Positions 1 through 64,000 of a DNA stretch of 64,000 nucleotides are shown piece after piece. The translations under genes and the position numbers were made by a program. The stretch lies in assembly GCA_022432975.1 (NCBI GenBank), contig CM039509.1, forward strand, positions 44,178,209-44,242,208. The letters are read 5' to 3'. Numbering within the stretch: position 1 is the stretch's first letter; the number at the start of each line of letters is the position of its first letter. The stretch is from Begonia masoniana (lineage: Eukaryota; Streptophyta; Magnoliopsida; Cucurbitales; Begoniaceae). The notes beneath the pieces were generated by a model. It had not been told where the DNA came from and searched no databases. It worked only from the letters and a program-made list of their open reading frames with translations.

Positions 1-1000
1 GATCTACCGAAACTCCTTCTGCAGACACCACGTGGCCTAGGAAATTAATTCTGCTCAGCCAGAATTCACACTTTGATAGCTTGGCATATAATTGATGTTG
101 CTTTAGGATTGACAGTACAATAGCTAAGTGCTTCTCATGCTCGGCCTCACTCCTGGAATAAACCAGATGTCGTCGGATGAAAACGATCAAAACTTTATCT
201 CAAGACATCCTGCGAAAATTCTTGTTATCAGGTCATAAATGCCTGCCGGAGCATTAGTACCCGAACGCTCACCAAGACTCGTAAGGCCCCGTAACGTGTC
301 CTTAGAAGGCGGTCTTTGGGAATATCATCAGCCCAACCTTCAACTTGGTAATAATCGGAGCGCAAGTCAATTTTAGAAATACCCGGAGCCCCGAGTTGGT
401 CAAATAGGTCATGACTCTCGGCAACGGGTCATTATTCTGAATAGTCAAACTTGTTCAGCTAACGGTAGTCATACACATCGTAGGGACCCATCCTTCTTTA
501 ACAACAAGAGGGGCACCCCACGGAGGAAAAACTAGGGCGACACAAAACCCTATCCACAATTACTTTAAGCTGAGTCCTTTCACTCCCCTAGCTCAGCGGT
601 GCCTACGGTACGGATTCTTCGATTACGGTCAGCACCAGGAAACATGATCTCGAACTCGATCTCACCGATCAGGTGGCAATCCGGTAAGTCATCAGGGAAA
701 GACCTCGAGAAGTCTAGAATTACCGATATTTTGAAGTTCCACCTCAACCTGTCTTGAACATCTAATACGGGGGCAAGGACTACGACACCTCCTGACCTCA
801 TAACGCTGTTGAGATTTCAACGGTAGATATAACAGGCATTACTATGTTCCTTGGTAGGCCGGATAGGAGAACTCTCTTCGTTCGGAGCGCTAAAAGTCAA
901 TTAGCAGGAACTACAGTCAATGGGGCATTTGAGGCTCAATAGCAAGTTATCCCTAGAATCACTCGTATCCTTTCATACCGATGACGATAAGATGGCATAC
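1..1000 (-). pseudogene. Degenerate protease-to-RT remnant of chromovirus A
   Basis: Minus-strand remnant of a Ty3/gypsy pol gene that runs off the left edge. Short conserved pieces are readable: a DDLP...GEIEFEI block around 650-705, matching the linker before RT in the better copies further right, and a WGAP block near 500-525 from the RT fingers. The catalytic YxDD region (about 150-240) is scrambled. Reading frames are broken by many indels, so no product is expected. It continues the gag at 1012-2265 in the expected gag-PR-RT order. Confidence 0.7.
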
Positions 1001-1011
1001 AATTTCTGGTC

Positions 1012-2265
1012 TCAAATGACACTATATCCCTGCACTGCCGCTCGAAGTGCATAAACTCTCCGGGATGGTGGCATAACCGTAGGGCCGATCTGACGATGCA
1101 GGCAAGGCACAAGTTCTCCTACCCGCAAAGTCAGTTGGCCACAATCGAATGAGTGGCACGTGTCTAACAAAGTATATGCAGGCATGTTACACACCAAAAT
1201 TGTACCTGTAATTGTTGTGTACAGATCAGCATCATCAACGTCCTCCATCATTGCAAAGACTCTTGGCACGGCCTGATTTTGTCTCGTGTCAGGTATTGGG
1301 CAATTACGGACGTGATGGCCTCCTTTGCCACATCGGAAGCAGCCACCCGTAAGAAGCCTGCATTCACCCTTGTGACTTTTCTGGCATCGTGGGCATACGG
1401 TGAGCTGAGGATCTCCCATCGGTCTCTTCCCTTTGTCTGGATAAGTGATGGTCTCATTGGGCCTCTTAATGCCCCTGTTTTGTTGCTGCTGAGGTTGAAA
1501 ATTTTGGCCTCTTTGCTGTTGCTGTTGTTGTTGTTGAGGAAAATTTCTCATAATCCCTCTTGGTGGATCTCTCTGTCTCTGGGACTTCATTTCTAAGGCC
1601 TTTAACTGATAAGCCTTGGCCACCACCTTCACATATGGTGCCTCATCAAACCCTCCGGTTGTGATTCCTCGCAGAAGGTCCATCTTTAACCCTTGAATGA
1701 ACTGGTGTACCTTGTTCTCATCGGTGGCCACCAGGTGTGTTGCATATCGGGATAATGACTCAAATTTCTAAACATATTCAGCCACTGATCCATACTGTGG
1801 CAGCCGAGAGAATTCAAGCAATTTCTCCTTCCTCACTCCACGGTCAAAGTATTTCTCGTAGAAGATTCTCTTGAACCCTTCCCAGCTCAATGCCACTGTA
1901 GTCGACTGCACTGTGTCCCACCAAAATCCAGCACTTTCAGTGAGATAGAATGTGGCACAAACAACTTTCTTGTTGTCTTCTACTTCTGCATAACTGAATA
2001 TCTTCTCTATTGTTCGAATCCAAATCTCTACGCGGGTCGGGTCTGTAGATAGTCCATCAAATGAAGGCGGCTGGAGTCGCCGGAATCTATCTCCATTGTT
2101 GTCTCGCGGCGCATTATCACGATTGTTATTCCCATGGTTATTGTTTCTATCATCTTCTCGGGCCATCATGCGTTCAACCATGCGTGACTGTGCACCCACC
2201 AGTTCGGTTAGTCTGTCTATGGCATGAGAGCTTTCACTTGACTCTTCCTGACGTCCTCTCACCAT
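1012..2265 (-). pseudogene. gag: gag of chromovirus A, one in-frame stop
   Basis: Gag of a Ty3/gypsy element; gag forms the virus-like particle and binds element RNA. The start is ATG at 2265 (MVRGRQEESSESS), about 145 bp after the PBS. It has a FWWDTVQ motif near residue 115, a KYFDRGVRKEKLLEF block, a Gln-rich stretch (minus strand of 1465-1545), and one CCHC knuckle (CFRCGKGGHHVRNC). One in-frame amber codon at 1768-1770 splits it; both halves are in the same frame. A protease-like start follows (YTLLDT) but the expected DTGATHSF is damaged to DTCHSF. It is closely related to the gag at 7278-8187, less so to the gags of M and D. Confidence 0.85.
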
Positions 2266-2408
2266 TTCTAATAACCCTATAAACAGAATAACCTAATTTA
2301 ATAAAAGAAACTTTTTACAGAACATTAGACACTTACAGTTGGTGGAGCGATCTCACGTGGCGGTTGTGCAGTCAGACATTTCACAGAATCGGTTTTAAAA
2401 CCTTGTCT

Positions 2409-2419
2409 CTCTGATACCA
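2409..2419 (-). other. Primer-binding site of element A (tRNA-iMet)
   Basis: The minus strand reads TGGTATCAGAG, complementary to the 3' end of initiator tRNA-Met. It lies four bases inside the LTR end at 2424, where minus-strand DNA synthesis is primed. Confidence 0.85.
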
Positions 2420-2754
2420 CAACTGTGACAGCCCGAAACCGAACCCGATCGGGGGTCCCAGATCGAAGCCGTCACTCTGGGACATATAACAGAAAACGGG
2501 GGACTATATTTTTTTTCTGTGTGCGTTAAACTTTTAAAACATTGACGGGGAGGGAGTTCTCTGGAGTTAAAAGCAAAACAGGTTTCAATAATGGATAGCA
2601 GAAGGAACTGAAATGCAGGTAGACAGGGAGATTAAGAGAACTTTTACTGGAGAAGAAATGAGTAGAAAATATAGATAGACCGGACCGGAAAAGGTAAGGC
2701 AAAAGATGCATTTAAAACGGGGTGGGAAGAATAATTAAACTGGGCGGAAGACTG

Positions 2755-2978
2755 GCGGAAGATGTGAGCTGACGTCAGGCGGAAGATGCATTTGCAAAGA
2801 CAGAAGTTGGGATGACGTCAGTCGGTAGTTGCGACTTTTAAAACAGACGAAATTGCACTACTCACCGGTGGATTGTATAAGACAAAATAGATGACGTCAT
2901 CGGAAGATGTGATGACATCATCGACAGATATAGGCAGTAAGCGTAATCGGAATATGTGATGACATCATCGGAAGATAT
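2755..2978. repeat. TGACGTCA/GGAAGATG array in LTR A, part 1
   Basis: Degenerate tandem units built from gatgacgtcatcgg and gaagatgtgatgac, with variants gatgacatcatcgg. The array is cut at 2978 by the solo LTR and resumes at 5091. TGACGTCA is the palindromic core recognised by plant bZIP/TGA factors (known biology); use here is inferred. Confidence 0.8.
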
Positions 2979-5090
2979 TGTAGCGCCCGGTTTAATCACA
3001 ATCTAATTATTTAATCAAATCGTGAGACATTATTTTTATGGAGGATTAATGACTAGGTTAATGTATGACTAAGGGAGGGCAGTATGGTAATCTGATAGTA
3101 ATAAAGGTTAACGCATTTAAGGGAAATGTTATTGAAGTAGCCGCCACTATTTTATTTCATTTCCTCTCCATTCTCAGCTCCTCAGCTTAGCAGAACGCGA
3201 TAAGAGACCCCCTTCGACTTTCTCCAGCGATTTCCTCCGAACTTGGTGAGTTTTGCTTCTATTTCTTGCTACATTGTATCTATCGTTGGTAGGAGGGATG
3301 ATAAATGAGGTTTTGAGAAGGCGGTAAGCGAGTGGTGGTTTTGGTTTAAGTTGAAATCGGGAATATACAATGACTAGAGTTTCCAAAACAGTTTCCCTTA
3401 GATTTCTAGTGGTTTAGAATGAAGATTAGAGGAAATTTAATGTATGCTCTGTCTATGGTTTTAGGTTCGAGTAATACCTGAAGTAGCTTGCAACCAAGTT
3501 TTTCCAGGAGACTAGGTAAGTAGAGTTTGCATGTGCCTTCGGGCCTACATCACAAAACAGTAGGATTTGTGTATGCATGAATGTATGTTTCTTTTCAGTC
3601 GCCATGCATCATATTTTGAAGGAAAACGAAAATGAATTTACATGAAGTAGCATGGTGAGACGTGAACAGATTGCAACAGTATACTTTTAAGGGAATTAAT
3701 CCGCCCCTTAATCGAACATATGGATACATACCTTGGGAAAATTTATCCATCTCCCATTCTATCAGGGATCAAATCAGCTGTTAAGGGAACTAATCCGCCC
3801 CTTAATTGAATATATGGATACATACCTTGGGAAAACTGATCCATCTCCCATTGTATCAGGGATCATCAGACCAGTGAACGAATGCAACATAACTGAGGAA
3901 TGAAAGTAGAAACTGCATATTTAGGATTTACATTTCAGTACATATTTCATTCCTTGCTTTGCTTACTTAGCATTAGGCTAATAGATGAGTTTTGTGATGT
4001 AGGTGAAGAGGTTACTGCAGGTGAATTTCCTGTGTGCACAGATGAGTAGATGTGGTTGGAGGGGTACATTCATGCTCCGTTCTGGTAAACTGATGAGGCG
4101 GGTTAACTGATGTCAGCAGTTGTGATGGTCTAGTTGATAATGATTCAATCTGAGTACATTGAGTTTTCATGACAGTAGTGGTTGCAACCTTTTGAATTAG
4201 TTTTGAGAATTCCTGACATTAGTGTTCTGTTGGATTTTAAAATGCTGTTTTTACTGAATTTGAGTAATGCAATGATTTAAATTGTCTCTGAATGGTTTTT
4301 GGTAAAATGCTTAAGTCCTTCTGATAGTCGGAACTTTCTCGGTTTACAGTAAAGTTTACTGCCATGTTGTTTAGTCCATCGGCAGGAGTCGAGTAATTTA
4401 CCTATCGGATAATGTAGAGCTCTTAAGCTACCGGTAGTTATTCTCTATCGGTAGATGTTTTAAGGAGTCATGTGAGGTGCACGTGTCCACCGGTAGATAT
4501 TCTCTATCGGTAGATGTTTTAAGGAGTCATGTGAGGTGCACGTGTCCACCGGTAGACATTCTCTATCGGTAGATGTTTTAAGGAGTCATGTGAGGTCCAC
4601 GTGTCCACCGGTAGATATTCTCTATCGGTAGATGTTTTAAATGACCACGTGAGAAGCACGTATCGGTAGATTCGAGGCGCAAGACTAGTCGTTTTGTGAA
4701 CGGTAGATGTTGGATAACTGAATTATCCAGCTGACGTCATCGGTAGAAGCCTCCTACTTCCTGTTTCTGCTTCTTCCGTTGACTTTGTCCATCGGCAGAT
4801 GCGTTTGACTTCTACGACCCCTCAAGTATTCCACGGTTTAAATTTTTATCTCCCATTTTCCTACTGTTTCTTAACACTCCCAACGATTATTTCAACAATG
4901 TTTATTTCACAGTTTTGTTTAACTCCATTGTTGTTCAAATGATTTCCGCTGCAAATTTTTAAATGTTTTGAGTTTTTATAAAAATGTTGAATTTTGACTG
5001 TCGAGTGAAGATTTAAATTAATCAAAAAATTTCTTAGTCATGTTCGAGCATTGAGTAGCGAACCGGGTTCAGAAAACTCAGGGCGTTACA
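2979..5090 (+). mobile_element. Solo LTR nested in LTR A
   Basis: A 2112-bp LTR with TGTAGCGCCCGG at the left, GGGCGTTACA at the right, and no internal region. It is flanked by GATAT (2974-2978) and GATGT (5091-5095), a 4/5 match to a 5-bp target duplication. It carries the shared layout: a candidate donor near 3246, a micro-exon 3475-3515 flanked by TTAG and GTAAGT, an acceptor GATGTAG|GTGA at 4001-4002, and a CGGTAGATG/CGTGTCCACCGGTAG array at 4380-4800. Intron 2 holds a direct repeat of about 94 bp (starts 3687 and 3781). Related LTRs lie at 21151-22762 and 62170-64000. Confidence 0.85.
4380..4800. repeat. CGGTAGATG tandem array in the solo LTR
   Basis: Tandem units of about 58-60 bp, each holding ttctctatcggtagatgttttaagg-like and cacgtgtccaccggtag-like segments, with CACGTG (G-box) cores in at least four units. 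The last unit (near 4733) contains gctgacgtcatcggtag. It occupies the same 3' slot as the arrays in the other LTRs. Confidence 0.75.
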
Positions 5091-5510
5091 GATGTGATGA
5101 CGTCATCGGCAGGTAAAGGCAGTAAACGTAATCAGCAGAAGGTGATGACGTCAGCCGGAAGATAGATGACGTCACCGAAAGATGAAGGCAGCAGATGAAA
5201 TCAGCAGGTGTGATGACGTCATCGGAAGATGTGGTGACATCATCGGCAGATACAAATAGTAAACGTAATCGGCCGAAGGTGATGACGTCAGCCGGGAGAT
5301 GGATGACGTCACCAGAAGATGCAAACAATAAACAGAATCGGCAGGAGCAAACCTAAAACAGAATTACTATTTGGCAGTAGATGCAGATACGACAAAAGAT
5401 GAACAGTGATATCCGGTGGATGTGAACTACAAACAGAATTGAGTTCACCGGTGGATGTAATAAGACAAAATAGGTGACGTCAGACGGTAGATGTAGGAAA
5501 AATTCCTACC
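5091..5510. repeat. TGACGTCA/GGAAGATG array in LTR A, part 2
   Basis: Continuation of the array interrupted at 2978. Seven TGACGTCA or TGACGTCAnCGG cores are visible, near 5098, 5143, 5167, 5213, 5281, 5304 and 5474, with alternating gaagatg, ggcagat and ggtggatg spacers. The array at 8590-9050 in LTR B is nearly the same. Confidence 0.8.
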
Positions 5511-7277
5511 AGTAGATGTAATCGGAAGACATAGTTTTAAAGGGGAAAATTTACAACTTTTGACAGGAAAACATATAGACAGAGAGCTTAAAACAGAAGA
5601 CATAAACGTCTCAGATTCTCAAACCACTTCAAAACATGGTTCTTGAACGAAACAGAAAACATGATAGATATTTAAGGAAATTCACTCTACGTAAAAGCTC
5701 TAAAACCAGAGACCATCTGTGCATAGGCTAACAGAAAACCTTACAATCTACAGATTCGATGAAACAGACTGCATGGATAGTTCCAAAGCCAGAAGTCATC
5801 CATGCACAAACAAACTAACAGAAAATGTCCCCAAACAATTCCAGAAACATTCAGAATATTAATTTAACTGTCAAATACAGTGGTTTTAAACATTGACACA
5901 GAATCTATACATTGTTTTAAAATCTCAGAGACGGTACTGAACTTAGCATAAAATTACAGAGTTTCCCAAAACAGAAGTTTTCTAAAGAGTTTTTAACACA
6001 GAACCAAAATTTCAGAAAGCTTTACAGAAACCTCTGAACAGAAATCATGTCTGGCTGCAGGATCCGACCCACATGAGCTCGAGCCACCAACACCTAATCA
6101 TCAGACTGAGGCACAAGGTCCTCATTTTCGGGTTCAGTACCTACATCAGAGAGTTCACCTATGAGTCTAAAACTCAGTAAGAACATAATAGATATGCAGT
6201 GATGCAAAATGCTATGCATTCGGTTTTCAAAAATACAGTGACAGTACAGAACATTACGTTTCAGTGGCAGAGGGGTATAAGTGGGGCTTATAGGGGAACT
6301 GACAAACAGTGGGTGCACGATCAGGCACGGTGCACTATCAGGCACAAACAGTAATACAGAACAGAACAGAAACAGATCTGGGGGCCAGTCCCCGTCCCGC
6401 ACTTAACCAATACATTTCAGTCAGATTTTATCTTGTTTAGTTTCAAACAGTGTACAGAAAACATTTGCATGTCTTTCAGAGAAAACGTGTATGCATGAAC
6501 GGTGCTTGAACTTAAACAGGCAGGTAGCAGAAATAAGACAACAGGAAGTAAATCAAAGCTAGACATTTCAGAACATAACTCTAACTCCTCTACCCAGAAC
6601 AACCCGACGGAACAGAGAACCTAGTACCTCCGTGATGTAGGGCCTTAGGGGCCAACCTACAGATATGAACTTACCTGTTTGCTGCAATGTAGAATGCTCG
6701 AATGTCCCTGGAACGCTCGGATCTGTTGCTGCAATGTAGAGAAATTAAACAAGTTGCAAATGCTAACAAATAAATTAGAAGAATTTGTTCCAAACTCATT
6801 CAAATCCTTAGAAAACAAATCGGTGTGTTTTCATCCAAAAACAGTGAGTTTTACCAAAGTATCACAACCCTGAACTCCAACCAGAACTCACATTTTAACT
6901 TATCCAAAATGTTAGCCTTAACAGATGTTTACCTTAGCCGAAGGAAACAGGGAAGTGGAAGTCTTGGAGAGGTTGAAATCGCCAGGAAAGAAGAAGCAGA
7001 GAAGAAGCTAGGAAACCGAGAAAAGAAAGAATAAGGGTTTCACGTAGGAGGAATAACTTAGCTTATTCAACAAGTTGCCAGATGCCACTCAACCATTGGC
7101 TATCTCCCACCAACCTTAATTTCTCCCCGATTTACCCTTCCATGCATTTTAACTTAGTGTAATGCTTAGCTAAACATTAGTTTGGTTTTCCAACAAAACA
7201 CATATATTGCATTTATATTAAATTAATCCCGAGAAATGGTTCGGGAAAAATTACATACAAAAAGGCCGGCTGTTACA

Positions 7278-8187
7278 TGGCCTCCTTTGCCACATCGAAA
7301 ACATTAGCCGGTAGCAAGCCTGCATTCTCCTTTGTGAGGCTTCTGGCACTACGGGCATACTGAAAGTTGAGGAGCCCCCATTAGTCTCTTTCCTTTGTCT
7401 TGATAAAGGATGGCTTCATTGGGCCTTTTAATGCCCCTGTTTTGTTGCTGTTGCTGTTGAGGAACATGTCGAATAATCCCTCTTGGTGAATCTTTTTGTC
7501 TCTGGGACTTATTTCTAAGGCCTCTAACTGATAAGCCTTGGTCACCCCCTTCACATACGGTGCCTCATCGAACCCTCCAGTTGTGATTCCTCGTAAAAGG
7601 TCCATCTTCAACCCTTGAATGAACTAGAGCACTTTGTTCTCATCGATGGCCACCAGGTGTGTTGCATATCGGGATAATGACTCAAATTTCTGAACATATT
7701 CGGCCACTGACCTATACTGTCGCAGCCGAGAAAATTCGAGCAACTTTTCCTTCCTCACTCCCCGGTCAAAGTACTTTTCGTAGAAGATTTTCGTAAATCC
7801 ATCCCAGCTTAATGCCACGGTAGTGGACTGCACAGTGTCCCACCAAAATCCAGCACTTTCGGTGAGATAGAATGTGGCGCAATTAACCTTCTTGTTGTCT
7901 TCTACTTCTGCATATCTGAACATCTTTTCCATTGTTCGAATCCAGGTTTCAGCACGGGTCGGGTCTGTAGACAGTCCATCAAATGAAGGCGGCTGGAGTC
8001 GCCAGAATCTGTCTCCACTATTGTCTCGCGGCGCATTATCACAATTGTTATTCCCATGGTTATTGTTTCTATCATCTTCTCTGGCCATCATGCGTTCAAC
8101 CATGCGTGACTGTGCACCCACCAGTTCGGTTAGTCGGTCAATGGCTCGAGAGCTTTCGCTTGACTCTTCTTGATGTCCTCTCACCAT
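7278..8187 (-). pseudogene. gag: gag of chromovirus B, truncated by element A
   Basis: Gag of the same subfamily as element A, starting at ATG 8187 (MVRGHQEESSESS) and showing the FWWDTVQSTT motif. An in-frame stop at 7624-7626 splits it; the 7381-7611 piece continues in the same frame and then loses frame. The coding sequence ends at 7278 in the zinc-knuckle region, where LTR A begins. That fits insertion of A into B: the five bases next to the junction on the plus strand are TGGCC, which should recur at the other end of A, outside the window. Confidence 0.85.
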
Positions 8188-8331
8188 TTCTAATAAACCC
8201 TATAAACAGAATAACCTAACTTAATAACAGAACTTTTACAAAAATTTTAAACACTTACAGTTGGTGGAGCGATCTCACGTGGCGGGTTGCGCAGTCAGAC
8301 ATTTCACAGAATCGTTTTTAAAACCTTGTCT

Positions 8332-8342
8332 CTCTGATACCA
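8332..8342 (-). other. Primer-binding site of element B (tRNA-iMet)
   Basis: The minus strand reads TGGTATCAGAG, between LTR B and gag B. It is the same primer type as in elements A, M and D. Confidence 0.85.
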
Positions 8343-8346
8343 CAAC

Positions 8347-10623
8347 TATGGCAGCCCAAAATCGAACCCGATCAGGGTCTGGGATCGAAGCCATCACTCC
8401 GGGACAGATAACAGAAAACGGGGACTATATTTTTTTTGTGTACATTAAACTTTTAAAACATTTACAGAGGGTGAGAAAGTTCTCTGGATTCGAAATCAAA
8501 CGGGGAAAACCGTTAACAGAATCGGAACGCAAAATGGATGATAGAAGAAAAGCAGGAAGTGATGAAAACAAAAGTGAATAAACTAGCGGAAGGCGTTGAC
8601 GGAAGAAGCAGACATCGAGTGGAATCGGTGGATGTAAGCAGAAATGATACTGGAAGATTTAGGCAGATGACGTGGCCGGATGATGTGGATGACGTCATCG
8701 GAAGATGTATGCAGCAGATGGAATCGGAATGTGTGATGACGTCATCAGAAGATGTGATGACGTCATCGGTAGATACAGATAGTAAACGTAATCGGCAGAA
8801 GGTGATGACGTCAGCCGGAAGATGGATGACGTCACCGGAAGATGCAGGCAATAAACGGAATCGGCAGGAGCAAAACCTAAAATAGAATTACTGTTTGTCG
8901 GTAGATGTAGATACGACAAAAGATGAACAGTGATAACCGGTGGATGTGAACTACAAACAGAATTGAGTTCACCGGTGGATGTAATAAGACAAAATAGATG
9001 ACGTCAGACGGTAGATGTAGGCAAAATTTCTACCGGTAGATGTAATCGGAAGACATAGTTTTAAAGACAAAGTTTGACAGCTTTAACAGGAAGACTTACC
9101 AACAGAGAGCAAAAAAATGGAACAGAAAAACATGAAAGACTCAGATTCTCAAACCAATTCAAAACGTGGTTCTCGAGTACAACAGAAGGCATTAAAACTT
9201 CATACTTCAGAGACTGATTTAAAAAAAAAAAACATAACTTGAACACATGTTTAAAGGAACACGACAGGATTCTCAAGAAAACAGACTGCATGGATAACTC
9301 TAAAACCAGAAGTCATCCACCCACAAACTAACAGATAATACTCCAAACAATTTCAAAATATTCAGAACATGAATTCAACTGTCAAATACAGCAGTTTTTA
9401 AAACTTAGACGTCAAAATCTGTACATTATTTTAAAATCAGAGGATCGGTACAGAACCTAACATATATTTGCAGAATCTACCAAGAGAAGAGTTTTTACAG
9501 AATTTTTACAACACAACCAGAACTTCCAGAAGACTTTACAGATATAGACATTACAGAAAACTTAAACCACGGGTCAGAATTTGTCTGGCTGCAGCAACCA
9601 CACCCCCATGAGCTCGATCCACTAGCCACCTATTCATCAGACTGAGGCACGAAGTCCTCAGTTTCGGGTTCAGTACCTACATTGGGGAGTTCACCTATGA
9701 CTCTAAAACTCAGTAAGAACATAACAAATATGCAATGATGCAAATGCTGTGCATGCGGTTTTCAGAAATACAATGACAGTACAGAACATTACGTTTCAGT
9801 GGTAGAGGGGTATAAGTGGGGCTTATAGGGGAACTGGAAAGTGCACGACAGGCACAACAGAGATACAGAACAGAACAGAAACATATCTGGGGGCCAGTCC
9901 CCGTCCCATACTTAATCGGTACATTTCAGTCAGATTTTATCTTGCTTAACTTCAAAACCGTGGACAGAAAACAGTTTTGCATGAATTTTCAGAGAATCGT
10001 GTATGCATGTACATTTACAGTGCTTACAGTTGATACAGCAGAAACAAAAGATAAAACAATAGGAACCTAAACAGAAACCACAGAACTTAACTCTAACCCT
10101 TCTACCCGAAACCAGCCAACAGAATGTAAAACCTAGTACCTCCGAGATGTAGGGCCTTAAGGGCTAGCCTACGGATATGAACTTACCTGTTGCTGCAGAG
10201 TTGATAGTCCTGAACGTCTCGAAAATGCTCGAACCCTAGTAGAAAAACAGAAAGTAGCCGAGGAGGTCGAAGTAGCTTCGATGACTGAATATCGACTGTA
10301 AGAGAGAATGTCGAGAAGAGAATGGAGAGAGAGCAGAGAAGTGAAATGAAGAGGGTTTCACGCAGGAGGAAGAACTTAACTTCCTCAACAAGTTGCCATG
10401 TGTCAGCTATGCATTGGCTATCTCCTACCAACCATAATTTCTCCCCAATTTTCCATTCCATGCATTTTAAACTTAGTGTTTAGTTTAGTTACACATTGGT
10501 TTGGTTCTCCCCCACACTAAATGCTCCAACATTTTACAATGAAATTGTTATCGTAATTATGGCAATTTAAATCCATACAATAATTCAACAGATTATTACA
10601 CGGCCAAAATGTCGGGTGTTACA
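8347..10623 (-). mobile_element. 5' LTR of chromovirus B
   Basis: On the minus strand it starts TGTAACACCCGACATTTTGG at 10623 and ends near 8347 at a decayed terminus (plus tatggcagccc, expected tgtgacagccc). It is 2277 bp and clearly related to LTR A. Shared landmarks are a micro-exon 10187-10235 flanked by CTACTAG and GTAAGT, an acceptor TGTAG|GTAC at 9677-9678, and an array at 8590-9050. Its outer edge abuts endogenous caulimovirid sequence at 10624, so B probably inserted into that fragment. Confidence 0.8.
8590..9050. repeat. TGACGTCA/GGAAGATG array in LTR B
   Basis: TGACGTCA cores near 8688, 8736, 8757, 8803, 8826 and 8998 sit in degenerate units with cggaagatg, cggtagatac and ccggtggatg. 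Its spacing is very like 5091-5510 of LTR A, so the array was inherited with the LTR rather than acquired after insertion. Confidence 0.8.
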
Positions 10624-11191
10624 TCAATAATTTCTTCATTTTTAATAGAACTTTCAGAAAATATATTTGAAATTAAATTCATGATATATATGTGAGTTTA
10701 TATTCAAATAAACATTAAACTTTTCAACTTATAATCTGGTATAGTGTAATGTGAAATTTCTCAACTATATCTGTATTGAATATCGATTCTCATCGTATTG
10801 AGATCTAAGAACATCGTATTGAAATTTGACTTCCAATCCCCTTGAGACTTATAAGCAACATGCCCTGGCAAAGCCTAACTTTCCAAAAACCTCAAAATCA
10901 TCTTCCTACCATGCAATGGGTATACTGCCAATAGCTTATCCTTTGGCACAACGGCTACACCCCAACACGGAATACGAAAGATAACTTTATGATTTTCAAA
11001 AAATCATAGCAATCATGCTAAGTACAAGTAACCAAGGAAAATCAAACTTCTTATTGATGAACTCAAACCATCGTGTTGATAAGAACAAATATTCGTATTG
11101 GAAAGTTTAATAATATTCATATTACATTATCCAGATTACTCTTCGAAAGGTTTAGTTTATTTGAATATAAACTACTAATTTAGCCAGACAT
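10624..11191 (-). other. Leader-like region of the endogenous caulimovirid
   Basis: AT-rich sequence downstream (minus sense) of the caulimovirid PBS, without a usable ORF. The word catcgtattg recurs several times (about 10793, 10812, and related forms near 11071-11096). It ends sharply at LTR B. The upstream coding part of the virus (movement and capsid regions) would be expected beyond this and is not in the window. Confidence 0.5.
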
Positions 11192-11205
11192 TTGGCTCTG
11201 ATACC
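11192..11205 (-). other. Caulimovirid primer-binding site (tRNA-iMet)
   Basis: The minus strand reads TGGTATCAGAGCCA, complementary to initiator tRNA-Met over 14 bases. No LTR flanks it, which fits a pararetrovirus rather than an LTR element. It lies about 190 bp downstream of a TATA-like box. Confidence 0.75.
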
Positions 11206-11388
11206 AAAATAGGAAGCGCAAACTAAACTTAAAAAAGAAGAAGAAGAAGTAGAAATCAAACCCAAATTATTATATTAAACAAGAGAAGAACAAGTAGAAC
11301 TTACAAACGAGAGCAGAGCACACTAGAGTTTTTAGAGAGAGAAGGCAAAACTCTGGAAAAACTTAGAAAACATTACCAAAGAACACTC

Positions 11389-11397
11389 CTTTATAGA
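11389..11397 (-). promoter_or_regulatory. TATA-like box of the caulimovirid pregenomic promoter
   Basis: The minus strand reads CTATAAAG inside an imperfect palindromic stretch (actcctacttctataaagg), downstream of the last viral ORF and upstream of the PBS. This is where caulimovirids keep the pregenomic RNA promoter. The boundaries are inferred from context. Confidence 0.5.
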
Positions 11398-11503
11398 AGT
11401 AGGAGTTTACAAACAGACAAAAGAAAAACAGACACTCCTATAATGGAGTACGAAGATGCTTTCTTTACAAAAGTGGTAGGGACCACTAGACCACTGAGGA
11501 CCA

Positions 11504-12001
11504 CTAATTATTTGTACCATAGTGGTGATGCTTTTTCATCAATACTGTGATTTCTGTCATAAGAAACTCCATCTCAGCTACGCGATCACCTTTGAATGTC
11601 GGTAAAGCCTTCATATGCTTTATTTCAAATGCATTAAATAAATTCATCAAATATTGAGTTTTCTTCTGATAATTTTGCACCAGCTGATCATTAGCTTCCT
11701 GAAATCTTCTATAGTTTTGAGCTTGAATATGAAGAGGCAGCCAAGTCGGTCTGTTGAATACTCTTCTAAAATTTCTTCTGGAAATCGACCAAAATCCTCT
11801 ATAATGTCTTGGAAAATAATATCGATTACGATATTCTCTATCAATTCTTGCTGAAAAGTATCCAATATGCCAAGGAGCCAAATTATACGGATTCATTCGG
11901 GGAATAACTCTAGGATATAAATTAAGCTGTCTATCTTCAAAAACTTCTTCAGCTTCAAATAAGTCTTCAATAATTCGATCTTCTAGAAGCTCAAAATTCA
12001 T
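11504..12001 (-). CDS. Caulimovirid 3' ORF, 165 aa, unidentified
   Basis: Intact minus-strand ORF of 165 residues, rich in Tyr, Arg and Asn, without a motif I recognise. It starts in an ATGA overlap with the ORF at 11998-12207 (shared bases 11998-12001), an arrangement that suits termination-reinitiation in polycistronic pararetroviral RNA. It is the last ORF before the promoter region. It may be a viral accessory protein or the end of a larger product that has lost its frame. The integrated copy is probably not expressed as part of a functional virus because pol is broken. Confidence 0.5.
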   Translation of the reverse strand: MNFELLEDRIIEDLFEAEEVFEDRQLNLYPRVIPRMNPYNLAPWHIGYFSARIDREYRNRYYFPRHYRGFWSISRRNFRRVFNRPTWLPLHIQAQNYRRFQEANDQLVQNYQKKTQYLMNLFNAFEIKHMKALPTFKGDRVAEMEFLMTEITVLMKKHHHYGTNN

Positions 12002-12207
12002 AACTCTTTCTTTTCTTTTCCTTTGCCTTTATATTTAAGAAGAAACATATTTTCTTCAAAATCTTCCCATAATTCTTGAGTATGATATTCAGACAAATCA
12101 TCAGAGTCCTGTGTATCATCAGCAATAAGAGCAAAAGGACCAGTATTACGATAAGAAGGATCAATATCCATGTCAGATTCTCTAACAGCAAATAATTGAG
12201 TTTTCAT
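11998..12207 (-). CDS. Caulimovirid small ORF, 69 aa
   Basis: Short acidic ORF that ends in a Lys-rich tail (KGKGKEKK). It starts 28 bases after the stop of the ORF at 12235-12885 and overlaps the next ORF by four bases (ATGA). Tight packing on one strand supports a real compact viral unit. I do not recognise a function, and it could be a fragment of a longer ORF. Confidence 0.4.
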   Translation of the reverse strand: MKTQLFAVRESDMDIDPSYRNTGPFALIADDTQDSDDLSEYHTQELWEDFEENMFLLKYKGKGKEKKEL

Positions 12208-12234
12208 AGCCTCAAATAATTTTGTTTCTTTTTC

Positions 12235-13259
12235 CTATTTAGTCATATCAAGATATATACGAGAAATAGTAGCATAAAGCTTTTGAATATAATTAGTATT
12301 GTCTTTTTCATCTTCTGCTTCAGCTCTAGCCTTAGCTTTAGCTTTTTCTTTATAAACAACAATAGATGTCTTAATACGAGTCAAACACTTATCAGTCTCA
12401 TAACGAGCCCACCGTTTCACATAAAAGTTTCGTTGAACTTCATATAATCCCAAATAAGAGTCTTTGTCTATCTTTAGACTCCATTGCCATATCCAGTTTA
12501 TTTGAAATTCAGAGCAAAACCATAGTAATTCTTGCTCTTTAATACATAAAGTCCTATTAGATGAAAGAGGATGATATTTTAGCCAAATATGAAATTCTTC
12601 TTGAATAACTGCAGGAAATAAAGATAACTCCGGAGAGTGTTCCTGCCACCAAGCATAAAACCAAGGAGGAAATTTATCCTCTGTGTTCATAATGTCATGA
12701 TTAATAGTGAAGAACCATGAGTGGATTCTTTGAGGATTCTGAATATAGAACATATAGGTCCAAACATTTATATAATCCCAATAATTATATCGTGCTTCAG
12801 ATTTCAAAGTCCTGACAGCAAATACATTAAGTCCCCACTCTTGAGGATGTATAATCCGGATAATATAACATTTGGAATGAGTCACACTGGACTTTCCAAT
12901 TTCGCTAGCATAATGATGAAATATCTGAATGGAGTCAGTTTCAATCAGAATATTTTCGCCATCAAATAATGATGAGAGCCCAAATATCTCTCTTTAATAT
13001 ACCAAGTATCTTTATTAGCCAATAATAGATCCTTTTCATAAAAGGGAAAAATAGTAGCGCACATATTTTTCTTTAAATATTGATCTCCTCCTTCTAATAC
13101 TTCTTTTGCAGTCTTAGGAGGAGTAGGGGGAGTACTACTTTCTCCAATTAGGGGATATTGATGATAATAACTAAGGCGACCGCGTCCCCTACGACGGCCT
13201 CTAGTACGTCTACGACCCTCGGCACCCCCTAGGGGTTTATCCATTTTGTAAAAATTCAC
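12235..13259 (-). pseudogene. Caulimovirid ORF downstream of pol, frameshifted
   Basis: Two minus-strand frames, 13259-12945 and 12885-12235, appear to be one former ORF broken by a frameshift near 12950, since the second frame stays open back to that point. The N-terminal part has an Arg-rich patch around residues 15-30. The C-terminal part is rich in Trp and aromatic residues (for example FPPWFYAWWQEH) and ends with a Lys/Ala/Glu coiled-coil-like run. Its place just after RT-RNase H fits the transactivator/inclusion-body type ORF of some caulimovirid genera. That is inferred from position, not from a motif. Confidence 0.5.
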
Positions 13260-13364
13260 GGGGTTAAAAAGTCGGGAAGGGAATTACTTACACCCTAATA
13301 TATTCAATAGTAAAATCATAAACAGATAATTCAGATTGCCATCTAACAAATATTTGTTTTGACA

Positions 13365-13640
13365 CTAAATTTTTACATCTTTAGTTAATATGTCTTTAGC
13401 AGCAGAACAATATACTCTAATAATAAAGGATTGATTTAATAAGTCATCCTGAAACTTAGATAAACTTTTAACAATAGATAAAATTTCTTTTTTAACAGTA
13501 GAATAATTCATTTGAATAGGCTTCCATATACCAGAAGTAAAACGAATCAATTCTTCAATATTCTTTTCATTATTATATTGTTTTAATATACCACCATAAC
13601 CAATATTCGAAGCATCTGTTTCTACAATCTTTTTAAATAA
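13365..13640 (-). pseudogene. Caulimovirid RNase H domain remnant
   Basis: The motif ETDASNIGYGG (minus strand of about 13595-13630) is the first RNase H block, holding the catalytic Asp typical of pararetroviral RNase H. A later YSTVKKEILSIVKSL block (about 13510-13465) carries the KE pair. Stops and frame changes separate it from RT upstream and from the C-terminus downstream. Confidence 0.75.
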
Positions 13641-13683
13641 AGGATTGGACAGATTGAGACATGGTAATGATACGGCTTTTGTT

Positions 13684-14460
13684 TTAATAATTGAACAGCT
13701 TTAGTATGGGCATTGGTCCAAGGTTGTGGATTTTTCTTAATCTTTGATAAAGTAATATAGTATCTTTGAATAAATCTTTATAAAAATCTCCCAAATAATT
13801 TAAACTTCCTAGAAATTTTTGTAATTGCTTTTTATCTGTAATTTCATAAGGAAATTTAGAGGCAAATTCAATTGTTCTATGAATAGGGAGGATAGTGCCT
13901 TGATGAATATTATGTCCTAAAAATCTCACAGTGGTTTGGAATAATTTCATTTTAGGAGCAGATAACACTAATCCATTATGTTTAATAGTATCTTTAATAA
14001 TTTTTAAATGTTTAATATGTTGGTCTAATGATTCAGAGAATACCAAAATATCATCAATATAGACAATACAAAAATGAGAATAATTTTTAAATATATCATT
14101 CATAATATTTTGAAATTCAGAAGAAGCATTTTTTAATCTAAAAGGCATAACATTCCATTCATAATGTCCCAAAGGAACCACAAAAGCAGTTTTATATCTA
14201 TCTTTTTCAGCAATTTGTATTTGCCAATAACCAGATTTTAAATCAAATTTAGAAAATATTAAAGCAGACTGAAGTCTATCTAATAAATCTTTTTTATTAG
14301 GAATAGGATATCTTATCCATTGTAAAGCATCATTTAAAGGTTTATAATTAATAACTAATCTAGGAACACCTCGTTCCTTTTCAGCTGCATTATTAACATA
14401 AAAAGCAGTACAACTCCAAGGAGATTTACTTGGACGAATATGCTTTTTAGCTAACAGATT
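13684..14460 (-). pseudogene. Caulimovirid reverse transcriptase remnant
   Basis: Minus-strand RT with the YIDDILVFS catalytic motif (about 14050-14076), a NVMPFRLKNA block where Ty3-type RTs have MPFGLxNAP, and a FLGHNIHQGTI block. The YIDD core and a divergence from all chromoviral RTs in this window place it in Caulimoviridae rather than Ty3/gypsy. The frame shifts at its N-terminal side (near 14463) and again near 13700 before RNase H. It is an endogenous, non-functional copy. Confidence 0.85.
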
Positions 14461-14462
14461 TT

Positions 14463-14775
14463 CTATTCTTTAGAACATAATTGTAAATAGTCTAATTTCA
14501 TTTGACTAGGTCTAGATTTAGTAGGAATAAATTTTTCATTATAATTTGGTATATATGGTAATTCAACTATATGTTGTTTAAGATCCCAAAATATATTAGG
14601 TGTATCGTCACAAACCTCAGTAATAAACATTTGTTCAATATTTTTAATTTTTTCAATCATATTAGGTTGTTTTAATTGATCTTCAATTTTTAAATAATAA
14701 ATTTCTGTTTTTAGAAAATTGAGATGCTTAACTTTATCCTTATAATGATTTCTTAATTCATTAATAAATGTATCT
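14463..14775 (-). pseudogene. Caulimovirid protease-RT linker, 5'-truncated
   Basis: Open minus-strand frame just upstream of RT, with a CDDTPNIFWD block and an LPYIPNY block that resemble the region before RT in caulimovirid polyproteins. The protease motif is missing: similarity stops at about 14775, close to the start of LTR E at 14785. A one-base frame change separates it from RT. Confidence 0.6.
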
Positions 14776-14784
14776 TCAGGGTAC

Positions 14785-15982
14785 TGATGTGCCTACGATC
14801 CTGAATTGTCAAGCGCAGACCAAGGTATGTATTTTGACTTTTTTTATTTACTAATTGGTTTGTGAATTTTGTAGGAAAAAGGTTTACTTAAAGCTTGGAA
14901 TTTTAAAGAGGGAATTTGTCTTCCCTTCATCAATTGTGTAACCAAGCTAATTGCATAATTTTAGTTTAACTTTAATTTGGCAAACAATGGCTTTTATGTA
15001 ATTTGGACAAACATTTAGTCCTTATATTTAGTCATGCATAATTAGGCATTTAGGGGTAGATTGTGTGGTTAGGATTAGTTGGTGGCATAGATGTTTGGTA
15101 AACCCATGAGCCATGAGAGCAACAAGCCCACGTGCAATTAAAGAGGAAATTGGGCCATACTTGTCAACTAAGCCCATAAGCTTATGAAATCAGTCTTAGC
15201 CCAGCCCACTTAACCTTACATGAAGCAGCCCAGCCCAATTGAAATCAGTCGAATTGCAGCTTGCTCCTCAAATCCACGACGAAGCCCAGCGAGCAGCTCA
15301 GCGACAGAGGCGATCTTCAGACGATCTTCAGCAAGCGACCACAGGATTTAGAGATCGACGGCAAGCACTCTGCGAGCGCACGGATTGCTCACCTGGACTA
15401 GCTGACCAACCGAAGCCTCGCTTTGCTCCAAGCAAGCGGCCTCGTCAGCAGAAGCCTTCCATTTGGCGAATGCCAGCAGAAGCGTTGCAACGGCTAGTTC
15501 TTCCTCTGGGTATTTCCAAACCTAGCCACCTAAGGTATTTAAGCATCGCTTTTGGTGTTGTATGGAATTCCTTTTTGATCAATACAAACTTATTTTGCTC
15601 TTTCTGAAAATCTAGAAGGATTTCTGGTTGCCGTCAAGGTAAGCCACGGCCCTGCCGTGAGGAGTGTGCCTCTATTGATCATCAGTCTAAGGCGGCTGTG
15701 ATCTCTTATTTTTCCCTCCCTCTCTATTATCAGAGTTTAAAAGGCTGAGGATGATCGCCGGGCCCAGCAGCTGTTGCCTTTCCACGGGAAGGCATGCACC
15801 AAGAAGCATAACATAAGATAGCTTCTCGGTCAGCCAAGGGTTTTTCCACACTCCATTTCTCCTCCATTACTTTCTGTCAATTTTGTTCCCGCATTCTGTT
15901 TTTGAGTCATTTCTACTTCACTCTCCGCTGCATTTTCCATTCCATTTATTTTGCTCTGTTTTCCTCCCCCATTTCTCTGTCA
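14785..15982 (+). mobile_element. 5' LTR of element E
   Basis: The LTR runs from TGATGTGCC (14785, tentative) to CTCTGTCA (15982), two bases before a PBS. A TATA-like ggtatttaagc lies at 15534-15544. It differs in sequence from the chromoviral LTRs. The 122-codon ORF at 15239-15607 inside it has no recognisable domain and is probably chance. The left end is less certain than the right. Confidence 0.55.
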
Positions 15983-15984
15983 AG

Positions 15985-15997
15985 TGGTATCAGAGCC
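15985..15997 (+). other. Primer-binding site of element E (tRNA-iMet)
   Basis: TGGTATCAGAGCC, right after the inferred LTR end CTCTGTCA. It fixes element E on the plus strand. Confidence 0.8.
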
Positions 15998-16858
15998 GAA
16001 CCTGGCTTTTGTTGTTTTCATTTCTCTGTTTTGTGTTTTTTTTTTTCTCTTTCTTTGTTCTTGTCTGTTTTCTTTTCTGTTGTGAGTTTTTCAGTCGGAA
16101 TGTTGTTTTTTCTGTTTTGGTTTAGTATTTTGTTTTTCTCTGTTGTAGTTCCTGTTTTAGTTCCAACATTTGAAGCATGTGAGCCTGTTTTGATTTCACT
16201 AAATTAGATGTTAATCATTGCTTGATTCATGTTCTGTTCTTGGAAATTCTGAAATTTTGTTCACTGTTTTAATATCCTTTAGTGATTGTTCTGTTTTGTT
16301 CCCATATTTGTTGTTTGTGTTCCGCTTAGAAGTGTTTGTTTCTGAATTTTCTGTGAATTCAGTTGGCTGTTTCTCTAAGGTATTTACTGTGTTCTATGTT
16401 TCAGAGTTATTTTCTGCTTAACCGATAACTTTTGATGTGCAATCATCATGCAATTTTTTTTAATTATCTCGGTTAGTCACTTATAATATTTTCTGAACAA
16501 TTTAAACTGTTTTGTGTGCTCTGTTTTGACTGCTAAATGTGGTTTGCAGACTCATTCTGTTCGTAACAATTAAATTACAGCACCTTAATAACTGTTTCTT
16601 ATTCTGCATTCTGTTTTGTTAAATCCAGCCTAGCTATATTGTTGCTGAACTAACTGCTGTATGTTTTAGTGCTGTTCTTCATTTTCCAAAGTAGAGTATG
16701 TTGAATGTTGGTGTTTACTACTTAATTAACCAACCTGTGTTGTTAGATTGTTTGAGTATGTTGCTGCTTGATTTAATTTATGTTCAAAATTGTTTTTCTG
16801 GGTCTTTATGTGTTGTTGTTCTGCTTAGTCATCAACTTGTTGCAGCGTCATTTGGAAT
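15998..16858 (+). other. T-rich untranslated leader of element E
   Basis: About 860 bp of T-rich, non-coding sequence between the PBS and solo LTR C. Runs of cysteine/phenylalanine-rich ORFs here are composition artefacts. The leader continues after the solo LTR at 19506. Confidence 0.5.
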
Positions 16859-16863
16859 ATTGC

Positions 16864-19500
16864 TGTAATATCCGGCTTGTACGGGTTTTTGGATATATTA
16901 TATTATATTCGTATTTTATTATATAGTGGCATTTTTGGTAAATATGTCAAACAGGTCCGTTTCACAAAAAGAAACGTCATTACGATTCTATCGAATAATA
17001 AGAATTTTAATGAATTTACGGGAATTTTCAGAGATCAAACACGATATTCCGAGTAAATACACTTTTCGTAATGTAAAAGTCGTTCTCGTAAAATAGTAAA
17101 CGAGGTCCAAATTGCGAACGGACAGTTTTATTAAATCCCAGATAATAAGTTGGACGTATTAGTGAAGTATTGAGATTGGGTGAAACCGAATGGCTAGACG
17201 ATTAACGAACCGAAGGACGGAATCAATATAAAAATCAAAGAAGGGCAAACGGTAATTTGTAAAATCAATTTTATAAAATAACACAAATCCTCTTTCTCTT
17301 CACTTTTTCTTCTTCTCTTCCTGGCGTTCACGAACAGAGAGCAAACCCTCTCTCGGCCGCCGACGACTTCCAACATTCCGACCTCCGTCCGACCTCCGTT
17401 CGTTCCGATTTCTTCACGGTTTCTTCTTCTCTCGCTACCCTAGGTATGCAGCTTCGGTCTCTGAGCATTTATTCTGAGTTTTCGGTTCGATTTAGGATTA
17501 GGGTTTCGATCGATTTTCGTTAAAAACGCGAATTAGGGCTCGTAATTAATAGGTTAGCCGTAATTATGTATATGTTGAACATGTTGGACGTTATTGGACG
17601 AAGAAAAGTCAATTTGCGGAAAAGTTATAAATCGGTTAAAATGTCGGGTTTTAGGAAAACTCGTAACTAGAGATTTGGATTATAAAGCTTTAATTAACGT
17701 TCGAAATGCTCTAAATAGCTAAGTGGAGAATTTAGGAGAATTCGTTAATTGAGGATTTTGTAATTTGGATGTTTAATAGCTTAATTCGGTTTTAACGGCA
17801 AATATCGTGTTTTTACCTTAGACACGCGACTCCAGTGACGAAGCTTGAGATCCAGCGCGCTCAAGGTAAGTTCTCGTGACTTGCTGACCGAAAGGTCTAC
17901 ACCATACCTCGTCGTCGTATCAAGGATCATTGAGGGTTCCTTGGTTTACGTTGTTTAGGTTGGGTAGTTAGGTTGGTTGTTTATAGGTTATGTTGTATTG
18001 TCTTGTGATATGTATGCTGTTTGTTTACTTTTCCGCTGATTAACTGTTCATGCATCACGTATTTCAAATGTCATAGAAAATGGATTTCCGCACGTGTTTT
18101 AAGGAAAGAAATGAACCTCTGTAATTAATGTACGTAATCTGTATCTGTATCTGTATCTGGTTACGCGAGGTGGGGCTCAGGCATGGCTGTAGGGTTGTGA
18201 GCATGTACCCCCCTCCTCTAAATCGAAAGTGGTCTAGTCCGACCGCGGGATGTATCCTTTTCATTTAGAGGGCTGATATCTCGGTAACAATCTGTCTGTG
18301 ACGTAATAAAAAGAATGAAAATGTATCTGAATATGAATCTGTAATCTGCACGTTTTATGAATGGCATACGCACGCATGCATCTGCATTTACGTAGCTTAC
18401 TGAGATTTCAATATCTCATATGTGTCTGTATGGTGTAGGTGACGTTATAGGTTACGTTGACCCTGGTGAGGATGATATTCCTCCTCCTGACGTAGGAGCA
18501 GCTGATGGATGATGGCCGTGGGAGTGCGCTGAGCAGTCGAGGCGCGTTTTGACCGTGGGGGATGTACGTAAAGGTTTTGGGGGTTTTTGAGACATTTTAG
18601 ATTGATGATAAACTGTATAGACCTATTAGGTGCTTGGATCTGGATAGGGGTTAGATAACGTTTTGGTAATTGCATGTTAAAACGCTTTGGTATAAACAGT
18701 TTTGATAAACGTTATGAAATGTTTGGTTTAACTGTTTAAGTTAAATGAAAACGTTATGAAATGTTGTTTGTAGGTTGTTACGGATAGCTCGGTTTTTTCG
18801 CGTATCCCATGCAGGTGACTCGTAAGCCGTGCAAGAGGAAGAGCTTGTAAAAGGGTTGTCTCTGGAATTCGGCTTCCAGAGAGATGAAAGTTGAAATTTG
18901 AATAGCGGTGTGGTGAATTAGAGTGAAGTAATTTAGAATGTTGACTCTCTGGAATTCAGATTCCACGCGAGGAATGATGTGTTTGTGAAGCGTTGAAGTG
19001 TTTTGGAGCGTTTGAAGGAGGGGAGCGATGCATGTGTGCAGCGATCGATCTCTGCTGCAGAGCAGAGATCGATCGCTGCTTGCTTACAAAGCATGCAGCG
19101 CTGATCTCTGCTCTGCAGCAGAGATCGATCGCTGCTCTCGTTGAAGCAATGCAGCGATCGATCTCTGCTGCAGAGCAGAGATCGATCGCTTGCCTCGGCG
19201 CAGCGATGCCGCGACACGTCGTGCACTGGTCGCGCGTAATTTGGGGGCTGGACCAGTTTTGCCCTCCTTTTCTTCGGCGTGGTTTAAACGTTTTTATTAA
19301 CTGTTTTTAAGTTTTATAATTGTTTAGTTATGTTTTAATGATTCAAGGTTCGATTTCAATTCCGTTTTCAGTTCCGATTTCAACCTCAGTTTTAGATTAC
19401 ACAGTAAGTTTAATTTAAAGAATAGAAAAGTAAAAAGTATAAAATGAAAAATTTGTAAGGGTAAATGGGTCCGGAATTGAGGTCGTTACCATTGCATTGG
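16864..19500 (+). mobile_element. Solo LTR C with perfect target duplication
   Basis: A 2637-bp LTR, TGTAATATCC...GGTCGTTACC, flanked by ATTGC at 16859-16863 and 19501-19505, an exact 5-bp target duplication. The right terminus is CC instead of the usual CA. Promoter side: tataaaa at 17226-17232. Candidate splice layout: donor near 17444 (TAG|GTATGC), micro-exon 17822-17865 flanked by CCTTAG and GTAAGT, branch-like CTTACTGAG at 18396-18404, acceptor GTGTAG|GTGA at 18437-18438. A hairpin array occupies the 3' slot (19025-19206). No internal region remains, so it is a product of LTR-LTR recombination. Confidence 0.85.
19025..19206. repeat. Three 42-bp hairpins with GATCGATCG
   Basis: Each unit is an inverted repeat with arms reading gcagcgatcgatctctgct and its complement (19 bp). 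The central four bases are GCAG in units 1 and 3 and CTGC in unit 2, as if the middle unit were inverted. Unit starts are near 19036, 19096 and 19151, with short unrelated spacers. Unit 2 has an imperfect left arm (gcagcgctgatctc). Confidence 0.9.
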
Positions 19501-19505
19501 CGGTT

Positions 19506-21150
19506 TAGTAGGATTAATCTATTCTTCTGGTGAGCATTTGTAATTTAAATTGTTCAAATTGAGTGTTGAAAGTGGAGTCTCCAAGGCCAAGAAATGCTTT
19601 TTAAAGCCAAGGAGCATTATTGTTTGCAATGGTGGTTTTATCTTCTGTTGGTTTTAGGATAAGTTCTGTGCTGTTTTCTATGACAATGTATAAGGAAAGT
19701 TCTTGCTAAGTATGTATCCTACCGTCTAAACTTTGGACCTTCTCAGCTAGACATGAATATACATTCCACGTTAGTGAGGAACATTCAGGGGTGAAAGTGG
19801 ATGCGGCATAGAGTGATTAGCGACAAAAACGAAGAACCAAATTTTGAACCTAACCGAATCGAAGGACTCCTATAAGCAATTTGGATATTGTGGAACCTAT
19901 GATGATTATTACCAATTGGAATGCGCGTTCAAAAGATTACAATTATGGGGATTAGCAAGAGTAGAGGGAAGTGTTGAGCCGCTTTATGATATTTCGGAGA
20001 GAAGCAAAATCAAGCTAGCGCTTCTAGTCTCACCTGGATGACTAGATTGTGGTGGGAGGAATTAAGATAAAAGATAAGACGAAGGGCAAATTTGCACTTG
20101 GAGGTTAATGAAGAGACATTAGAAAAGAATTTGCCCAATCCTACAGAGAAGACCATTGTTATTATACAAAACCACCTCAAGAATACATGCCAACTAGAAG
20201 GGCCAAAAACCAAAGAGTAAGGGGAAAAGAAATAGGAACAACTAGAGTATCCACCATAAGCCTAAAATGAGAAAAGAAATGGATGAGTGTACGAAAGGAT
20301 TGCGAATATAAGGAATAAACTTGAAGTGTTGTCAAAACCATAAGGCCTTTGTGATCAAAAAAAGTGTATAATCAAGTGGCAGTATGGAGAAGAAATTTGT
20401 AGAGCCATCACTCCCCTAGCCCCAACTCACGCTGAAATTATGAAGGATCCCATGCGCCTAGAAGAGATGATAATGAGATGCTAAGAAGAAATTATTACCC
20501 ATGAAGGTCATACGTGAATTGAATGAAGTATTGGGAAAAAGGAGGGAACAATTTGAACTATGACTCGGAAGAGCAAGAGGGTGATGAACGATTGGAAATT
20601 CTAGAAGAAATGTGTAGAATCCCCTACCCAATCGTGTGCATGAAAATTTTGGAGTTTATCGGATCTGTTAAAGGCATGCTTGGATTGTGATGTCAATTCC
20701 TTAACAACAAGTTTGACGAACAAGAAGATTAATGGAAGGTACCCTTACTAAGAACGAACCCCAGGTGAAATGTATGCAACTAATCATTTTTCCCAACTTA
20801 TCAAGAGACACAAATTGCAAGGAGCTACCTAGGCCAATTAATCCAAACCGAGAGTGAGTGTCTCATATACTTGAAAATATGGAATCCATTTTGCTCAATG
20901 ACCAACGGATGGAAAAATTGTTTGAACACCATGGAACAGCATATTCATTCAATTTTTACTGATTCTAAAGGATGAATTTTCTAGTAAGGCGTGTGAACAA
21001 TTAAAACGCCCAGGTATGTACACCCAACTCTTTAATTCTGGCCTTTTTAGAATTGGTGGAATGACAATTCTGTTTTGATGGGTGGATAAACTTTCTTGTA
21101 TGCATCAAATTATTGAAAATTTGAGAGTTACCCTATTTAAAGAAAACTGT
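19506..21150 (+). pseudogene. gag: Element E internal region with degenerate gag
   Basis: Resumes element E after the solo LTR. A gag-like stretch is visible at about 19844-20080: CAFKRLQLWGLARVEG, KIKLALLVSPG, then after a stop a TRLWWEEL block. The order KxKLALL...WWE is that of Ty3/gypsy capsid genes. Downstream (20080-21140) single frames are short and no zinc knuckle, protease or RT motif can be read. The region is ended by the LTR at 21151. Confidence 0.45.
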
Positions 21151-22359
21151 TGTAACATTCCCGAGTTTTGAACCGGTTTGTTACAAAAACTTACGCAGAC
21201 CCGAAAACTCTGGTTCCAAAGTTGAAATTTTGCTCGAAGGTCGTAATTGATTTTTCTAAAACCTCAACATTTAAGAACTTACAGCGGAAATCATTGAGTT
21301 AAAAATAGAGTTAAATAAAAACTACGTGAAACAATGCTTGAATAACAGTGGAAAACTATGAATAATCGGCCGAGAAGGAATAAAAGTTGAAAATCACCAA
21401 AAGAAAAACTTATTCTTAAGATTCAAAAAGTTCCAAACGCAGCGCCCGATGAACAAGGGTCAACAAAAAGGGGCCGAGAAACAGAAAATGGAAGGAATCA
21501 TCTGGTGGCACAAAACGACAAAAGTATCTCTAAATCACCAGTAGATTCACACCGACATTCCACCGAACTAAACGACAAAAGACTTTCTACATCATGGTAG
21601 ATTACACACGAACATCACGGTCACTAAACGACAAAAGACTTTCTACACTTCCGATGACGGCAGCCAGATGATTTCCTTATCGGATCGACTTTGTTATACA
21701 TCCACGAGTGGACTAAAACAAAATGCCCTTACTCTTCCGATGACATCAGCAGATCTGCGCTGAGTTTACGGGACATCATCCGATAGACTTAAACCTACAC
21801 CTTCGATTGAGTAAACTGCATACGCTGATCATAAACGACAAATTTTTCGTTCTATTATCCTCGATGGCTTCCACTGGAAGGACATCTTTTTCGATAGGAC
21901 AAACAGAGCAAAACTAACCTACAGAAGGGAGAACTTACTCACTTCAATGAACCATTCCAAAAACATTTCAACATTACATTACTAAAAATCAGTGAGTGTC
22001 AAACATCAAATTCTAAAAGAATACTATTAACAGGGACAATCTCGAAATCGTATTCAAAAACAAGAAATCACTATGTCATGACAATCAAATAATAAATTTT
22101 AAACACTGTTCAACTAAACTTTCACACCAACAGACAGTCAATTAATCCGCCTCCATAGTATACAGTGCGGACAGAGAAGTGCTCCTCCAACCCCGTCTAT
22201 TCGTCAGTAAAACTAAGGAAATTCAACTCAAGTATCCTCAACACATACATCACAAAATCATCTATTAGCCTAATGCTAAGTAAGTTAAAGCAGTAATGAA
22301 ATGAATGCGGAAACAATAAATTCCTAACGATGCAATTCTACTGTCTCATCTCAGTGCTA

Positions 22360-22394
<35 letters not shown>

Positions 22395-22762
22395 CTGCGA
22401 TTGGAACCCTCCAGTGGCAAGCGAGCATACAGAAGAATAAGATATTTGAATTTTGAAGAAAATGATTTGAATTAGTATACTTTATTTTTTTCAAACAATA
22501 TTTAAAGTTTTATTTCAATTTAAGATTTAAATAATTATGTTAATTTGATTATTAAATAAGATTTTATAAATGTTTTAAATATGTAATTATTTCAAATTTC
22601 TAACAAATTTATTGATACTATGATAAAGCTTCCGCGCATTTTCTTATTATATGTTTAAATTATGAACTAAGATTTAAACGCTCGATTTTAAATCATTTTG
22701 GGAAAAATCTAGGCTTTTCAAATTAGGGTTTTAAATTATGAATTTTAAATCAAGGCGTTACA
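21151..22762 (-). mobile_element. Solo LTR, degenerate, minus orientation
   Basis: Bounded by TGTAACATTCC at 21151 and AAGGCGTTACA ending at 22762. The array side lies at the left, so it is in minus orientation. It shares the aacccggttc...gagtttt end with the LTR ending at 5090 and the LTR at 62170, and the CTTACTTAGCATTAGGCTAATAG segment (minus strand of about 22265-22290). Its acceptor is decayed (TGTATG instead of TGTAGG). Flanks (ACTGT, AATAG) do not match, so no target duplication is seen. A 32-bp poly-A run lies at about 22360-22391. Confidence 0.65.
21520..21900. repeat. ACGACAAAA/CCACCG array in the minus solo LTR
   Basis: Units of about 60 bp with actaaacgacaaaagactttctacatc and attccaccg-like pieces (near 21540, 21570 and 21625), plus decayed cgatgacggcag and gatgacatcag cores. 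It is the same slot and related motifs as in 62540-62890 and 28090-28460. Confidence 0.6.
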
Positions 22763-22975
22763 AATAGACAACTTATACAGTTATCATGAATCTCCCTTTT
22801 CTCTCTCTCCGTCGATTTTCCTTCCTCCGGCTTCCTCAATGTTGCTTTCTTCTTCAACTGTATCACTATCCTCCACTTAGGTATAAAGCCAGTGATGGCA
22901 TCGCAAGTTCTCTTCCCTCCTCGCGCCACCTCACTACTTCTAATCCTCCTCTCCCTGCCCTATCCTCTCACAACC
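22763..22975. other. Unclassified sequence left of gap 1
   Basis: CT-rich sequence up to the gap. An ATG at 22786 opens a short frame that ends within the region around the gap. Nothing in it is recognisable, and the apparent ORFs crossing the gap depend on N bases. Confidence 0.4.
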
Positions 22976-23075
22976 NNNNNNNNNNNNNNNNNNNNNNNNN
23001 NNNNNNNNNNNNNNNNNNNNNNNNNNNNNNNNNNNNNNNNNNNNNNNNNNNNNNNNNNNNNNNNNNNNNNNNNNN
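22976..23075. other. Scaffold gap 1 (100 N)
   Basis: Exactly 100 N, the usual placeholder for a gap of unknown size. Sequence on the two sides need not be adjacent in the genome. Confidence 0.98.
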
Positions 23076-23594
23076 GGCTGGAGCGTCTCAGCCAGCTGAG
23101 CATCCCCGGCTCCCTCTTAAGCATCCCACGCCCGCAAAGCTCGACTAGACCCATCCTAGATAGCATGAAGCCTGTCAAATACGCCAGAGCTACGGGGGCT
23201 CTCAACTCTGCTCTCGCCCGCGGGGAAGCTCGGACCTGTACCTCTGCACGAGTCGCCAAATCAATAACCATACGCAGATTTTTGTTGCGTGTCCGGGCGT
23301 CTCGTGCATGTGCCCCAGTTCTGAACCCGGGGTCCAGAAAGTGCCGGCGCAACGATTTTCTTCCAGACATAATATCCTCGTGACTAATCTCTAAAAAAAA
23401 AAAAATGGCATCCTCAGCGGCCAGCGAATTACTGATCAGGTTATGAATACTCGAGCTTTGCATTCACCCTTCAATCTCAATTTGGTGAAGTTTTCAATAA
23501 TGGGCCATCGCGTGATCTTGTCGAAGAAAGTCCAATCCTCGGGTGTTCTGGTGAAATTCACACTCTCGAGAACTGAATATTGAAAGTCATTAAA
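23076..23594 (-). other. GC-rich stretch with an unidentified minus-strand ORF
   Basis: An open minus-strand frame begins at ATG 23370 (MSGRKSLRRHF) and runs 98 codons into the gap; an upstream ATG at 23463 is also in frame. It is Arg/Ala-rich and more GC-rich than its surroundings. A basic N-terminus followed by an R/A-rich helix could be the start of a gag, but nothing specific supports that. 23395-23594 holds nothing recognised. Confidence 0.25.
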
Positions 23595-23980
23595 CTACTC
23601 GGCCACTGCTAGAAATATCCTGACTCAGTGCCGGCTAAAACCGAGCTCTAATTTACTAATGAATGACTACATTTCCATTTCAAGTACCTCGTGGGGTGGA
23701 TGCAGAGAAGAGCAGCTCGAACCAGCCGTCGGTAAGGGAAGTTCTGGTACCGAGAGCAAAAACTTGGGAAAGTAAGGAATCGCCGGTCCCAGGACAAGTC
23801 GGCTCAGTGGTAGTAAAGAGTTTTAAGGTTTCCATTTTCTATTTATACGTATCCTCAATTCTAATTACAACTGCACTAACCTAGTTTTAATCACTTGTAT
23901 AATTTGTCTTAACATAAATTAATCATACGTTAAATAAGAGGGTGCAATGAAATGTCAGAAATCCCTGGTCCGAAATTCGG
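23595..23980 (-). mobile_element. Truncated, indel-rich fragment of the M-type LTR
   Basis: Matches the 5' (minus-sense) end of the M LTRs (29800-30209 and 36890-37303) nearly base for base, but with many single-base indels. Landmarks are ctactcggccactgctagaaatatcc at the left and a decayed gtccgaaattcggtgttta where the M LTRs have ggccgaaatgtcgggtgttaca. It is cut at 23595. Confidence 0.75.
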
Positions 23981-24541
23981 TGTTTACGAAAGAGGAAGGG
24001 GTAATTTAAGTATTCAGACCCGAGTACTAGATTGTATTAGATGACTTAATTGGACCGTCCTGTTTGCCCAATTGTCCATGTGTTTTATGGTGCGAGTGAT
24101 GGATAAACATTTGATGGTAAAGGTATAGTAGCCTTGGAAGTGGAAGAATTAGTCTAAGAGGGCTTTGTATTGGTCCTTCGTATGAATAAAAAGAAACGTC
24201 GAGGAATTCTGATGGCTATAGATGCGTTATATTGATGTGGTTAGGAAAAGTAGAAAGCGTTGACTTTATGCAGGAAACTAAGTGGAGTTTAGTTTTTGTT
24301 ATAGACTGGAGGATTAGTTTGATGGATGAGGTTGAAACAATGGGACGTATGAGTCATGTGTTACAAATGCATAGTTAGGAGAATCACACTTAAGATCTAG
24401 GATTGTCTTACCTTCGTGATTAAGCATGTGTAATCAAGATTTAGTATGCAACAGTAATTACGGTGGTGCCTTGGGTGAGAAATAGAGATTGACCTAAGCA
24501 ACAATTTTTTGAGAACAAAATTTCATTTAAGGAGGGAAGGA
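23981..24541 (+). pseudogene. Degenerate 3' end of a plus-strand gypsy element (F)
   Basis: No domain can be read, but it ends in the typical Ty3/gypsy pol tail: gagaacaaaatttcatttaaggagggaagga, where a polypurine tract (24528-24540) precedes the LTR start at 24542. The layout matches 49970-50006 of element D. Coding frames are broken. Confidence 0.4.
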
Positions 24542-26067
24542 TGTACACCCGAGATTTTTAAGAGAAAATAAAATGATAGGTAATTTTTTATAACTAATTG
24601 TTTTTTAAGTTAATTTCACCAGACAGTGAATCACTTGGTTACCTAATTGGTTAATTAATTTGGGTTGGGTCTTTCCAGTGAAATTAAGCCTTGGTTTATA
24701 ATTTAATAATAGATTTTATGAAATTCGAACATGGTCGAAAATGGAGAGTAAAACGTAATTAGCTAGTTTAAATTAAAGAAAATTTTTAGTTTTATAATTA
24801 TTATTATTATTATTATTATTATCTATATTTTTATAAAATAAAAACGCAAAACGACAAATGGCCGAAGCCATTCTGTCGTTCGACGTCGAGCTCCGCGAGC
24901 GAAGAACAGGGGAGGACGGGGAGGCGACGACGAGAACGCGGTGGTTCTAGCCGTTTTCGGGCCGGACGGACGGTGGGGAACCAAGCGATTTCGACCCATC
25001 TGACGTTCTCTAGGAGATAAGTACCATCTTAAAGAACTAACCAATAAGGACAGTTGACGAGGTGTGGACATATCATGAACGACCCTATATATATATGTAT
25101 ATAATTTATATAAAAGAAGGACTTGGTAAAGTTAGAGTGGACAATAAAAGTAGATGCGTTAGTCAATTGATGCTACTTAATCTGAGACATAAGTTAAAGT
25201 ATAAGAGTTAGGTAGTAAACTTGAAAGCCTACAAAGTGAAGAATCAAAAGAGAGTTAAAACCTTAGATTGGAAGTCATGTTTACGGTTTATGGATCCGCG
25301 CAATAGAAGGATGCTGAATCGACACGAGTAGTACTAATTATAGAAATGTAGCGAGATAAAAGATTTCAGATTCTTTGAGTTATGAAAGCGGAGTTACAAA
25401 AGAGTAAGTTGATATGTTTTTTAAGTTACGAACCCCAGAAATGAGAACTTATCTCCAAGATGGGGAAGTAGGAACTTCGTGTTTAAAGGGGGGGGGGACC
25501 CGAGAGGTAGGATGTATTAAGAAGCGTTTAGGTGGTGACCAATTAAGTGGAACTCGGAGTGCGTTGAGTGATCGAACGATAGCGGTGACGGGGAAAAGTT
25601 TAGAACTTTGGGGATGTAGAAATAGTCATACTCATAAGTGATAAAGCTGTAGATCAGTCGAATTTAGCGTCCCTAAGTAGAATTGAGGAATATGACGAAT
25701 GAAGATCAGATTAGGTGAGTTCGAACGCTTGGCCTCTAAGGGATTAAGAGAAGGCCGATTCAGTGAGAAATTTAAGAAGTCACTTGATACTTAGATATTT
25801 GCCTGGCGACTTGAGCATTGATAGGCTGTGGTACGAGCTAGATATGTTCGTCCATAAAGGTATGGATACTTCTAAGTTTTGGGAACACAGAAAGGATAAG
25901 ATTTAGAATTTTAGGAAGAGTATATTAAGGTTTGTAGTTTACCTAAACAAGTTTGCTAACTAAGAAAAGGTTAGACAAATTGTGTGAAGAAGCAAGTGAA
26001 GTAATTAAAGCCTCTGTTAGCAGGAATGAAAGATAGTGAACTAGATGGTAACTTGAGGCCTACGCAT
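24542..26067 (+). mobile_element. Probable LTR start of element F and unclassified sequence
   Basis: TGTACACCCGAGATTTTT follows a polypurine tract and resembles a chromoviral LTR start that has lost one A. The right end is not identifiable. Contents: an ATT microsatellite at about 24798-24822, a GC-rich block 24880-25010, a TATATATATATG run at 25084-25110, and a run of nine or ten G at about 25490. From 25110 to 26067 there is no recognisable feature. The right edge is the junction with M-type internal sequence. Confidence 0.35.
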
Positions 26068-27635
26068 CGTATAGTTCTAGTGAGGATATAATTGGTATCT
26101 TATTATTTTCGGCATAGCTTGGAAGGAATAATGGTTCTCATTGGGGTCTAAAATCAACTATTCCAGATCGAAACTATCGTGGCATGATGTTACACTAACC
26201 ACTTCCCTTCTACTATCAACTTCATACTTTTATTGTAATGACATTACTTCCGACATAGAGTCTTATCCCCTAAGGACACGAGTCCCCCTACCAACTGTCG
26301 AATGTTAGGGATTTCACTGATGGCAACACAACACTATATAACCTTTCAGCTGGTAAGGGTCCTATGCTATGTTTGCATACAAACAAGGTTGGTTTAATAA
26401 ACGAGTGTGTGGCCCCTGTATCAATTAGGTATAAGCAGCAAAAACAGCCGCATGATGGTACCTGATATGACTGTATGCTGAACAGCTCCTCATTTCATCA
26501 ACGCATCACTCTGGGTCACTGGCACGGGTCGGGTTGGCGGCCATGGGGCAAATTCTCTGACCATGTGTCCGGTTTATCACACTGAAACACGGCCAGGAAG
26601 CAGCTGCACTCACCAGGTGGGTCCTATGACATTATGGCATAGAGGCGCAGAGGTCTCTTTCCTTTTCATGGTCATCATTCTGGTCGAGGGCCCCTTCAGT
26701 CCATGCTGTTTGTTGCTGTGTTTCCCCTGTTCTGTCGGGCTGCCACCTGTTCTGAGGGGACGGATGGTGGCGGCTGCGTCGTCATGAGTGTCTATGGCTG
26801 TCGCGCTGTGCTAAGCTGTCATTCTGCTCTTCTCGCTCAAGGCCTAGCCGTCACTTCACCATAAGGTACGTTATGTTCGGCAGTCTTCAACTTTCATGTA
26901 CAGACTTGCTTCAGTCCTTGAACAAACTGGTAAATATGATCTCTCTCCTTCCGCAATCTACGGGGAGCAACCCGATGATAAAAGCATCATATTCACAATA
27001 TAATCCGCACAGAGCCAGTCAGTTTGTCGTAGATTCATAAACTCCTCTTCTTGTTGGCCCGAACAGTCCTATTGAAGTACTTGTCAAAGAAGCGTCTTGA
27101 ACAGCCCCCAGGTCATCGATCGGAAGTAGTGGTGCCTGGATCGAGTCCCACCATGCCTTGCACTAAATCCAAGAAAGACAGCATTAGTGTGACCTTATCC
27201 CTCGTCAACCTTTGCATACTTAAACTATCTTCTCTTTCGGAATTCCACTCCTCAGCCATGGATAGGGATCTGAAACATCATTAAACAACGGGGTGCGAAA
27301 GCGGTTGTGGAATCGCTCACCCCAATGATCATGAGTTGCGTTAGTATGGAGTTGCTGGTTCTTCCTAGCATGTCATCAGGCGTTCTATCTTGGTGAGATT
27401 GGCGCATGACCACCTGTCAACGGAGCAATAGCAGAAATAGATTGTATTCTTGCCTCTCTCGTTGACCTCTAACCTCTGGGGATTCCTAGACAATCATACA
27501 GGCATAACTTAACCTTAATGAAATACAGAAATCATAAACAATTACAGCTTGCTGAGGTCGTGTTCACAGTGAAGCAGTGCTGGGAGTCCGTCTGCGGCGA
27601 ATCGTTTTAGAACGCTGGTTGCTCTGGATACACCA
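26068..27635 (-). pseudogene. Extra partial gag-protease of M type, indel-rich
   Basis: Aligns from about ttctagtgaggatataattgg (26075) to the decayed PBS gctctggatacacca (27621-27635) with 33115-34720 of element M. It covers the protease and gag from the zinc knuckle to the start. Differences are mostly single-base insertions and deletions, which destroy every frame. It lies outside the left LTR of M in the orientation expected for a tandem LTR-internal-LTR-internal array. It may equally be low-accuracy consensus. Confidence 0.8.
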
Positions 27636-28089
27636 ATCGTAACGACCCGGCCAGGAGCCGTCACGTGTTCATCTTCTTTCATTAATCGTTTGCTTGACTT
27701 TTACTAATATTACATTCACTTACTATCTCTCAACAGACTTTCACATTTTACATATACTTTTTTTTCTAAAACTGGTAATAGAGACGCAGAACCATTAAGG
27801 AAGACGATCCCTCTCGTGCCCGACTTCCCACGCCTCGTCGGCTCAACCTTCACAGAGTCGAGCGACTAGACTCGGTCATTGGCTTCTTGACAATTTCGGG
27901 AAAAGAGGAGGTGCCCTCATTTCTCAACTTAATACCACCTCGGGTTTGCATGGGTTGCATGCGTTGACAACCCTCAGTAATTTAGTCGTCCGGTTATTAC
28001 GTGCATTACGCGTGACTCGCTTAACATCGCCTAAAAGAAGACATCTTCCGGTGGGCACGTGGGCCTCGCGTGCTAATTTAAAATATCAT

Positions 28090-28470
28090 CCGGTCGCTAG
28101 ACGACAAAACACACTTTACATCTTCCGGTCGCTAATCGACAAACACATTTTACATCTTCCGGTCGCTAATCGACAAAACACATTTTACATCTTCCGGTCG
28201 CTAATCGACAAAACACATTTTACATCTTCTGGTGACGTCATCCGGAAGACTAAACCATCAAACAACTACCCTTCGGCATCTGCCGATGACGTCAGCCGGA
28301 AGACTAAACCATCAAACAATTACCCTTCGGCATCTGCCGATGACGTCAGCCGGAAGACTAAACCATCAAACAATTATTCTTTCGGCATCTGCCGATGACG
28401 TCAGTCGGAAGACTAAACCATCAACAACTATTCTTTCGGCATCTGCCGATGACGTCAGCCGAAGACTACC
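28090..28470. repeat. Two-part tandem array in the 3' LTR of M
   Basis: Part one: four units of about 37 bp holding cttccggtcgctaatcgacaaaacacattttacat. Part two: five units of about 54 bp holding gatgacgtcagccggaagactaaaccatc. The equivalent in the other LTR is 35170-35560, with small unit differences. Confidence 0.9.
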
Positions 28471-29069
28471 CCTTCCAGCTTCCGTCTTACGGTAGAGAAC
28501 TCTAAATCATCAAATAACTCTTCCAACAGAAAGAAAACCCAACTCATTCAAAATGCATATAGCGGAAGACTTAAGCAACAGACCATTTATAAATCTATAT
28601 AATCATTCCCTGACTCAGTGAACCACTAGACAGTTCAAAGCTCAACGTTTAAAATAATCTCATCCTACTTAAACTACCATATTCTTTAACATACTGTAAC
28701 ATAAGAGTCTTAACCAGGGTCATAAATCGCCTCTCCAGTCCCGCACTGTCACCTTGAGCATCCTCCAGCAACCAGCCTTAAGCATCCTCCTTGAACATAA
28801 CATCCTCACCTGAACCTTCTTCACCTACACCATAAGGTTTAACTATAAGCCTAATGCTTAGTAAGGAATGCATGCTGTCAGATATACATGAGTACACAAT
28901 TTAAAGAGACATAAGTTCATAAACCATTCGTCATTCGTGTTCATCTTTATCTTTTACATAACATGTATTAAGGCAGGGAACGAGGGAGGAAGACAGGGGT
29001 ACATAGTCATTTGCCTATCGCGGCAGTCATACATAATCATTTGCCTATCGCGGCAACCATGATACATCA

Positions 29070-29245
29070 CTCGGCCTCCCCAGTGGGAAAATTCGCGAGC
29101 CATACATGTCATTACTCGGCCTCCACCAGTGGGAGATTTCGCGAGTCATACATATCATTACTCGGCCTCCACCAGTGGGAGATTTCGCGAGTCATACATA
29201 TCACTACTCGGCCTCCACCAGTGGGAGAATTCGCGAGTCGTACAT
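29070..29245. repeat. 43-bp tandem repeat in candidate intron 2 of the LTR
   Basis: Four copies of a unit with actcggcctccaccagtggg and agatttcgcgagtcatacat, repeated in the other LTR at 36160-36335. It sits between the candidate donor and acceptor of intron 2. Confidence 0.85.
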
Positions 29246-30209
29246 AGCGTAGTCTTTTCCCCGTTCTGCACTTAATAATGGTTACATTTACTTTTCATGT
29301 TCTCTACTTAATCATAAACGTGGGCATAATGCATAGACATGAGGTTCACAGAAAAAGTCATACCATAAGGACAAGTAGAACATCCTGTAACTTTACATTT
29401 ACTTACACAACTTCTTCATGTCGTGGAAATAACAATTCATAGTCAACAAGTTAACATTCAGTGATTCCTAATACCCTTGCAGTGTAGGGCCCTAGTGGCC
29501 GGAAATCTTAACACATTCACTTACCTGGATTCCTCAGCAATCCGAGCTTCTTTCCTTTAAACCTCTTCACCTAAAACATGTACATTACAGTAGTTAAAAC
29601 AAAGTCCTAATCATAAACCATCCTAGGATCTAATAGCTAAAGTCATTCCGATTACTCTGTTTGGCACACTGCAGTCTGAAATCCGAAACTAGGTGGACAG
29701 GTTTTACCATTGGTTAAATCCGAGTTGGTTACTTAAAATGTTCGGAATCGATTCAGGATGACATCTTTACTCTCAGATTTTGAAAAGTCTTAAGCTACTC
29801 GGCCACTGCTAGAAATATCCGAACTCAGTGCCGAGCTGAAAACAGAGCTCTATTTACTAATGAATGACTACATTGTCCATTTCATACCTCGGGTGTGGAT
29901 TTGCAGAGAAGAGCAAGCTCGAAACCAGCCGTCGGTAAGAGAAGTTCTGGTAGCCGAGAGCAAAAACTTGGGAAAGAAGGAATCGCCGAGAGGAAATGTC
30001 GGCTACAGTGGTAGTAAATGAGGTTTAAGGTTTTCATTTCCTATTTATACTTAATCCATCAATTCTAATTACAAAACTGCCACCTAACCTAGTTTTAATC
30101 AACTTGTAATAAATTTGTCTTAACATTAAATTTAAATCATAACGGTTAAATAAGAGGGTGACAATGAAAATGGTCAGAAAATCACCTGGCTGAAATGTCG
30201 GGTGTTACA

Positions 30210-30226
30210 TCCACCCCTCCTTAAAC
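30210..30226 (-). other. Polypurine tract of element M
   Basis: The minus strand reads TTTAAGGAGGGGTGGA directly before the LTR start TGTAACACCC. It primes plus-strand synthesis in LTR elements. The same tract occurs in D at 49991-50006. Confidence 0.85.
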
Positions 30227-30250
30227 AAAATTTTCGTCCTCGAAAATTGC

Positions 30251-30735
30251 TCAAGCAAATAACTTAGGATATTTGTCCAACATCTCCTGCTGTCTTTCCC
30301 ATGTGGCTTCTTCGATGCCGTGATTTGTCCATAAAACTTTCACCAATGGAATCTCTTTGTTTCTCAGAGTCTTGACTGCATATTCCAGTATCTGTATCGG
30401 TTTCTCCTCATACTCCAGTGTCGGTTCTAAACCAATATCCGATGGCTGGATGACCTGCATCGGATCACGCACGCACTTTCTTAACATTGACACATGGAAG
30501 ACATCATGAACTTTATCCAATGATGGAGGCAGTTGCAGTCTGTAAGCTGTACTCCCGATTTTTGCCAGACAGGGAAGGGTCCAATAAATCTAGGATTAAG
30601 TTTTCCCTTCTTGCCAAATCTTAAGACTCCTTTAAATGGTGACACCTTTAAGAATACTTCATCTCCTACTAAAAACTCGAGTTCCCTTCTCCTTTGATCT
30701 GCATAACACTTCTGCCGGCTTTGTGCAGTCATCAT
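30251..30735 (-). pseudogene. Integrase C-terminus and chromodomain of M
   Basis: Minus strand, two frames (30735-30481, 30520-30251) with a frameshift near 30540. It holds the GPF(F)-like block (LNPRFIGPFPV), VFHVSMLRK, and a chromodomain whose core reads IQILEYAVKTLRNKEIPLVKVLW...EEATWE with three conserved aromatic positions. The C-terminus is DKYPKLFA and a stop. A chromodomain of this form after IN marks the Tekay/Del group of chromoviruses (family knowledge). Confidence 0.85.
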
Positions 30736-31456
30736 TCTTTCCGAATAGTGGCAATCTTATCTGACATTGTTGCAGAATATCAGGTCCAAGAAGTTTTGTT
30801 TCACCAACCTCGTCCCAGTAAAGGGGTGACCTACATTTCCTACCATACAGTGCTTCCATAAGGTGCCATACCAATGGTGGACTGATAACTGTTATTGTAG
30901 GAGAACTCAACTAGAGGTAATTGTCTGCTCCAAGTTGTCTGAAAGTCAAGTACACATGCTCTCAACATATCTTCGAGTATTTGAATCGTCCTTTCTGACT
31001 GGCCATCGGTCTGTGGGTGAAAAGCTGTGCTGAAAGATAACTTTGTACCTAATGTACCTTGTAAACTTTTCCAGAATCGAGAGGTAAACCTGGGATCACG
31101 GTCAGAGACAATGGATACAGGGATCCCATGCAACCTAATAATTTCCTGAACATAAAGATCAGCAAATTGGTCCATCGTATAGGTGGTCCTTACAGGTAAG
31201 AATGGGCCGATTTCGTCAGTCTATCCACCACAACCCAAATACAATCATGCCCTTTTGTCGTCTTAGGTAGTCCTACAACAAAATCCATAGCTATATGTTC
31301 CCACTTCCATTCGGGAATAGGCAACGGCTGAAGAGTACCTCCTGGACGTTGGTGCTCGGCTTTGACTTGTTGGCATACTAAACAGGACTCTACATACTTA
31401 GCAACATCCCTTTTTAGGTTAGGCCACCAGTACTGTAACTTCAGGTCTCGGTACAT
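30736..31456 (-). pseudogene. Integrase core of M
   Basis: Minus-strand pieces. 31456-31190 carries the zinc-finger end (SCLVCQQ) and the first catalytic Asp (AMDFVVGLP). 31175-30840 carries the second Asp (SIVSDRDPRF) and the catalytic Glu (QTDGQSERTIQ). 30910 onward continues with YGRKCRSPLYWDE. All three catalytic residues are present, but at least two frameshifts (near 31190 and 30850) separate the pieces. Confidence 0.85.
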
Positions 31457-32130
31457 CTTGGTGCAGCCAGGATGTACAGAAAAGGAAGAGGAGTGCGCTC
31501 AGCCAAGATCAACTTACGCAATTCCACATCATTAGGAATGCACCACCGATTTCTAAACCTCAGGATCCCATCCTTGGAGAGACTGAACTCGGAGGTGGTG
31601 TCCTTCAACTTATCCATCATGCTGATATTTTCCACTGAATCCTTCTGTTGTGCATCCTTGATCTTTTCCAAAATTGTTGGTTGAATAGTTAACTCAGCGA
31701 GCAAGACTGATAACTCTGGAACTATCTCCAGGTCAAATTTCTGAACTTCTATTCTTAAGGGTATAGACATGGTTGAAACCACGGGCTGCATTGTTGTTGA
31801 CATCCTACTCAACGCATCGGCTACAGAGTTAGCCTTCCCGGGGTGATACTTGATCTCAAAATCGTAGTCCTTGACAAATTCCAACCAACGTCTCTGTCTC
31901 ATGTTCAATTCCTTCTGCGTGAAGAGGTACTTTAGACTTTTATGGTCAGAAAACACCTCACATTGCTGTCCATATAAATAATGTCTCCAAATCTTCAAGG
32001 CAAAACAACAGCAGCTAATTCTAGATCATGAGTGGGGTAATTTTGCTCGTAACTCTTTAGCTGCCTAGAAGCATACGCTATAACTTTACCCTCTTGCATC
32101 AAAACACAACCTAAAACCAACTTTAGACGC
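31441..32130 (-). pseudogene. RNase H and linker of M
   Basis: Minus strand. The RNase H core reads YCDAS only with a frame change near 32145. The main frame 31998-31441 contains [22 protein letters not shown] and a [11 protein letters not shown] block with the catalytic Asp. A later frame change near 31490 breaks the histidine part of the integrase zinc finger. Confidence 0.8.
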
Positions 32131-32131
32131 A

Positions 32132-34562
32132 TCACAGTAACACTAAATTTCCTTCTTCAGTTGGGAGGGTCAATACAGGAGCTGTTGTTAACTTCAGTTT
32201 TAACGTCTGGAAGCTGTCTTCACAGGCTTCAGTCCAAGAATACTTAATGTCCTTCTTTGTCAAACTCGTCAGGGGTTTAGCTATCATAGAAAATCCCTTG
32301 ATGAACTTTCTGTAATAGCCTGCCAATCCAAGGAAGCTGCGGACTTCGCTGGCATTCTTAGGTTGAGGCCAATCCTTTACTGCCTGAATTTTGGTCGGGT
32401 TTACAGATATGCCATTAGCAGAAACTACGTGGCCAAGCCACAGTTCGGGAATATATCAAGATATCATCTATGAATACAATCACAAACTTATCTAAATACT
32501 CACGAAACACACGGTTCATTAAATCCATGAAGGCTGCAGGGGCGTTTGTCAACCCAAACGACATGACTAAGAACTCATAATGTCCATAGCGGGTTCTGAA
32601 GGCTGTCTTTGGTATATCTCCTTCTTTAACCTTCAGTTGGTAGTAACCCGAACGTAGATCTATCTTCGAAAATACCTTGGCTCCTTGCAATTGGTCAAAC
32701 AAGTCATCAATCCTAGGTAAGGGGTACCTATTCTTGATTGTCAACTTATTTAGTTCCCTATAGTCTATGCACATTCTAAGAGAACCATCCTTCTTCCTTA
32801 CAAATAAGACTGGTGCACCCCAAGGAGAACTGCTGGGGCGAATAAATCCCTTGTCAACCAGTTCCTGCAGTTGAACCTTCAATTCTTTCAACTCAACAGG
32901 TGCCATACGGTAAGGATTCTTAGATACAGGTGATGCCTCGGGGTATGTGTCAATTACAAACTCTATCTCTCTATCGGGTGGTATACCCGGTAAATCATCT
33001 AAGAATGCCTCGGGAAACTCTCGGACTATAGGAATATCTTGTAGCTCAATTTTATTCTTCACCCGATCATCTATTACACTAGCCAGGTAGCTCTCACAAC
33101 CACATCTCAGCATTCGGTATATTTCTAGTGAGGATATAATTGGTATCTTACTTATTTTAGGAATAGCTTGGAAGGAATAATGGTTATCATTTGGGGGTCT
33201 AAAATCAACTATTCCAGATCGACAACTTATCGTGGCATGATGTCTAAATAACCAATCCATTCCTAATATCACTTCATACCCTTTTATGTTAATGACAATT
33301 AATTCCGCATAGAGATTCTTATCCCCTAAGGACACGACGTCACCCTTAACAATCTGCTCTGAATGTAGGGACTTCCCTGATGGCAACACAACACTATATA
33401 ACCTTTCAGCTGGTAAGGGTCCTATGCTATGTTTGCATACAAACAAGGTTGATATAAACGAGTGTGTGGCCCCTGTATCAATAAGTGTATAAGCAGCAAA
33501 ACCGCAGATCATGATGGTACCTGATATGACTGTATGCTGAACAGCTCCCTCATCTTCCATCAACGCATACACTCTGGGTACAACCCTTGCACGGTTCGGG
33601 TCTGGCGGCATGGGGCAATCTCTGACCATGTGTCCGGTCTTATCACACCTGAAACACCGGCCAGAAAGCAGCTTGCACTCACCAGGGTGGTTCCTCTGAC
33701 ATGTAGGGCATAGAGGCGCCAGAGGTCTCTTTCCTTTTCCCTGGTCATCATTCTGGTCGAGGGGCCTCTTCATTCCATGCTGTTGTTGCTGTGGTCCCCT
33801 GTTCTGTCGTGGCTGCCAACCTTTGTTCTGACGTGGTGGCGGCTGAGCGTCCTTCATGAGTTTCTTTGGCTGTTCGCGCTGTGCATAAGCTGTCATTTCT
33901 GCCTCTTCTAGCTCCAAGGCCTTAGCCGTCACTTCACCATAAGGTACGTTATGTATCCCGGCAGTCTTCACTTTCATGTACAAACTTGGCTTCAGTCCAT
34001 GAACAAACTGGTAAATCTTATCTTCCTCATCCTCAATCATACGGGGAGCAAACCGTGATAAAGCATCAAATTCACATATATAATCCGTCACAGAGCCAGT
34101 TTGTCGTAGATTCATAAACTCCTTCTTCTTGTTGGCCCGAACAGTCCTATTGAAGTACTTGTCAAAGAAGGCAGTCTTGAACATCCCCCAGGTCATAGCT
34201 TCGGCATTAGTGGTGCTCTGGATCGAGTCCCACCAATGCCTTGCACTTAACTCCAAATGAAAGACAGCATAGGTGACCTTATCCCCTTCGTCAACCTTTG
34301 CATACTTAAACATATCTTCAATCTTTCGGATCCACTCCTCAGCATGGATAGGATCTGAAACATACCCATTAAACACCGGGGGTCGAAGCCGGTGGAAGTG
34401 CTCACCCCCATGATCATGAGTTGCGTTAGTACTGGAGTTGCCTTGTTCTTCCCTAGCTGTCATCAGTCGTTCTATCTGGTGAGATTGGCGCATGACCAAC
34501 TCAGTCAACTGAGCAATAGCATTGCTATCCTCATTGGCCTCTCTCTGTTGACCTCTAACCAT
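32132..34562 (-). pseudogene. gag-pol: gag-protease-RT of M, with an RT deletion
   Basis: Minus strand, single open frame of about 715 codons from ATG 34562 ([13 protein letters not shown]). An in-frame ATG lies 18 codons upstream at 34616, but the MVRG start is conserved in A, B and D. Domains: capsid with [12 protein letters not shown] knuckle [14 protein letters not shown], protease [12 protein letters not shown] with [25 protein letters not shown] and FIDDILIYS. Just after the FIDD motif about 110 bp present in element D are missing (32440-32446), which shifts the frame. RT resumes at 32326-32132 ([11 protein letters not shown]). M cannot encode a full RT. Confidence 0.9.
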
Positions 34563-34708
34563 CTTGGGATTCCTAGACAATTCATTACAGGCATAACTTA
34601 ACTTAATGACATACATGAAATCATAAACACTTACAGTTGCTGAGGTGTGTTCAAGTGACAGTCAGTGCTGGGAGGCAGTCTGCAGAATCGGTTTTAGAAC
34701 CTGGTTTT

Positions 34709-34720
34709 GCTCTGATACCA
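34709..34720 (-). other. Primer-binding site of element M (tRNA-iMet)
   Basis: The minus strand reads TGGTATCAGAGC, four bases from the LTR end (ATTG spacer). Confidence 0.9.
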
Positions 34721-35169
34721 CAATTGTAGCGACCCCCGGCCAGGGGCCGTCACGTGTTCATATTCTTTCATTAATCGTTTGCTTGACTTTTACTAATATT
34801 ACATTCACTTACTATCTCTCAACAGACTTTCACATTTTACATATACTTTTTTTTCTAAACTGGTAATAGAGACGCAGAACCATTAAGGAAGACGAACCCT
34901 CTCGTGCCCGACTTCCCACGCCTCGTCGGCTTAACCTTCACAGAGTCGAGCGACTAGACTCGGTCATTGGCTTCTTGACAATTTCGGGGAAAGAGGAGGT
35001 GCCCTCAATTTTCTTAACTTAATACCACTCGGGTTTGCATGGGTTGCATGCGTTGACAACCCTCAGTAATTTAGTCGTCCGGTTATTACGTGCATTACGC
35101 GTGACTCGCTTAACATCGCCTAAAAGAAGACATCTTCCGGTGGGCACGTGGGCCTCGCGTGCTAATTTA

Positions 35170-35560
35170 AAATATCATCCGGTCGCTAGACGACAAAACA
35201 CACTTTACATCTTCCGGTCGCTAATCGACAAACACATTTTACATCTTCCGGTCGCTAATCGACAAAACACATTTACATCTTCCGGTCCCTAATCGACAAA
35301 CACATTTTACATCTTCCGGTGACGTCATCCGGAAGACTAAACCATCAAACAACTACCCTTCGGCATCTGCCGATGACGTCAGCCGGAAGACTAAACCATC
35401 AAACAATTACCCTTCGGCATCTGCCGATGACGTCAGCCGGAAGACTAAACCATCAAACAATTATTCTTTCGGCATCTGCCGATGACGTCAGTCGGAAGAC
35501 TAAACCATCAACAACTATTCTTTCGGCATCTGCCGATGACGTCAGCCGGAAGACTACCCC
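35170..35560. repeat. Two-part tandem array in the 5' LTR of M
   Basis: Same structure as 28090-28470: cttccggtcgctaatcgacaaaa units followed by five TGACGTCA units with ccggaagactaaacc. It differs from its partner by one lost unit segment near 35270. Confidence 0.9.
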
Positions 35561-36159
35561 TTCCAGCTTCCGTCTTACGGTAGAGAACTCTAAATCATCA
35601 AATAACTCTTTCCAACAGAAAGAAAACCCAACTCATTCAAAATGCATATAGCGGAAGACTTAAGCAACAGACCATTTATAAATCTATATAATCATTCCCT
35701 GACTCAGTGAACCACTAGACAGTTTCAAAGCTCAACGTTTTAAAATAATCTCATCCTACTTAAACTACCATATTCTTTAACATACTGTAACATAAGAGTC
35801 TTAACCAGGGGTCATAAATCGCCTCTCCAGTCCCGCACTGTCACCTTGAGCATCCTCCAGCAACCAGCCTTAAGCATCCTCCTTGAACATAACATCCTCA
35901 CCTGAACCTTCTTCACCTACACCATAAGGTTTAACTATAAGCCTAATGCTTAGTAAGGAATGCATGCTGTCAGATATACATGAGTACACAATTTAAAGAG
36001 ACATAAGTTCATAAACCATTCGTCATTCGTGTTCATCTTTATCTTTTACATAACATGTATTAAGGCAGGGAACGAGGGAGGAAGACAGGGGTACATAGTC
36101 ATTTGCCTATCGCGGCAGTCATACATAATCATTTGCCTATCGCGGCAACCATGATACAT

Positions 36160-36335
36160 CACTCGGCCTCCCCAGTGGGAAAATTCGCGAGCCATACATG
36201 TCATTACTCGGCCTCCACCAGTGGGAGATTTCGCGAGTCATACATATCATTACTCGACCTCCACCAGTGGGAGATTTCGCGAGTCATACATATCACTACT
36301 CGGCCTCCACCAGTGGGAGAATTCGCGAGTCGTAC
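36160..36335. repeat. 43-bp tandem repeat in candidate intron 2 of the LTR
   Basis: Partner of 29070-29245, with four units and a few substitutions (for example ctcgacctcc in unit three). Confidence 0.85.
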
Positions 36336-37303
36336 ATAGCGTAGTCTTTTCCCCGTTCTGCACTTAATCATGGTTACATTTACTTTTCATGTTCTCTACT
36401 TAATCATAAACGTGGGCATAATGCATAGACACGAGGTTCACAGAAAAAGTCATACCATAAGGACAAGTAGAACATCCTGTAACTTTACATTTACTTACAC
36501 AACTTCTTCATGTCGTGGAAATAACAATTCATAGTCAACAAGTTAACATTTCAGTGATTTCCTAATACCCTTGCAGTGTAGGGCCCTAGTGGCCGGAAAT
36601 CTTAACACATTCACTTACCTGGATTCCTCAGCAATCCGAGCTTCTTTCCTTTAAACCTCTTCACCTAAAACATGTACATTACAGTAGTTAAAACAAAGTC
36701 CTAATCATAAACCATCCTAGGATCTAATAGCTAAAGTCATTCCGATTACTCTGTTTGGCACACTGCAGTCTGAAATCCGAAACTAGGTGGACAGGTTTTA
36801 CCATTGGTTAAATCCGAGTTGGTTACTTAAAATGTTCGGAATCGATTCAGGATGACATCTTTACTCTCAGATTTTGAAAAGTCTTAAGCTACTCGGCCAC
36901 TGCTAGAAATATCCGAACTCAGTGCCGAGCTGAAAACAGAGCTCTATTTACTAATGAATGACTACATTGTCCATTTCATACCTCGGGTGTGGATTTGCAG
37001 AGAAGAGCAAGCTCGAAACCAGCCGTCGGTAAGGGAAGTTCTGGTAGCCGAGAGCAAAAACTTGGGAAAGAAGGAATCGCCGAGAGGAAATGTCGGCTAC
37101 AGTGGTAGTAAATGAGGTTTAAGGTTTCCATTTCCTATTTATACTTAATCCATCAATTCTAATTACAAAACTGCCACCTAACCTAGTTTTAATCAACTTG
37201 TAATAAATTTGTCTTAACATTAAATTTAAATCATAACGGTTAAATAAGAGGGTGACAATGAAAATGGTCAGAAAATCACCTGGCCGAAATGTCGGGTGTT
37301 ACA

Positions 37304-38119
37304 ATATCACACAGAGTGTTTAAACACAACTTAGACAATGTTAAACCTCGCTCTGAAACCAATTGTAGGATCGAGATTGTCTAAGAGGGGGGGGGGGGGT
37401 GAATTAGACCTTTAAAATTTCTTAAGCTAACAGCAAACAAACAACCAGTAAAGTAAAAGAGGGATAGAGAGAAAATTCAACACACAGATTTTTACGTGGT
37501 TCGGCCAAAACCTGCCTACATCCACGCTTCAAGGTTTCCCCCTAGAAGATCCTTAACCTCTCATCAACGAGAATTCCAGATCGAGCTTCACGGGCGTCGA
37601 TCTATAGCCTTACAATTCTGGATTGAACTTCACGGGTGTCAATCCACTGCCTTTCAGGTTTTACAGATTTGAGTGAATGAACACAACAAACTACAAACTC
37701 TCAAAACAAATTCTCAAGTTTGGGAATCGAGAGATGTAGATGAAAAATACAGAGTATGATGAATCGCACGTTAGGGCTCAAAGCTAATTTTTGCAAAAAG
37801 TTGTTCCTTCGTGCTCTAACCTCGGCTTAAATACTCTGTCTTATTTTTGCTTCACAGACTTGAATGCATCTTTCTTCAAATGGAAAAATGTTACCGTTAG
37901 GAAGCATCCGTACTTAAGCAGATATCCGTTGCATCTAAAATTGTTGTTCGTCATCGCCATTAATGTCTGGCGGAATACTATGTTATTTTAGTCTTGAACC
38001 GCCATCGGTGGATGCAACTTCAAAATGTTGAACCGGCATAGGATGATGAATCTTTAATCGCTGAACCGGTGTCGGATGATACAACATTAAACGTTATCGG
38101 ATGATGAAGTTTTAGACCT
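37304..38119. other. Unclassified repeat with a G13 tract
   Basis: The sequence gctctgaaaccaattgtagg near 37362-37381 resembles a decayed minus-strand tRNA-Met PBS next to an element end. A run of about 13 G follows at 37387-37399, then ggtgaattagacc. The phrase tttacgtggttcggcc (about 37492) is one I associate with dispersed plant repeats. I could not assign a family, and no ORF is supported. Confidence 0.3.
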
Positions 38120-38390
38120 CTTCTGCCTTTGTTGTTTAGTGAGCGTAGGATGTCTTCTTGAAGTCTTCTGCCCTTGTCGTCTAGCGAACGTAGGATGTCT
38201 TCTTGAAGTCTTTCGCCCTTGTCGTCTAGCGAACGTAGGATGTCTTCTTGAAGTCATCCGCCTTTGTCGTCTAGCGAGCGGTGGATATCTTCATTTTTTT
38301 TCATCTGCATTTGTGGTTTAGTGGACGGTGGATATCTTCATTTTTTTCTCATCCTCCTTTGTCGTTTAGTGGGCGGTGGAGTTCTTCATT
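38120..38390. repeat. 44-bp tandem repeat with the TTGTCGTCTAGCGA motif
   Basis: Five to six units of about 44-45 bp, each with ttgtcgtctagcgaacgtaggatgtcttcttgaagtc-like text (copies of gtaggatgtc near 38146, 38191 and 38236, then diverged gtggatatcttc units). The motif TTGTCGTCTAG is shared with the arrays in LTRs D, M and 62170, although no LTR was recognised here. Confidence 0.85.
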
Positions 38391-38597
38391 TAACTCTGTT
38401 AAAAAACTATGCAGCCCTGTACACTTAATCACATGCATTAGATAACTAAAATACCCTTTCCAAGGGCATTTCCAATAGATTAAACTCAAATGCATAATTC
38501 ATTATTCTCATTTAATAAACATAATTAATTTATATTACAAACATATAAACACATCATCAAAAATATATTTAGACTTAAACACTAATTAAGTCAACAT

Positions 38598-38960
38598 ACC
38601 CTAGCGCGTGTGCCCCGGTGGCCCAAGACTGAGTGGTTCGTCCCTCCTGGCGGTTGATAAGTCCACTGTGTGGTCCCCTTGGGTCCAGGGTTAAGTTGTT
38701 CGTCCCTCCTGGTACCCTAGCGCGTGTGCCCTGGTGGCCCAGGGCTGAGTGGTTTGTCCTTATTGGTGGTTGATAAGTCCACTGTGTGGTCCCCTTGGGC
38801 CCACGGTTTAGTAGTTCGTCCCTCCTGGTGTGCCCCTAACGCGTGTGTCCCGGTGGCCTAGGGTGGAGTGGTTGGTTGCCCCTCCTGATTGATACGTCAG
38901 TTGTGCGGTCCCAGCGATGGCCAATAGTGGGTGGTATTGAATACCTCTTGGTTGGTAAGT
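38598..38960. repeat. 117-119 bp tandem repeat, three copies
   Basis: Copies start at about 38598, 38715 and 38834 with cctagcgcgtgtgcc. Each contains ggtggcccagg, gagtggtt, gataagtccactgtg and cgtccctcctgg. The third copy is more diverged and fades out by about 38960. Confidence 0.85.
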
Positions 38961-39510
38961 TCATCGTGCGATCTCTGTGATGGCCCATGGTGAGTGGTTA
39001 TAGAATCCCTCTTAGATGGTGTTTCTTTTATCTTTTCCTTATGAGGTCCTGCCTAGTATTATAGCGGCCTATCTGTGTGGTGTGTTTCAGAGAATTCTTG
39101 CGTGATCTCCTTTTTCACCGTATACCTGATTATGTAGAATAGTGGTAGGTATAACATCATATACTAAGTTTGTCACTCACCCTATCGACTTTCTCTTTTC
39201 AGGTATAGAAGGAAGAATTGGAAGTGAGCTCTATTCGTGTTGAATTTTCTTTGAGTCTCACATTTTATTTTCTACCTTTTTTTTAATATGTAAGACATTC
39301 GAGATTGTACTGTACTTTGACATGTAATTATTTTCGTTTATCTTGTTTTTCTACTATTGTTTGTACTCTCATATTTGTTACTTCGAGGAGGATTCTGGAT
39401 CAGTGTTAAAACTTCCGCACTCAGCCTTAGGTTAGACGGTGGATCTCTCCGAAGTTGATCGTTTAACCTGGCGTTTCTGTAAGGCCCCCTCTCTGGCTGT
39501 GACAATATGT
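38961..39510 (+). other. LTR-like remnant
   Basis: Ends with cttccgcactcagcc, ggttagacggtgg, taacctggcg and ggctgtgaca, a combination typical of 3' LTR ends. A start and target duplication were not found. It may be the distal part of the element that also holds the tandem repeats at 38120 and 38598. Confidence 0.3.
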
Positions 39511-40047
39511 GTGAAATATTTGTCACTACATACACTCTCTTAGTTTATTTGATCATACCCTAATGGAATTATCACATCATATATTGAAATAACACTTTAT
39601 AATATATTAATTAGCTTTTTTTTTAAGTTTAGCATGAGTAATTTTGTCAATAATTTCACTTTAAATAGTCTATCGCAAAATAGACATTTGTCCGTACCAG
39701 CTTTACGAAACAATGCGCACGACAAAAGAATATGAAGATCGATCTATGATATGATTGCGACATTAAATTTTTTGCTATGATGTTACAAGACAGACTTGTT
39801 GATATTGCCTATGGCGATGGATTTTATTTATTCAAATATCTTTCTTTCTAGGCGTCGTTTTAGTAGTATGATAAAACACACGTACCAGACATACATCTCT
39901 TTCGTCAAAACCTTAGTTGTGACATTTAAGAGCATGGAAAATCTGCTGGTTCACCTGCTGATGGACAATGTCTCTTTATATCATAATTATTTAAATTAAA
40001 TTAAATTAAATTAAATTGGAGATTAATTCGATTTTGATAAAGATTAG
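39511..40047. other. AT-rich spacer, nothing recognised
   Basis: AT-rich sequence with only short chance ORFs and an aaatt microsatellite at about 39992-40015. Confidence 0.5.
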
Positions 40048-40903
40048 GGTAAAGTGCAAAAAAAAACTTGAACTTTGGCAAAAGTTCAAAAAAAAAAGCT
40101 TAAACTTTCGAAAGTGCAAAAAAGAGCTTTGCGGTCGACCATATTTAGGTGACACTAAAATTAATTTTTTTTAAAAATACTAAATGATATGCAATTTACT
40201 TGAAATTTTATCACATGTTCTCCATATTATGAGAAGATAATTTGAAAATGTTCATGATTTTCTAACACTTGTACGATTTATTATAATTTTATTTAATACT
40301 TTTATAAAATAATTATAATAAATCATGCAAGTGTTAGAAAATCACAAAAAAATTTAGATTATTTGTTCATGTTAAAAAAAAGATGTGGTAAAAATTTCAA
40401 GTAAAATTAATATCGTTTGATAATTTTTTAAAATTAATGTATAAACTAAGATTAATTTTAAAAAATATATCAAACGATATTTATTTTACTTTAAATGTTT
40501 ACCACATGTTTCCCTTAATATGAGAAATAATAAAAATATTTTCATGATTTTCTAACCTTTGTATTATTTATTATAATTATTTTATAAAATAAGTAAATAA
40601 AATTACAATAAATCGTATAAGTGTTAAAAAATCATGAAAAGTTTCAAATTATCTTCTCATGATATGGAGAACATGTGATAAAACTTTCAAGTAAATTGCA
40701 TATCGTTTAGTATTTTTTAAAAAAAATTAATTTTAGTGCTACCTAAAGGCGGTCGACCGCATCAAATTAGGCAATTAACCGCATTATGCTGTCGACCGCC
40801 TAATTTGATGCGGTCGAACCTAAAGTTCTTTTTTGTACTTTCGAAAGTTTAAACTTTTTTTTATAACTTTTGTCAAAGTTTTGGCTTTTTTTTACATTTT
40901 ATC
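40048..40903. mobile_element. Foldback (full-length hairpin) element
   Basis: The two halves are inverted copies of each other. Terminal repeats of about 95 bp (ggtaaagtgcaaaaaa at the left, ttttttacattttatc at the right) continue into longer inverted homology, for example 40146-40330 against 40600-40740. A second small palindrome around gcggtcgaccgcatcaaattagg lies at about 40750-40815. No coding capacity is seen, so it is non-autonomous. Flanks ATAAAGATTAG and ATAAAGGTGAT may be a decayed target duplication of 9-11 bp, which would suit a Mutator-like origin. Confidence 0.75.
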
Positions 40904-41204
40904 ATAAAGGTGATAATCTCATGGGCAGAAGGAAAGAAGAGAATTCATGCTCAATCTGAAAAATCTGCAGATAATTTATTTCTCAAAACTGTGTAATTAT
41001 AGTGGATATGATATTATAACCAGTATAGAACCAACCCACTGTAGTCGAAGTGGAAATTTTTCCTATTCTCAAATATCCATATTCTACCAATTCTGTTCAA
41101 CTATCAATTCGCAAATGGTTTATCTTCCTTATACAGATAAAAAAGGTGGATCATATTCCAGTTCTTCCATCTCTTAGTTTCAATTGATTTGCAATATGAA
41201 ACAC
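40904..41204. other. Spacer, nothing recognised
   Basis: About 300 bp between the foldback element and the copia-like segment. A 76-codon ORF (40947-41177) shows no motif. Confidence 0.4.
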
Positions 41205-42779
41205 AATCAATTCTCTATCTGACCTGAGTCACCGAAATGAATTTATCTTATGTATTTTTTTTTTAAATTTTACACTTAAATTTCGGTGTCACTGTCAGTG
41301 TTTTTTTCTTTTCGTGTTCGATTTTCAACGGTTGTTATCATAGCAAAGTGAAAAAGTGTTTGTACTCAAATGGAACACATTTTGGATTTGCAATTTTTAT
41401 GAAAATTGCAATTTGTTGAAAAAAAATTAAAAATAAAGAAAAAAACGATGAAATTTTTCGTTTAGAGTTGTTGTTAGGTCCAAAACTCAAGCAAAGGAAT
41501 TCACCGATGGAGGTAGAGCATGAGAATCAAACAACAATAACAGTGATGATGTTATACAATTGAAGGACAGATCGAAATCAAAGAACCGTGATAGAATATG
41601 TTATTTTTTTCAGAAGAAGAATCACATTAAATCTGAGTGTTGTAAATTGCATAATAAAATTAAAGAGAGTTACAGAGAAAGAAAAACAACTGATTACATT
41701 TGCTACAGGTGATGTTTCAGAAGAAGATTATTGTTATAAAGATTTTATTTTTGTGTTTGAAGAAAACTTAAAGCCAAATAAGATTTGAATTTTGGATTCT
41801 TTTGAGATTGTGTCTAAATGTTGATGGGTAATAATATACCTTGTAGAATATATATAGCTTATGCATATTTATTTTCAAAAGAATACGAAAATAGTGAAGA
41901 AAAAGTTGAAGATTTGTAAGAGAAAAAGGATATTGCAATTTGTTAATAGATAAGATTTGAAGAGAGAAGAGAAAGAAGTTTGTAAGGAGAGAGATGGAGA
42001 ATAGTTAATTACTTGATTTTTCTTGATTGATTGATTTATTCATTGATAGAAAGACATACATAAATGAATACATAGATTTTTATTTGTTTAAAGGTAAATA
42101 AAAAAATTAGGACTTGTATTGAATTATGTAAGCATGTTAACTTCACTTATGTTATTTAGTTTCTTTCTACAACGTCTTCAGTTTTTCGTTTTTCTAACAT
42201 AAAATTATCTGTTTTTAGTCGAAGCTCGTTAGCCCTCGCAGTTTTATTCTTGGGTTTAGTCCAAAATAATTTTGTAATAGGTAGAGATGATAATTTTATA
42301 TAAATTAGCGTTTTATTTAAATTGCATAATCACTTTGGAATTGCACTTTAATTGATTCTTAAAGACATTTGTCCATCATAAGTCAGAAAAAATATTGTAG
42401 AAATTAGTTAAGCACTTCTAGTGAGTATTGCAAAAGAGATAGTTCTAGATTATCTAAATAATTTTGTTAACATTTGTACTAAATTTTTTACATAAAGGAA
42501 AATCAAATCTAAGTCATATTTTTATCTCGTGTTATTTTCATACTACTTATTTCGTGTTCTACTTCATTTTGATTGTGCTTTTACTTTTAGTCATTCTAAA
42601 AATCAACTAATCATTTCATATTTTATTTACATGTTTTACTTATATTTGTATTTTGATAATTTTGTCATCGTAAAATTGACATTTTACTAATCATATAGTA
42701 ATGGGATGCGATACGTGCACTTACGTAGTGTTATAGTTTTGCACAATATTACTTTGAAAATCAAAATGTTATATGGAGT
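41205..42779 (+). pseudogene. Decayed copia-like segment, copy 1
   Basis: About 1.57 kb that recurs at 52738-54352. A degenerate PBS (gttatcatagc, about 41333-41345) is followed 250 bp later by a gag-like tail: CYFFQKKNHIKSECCKL (zinc knuckle whose second Cys is Phe) and, after a stop, an ILDSF stretch where copia protease has ILDSG. That is consistent with a Ty1/copia gag-protease remnant. The rest is AT-rich non-coding sequence. It is cut at 42779 by the LTR of element D. Confidence 0.5.
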
Positions 42780-45384
42780 TGTAACATCCGACAACTTCAA
42801 CCAGGTGACTTCCTAACTGAATTAACGGCCATGATTATTCAATCTTCACGGTTTAGAATTTTATGCCAAGCTTAATTAATTACATGTGGATTTAAACTAG
42901 GTTGAGTGGCAAAGTTGTAATAATAGAGGATTGAGACCAGTATTTAAAGAAAAAGGAAAGGATTCAAACCTCATTTAAACCACTGTAGCCGTCATCTCTT
43001 ACTCTTGGCGATTTCCCCTCCCGAGCTCTCGCTCTCTGTCAGCTGGAAATCCCTCTTCCGACGATCAGTTTCCTTGCTGCTTCTCGGCTACTTTGTGCTC
43101 GAGGTACGAGTTTGGCAATGTAGCTATCTTTTAGTCGTTAAGCTCTATTTTCTGCTATGTGTTGAAGTTCTGGGTTCTTCAATGGCCGAGTATTAGTAAG
43201 GGTATTTTAAAATCTGAAAGTGGTAACGTCATTCCGAATCGATTTTGGACATTAAACAACCAACCCTGAGTTATCACTAACCGAATCTGTCTGTTTTGGG
43301 TTTTGGATTTCAAACTGCACAGAGAACTATACTAAGGATTCGGGAGTGACTATAGCTATTAGATCCTAGGATGACTTGTGTTTAGAACTAATAGGACTTT
43401 GTATTAACTACTGCAATGTAAATGTTTTAGGTGAAGAAGTTTGAAGAGAAAGGAGCTCAAATTGCTAAGGAGACCAGGTAAGTAAATGTGTAGGTTTCTT
43501 GGTCATTAGGACCCTACATCAAAGGATGCTAGGTAGAAACTCATACGGTGATTAGAATTTTCCCTTATATCACTGTCTAATGTTTATGTCATTGATTAGC
43601 TCAATGGTAAGATTTCACGTCGAATGATGCTCTGTTCTGTAGCTTGATGATTTAAGAATTTTCATGTTCATGCATCATGAATGTTTTATGCATATGAAAA
43701 TGTTTTAAGAGTATGTTTTCGCATGAACAAGATAAGAATATAAAACTTATACAACGTGGATTAAGCGAGGGTTGGGGGCGGTTTGGCGTATGTCACTGTC
43801 CAAAAGAAGGACCATGATACGACCCGCAAGGGAACTATGTGCACTCTCACTGTCAAACCCCCTTTACCGGCACAAATCCTCTCTTAATCCACACAACGTA
43901 AACGAAGAATATGAACGATGAACATGAATGATGTATATGAATGATGATTATGAACAATGAATATGAACGATGAATATGAATGATGTATATGAATGATGAT
44001 TATGAACAATGAATATAAATGATGAACCAGGATGAAGACTTGAGTATGAGTATGAATAAGAAAAGATTCATGAGCTTTTATTTCCTCAAAATGAGCATTC
44101 ATGCATACTTATTAGTACTGCATTCCTTACTAAGAATTAGGCTTATAGTTTAAACCTTATGATGTAGGTGACGAGTTTTCAGGTGAGGATCTCAAAGTTA
44201 ATGAGGATGTGTAAGCTCGGTTGCTGGAAGGTGTTCAGGGAGCAAATCTGTGACTGGATGGCAAAAGAGACCCCTGGTTAATGTTTTTTTATGATTTTAG
44301 TTATGATAACGAATATGATAGTTTAAGTAGGATGAGTCTATTTCATAACATTGAGTCTTCTTTTAAAGATGTCTGTTGACCACTGAATCTGGAAATAATT
44401 TTAAGGAGCATTGGTTGGTCTGTTTGCTTAAGTCTTCCGCTATATGAATTCTGGGTGAGATACTGATTTTCATTAATATGAATGTTATGCCATTGAAGTC
44501 TTAAGTCAGTGAAGATTAAGCTATCGGATGATGAGAGTGTTATTTTGTCATCTAGTGATCGGTAGATGTAGTGCGTTTAAGCTATCGGATGACGAGAGTG
44601 CTATTTTGTCATCTAGTGATCGGTAGATGTAGTGCGTTTACGCTATCGGATGATGAGAATGCTATTTTGTCGTCTAGTGATCAACAGATGAGGTGTATTT
44701 AAGTTATCGGATGATGTAAGTGTTATTTCATCGCCCAGTGACCGGTAGATGCAGAGTGTTTAAGCCATCGGAAGATGTAAGTTTAATTTTGTCGTCTAGC
44801 TACCGGATGATATAAGGGTTATCTTGTCGTCTAGTGATCGGTATGTGTAGCGTATTGCTGTTGTTGAACGAGGATAATGAACCACGAGTGATGCACGTGC
44901 CCACCGGATGATATCTTCTATCTAGTGAAGTTTTAAAGAGTCACGTGTTAAGCACGTGCTCATCGGAAGATGTCCTCTATTAGGCGGTGATAAGTGAGTC
45001 ACGCGAGTTTTACGTGACGAATCGGATGATGAAATCTTTCTCTACTGGAAGATGTGAACTCCTTGCTTGTCATTTAGCGACCGGCAGGAGTAAGTGATTA
45101 AGTATAGAAATCTGTTGGGGTATGATCGGCAGATGCAAGTTTATTTCTCCATCGGTAGGTGCAGCTTAAGAGCTAAAGTCTTTTATCGGATGGAGTATTT
45201 TACCCTGCCCGCCGGCAGATGTATAATGTACTCCTCTGCCGAGCGATGCCTAATGTGTGATGTCTTAAGCTAAATTATGTTTCAGAAAAATATATATTAC
45301 CAAAAATGAGTAAAGTGTGAGTAATAAGAATTAAATGATTAAGAAAGTCATGGATTATGTGTCGATCCCTCTGGGGTTGTTACA
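42780..45384 (+). mobile_element. 5' LTR of chromovirus D
   Basis: 2605 bp, TGTAACATCCGACAAC...GGGTTGTTACA. TATA-like tatttaaag at 42941. Candidate splice layout: donor GAG|GTACG near 43104, acceptor TTTTAG|GTGA at 43430, micro-exon 43431-43477 (47 nt), donor CAG|GTAAGT at 43478, branch-like CTTACTAAG at 44126-44134, acceptor GATGTAG|GTGA at 44166-44167. Intron 2 holds an atgaatgatgattatgaac-type repeat (43906-44040). The array is at 44515-45240. It differs from the 3' LTR by a few percent in the first 300 bp, so D is older than M. Confidence 0.9.
44515..45240. repeat. GTCGTCTAGTGATCGGTAGATG array in LTR D
   Basis: About ten degenerate units of 60-70 bp with gctatcggatgatgagagtg, ttttgtcatctagtgatcgg and tagatgtag. 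G-box CACGTG-like acgtg motifs appear near 44898-44970. No intact TGACGTCA remains, unlike the arrays in A, B and M. Confidence 0.85.
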
Positions 45385-45388
45385 ATTA

Positions 45389-45400
45389 TGGTATCAGAGC
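45389..45400 (+). other. Primer-binding site of element D (tRNA-iMet)
   Basis: TGGTATCAGAGC, four bases (ATTA) after the LTR end. Confidence 0.9.
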
Positions 45401-45548
45401 GAAACCGGGTTCTAAAATTGATTCTGCAGACCACCACCCAGCACAGATTGCCATCTGAGTACACTCCAGCAACTGTAAGCATTTATGATTTCAGTAAATG
45501 TCATTAAGTTAAGATGTATCTATAATTATTTGTCTAGGACTCCCAAAA

Positions 45549-46573
45549 ATGGTTAGAGGTCAGCAGAGAGAGACCAATGAGGATAGCAATGCCATTGCTC
45601 AGTTGACAGAGTTGGTCATGCGCCAATCTCGCCAGATCGAACAGCTGATGACTGCTAGAGAGGAACAAGGCAACTCCAGTACTAATGCAACTCATGATCA
45701 TGGGGGTGAGCGTTTCCACCGGCTTCGACCCCCGGTATTTAATGGACATGTTTCAGATCCTATTTATACTGAGGAATGGGTTCGAAAGATAGAGGACATG
45801 TTTAAGTATGCAAAGGTTGACGAAGGAGATAAGGTCACGTATGCTGTCTTTCATTTGGAATTAGGTGTAAGGCATTAGTGGGATTCAATCCAGAACACTG
45901 CTAATGCAGGAGCTATGACCTGGGAAATGTTTAAGACTGCCTTCTTTGACAAGTACTTCAATAGGACTGTTCGGGCCAACAAGAAGAAGGAGTTCATGAA
46001 TCTGCGACAAAATGGCTCTGTGACGGATTACATATGCAAATTTGATGCTTTATCACGGTTTGCTCCCCGAATGATTGAGGATGATGAGGACAGGATTTAC
46101 CAATTTGTTCAAGGACTGAAGCCGAGTTTGTACATGAAAGTAAAGACTGCTTGGATACACAATGTACCTTATGGTGAAGTGACGGCTAAGGCCTTGGAGC
46201 TGGAAGAGGCTGAAATGACAGCATATGCACAGCTGAGCAGCCAAGAAAATTCATGAAGGAAACTCAGCCGCCACCACGTCAGAACAAAGGATGGCAGCCA
46301 CAACAGAACAGGGGACCACCACAACAACAATAAGGTATAAAGAGACCCTTCAATCCAAATGATGATCAGAGAAAAGGAAGGCGACCAATGGCCCCTCTAT
46401 GCCCCACCTGTCAGAAGAACCATCCCGGTGAATGCAAGTTACTTTCTGGCCGCTGTTTTAGATGTGACAAGGTTAGACATGTAGTCAGAGACTGCCCCAT
46501 GCCACCCGATCCAAACCGAGCAAGAGTAATGCCCCGAGTCTTTGCTATGATGGAAGACGAGGACACCATGTAG
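45549..46573 (+). pseudogene. gag: gag of chromovirus D, broken
   Basis: Starts at ATG 45549 ([13 protein letters not shown]). A TAG at 45876-45878 replaces the first Trp codon of the RHWW motif. The frame continues to about 46240, where an indel shifts it (former basic, Gln-rich region). The knuckle CFRCDKVRHVVRDC at about 46448-46490 keeps C-C-H-C spacing but has Arg in place of the usual Gly before His. Another stop lies at 46571-46573. It is closest to the gag of M. Confidence 0.9.
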
Positions 46574-46597
46574 CATACGGTCATAACAGGTACAATT

Positions 46598-48150
46598 ATG
46601 ATCTGTTGTGTTTCTGCTTATACACTTATAGACACGGGAGCCACACACTCATTTATTGCAACCTTGTTTGCGTGTAAGCATAAGTTAGAATACTTACCAG
46701 CTGATAGGCCATATAGTGTGATGTTACCATCAGGAAAGTCCTTGTATTCTGAGCAGATATTGAAAGGCGATATTGTGTCCCTAGGAGATAAGAAGTTATA
46801 TGTAGAACTGATTGTAGTTGACATGAAAGGATATGAAGTTATATTAGGAATGGATTGGTTATCCAGGCATTATACCACGATAAGTTGTAGGTCTGGATTA
46901 GTCGAGTTTCGACCGCCTAATGGAGATCAGTACACTTTCCAAGCTATCCCAAAAATAAGTAAAATACCGATTATATCCTCGCTAGAGGCTCAGCGGTTAT
47001 TGAAAGATGGTTGTGAGAGTTATCTAGCTAGTGTAATCGATATTCGGGTAAAGAATAAGGTAGAGCTGCAAGATATTTCTATAGTTAAAGAGTTTCCTGA
47101 TGTGTTTATGGATGATTTGCCAGGATTACCACCCGATAGAGAAATAGAATTTGTAATTGATACGTATCCCGAGGCATTACCCGTATCTAAGAATCCTTAT
47201 CGCATGGCACCTGTTGAACTAAAGGAGTTAAAAGTCCAACTACAGGAATTAGTAGACAAGAGATTCATACGCTCTAGTAGTTCTCCCTGGGGTGCGCCTG
47301 TGTTATTCGTAAAGAAGAAAGATGGTTCCCTAAGAATGTGCATAGATTACCGAGAACTGAACAAGTTGACAATTAAGAATAAATACCCCTTGCCCCGAAT
47401 TGACGACTTGTTTGACCAATTGCAATGAGCTAAGATGTTTTCAAAGATTGACTTGCGTTCGGGTACTACCAATTGAAAGTTAAGGAAAGTGATGTACCTA
47501 AGACAGCTTTTAGGACCCGTTATGGACATTATGAATTCCTTGTGATGTCGTTTGGGTTAACCAATGCACCTGCAGCTTTTATGGATTTTATGAATCGAGT
47601 GTTTCGTGATTACTTGGACAAGTTTGTGATTGTATTCATAGATGATATTCTCATATACTCACAGACTAAAGCTGACCATATAGAACACTTAAGGATAGTT
47701 TTGACCACCCTGAGACAGCAACAACTTTATGCCAAGTTGTCCAAGTGTGAATTTTGGTTGGATAAGGTTAACTTTTTAGGCCATGTCATTTCTGCTGAGG
47801 GTATATCAGTAGATCCAATTAAGATTCAGGCTGTTAAGGACTGGCCACAGCCAAGGAATGTCAGTGAGGTCCGTAGTTTTCTTGGTTTGGCAGGCTATTA
47901 TATGAAGTTTATTAAAGGATTTTCTATTATAGCTAAGCCTTTAACTAGTTTAACAAAGAAGGACACCAAGTACTCTTGGACCGAAGCTTATGAAGATGGC
48001 TTCCAGACACTTAAGCTGAAGTTAACGACAGCCCCACTTTTGACTCTCCCAACTGAAAGAGGAAAGTTTAGTGTTTATTGTGATGCATCCAAAGTTGGAC
48101 TGGGGGTGTGTTTTGATGCAAGAAGGCAAGGTTATAGTGTATGCCTCTAG
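46598..48150 (+). pseudogene. pol: Protease and reverse transcriptase of D, broken
   Basis: 46598-47428 has protease ([10 protein letters not shown]), the [17 protein letters not shown] linker and RT fingers ([22 protein letters not shown]), ending at TGA 47426-47428. After a frame change, 47473-48150 has [20 protein letters not shown], the FIDDILIYS catalytic motif, the segment missing from M (LGHVISAEG) and the start of RNase H (YCDASK). Frame is lost again near 48110. All key RT motifs are present but divided. Confidence 0.9.
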
Positions 48151-48670
48151 GCAGCTAAAGAATTATGAACAGAACTACCCTACTCACGATTTGGAATTAG
48201 CCGCAGTTGTGTTTGCATTAAAGATTTGGAGACATTATCTGTATGGACAACAGTGTGAGGTATTTTCCGACCATAAAAGCCTGAAGTACCTCTTTACTCA
48301 AAAAGAATTAAACATGAGACAGAGACGTTGGTTAGAATTTGTTAAAGATTATGACTTCGAAATTAAGTATCATCCGGGCAAGGCTAATGCTGTAGCCGAT
48401 GCTTTAAGCAGAATGTCAACGACAATGTAACCCGCGTTATCAACCATGTCTATACCTTTGAGAAAGGAAGTTCAGAGGTTCAAATTGGAAATAGTCCCCG
48501 AGCTGTCATTTTTACTGGCTGGTTTATCTATCCGACCAACTATTTTGGACAAGATCAAGGAGGCACAACAAAAGGATTCGAAGAAGAATAGTAGCATGAT
48601 GAATAAGTTAAAGGATGCCTCCTCGGAGTTCAGTCTCTCTAATGATGGTATTTTGAAATTTAAGAACTGA
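48071..48670 (+). pseudogene. RNase H and linker of D, broken
   Basis: 48071-48430 carries [32 protein letters not shown] and NAVADALSR, then a stop at 48428-48430. 48446-48670 is the linker before integrase and ends at a TGA (48668-48670) where M has a Trp codon (RNRWCIP). The RNase H catalytic residues are visible. Confidence 0.85.
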
Positions 48671-49398
48671 TGGTACATTCCGAATGATAAGGAGTTGCGT
48701 GAGTTGATCTTGGCTGAAGCTCATTCATCTTCATTTTCTGTGCATCCTGGTAGCACCAAGATGTATCGGGATTTAAGGTTACATTATTGGTGGCCAAATA
48801 TGAAGAGGGATGTTGCTATGTATGTAGAGTCATGTTTGGTACGCCAACAGGTAAAGTAGAACACCAACGCTCAGGAGGTACCCTTCAACCCCTACCAATC
48901 CCTGAATGGAAGTGGGAAAACATTGCCATGGATTTTGTTGTAGGTTTACCAAAGACAACCAAAGGACATGATAGTATTTGGGTCGTGGTTGATAGAATGA
49001 CAAAGTCGGCACACTTTATACCTGTAAGAATGACTTTCACAATGGACCAGCTTGCTGATTTGTATGTCCAAGAAATCATCAGATTGCATGGAATTCCTTT
49101 ATCTATTGTATCCGATCGTGATCCTAGATTCACCTCAAGGTTTTCGCAAAGTTTGCAAGGCACATTAGGATCAAAGTTATCTTTCAGCACTGCCTTCCAC
49201 CCACAAACCGATGGACAATCTAAACGGACAATTCAAATACTCGAGGACATGTTGAGGGCATTGCTTGAGTTCCAGACGTCGTGGAGTCGATACCTGCCAT
49301 TGGTTGAATTCTCTTACAACAATAGTTACCAGTCCACCATAGGTATGGCACCTTATGAAGCACTGTATGGCAGGAAGTGCAGGTCACCTTTGTACTAG
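48671..49398 (+). pseudogene. Integrase of D, active-site Glu changed to Lys
   Basis: The zinc-finger part at 48671-48860 ends SCLVRQQ, so the last Cys of the HHCC set is Arg (Cys in M). A frame change follows, and 48870-49398 carries the first Asp (AMDFVVGLP) and the second Asp (SIVSDRDPRF). In QTDGQSKRTIQ the catalytic Glu is Lys. The frame ends at TAG 49396-49398, where M has Trp (PLYWDE). This integrase would be inactive even without the breaks. Confidence 0.9.
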
Positions 49399-49966
49399 GA
49401 TGAGGTCGGTGAAGCAAAACTCCTAGGTCCCGAGATTTTGCAACAGATGTCGGACAAGATTGCCACTATTAGGAAAAGAATGATAACAGCACAGAGCCGA
49501 CAGAAGAGTTATGCAGATCAGAGGAGAAGAGACCTTGAGTTTTCTGTTGGTGATGAAGTTTTCCTGAGGATTTCACCATTTAAAGGAGTTTTAAGATTTG
49601 GTAAGAAAGGAAAGTTAAACCCACGATTTATTGGACCCTTCCCCATCTTAGAAAGAATTGGCAGTACGGCTTATAGATTGCAATTGCCTCCATCATTGGA
49701 AAGGATTCATAATGTCTTTCATGTGTCAATGTTAAGAAAATGCATACGGGACCCTACACAAGTCATTAAACCAGTGGATTTTGAGATTAAGCCGACACTG
49801 GTGTATGAAGAAAAGTCGGTGCAGATATTGGAATCTGCAGTTAAGACTCTAAGGAATAAAGAGATTCCACTGGTGAAAGTTTTATGGATGAATCATGGTA
49901 TCGAGGAAGCCACATGAGAAAGACAGCAACACATGATGGACAAATATCCAGAACTCTTCGCTTGAT
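49399..49966 (+). pseudogene. Integrase C-terminus and chromodomain of D
   Basis: The frame reads QQMSDKIATIRKRM, FLRISPFKGVLRFGKKGKLNPRF, VFHVSMLRK and a chromodomain (VQILESAVKTLRNKEIPLVKVLW...EEAT). A TGA at 49915-49917 replaces the last chromodomain Trp. The C-terminus, DKYPELFA, ends at about 49966. It is the plus-strand counterpart of 30251-30735. Confidence 0.85.
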
Positions 49967-49990
49967 CAATTTTCGGGGACGAAAATTTTG

Positions 49991-50006
49991 TTTAAGGAGG
50001 GGTGGA
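49991..50006 (+). other. Polypurine tract of element D
   Basis: TTTAAGGAGGGGTGGA, immediately before the 3' LTR start. Confidence 0.85.
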
Positions 50007-51711
50007 TGTAACACCCGACAACTTCAACCAGGTGACTTCCTAACTGAATTAACGGCCATGATTATTCAATCTTCACGGTTTAGAATTTTATGCCAAGCTT
50101 AATTAATTACATGTGGATTTAAACTAGGTTGAGTGGCAAAGTTGTAATAATGGAGGATTGAGACCAGTATTTAAAGAAAAAGGAAATGATTCAAACCTCA
50201 TTTAAACCACTGTAGCCGTCATCTCTTACTCTCGACGATTTCCCCTCTCGAGCTCTCGCTCTCTATCAGCTAAAAATCCCTCTTCCGACGATCGGTTTCC
50301 TTGCTGCTTCTCGGCTACTTTGTGCTCGAGGTACGAGTTTGGCAATGTAGCTATCTTTTAGTCGTTAAGCTCTATTTTTTGCTGTGTTGAAGTTCTGGGT
50401 TCTTCAATGGCCGAGTATTAGTAAGGGTATTTTAAAATATGAAAGTGGTAACGTCATTCCGAATCGATTTTGGACATTAAACAACCAACCCTGAGTTATC
50501 ACTAACCGAATCTGTCTGTTTTGGGTTTTGGATTTCAAACTGCACAGAGAACTATACTAAGGATTCGGGAGTGACTATAGCTATTAGATCCTAGGATGAC
50601 TTGTGTTTAGAACTAATAGGACTTTGTATTAACTACTGCAATGTAAATGTTTTAGGTGAAGAAGTTTGAAGAGAAAGGAGCGCAAATTGCTAAGGAGACC
50701 AGGTAAGTGAATGTGTAGGTTTCTCGGTCATTAGGACCCTACATCAAAGGATGCTAGGTAGAAACTCATACGGTGATTAGAATTTTCCCTTATGTCACTG
50801 TCTAATGTTTATGTCGTTGATTAGCTCAATGGTAAGATTTCACGTCGAATGATGCTCTGTTCTGTAGCTTGATGATTTAAGAATTTTCATGTTCATGCAT
50901 CATGAATGTTTTATGCATATGAAAATGTTTTAAGAGCATGTTTTTGCATGAACAAGATAAGAATATAAAACTTATACAACGTGGGTTAAGCGAGGGTTGG
51001 GGGCGGTTTGGCGTATGTCACTGTCCAAAAGAAGGACCATGATACAACCCACAAGGGAACTATGTGCACTCTCACTGTCAAACCCCCTTTACCGGCACAA
51101 ATCCTCCCTTAATCCACACAACGTAAACAAAGAATATTAACGATGAACATGAATGATGTATATGAATGATGATTATGAACAATGAATATGAACGATGAAT
51201 ATGAATGATGTATATGAATGATGATTATGAACAATGAATATGAATGATGAACCAGGATGAAGACTTGAGTATGAGTATGAATAAGAAAAGATTCATGAGC
51301 TTTTATTTCCTCAAAATGAGCATTCATGCATACTTATTAGTACTGCATTCCTTACTAAGCATTAGGCTTATAGTTTAAACCTTATGATGTAGGTGATGAG
51401 TTTTCAGGTGAGGATCTCAAAGTTAATGAGGATGTCTAAGCTCGGTTCCTGGAAGGTGTTCAGGGAGCAAATCTGTGACTGGATGGCAAAGGAGACCCTG
51501 GTTAATGTTTTTTTATGATTTTAGTTATGATAACGAATATGATAGTTTAAGTAGGATGAGTCTATTTCATAACATTGAGTCTTCTTTTAAAGATGTCTGT
51601 TGACCACTGAATCTGGAAATAATTTTAAGGAGCATTGGTTGGTCTGTTTGCTTAGTTTCGCTATAGGAGTTTGGGTGGGAGATACTGATATATTAATATG
51701 AAGGTTACGCC
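50007..51711 (+). mobile_element. 3' LTR of chromovirus D, cut by gap 2
   Basis: Begins TGTAACACCCGACAACTTC and follows the 5' LTR closely to about 51650, including the 47-nt micro-exon (50656-50702) and the intron 2 repeat (51130-51260). The last 60 bases before the gap suddenly differ from the 5' LTR by several indels. The remaining 900 bp, including the array, are absent. Confidence 0.9.
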
Positions 51712-51811
51712 NNNNNNNNNNNNNNNNNNNNNNNNNNNNNNNNNNNNNNNNNNNNNNNNNNNNNNNNNNNNNNNNNNNNNNNNNNNNNNNNNNNNNNNNN
51801 NNNNNNNNNNN
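51712..51811. other. Scaffold gap 2 (100 N)
   Basis: Exactly 100 N. Sequence after the gap is not LTR D, so more than the nominal 100 bases is missing or the join is wrong. Confidence 0.98.
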
Positions 51812-52737
51812 GCTTCATTACCAGTTGGACAAAATAGAGACCACCCTTTGCAACCCATTCTGACCCACCCCTTTCGTGCCTGCAGAGAAAGGCTCTCGAC
51901 ACCCTATTCTGTACTCGTTGTGGCAGTGAAATCTCAAGGATAGGGTTGAAGACTAGCCTAAGAAGACTGAAACAATGTGGAAGAATGATTACGTTGAGTT
52001 TGAAGTGCAACAGCATGGCTTCTTTACTTACTATCCTCTTCTGAAATCTCTTTACAGTCATTCAAATCATCATATGTCTTTTCTTTCTTCTCCAAACACT
52101 CCATTTTGGAGTTATGGTCCTGGGTTCTAGGGTTTGAAGTGGCTTTTTTTCAACTTTTTGAGACTGGTCACTTGGTTTTTCCCACGCGGTTTTGCTTTCG
52201 GTAAACAACAGTGTTGTTTAAGTATTGGTGTAATGGATATACACCTTTTTATTGATGCCATCATTTTTGACGTACCCTTTCGTATAAAAAAAATAGATAC
52301 AATGAACAACAATGCTTGCACTCCTTCAAATATCAAAACAAACGGTTCTCAGTCCTTCAATTAGTGTGTCAATCATATCAAGACCAAAAGGGACCAGAAC
52401 CAAAATGACAGTGACTAATCCAAAAGTGGAGATCGATTCTAGGGTGTGTGCAAATACCTGACGCACGGACTGAGAAACTGACCGGGTCACCTGGTTTTTG
52501 GTTTCGGTTTCATTTTGTTTCCGTTCCCCCTCCTAAACCCGTCCGTTCCTCGTCCTCGTTCCCTGCGGTCCCTCCGCTTCCCAAGACCACCGATCTTGGT
52601 CCTTTTTTTCAATCCGTGGCCCCCCCAAAAAAAATTCTCGAATACCCGAATTTGGACCGATGAAAAAAAAACACTGGTTTTTTAGGAAAAATCTCTCCCA
52701 CTCTATCAGTTCCCTACTTACTACTTTCTTTTGTCAA
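51812..52737. other. Unclassified sequence right of gap 2
   Basis: No gene recognised. A segment 52440-52664 starts tagggtgtgtgcaaatacc and is C/T-rich in the middle, which recalls the tagggttgtgcaaa ends of some hAT-type elements. A matching inverted end was not found. Short ORFs here lack domains. Confidence 0.3.
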
Positions 52738-54352
52738 TCCAATTCTCTCTCTATATGAGCAACGAAAGAATTTATTTTATGTTTGTATTTTTTTTTTAAA
52801 TTTTACACTTAATTTTGGTGTCACTGTCAGTGTTTTTTATTTTCGTGTCGATTTTCAACGGTTGGTATCATAGCAAAGTGAAAAAAGTGTTTGTACCTGG
52901 ATGGAACACATTTTGGATTTGCAATTTTTTAAAACAATTTGCAATTGTTGAAAAGAAAAATTAAAAATAAAGAAAAAAAATGATGAAATTTTTCGTTAGA
53001 TTGTTGGTTAGGTCCAAAACTCAAGCAAAGGAATCGCCGATCGAGGTAGTAGGCGCAGTGAGAATCAACAACAATAACACGTCGATGATGTTATCCAATT
53101 GAAGATAGATCAAAAATCAAAGAACCGTGTGATAGATATGTTATTTTTTTCAGAAGAAAAATTTCACATAACTGAGTGTCGTTTAAATTGCCATAATAAA
53201 ATAAAAGAGAGGTGTAGAGAAAGAAAACAACTGATTACGTAGCTACGGTGAGTTTTCAGAAGAGGATTATTGTAGAAAGATTTACTTTTTGTGTTTGAAG
53301 AAAACTTAAAAGCCAAATAAGATTTGAATTTGGATTCTTTTAGAGGCATGTTATCACGCCCGGCGTGTCTACAATGTTGATGGGTAATAATATACCTTGT
53401 AGAATATAGATATCTTATGTATTTATTCAAAAAGAATACGAAAATAGTGAAGAAAAAGTTGAAGATTGTAGAGAAAAAGGTTTGCAATTTGTTAATAGAT
53501 AAGATTGAAGAGATGAGAATAAGTTTGTTAGGAGAGAGATGGAGAATAGTTAATACGTGAATTTATATACTTTAGTTACGGTTGTTACGTGAATATTTTT
53601 CTTGATTGATTGTGATTTATTCAGTGAGAAAGACATACACTAACTGAATACGTAGATTTTTATTTTTAAAGGTAAATAAAAAAATTAGGACTTGTATTGG
53701 AATTATGTAAGCATATTAACTTCACATAGTTTTTTAGTTTTAGTCCACACGTTTCAGTTTTTGCGTTTTTCTAAATAAAATTATATGTTTTTAGTCGCAG
53801 CTCGTTACGCCCTCGCAGTTTTGTTCTGGGTTTAGTTCCAAAATAATTTTTACTACTAGGTAGAGAGTGATAATTTCTTATAAATTAATATTTTATTTAA
53901 AATTAAAATCACTTTGATTGCACTTAATTGATTCTTAATGACATTGTCCATCATAGTCGGGAAAAACATATTGTAGAAATAGTAAACACTTCTAGTGAGT
54001 CTTTGCAAAGAGATAGTTCAGATTTATCTAAATAATTTGTTAACTTTTACTAAATTTTTTACATAAAGGAAAATCAAATCTAAGTCAGATATTTCTTCGT
54101 TTATTTTCATATGATTTTGAATTCTTGTTCTACTTCATTTTCATTGTACTTTACTTTTAGTTCATTCTAAAAATCATCAACTAATTCAATAATATTTTAT
54201 TTATGTGTTTTACTTACTATTTGTGATTTTGATAATGTGGTCATCGTAAATGTGATATTTACGAATCATATAGTAAGGGATGCGGACATGGTTACTTTGC
54301 TTAGTGTTATAGTTTGCACAAATTACTTTGAAAATCAAAATGTTATATGGAT
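52738..54352 (+). pseudogene. Decayed copia-like segment, copy 2
   Basis: Aligns along its length with 41205-42779, with many small indels. The PBS-like ggtatcatagc is better preserved here (about 52863-52874). The gag tail is more damaged (53100-53340), and about 25 extra bases appear near 53345-53370. It ends at the point where copy 1 is interrupted by LTR D (atgttatatgga) and then continues into other sequence without an LTR. Confidence 0.5.
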
Positions 54353-57300
54353 TAGCAGAATAATAGGTAATGTGCGATGTTTCCCGATGTGTGAATAAAA
54401 TTTGATCTAGTTGAGTACTTCGATTCAAAGGGTTACAAATATACGTGTAAGTGAAGTCGTAAAGATCAATGAAGTTGCTCTCATCATATTAAAAGAAATA
54501 AAAGTTCTGTCAATTCTGTGTTGTAGTGTTCACATTAATGGTAAAAAAGTCGTGATGCTGTTATTGCACACTCCAAATGGTATTTTGAAAGACTAAAAAG
54601 GAGTCACATTTAAGTAAGCTCAAGTTGAGAGTTGAATAGTTGATATGACCGAATGTGCATATTTTCAAGGTGATGCCGTCACCCTGGTCTTCACCAATTA
54701 ATCTCATGCATAGAGTTATTGCTTAAAGGGCAATGCTAGACGAAAGGTTGAACTCCACAATGGTATGGTGGAATAATTTAGTTAGTTACTAAGACAAGGT
54801 TGAACCTCACCATGGTTATGGAGGAACTAATTAGTTAGTTATGGGTTGAATGTGTTTTGAGATAATCGATTCGAAAAGAGAGTCTCCACAAATACAAATA
54901 TAGTTGATTTCGACGATTAGATAGTTGATGACACAATGGAAGAAAAATAATTTCTTTCACGCTATATCTTTCACATTAAACACAGTCTAAACTGTCGTCT
55001 GATCTTTTAATTTGGTTAGGGACGTATAAGGACTCAGTTTCATATTAAATTTTTTATATTATTCTGACATTTGTTGTTTGAACCACAAATTACGTTATAA
55101 TGATTTTGTTCACGTAAATTTTAGTGTTTTTTTTTTGTCTCGTTCCATTTTGACAACAGTATTGGACTAGGAACCGTGGAAGATAATGAGGAGATTTTTG
55201 TTTTGGAGTGAATGGATTATGGATAAGCGGGACGGTGGGAGAGAAGAGAAGAAAGAGGAAGGTGGTGGGTAGCCAATCTTTTCCATAATTAAAGCAAAAG
55301 ACCATGTATTTGAACACCACCTAACAATCCTCCTTCCCCGTTATTCTACTTGGCTCCCCTCCACCCAACCACCTTTAACACTATTACATTTACCACATAT
55401 TCATTAAACTGTCTCACAAATAAGGTTTCTTATTTTGAGTTAAAGTTTGTATAAAGACTAAATTAAGGTTGTGTTTTTCTTATAGTTATTAGGGGATTTA
55501 GTCAGACCACCTCACAAAACTTATCATTTCAACGAAACAAACTTTTTCGTCTCTTTAATTTTCTGAAAAAAACAATTAAAATATTGGGATTAGCAAAAAA
55601 AGTAGCAATCGAAAGTCAAGACCACCGGGTTCAAACAAGATGGTGAAGATGAACAATCCAAGACAAAGACAGACATCAAAGAAAAAGAACTAGAGGAGAG
55701 AAGAAGAAGGTTCCGTTTACAGTTATTAATTAATTATGCTTATTTATTTATTATTATGATTATTATTTCACACGCATGGGGGACCTTTCTCTTCGAACAA
55801 ATGGAGTTTTGAAAGGGTACTGAGTTAAAGATAAAACTTAAAAACGTTTGAAAGTGATTAATCCAGAGTTAATCAAAAAAGGTTAACACATTAATTGGCA
55901 CGTGTGAGCTTGGATGATGCGAGAACTTTGCTTGTGAATGAAGTTAGTGGCAGAAGTGCAATTCTAAGTGAACTCCAGGGTGTTTGGTAAAAGCGCAAAA
56001 AAAAAAGTCAGCGTCCCGCCGCTACCAACGCACCGCTCTGTCGGGGCGGAAGTTGGCAGCCGTCGCACGTCAGCTCATGTGCGAGGTTTACGGTAGTGGA
56101 CCCCCATCACCAACTCTCCTCTGGTAGGCCCCACCGACATTTATTTAATTATAAAAAGCCTCATTACTTATAATCCTACTTTTTCTTCTTCGATTTATAA
56201 AATTAGGCATTGATGAATTACAACTATTGCTAGAACGATCTCGGCCGTTGATCATCCATGGGGGATGGATCACGCTGTGGAAAGTGGTGTCCGCTGGAAT
56301 CTGATTGGCTGGAGAAGTCATTCCTTGCTACATGAGAGTGGTCAAAGATCCTCTCTTCCCCAATTCCGCAATCATATCCACACTTATTATCTGATATTTA
56401 GTTGGGCCATCTCATAAAATAATTTAAAATTTGCACAAAAATATTTAGTTTAATAGTTAGTGAGTGGAGATTATAATTAACGGATCACTAATCAAGGTTT
56501 TTTTTTTTAAAACAAGGGAGACGTGGGTGTATAGCCAGGATATTATCGGTTAAATTATAATAGAGAAATAATTAAATTTTGGGTTAAAGTGCAAAAAACT
56601 CTTAAACTATATACCGTGTGGAAATTTTGACTTTTAAATTAATTTTCTTAATAAATTAACTCTTAAACTCTTTTCAAATTAATCTCGCCCTTGTCTTTTA
56701 TTGTTCTGTTAAAATAAAAGCAGACATATGTCACTAAGTTGCCTGCTTGTACTATAGGTTGTCAGCTTTCATGGCATTTTTGAACTAAAAATTCAATTAT
56801 GAGCGTTCTTCTTAAACTAAAGTGGGTTCCGAGATATTTTTCCACTCTTTATTTATGGGCGTTTTCTTTGAACTCCAAGAACCTGTTACGAACACTCGCC
56901 TCAATTAAAGAAAAACAACGAGGAAAAGTAAGTTGTTATAGAGAATAATTTAAGAGTCAGTTTTTGTTCACTGCCTTTTGTTCCTCTACCTTTTATTTTT
57001 AAATTAGAGAATGAATTAAAAAAATGGATATTACACATTAAATGATATATGTTTAAATGAATGTAAATCTATCAAAAAAAAAAAAAAAACTAATATGCTA
57101 TTATCATTTTGGGCATTGAATATTCTATCTTGCACTACATAGTTCTTTGATCGCGAACTGTATCAAAATATGAATTGTAGTAGAAAGAAGGATAATTTCC
57201 TAATTTTTTTCATTCAAAAACAAATGGTTCGAAAGAGAAACTTTAGATTTGGGCTGGGCTTAAAGAAGAAAAGAAACAGGCAAGGTGAGCTGGGCTTATG

Positions 57301-58519
57301 AACTTCAATCTCAACATATTGGTTCAAAATTAGTCAGTAGGAAAATCTATTTTCAAAATAACAATATCAGTCCTAAATGACATTAAACTTTGAAAACAAA
57401 TTTAGTAACTAAAGTATATGTAACTGTTGGTTCTGCAGTTTTGGGTTCGCTTTTTTTCAGTTTTTTGCAACAGTTTTCGTAATTCTTGTAGATTATTAGT
57501 TTTCCTTACATTTATAGCGTTCTATTATTCTTTTTATAAATAGAAGAGGAGTAAGGTGGAAAGAGTTAAGAGAGTTATTGAACATAAGAGAGAGAGAAAA
57601 TCTGATCTAACGAATGCTGCTGTTGCATTACAAAAATTGGCCTTTTTGAAAAATTTCGGTGCTGAATTTTGTAAGCATTGTTCGAACCATGTAAAATTGT
57701 ATTCTTGATTTTTCTATGTTCTTTCCTAGTTAATCCCACACCAATTCAGGACAAGGATCTATAATGTTTTGGAGAATAAATTTAGAGAAATAATTTCAAG
57801 GCAAAATCATATCAATAACTAAAGACACTAGCATAAAGTTAGCGTACTGAATTTACACCTCAAAAGTGACGGTAACAGGTGTAAGGTCTGTTTATTCAAT
57901 GTTATTGTTGTAGGCTAAAAAAATCAACTGCAAACCCACAAATGGTAGGGACCTCTCTCGCCAACACCAACAAGAATGGAAAAGGCAAGCCTAAGAAAAA
58001 TATTGTTTCTAGAGAGATTAACTCGAGCTCTTGGTGATGGTGGATCCATTATTGAGTAGTGCATTCGTTTACAACAATTAAAAATGTGATTGCGGCTGAA
58101 TGTTATGTTAACCTCCACCATATCGTTGTAGGGGGACTTGTGGTTTGCATACATGTGTTTTGCCATCAGTTGTTGCACAAGTGCTCTATGTGTTACAACG
58201 GCCAAACTTGAGTGGATAATAACACTACAAATGATTATATATTTTTTTCATTTTCGGATAATCACGTTATGTGAAAATATCCACAATTAATGTAATCGAT
58301 GATGCTACATCATCGCAGTTTGTCTATTTCTCGATTTTACGTCTATTCTCAGGAATATTATAATTTTCAAGTTAATCAATGTGTCAGATTTCGGTAGTAG
58401 TCTTTGATAGATTGATAGACAATATTTTAAAGTGGTAAAATTATTGCAGTTGTTAAAGATGGTAAAAGTGTTAATTTAAGTTGACCACATTAAAGTAATT
58501 AAAAACCTGACCCAAGAGA
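54353..58519. other. AT-rich intergenic region, no supported gene
   Basis: About 4.2 kb with only short ORFs. Details: a diverged direct repeat of about 55 bp at 54740-54850 (gaaggttgaac...atggtggaat), an ATT-rich run near 55735-55770, a GC-rich block 55995-56130 followed by a tataaaaag box at 56151-56159 that looks promoter-like but leads to no ORF, and a tataaatag box near 57536. Poly-A/T runs are common. A 93-codon minus ORF (57924-58205) has no known domain. Confidence 0.4.
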
Positions 58520-58588
58520 GTCGTGTAGTATAGTGGTAAGTATTCCCGCTGACACGTGGGTGACCCGGGTTCGAGCTCAGGCAACGGC
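58520..58588 (+). pseudogene. tRNA-Asp-like pseudogene
   Basis: Closely resembles a plant tRNA-Asp(GUC): gtcgtgtagtatagtggtaag at the 5' side (A box), cccgctgacacgtggg in place of the anticodon arm, gacccgggttcgagc at the T arm (B box), and caacggc closing the acceptor stem. It is about 69 nt, three short of normal, with one base lost in the acceptor side and the anticodon loop altered. It may be a decayed gene or the head of a tRNA-derived SINE; a following A-tail is not evident. Confidence 0.6.
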
Positions 58589-58599
58589 CCAAAAACTTG

Positions 58600-60073
58600 T
58601 TGCGAAAATTACACGCAAGTGCACGTGTCGCAAAAGTAGTAAAAAGTGTGTGCAAGGAACGCGGTCGATCCCACTAGGAATAAATATGTTAAGTATGAAT
58701 ATCTAAATTTCAGCTTAAATTGAAAAGAAACCATATGTGAGATTTGAGATGTTAATTAAAATATTCAAATAAACGTAAATTAAAAAAATTTAAAAATATA
58801 ATTGAATATAAAAAGTTAAAGATTACGTGATGAGAAAATTTCCAGGGTCCGATTTCCATTAGCTAATCCTATTTAACAAAAACCTAATTCAAGTATTTAT
58901 TATAATATCCTTCGTATTGATGGTTATTTTACTATATTATATTAAACTCTTCTCGAGTATAACAAACTTACTCAATTGATATGTTATTACCTCTCGGTTT
59001 CTAACCCTACAATCAATTGCATCATTAAGAGCAAGAAATGAATTACCACTACACAACGCCCTAACTATCTCTAGTCTAGATCCTTTGTGAGGCAAAATAT
59101 TCAATGCACAGTTAAATTCTCCGCTCTCGCATACCAAATTAACCTAAAATTCTAGTTTGGTGATCAAGCAAACCTAAGTATAAGTCAGAATAATTACTCA
59201 ACACGGAAGAGAATAAGAAAACTAAAAACTTGAATTAAGAAAAATAAATATATAACAGAGTTACGTCGAAACCCTAGAATTGAAGTTAGTTCATGATAAA
59301 GTTAAAGAAAACTATAGAGAAAATAAGGTAGTTCATGCTAGAAGAGAAGAGAAGACCCAAAAACCTCAGAAGTTTTGGCGAGTGCATCCGTTCCTGCCAC
59401 TCGCTTGATCCGGCCTCCAATGTCTTCGTCAGGTTTTTCTCTCTATTTCGCTGTGCCCCCTTCCTGCTCAAGTTCAGACTTTTTTTTTACTCGACTTAGG
59501 GCCGCGGTCCATCACAATCACCGCGCTGCATCGACCCGATCAATAATTTGAAAAATCAGATTTTAATAAATTTTCCCGCAATCACGATCGATCGCAGTGT
59601 GATCACGATCGATCGTGATCGCGCGACACTTGAGCACAATATCTCTGCTAATCACGATCGATCGAGATGCAAAGCACGATCGACTTCGGGCAGCCTTGGA
59701 TTTTTAGTGAAACTTACTTGCATCCGATCATCGAGGTGCTGAGCCCGATCAATCGGGCCCACGGGTCTGGAATGTCTGAGGGAAACTTCTCTCGATCACG
59801 ATCGATCGAGGTGCTGAGCCGATCAATCGGGTCGGCTGGGAAATATTAACGAAAGTCTCCGAATCACGATCGATCGCAGTGTGATCACGATCGATGTGAT
59901 CCGACTCTTTTTCTTCTTTATTTCCTAATTTCGAACTGATTCCCGCTCACTGTTAAAACTCAAACCTTATATGCACATCCACCAACAACATCAAATAAAC
60001 TCAAACACTTAAGAAAAAACTAATCGAAACAAGAATGAAAAGCCACAATAAGTGTGCAAAAACACACTTATCA
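58600..60073. repeat. Unclassified dispersed repeat
   Basis: A unit from ttacacgcaagtgcacgtg to tgtgcaaaaacacacttatca, which resembles dispersed plant repeats with these end sequences. I see no transposase or RT. The middle is AT-rich; the 3' third holds the palindrome cluster at 59575-59905. Boundaries are approximate. Confidence 0.35.
59575..59905. repeat. CACGATCGATCG palindrome cluster
   Basis: At least six copies of cacgatcgatcg (near 59584, 59602, 59650, 59797, 59862 and 59883), plus related ccgatcaatcgg copies (59748, 59820). Most are preceded by at/aat and followed by cagtgtg, agatg or aggtgctgag. Spacing is irregular, so it is not a simple tandem repeat. Confidence 0.85.
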
Positions 60074-61115
60074 AAGGTTATGGTTCATATCATTAATCAT
60101 TCTTCGTGCTTCTTGAGATATTCATCAACTCGAGAAATTCATACAAGTTAAAGCGAAAAGGAGAACTTTAAGAAAGGAAGAATAGAAACTAGTATACTAC
60201 TAAAGCAAATACCACAAATAAATTCCAATTAGTATCAGTCGTTGTCTTGATAGTTTGACATGGATCAAAAGATTTTAGAAAATAAATACATAGTTTAGAA
60301 GAACTGATGTTAGGACATTTGGTAAGTTCTCAACAATAAGTTTTTTAATTGAATTCATTTCGTCAAATCTATTCGAAGTTCAGACTATCTTCCCATCATT
60401 TTTGTCGTGGACTCCTGCGGTAGTCATGACACGTAATCTGTCTATCGATTAGTTCAATCAAATTAGATAGATTTAAATTGATGCAGGCAGATCGACGATA
60501 CATGCAAATGATGAGCAAGTCTTCGCAAGCATTCACTCGTAGTCGGAGAGGTAAAATGCACAATGAGAGTGATGAGTAAGTTAATATGCACAATTAGAGC
60601 AATTGATTGATTAAATACCCCTTACACAACTCATAGAACAACGGGACTATTTTCGGAAAAAAAAGTCATTAAATACACATAATAAAACCTAAACACAAGA
60701 TCATAGTCGGGTAATTTGTGATTTCCTCGTACATACATACAAATCATTGTGTAAAATGGAGGTGGTGGGTGTTATAAGGTTTTGAGTGGCTTATATGGTG
60801 GGAAGAAGAGTCAGCAAACATGGAAATAGTTAACGAAGAAAGAGAGGAAGCTATTAATTTCCATGAAATGCAATTTGAACCTCTAAAATGCTACCTTTGA
60901 GATGTCCACTTGTGACCCACTAGACTCGTTGCAACGTTCCACTAGGCGCGTAATAAACACACTAGTTAGTTATTACCGTGAATATTTAATTGTGAATGAA
61001 TAATATTGATGATCCAAAGATGTGAATGTCGATACGAGGACAAAACTTACTTATAATCGCCGACTAAACTCGATGTCAAATGTTTTAAATTAGAATGAAA
61101 GCTTCGAGAGTTTTT
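60074..61115. other. AT-rich spacer, nothing recognised
   Basis: No ORF, RNA gene or repeat could be supported in this kilobase. Confidence 0.5.
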
Positions 61116-62169
61116 GTGGCACCCCGTTCTATGAAGGCAGGACGATCTAAGATTTTGTTAATGTATAAGCCAAGTTCATAAAAGTAAGGGTGTACAATCT
61201 ACACCACTGAAAGTGTGGAAAGTTAGTATTTTATAAATAGAGTTCTTTTTATTAGAGTATTATTATTATTTTAGCATATTATTTGGGATTATTTATTACT
61301 CACAGAAGTATTTATACTCATTTTCATAATAATCAATCTTATATTACGATCCTCCTTATGGTATCTTGTAAAGCCACCGAAACCGCCCCGGCCGGTTGTA
61401 CTTTGCAATCCAAAACCCGTTTAAAGCGACGTTTAAAAAAATTTTCGATAAATTTTTGACTGGAGTTTTGGTTTTCGAAACCCCTTTAAAAAAATATTGG
61501 GGAAAAAGTGCCAACAATACGTTTAAAATATGCCAGAAAAAGTCGGGTCAAACACATTGGAAATAGGAAAAAAAATCGAAATGGCGCGCACGCGGTGCGC
61601 CCCTCTGCGCCTCCCAGCCCCGATCGATCACGGCGCCCAGCCGGGGGGGGGGGGGGGGGAACCGAGTCGGGCCTCTCGGGTTTCTTCGGGCGCCCAAAAA
61701 GACATTTCAATGTTGTTTTGTGACTTGTCCTCACTTTTCTCTCATTTTTTCTTCTTAGCCAAACACCTCCAAATCACCTGAAAATTTAACCATATTTCGA
61801 CTCGTCTGACTTGGTTCCCGTAAACATCACAGAAAACAATGACTTAAAACAGTTAATAAAAAAAAATAGAGCAAGTGAACCCGACGTTGTTTATTATACT
61901 AAAAAAACGGGCAGAATAACAACTAAATTTTCTATAACCCAACCGGAAATCAAGTCCAAAATACATTATTTCGCACACCATCAATCCTCCAAAAGATCAC
62001 TATTCACAACAATCCAAAATTGGTTAACAGTAGAAACTCTCGATAACGCAAAATACCAAATCCTCACAAACTACCGAGAACGTTGGTCGTGACGCCCCGA
62101 CAAGTGCCGCGCTGGCATGCTCCATACACCACGATTGTGCCTAGTTTGGGCATGTATAGTTACTCACCT
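61116..62169. other. LTR-like remnants
   Basis: tgtggcaccccg at about 61117 and gtgacgccccgac at about 62088 look like Ty3/gypsy LTR starts. Between them are an ATT/ATTATT run (61250-61280), a GC-rich block with cgatcgatcacgg (61600-61640) and a run of 17 G at about 61641-61657. No boundaries or coding sequence could be fixed. Confidence 0.3.
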
Positions 62170-64000
62170 TGTAACGCCTCGAGTTTTCAGAACCCGGTTC
62201 GTTACACAAGACTTGCACAGACTCGGAAATTCTGGTTCAAATTTGAAACTTCGCTCGAAAGTCTCATTTGATATTATTATTATTATTTTTTTTCGACTTA
62301 AAACCTCAGACATTTAAAATCTTGCAGCGAAAATCATTTGAGTAAAAATAGAGTTTAAACAAAAATATTGTACGATGATTGATTAATCAGTTGAAATGTT
62401 AAGCAATATCGGTTAAAAAAAAAAAATAAAGATTCAAAGGCAAAATACTTAAAGGTCCAAGAGTCAAAGAATCGCCGCTGAACAAGTCAACAAAAAGGGC
62501 TGAAGCAGAAATAGAACGACATATATGGTGACAAAACGACAAAATATTCTCTACACCTTCCGGTGACGTCAGCTGGATGATCGAGTTATACTGCATCCAC
62601 CGGTGACTAGACGACAAAACACTTCCTACATCTTCTGTAGATTAACACATGACATCCACCGGTCACTAAACGACAAAACACTTCCTACATCTTCCGGGTG
62701 ATTAACCACGAATCCCACCGGTATGAACGACAAAAAACATTCCTACTCCTTCAGGTGGATTATCACACCGACCATTCCACCGGCCACTACACGCCAACGA
62801 GGACTCTCGACAGCATCCGACGGGTTTACACACGACATCCACCGAGTGAGTAGAACCTCGACCTCACGGTGACGTCAGCCGGATGATTCGATCTGCCAAT
62901 GTCTATCACGCGAACAATACCAACATCCAACCGGCGAACCCATTCGCCGATGGTTTTGAAATTGCAAACTAACTCAAGAACATTCGAAAAACCCCTGAAC
63001 CTAAGTAAAGCCATAAATTCAAAGAGAGTTCGAGCGATCTCTTAAACTACTCAAATTCATATAAAAACATCTCTAACTGCGAGAAGGGCGAGTTCACTTC
63101 ATAAAACCATAGAACAGTTCAAAATTTACATCTACCGAATTCAACTAAAATCGCTTAGTCCTAACCAAATACTATTCTAGAAAAGCTCAAAAAGGAACGT
63201 ATCGAAATATTGTGAAAACCACTACTGTCATGAAAACTAAACACACCAAAGTGTGGTGAAAACACTGTCAACTGAACTCACCACCAACCTGACATACTTA
63301 AACGCCACATCAGCTGCCGATGGTTTCAAAGATGCAATCCAAAAATCAGTCTAGTCTCGGTAGATTGGCAAAACAACCTGCTATCACTTCTTCACCTACA
63401 TCACAAAACTCATCTATTAGGCCTAATTGCTAAGTAATTAAATAGTAGAACATGCAAACACTGAAAATAATCTAAAATGCAATTTCTACTTTCTCACTCA
63501 AGTGTTCATGCTTCGTTTCTGTTCAGATCCCCCTGTAAGCTTGGGAGCTCGGATCAACCCTACCAACAAGTATAATACTCCACTGTTCTCATAAGGGGTG
63601 GATTAGTTCCCTTAACAGTAAATCTGATTCACATGTTCAGATCCCCCTGTGAAATTGGAAGTTGGATCAATTCTCCCAAAGTATAAAGACTCACTGTGCA
63701 TTAAAGGGGTGGATTAGTTCCCTTAACAGTAAAAATGATCACATAACGTTTCAATTGTTCAATCTCACCCTGCTTGACATGCATTCAAATTCATTTTCGT
63801 TTATTTTTTTAAAATGATGCTAATACCAACACATTCTAGCAAACAAACCCTAACGTTTTGTGATGTAGGCGAAGCACAAGCAAATCTACTTATCTTGTAT
63901 CCTGGTGATGCTCGGTTTCAACTACTCCAAAGCTCGCTTACAATAAGTTATGCGCAATTACATTAATCAAACTTAACTAGACCTTACCAAAAATCAATAA
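62170..64000 (-). mobile_element. LTR of the 2979-5090 family, runs off the window
   Basis: The left end TGTAACGCCTCGAGTTTTCAG is the minus-sense 3' end of the LTR. It shares with 2979-5090 the aacccggttc end, the branch/acceptor block (minus strand of 63393-63430: taggcctaata...gatgtag|gtgaag, AG at 63396-63397) and a direct repeat in intron 2 (units from 63521 and 63635, period about 114). The micro-exon donor near 63892 reads ATAAGT instead of GTAAGT. The promoter end lies outside the window. Confidence 0.75.
62540..62890. repeat. CCACCGGTGACTAGACGACAAAA array with TGACGTCA
   Basis: Five or six degenerate units with atccaccggtcactaaacgacaaaac and cttcctacatcttcc, and ggtgacgtcagc cores at about 62562 and 62868. 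On the minus strand this is the ttttgtcgtctagtcaccggtggatg motif of arrays D and M. Confidence 0.8.

What the first reader, a model, noticed from the sequence alone, without database searches (positions are those of the whole stretch)
42780..45384. LTRs of five sequence types share a candidate three-exon, two-intron layout with a 41-54 nt micro-exon
Seen directly: LTR D has TTTTAG|GTGA at 43430, 47 bases, then CAG|GTAAGT at 43478, CTTACTAAG at 44126 and GATGTAG|GTGA at 44167. The same order occurs in LTR M (36619-36664 and 29525-29570), LTR A (6675-6728), LTR B (10187-10235), the solo LTR 2979-5090 (3475-3515) and solo LTR C (17822-17865). Micro-exon sequences differ between families, but the boundaries, the GTAAGT donor, the branch-like CTTACTRAG and the TGTAG|GT acceptor stay. 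Selection on splice signals explains conservation at the borders better than chance does. Inference: the 5' leader of these chromoviruses is spliced, which would remove 1 kb of upstream AUG-rich leader from gag mRNA, while unspliced RNA must remain the template for reverse transcription. I know of no described element with this arrangement, but I could not search.
Basis: partly seen in the sequence, partly recalled or inferred. Interest (0 to 1): 0.82.

Follow-up and report, generated by a model that had tools for sequence, protein, structure and literature searches.

The report
Likely introns inside plant retrotransposon LTRs
The long end-repeats of an abundant group of plant jumping genes look as if they are built like split genes, with two introns around a tiny exon; most sampled relatives elsewhere in the genome share the layout and a few seem to have lost one intron, but no RNA evidence was available.

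Summary
Six LTR types in the window carry one AG|GTAAGT donor, a 44-54 nt candidate micro-exon and a CTTACT..TGTAG|GT acceptor; no shuffled LTR of 2000 per type has both donor and acceptor block. In the window's own genome the acceptor block occurs about 33,600 times against 207 for the backwards control. Of 99 copies picked by that block alone, 72 have GGTAAGT 150-1000 nt upstream on the sense strand, 3 on the antisense. The 50 nt before it are GC-rich and nearly AUG-free; AT-rich, AUG-richer sequence precedes them. Three LTRs (window B, L028, L084) lack intron 1, as expected if spliced RNA was once reverse transcribed, but most comparisons do not place the breakpoints exactly at the splice borders. 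Real leader introns are the most likely reading. Hairpins at both ends of intron 2 are a feature and a rival. No RNA was available.

The parts
42780..45384 (+). 5' LTR of element D (TG..CA)
   Evidence: direct repeat with 50007-51711 at 97%; PBS TGGTATCAGAGC at 45389
42941..42947 (+). TATA-like box TATTTAA of LTR D
   Evidence: direct reading; transcription start not tested
42993..43103 (+). candidate exon 1 of D: pyrimidine-rich, AUG-free (start chosen by eye)
   Evidence: AUG-free run of 217 nt ends at donor 1
43104..43430 (+). candidate intron 1 of D (CGAG|GTACGA .. TTTTAG|GTGA)
   Evidence: donor 6/9 U1 match, acceptor rank 3 of 172 AG sites
43431..43477 (+). candidate micro-exon of D, 47 nt, no AUG
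43478..44167 (+). candidate intron 2 of D, 690 nt (CAG|GTAAGT .. TGTAG|GT)
   Evidence: donor 9/9 U1 match, rank 1 of 186 GT sites; acceptor rank 1 of 172
43501..43518 (+). hairpin GGTC/GACC followed by CTACA, 23 nt into intron 2
   Evidence: direct reading; stem of 3 bp or more in 57 of 60 landmark-bearing copies, commonly GGCC/GGCC, also GGTC/GACC and GACC/GGTC (no shuffled control)
44126..44167 (+). branch-like CTTACT, covarying hairpin TAAG/CTTA, acceptor TGTAG
   Evidence: 63 of 67 distinct genomic blocks have a stem of 5 or more bp
44168..45474 (+). candidate exon 3 of D, up to donor 3; AUG-rich
   Evidence: 48 AUGs up to the LTR end; donor 3
45475..45537 (+). third candidate intron (CAACT|GTAAGC .. 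TTGTCTAG|G), 63 nt, ends 11 nt before the gag ATG at 45549
36619..36664 (-). micro-exon of M 5' LTR (46 nt); intron 2 is 36618-35917
29525..29570 (-). micro-exon of M 3' LTR
34573..34634 (-). third candidate intron of element M, 62 nt, before gag ATG 34562
6675..6728 (-). micro-exon of LTR A (54 nt); intron 1 6932-6729; intron 2 6674-6141
2277..2336 (-). third candidate intron of element A, 60 nt, before gag ATG 2265
10187..10235 (-). micro-exon of LTR B; exon 1 runs into it without intron 1
8200..8258 (-). third candidate intron of element B, 59 nt, before gag ATG 8187
3465..3515 (+). micro-exon of solo LTR S (51 nt); intron 2 3516-4002
17822..17865 (+). micro-exon of C (44 nt); intron 2 17866-18438
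50656..50702 (+). micro-exon of D 3' LTR; donor at 50703, acceptor TGTAG|GT at 51392|51393

Best explanation
The LTRs of this plant's Tekay/Del-type chromoviruses carry genuine spliceosomal introns in their transcribed leader: a pyrimidine-rich, mostly AUG-free exon 1, intron 1, a micro-exon (most often 45 nt) and intron 2 with a near-perfect U1 site. In elements with gag a further short intron seems to end just before the gag ATG. How it most likely works: RNA starting in the 5' LTR is partly spliced. Spliced RNA serves translation; the unspliced RNA is the genome, so most new copies regain both introns. Now and then partly spliced RNA is copied and founds LTRs without intron 1 (B, L028, L084). 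Shown: conserved sites and their order, the composition and AUG change at the micro-exon, tens of thousands of acceptor blocks in the genome, a donor at the expected distance in most sampled copies, absence of intron 1 in three LTRs. Inferred: actual splicing, that the missing intron 1 was removed by splicing, use of spliced RNA for Gag, separation of the two RNA pools.
For: Copies chosen only by the acceptor block have GGTAAGT 150-1000 nt upstream on the sense strand in 72 of 99, antisense 3 of 99, reversed 2 of 99; 66 of 99 also have the CT(A/G)CA landmark, median intron 2 of these 581 nt. 28 of 37 families in the first 88 loci have a donor-bearing copy. Acceptor block genome-wide 16,974 + 16,619 against 87 + 120 for the backwards pattern. 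In 34 distinct donor-bearing copies the 50 nt before the donor have 3 AUG/kb and GC 0.53 against 25/kb and 0.30 in the 50 nt before that, and the best-scoring micro-exon is exactly 45 nt in 14 of 30. AGGTAAGT stands once in all six window types, rank 1 for U1 match in 6 of 6. Intron-1-less copies: in L028 ..CTCCATTAAAG is followed by GTTTGAG.., in L084 ..TTCTTCAGCAAAG by GTCCGAG.., against relatives with intron 1 (L015, L034, L132, L081, L130, L019, A); removing intron 1 of L015 exactly at its borders gives the best of 5751 fits to L028 (tied over a 5-nt slide), and of L034 the second best fit to L084. Third candidate intron in 4 of 4 elements whose gag start I read.
Against: No RNA, EST or junction data could be reached. 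Donor 1 is weak (6/9) and acceptor 1 poor in A, B and C; the donor-1 border is not conserved above its flanks between D and M. Exon 3 is AUG-rich. The composition contrast is not clean: the first 50 nt of intron 2 have GC 0.48 and 9 AUG/kb, and mid intron 2 reaches GC 0.50-0.52. Breakpoints of the missing intron 1 are poorly fixed: in 21 comparisons (3 intron-less LTRs, 7 relatives) the exact splice borders are the best fit in 1, in the best 2% of 5751 tried in 10, and as low as rank 1906 in others; in 10 automatic alignments no largest gap matched both borders. AGGT stands at both borders in most relatives, so deletion by short homology is possible. No intron-2-less copy was found in the window or fetched loci (0 junctions from 44 micro-exon ends and 43 exon-3 starts), but the loci were chosen by the intron-2 acceptor, so such copies would be missed; the genome-wide junction search did not complete. 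Of 40 stretches fetched downstream of copies 2 held a PBS match; L115, inside an element, keeps a gag-side acceptor but has no GTAAG donor. Two other PBS matches in the window (15985, 11206) lead into sequence without this layout.
Confidence: 0.78

Rival explanations
1. The blocks are conserved RNA structures of the genomic RNA (packaging, dimerisation or export signals), and their likeness to splice sites is incidental.
For: A hairpin with compensatory changes lies between CTTAC and TGTAG: covariation score 0.389 against 0.101 in shuffles (0 of 500) and at most 0.106 when slid; stems of 5 or more bp in 63 of 67 distinct blocks against about 38% of shuffled ones, some in another register. RNAalifold pairs CTTAC with GTAGG. 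A second hairpin follows the donor.
Against: In the same test the number of pairs changed on both sides (2 against 1.4) and of further pair types (3 against 3.5) did not exceed shuffles. Structure alone does not explain the U1-type donor, the composition and AUG change at the micro-exon or the missing intron 1. Intron 2 as a whole is not unusually folded: mean z +0.15 over 58 windows. It can coexist with splicing.
Confidence: 0.1
2. The acceptor block is part of a conserved short ORF, read in unspliced RNA or across the splice junctions, and is conserved for its peptide.
For: Frame G|GT after the acceptor is open for 13 or more codons in 76 of 88 loci (another frame: 52 of 88) and gives an acidic tail (..GEDDVPPP(D/E)(V/A) stop in many); the offset of its GED motif is 2 mod 3 in 54 of 55. 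Four window copies have a frame open through the block.
Against: Spacing on the intron side is not frame-bound (39, 23 and 21 of 83 in the three classes), and nonsynonymous-to-synonymous ratios are 0.80 in exon 3 and 1.57 in the micro-exon. The frame upstream meets a stop in D, E, F and C. Exon 1 lacks an in-frame AUG in 15 of 18 copies with a clear leader. For a 72-aa spliced product of L018 no homologue was found (no candidate shared three 5-residue words). Only 4 main length classes carry the frame argument.
Confidence: 0.07
3. U1 snRNP binds the GTAAGT without splicing and protects the leader from premature polyadenylation, as recalled for the HIV-1 major donor.
For: The donor is nearly perfect for U1.
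Against: Does not explain a conserved acceptor at a fixed place, the micro-exon or the intron-1-less copies; the site lies in both LTRs and so could not by itself tell 5' from 3'.
Confidence: 0.03
4. The shared layout is only common descent of neutral sequence, with chance likeness to splice sites.
For: All copies seem to belong to one element group; D-M borders are not uniformly above their flanks.
Against: Between groups little else aligns; E, F and other decayed copies show that the sites are lost in old copies; sense against antisense 72 to 3.
Confidence: 0.02

Closest known systems
Diaspora (soybean Ty3-gypsy, related to Athila and Calypso; PMC1142308, passages seen)
   Same: Splice donors predicted in the LTR and two acceptors flanking the gag start, in an element with a very long leader
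   Different: One element, medium-confidence prediction, relevance stated as unknown; in the passages seen no acceptor inside the LTR, no micro-exon, no comparison of families or intron-less copies
Ogre (Tat lineage), with a spliced intron between gag-pro and pol (PMC6317226, passages)
   Same: Plant Ty3-gypsy RNA from which an intron is removed in only a subset of transcripts
   Different: The intron lies inside the coding region, not in the LTR; different clade
BARE1 (barley; PMC3735527, abstract and outline) and EVADE (PMC12786077, passages)
   Same: BARE: separate RNA pools for translation and replication; both: a spliced subgenomic gag RNA
   Different: In EVADE the splice removes protease sequence after gag, not leader sequence before it; both Ty1-copia
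Other spliced plant retrotransposon RNA: sunflower Tyran and Varan (PMC7730604, passages), triticale gag RNAs (PMC7765848, passages), maize CRM spliced and back-spliced reads (PMC7010299, passages)
   Same: Splicing of plant LTR retrotransposon transcripts seen in RNA
   Different: No intron lying wholly within the LTR is described in the passages seen
Retrosat2 (rice, Tekay clade; PMC3485330, passages; clade from PMC6317226)
   Same: Very long LTR with a long predicted R region (about nt 244-2065), so a long leader
   Different: No LTR intron described in the passages seen
Retroviruses with the major splice donor inside the LTR R region (HTLV/BLV, foamy viruses; recalled, no call)
   Same: A splice donor in the LTR, and unspliced RNA as genome
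   Different: Their acceptors lie outside the LTR; no complete introns and micro-exon within the LTR
Drosophila env-bearing Metaviridae such as ZAM (PMC12992720, passages)
   Same: A short exon upstream of gag is spliced
   Different: Joined to env, not to a leader or gag exon

Membership tests
Tekay/Del clade of plant chromoviruses (Ty3-gypsy) | gag, aspartic protease and RT in Ty3-gypsy type | tested here: met
   M ORF 32415-34613: Retrotrans_gag, zf-CCHC, RVP_2, RVT_1
Tekay/Del clade of plant chromoviruses (Ty3-gypsy) | chromodomain C-terminal to integrase | tested here: inconclusive
   M piece 30251-30589: Pfam Chromo E 0.0018, 18.6 bits, below its cut-off of 25.1, SH3_Tf2-1 beside it above cut-off; D piece 49399-49914: no Chromo match
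Tekay/Del clade of plant chromoviruses (Ty3-gypsy) | LTR ending TG..CA and a PBS TGGTATCAGAGC next to it | tested here: met
   D and M; A and B have the variant TGGTATCAGAGAG; reading the PBS as initiator Met tRNA is recalled
Tekay/Del clade of plant chromoviruses (Ty3-gypsy) | placement within Tekay in an RT tree | not tested
LTR retrotransposons with spliced RNA (Ogre, BARE1, EVADE) | spliced transcripts seen in RNA | not testable with these tools
   no RNA data held
LTR retrotransposons with spliced RNA (Ogre, BARE1, EVADE) | intron inside or after the gag coding region | not tested
   only leader and gag start were examined; the candidate introns found lie upstream of the gag ATG
Spliceosomal (U2-type) introns | GT..AG borders with U1-complementary donor | tested here: met
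   intron 2 donor 9/9 in D, M, A, B and 8/9 in S, C; intron 1 donor only 6/9
Spliceosomal (U2-type) introns | composition contrast, AT-rich introns and GC-richer exons, as in plants (recalled) | tested here: met
   exon against intron GC 0.46-0.55 against 0.36-0.41 in five window LTRs; in genomic copies clear at the micro-exon, but mid intron 2 also reaches GC 0.50-0.52
Spliceosomal (U2-type) introns | copies lacking the intron exactly at its borders (trace of reverse-transcribed spliced RNA) | tested here: inconclusive
   intron 1 missing in B, L028, L084; exact borders best in 1 of 21 comparisons, in the best 2% in 10 of 21; for intron 2 none found in the loci fetched, genome-wide search unanswered

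The most novel reading that the evidence does not exclude
Complete introns inside an LTR act as a built-in sorter. Only RNA that keeps intron 2, with its hairpin just after the donor and its hairpin just before the acceptor, is chosen as genome. Intron 1 can be lost and was lost in some lineages, while intron 2 is kept because it carries the signal that marks RNA for packaging or shields it from splicing. Spliced RNA, with an AUG-free leader joined to the acceptor beside gag, makes Gag.
Probability: 0.22. Interest if true: 0.88.

Novelty: new variant of a known kind. Interest (0 to 1): 0.75.

Why it matters
A recent review says that plant LTR retrotransposons generally lack introns, naming Ogre and EVADE as exceptions (PMC12786077, passages), and a 2005 paper says that no intron upstream of gag was known (PMC1142308, passages). 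If true here, a repeat present tens of thousands of times in this genome carries introns in its own promoter repeats. These would be expected to be erased whenever spliced RNA is copied, so their survival asks how the element keeps translated and replicated RNA apart. It also gives a genome-wide fossil test: LTRs lacking an intron at its exact borders would record reverse transcription of spliced RNA. Solo LTRs would bring a promoter, exon and donor next to host genes.

Tried and rejected
Large folded packaging domain in intron 2: sliding fold z-scores show none (mean +0.15 over 58 windows; exon 3 is the folded part, on both strands alike). Known RNA family or ribozyme: none matched the LTR sites; the 9 sub-threshold miRNA and SRP matches lie on or beside the palindrome at 19037-19190 except one at 40749. 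Relatives in viral contigs: one match, read as chance because it lies in a protein-coding stretch unlike an LTR; none by PBS-intron pattern or protein. Relatives in prokaryote genomes: none. Conserved coding: argued for by frame offsets, against by substitution ratios. Pyrimidine-step search for donor 1: only mild enrichment, U1 match of 6 or more in 9 of 25 against 14% of control positions; just 25 of 65 loci showed a sharp step. In the exon-1 AUG count I kept the 18 of 35 copies with a clear leader. Intron 3 out of sample: only 2 of 40 fetched stretches had a PBS match. L132 counts as a donor by position though its true donor looks mutated.
Full report
What was checked. The finding concerns the 5' LTR of element D (42780-45384, +). 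I read the sequence and located every feature named. The stated sites are present, with three corrections: the micro-exon of the solo LTR S starts at 3465 (51 nt); its branch-like motif is CTTACTTAG; and LTR B has no intron 1. Two further decayed copies, E and F, carry the block with a mutated donor or acceptor.

Is it more than chance within the window? AGGTAAGT is one of 3 8-mers shared by all six LTR types against a shuffle mean of 0.01, and it stands once in each, at the donor. The donor ranks first of all GT sites for U1 match in 6 of 6 LTRs, 9/9 in four and 8/9 in two. None of 2000 dinucleotide shuffles per LTR held the donor plus the branch-acceptor block. Local alignments between the diverged LTR groups fall mostly on the acceptor block, the donor, the LTR start, the leader and a repeat array; 5 of 17 pairs gave none. 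Less good: donor 1 is 6/9 in the five LTRs that have it, acceptor 1 is poor in A, B and C, and within the D-M pair the borders are not uniformly above their flanks.

AUG content. Exon 1 (755 nt in six types, starts partly chosen by eye) and the micro-exons (291 nt) have no AUG; dinucleotide shuffles expect 3.8 (P = 0.01) and mononucleotide shuffles 11.4, so composition explains much of it. Introns 1 and 2 have 22.8 and 41.2 AUG per kb, but exon 3 has 27.6 per kb. The AUG-free run ending at donor 1 is in the top 0.7% of positions in D, 0.2% in M and C, 2.8% in S, 11% in A; in B, at donor 2, 12%.

A third candidate intron. In the four elements whose gag start I read (A, B, D, M) CAACT|GTAAG(T/C) follows the PBS and a TAG|G acceptor stands 10-12 nt before the gag ATG, 59-63 nt later, with no AUG between acceptor and gag. 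It is short for a plant intron (recalled). Two other PBS matches in the window, 15985 and 11206, lead into sequence without this layout. Of 40 stretches fetched downstream of other copies two held a PBS match, one of them inside an element (L115), which keeps an acceptor but not the GTAAG donor.

Out-of-sample test in the window's own genome (795 Mb, unnamed). The acceptor block pattern occurs 16,974 + 16,619 times, its backwards control 87 + 120. I took 99 of the places listed, all on contig C1 and chosen by that pattern alone. GGTAAGT lies 150-1000 nt upstream in 72 of 99 on the sense strand, 3 antisense, 2 reversed; 66 also have the CT(A/G)CA landmark within 60 nt; intron 2 of those has a median of 581 nt. 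Split: 35 of 48, 30 of 40, 7 of 11; one of the last 7, L132, looks spurious. The first 88 loci form 37 families at 80% identity over 350 nt, 28 with a donor-bearing copy.

Composition there. Among 34 distinct donor-bearing copies, the 50 nt before the donor have 3 AUG/kb and GC 0.53. The 50-nt windows before that have 8 to 25 AUG/kb (25 in the nearest) and GC 0.30-0.44. The first 50 nt of intron 2 are intermediate (9 AUG/kb, GC 0.48); then come 28-68 AUG/kb, with GC 0.31-0.38 from +50 to +250 and again 0.50 at +300 to +400; exon 3 begins at GC 0.50-0.56 with 26-28 AUG/kb. So the micro-exon stands out, but mid intron 2 is as GC-rich as exon 3. The best-scoring micro-exon is exactly 45 nt in 14 of 30. 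Exon 1 is not AUG-free everywhere: of the 18 copies (of 35 printed) with a clear leader, 11 have no ATG in the last 190 nt.

Copies without intron 1. Of 65 donor-bearing loci in the first 88, two, L028 and L084, have a pyrimidine-rich leader directly before the micro-exon (pyrimidine fraction 0.84 and 0.70; third is L089 at 0.66, a different chimera), and window B makes three. Read by eye, L028 ..CTCCATTAAAG|GTTTGAG.. corresponds to ..GTTAAAG|GTAACC .. ATTTAG|GTTTGTG of L015, and L084 ..TTTTCTTCAGCAAAG|GTCCGAG.. to ..TTTTCTTCCGTGAAG|GTAATT of L081. I then removed every candidate stretch with ends within 40 nt of the donor and from 40 nt before to at most 30 nt after the acceptor from seven intron-bearing relatives and scored the fit: the exact splice borders are best (tied over a 5-nt slide) for L028-L015, second of 5751 for L084-L034, in the best 2% in 10 of 21 comparisons, and as low as rank 1906 in others; the nearest relatives of L084 by score, L081 and L130, prefer breakpoints 8-10 and 19-21 nt away. 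The relatives are too diverged to fix the breakpoints. Loss of the intron is real; that it was lost by splicing is compatible, not proven. L089 joins the first 24 nt of an LTR to a micro-exon through AGGTGA, which may be simple deletion. No intron-2-less junction occurs in the fetched loci or window, but those loci were picked by the intron-2 acceptor, and the genome-wide junction search did not complete.

Structures. Between CTTAC and the acceptor lies a hairpin with compensatory changes; the covariation score and percentage paired exceed all 500 shuffles, the counts of doubly changed pairs and of pair types do not. Stems of 5 bp or more occur in 63 of 67 distinct genomic blocks against about 38% of shuffles. 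CTTAC can pair with GTAGG of the acceptor and is the reverse complement of the donor GTAAG. After the donor, 60 of 65 copies have CTACA or CTGCA within 60 nt, and 57 of these 60 have a stem before it, commonly GGCC/GGCC, also GACC/GGTC and GGTC/GACC (no shuffled control). Intron 2 as a whole is not unusually folded. Hairpins at both intron ends could control splicing or mark unspliced RNA; this is inference.

Coding rival. After the acceptor a frame is open for 13 or more codons in 76 of 88 loci (another frame in 52), giving an acidic tail, and in-frame offsets hold in 54 of 55, while intron-side spacing is not frame-bound. But substitution ratios give no clear purifying selection (0.80 in exon 3, 1.57 in the micro-exon), in-frame AUGs are absent upstream in 15 of 18 copies, and for one spliced product no protein homologue was found. 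I keep it as a minor rival or an added role of exon 3.

How it most likely works. RNA from the LTR promoter is spliced in part. Spliced RNA is for translation, perhaps with the micro-exon joined to the acceptor beside gag. Unspliced RNA is reverse transcribed, so both LTRs of the progeny regain the introns. BARE gives a precedent for separate pools (PMC3735527, abstract).

Literature. Ten searches were made; three returned nothing, and in the listings and passages that I saw none described an LTR containing a complete intron. The nearest is Diaspora (PMC1142308, passages). Splicing of plant retrotransposon RNA elsewhere in the element is reported in several. In sunflower, Tekay elements were absent from the expressed set (PMC7730604, passages), so such RNA may be scarce in somatic tissue. 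Most subscription papers are not held, so this is no proof of absence.

Verdict. Leader introns inside these LTRs are the best reading (0.78, lowered from 0.82). It is a new variant of a known kind: spliced retrotransposon RNA, in an unexpected place.

Noticed in passing
   Followed up: partly
window 19037-19190: Long near-perfect palindrome in 2.7 tandem copies, matching several miRNA families below their cut-offs; folds very strongly (z about -10 in one window).
   Followed up: no
intron 2 of all six window LTR types, e.g. 43669-43675: CATGCAT, an RY-type motif (name recalled), shared by all six types inside intron 2.
   Followed up: no
window 28233-28468, 35310-35556, 5090-5344, 8666-8867: Tandem arrays holding TGACGTCA (29 in the window) in the 3' part of several LTRs, downstream of the presumed promoter.
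   Followed up: no
window 2430-10620: Nested insertions: solo LTR S sits in LTR A, and element A sits in the gag of element B.
   Followed up: partly
L089: First 24 nt of an LTR joined directly to a micro-exon, with AGGTGA at the join.
   Followed up: partly
L002-L089, exon 3 start: Acidic peptide frame, often GEDDVPPP(D/E)(V/A) stop, kept after the acceptor across families, with in-frame length changes but weak substitution evidence.
   Followed up: yes
protein search, P0024 and P0114: Reverse transcriptase 88% identical over 35% of the query filed under the bacterium Parablautia muri, and another hit under Salmonella enterica: probably plant DNA in bacterial assemblies.
   Followed up: no
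window 36157-36338 and 29065-29246: Four-copy 46-bp tandem array inside intron 2 of both M LTRs.
   Followed up: no
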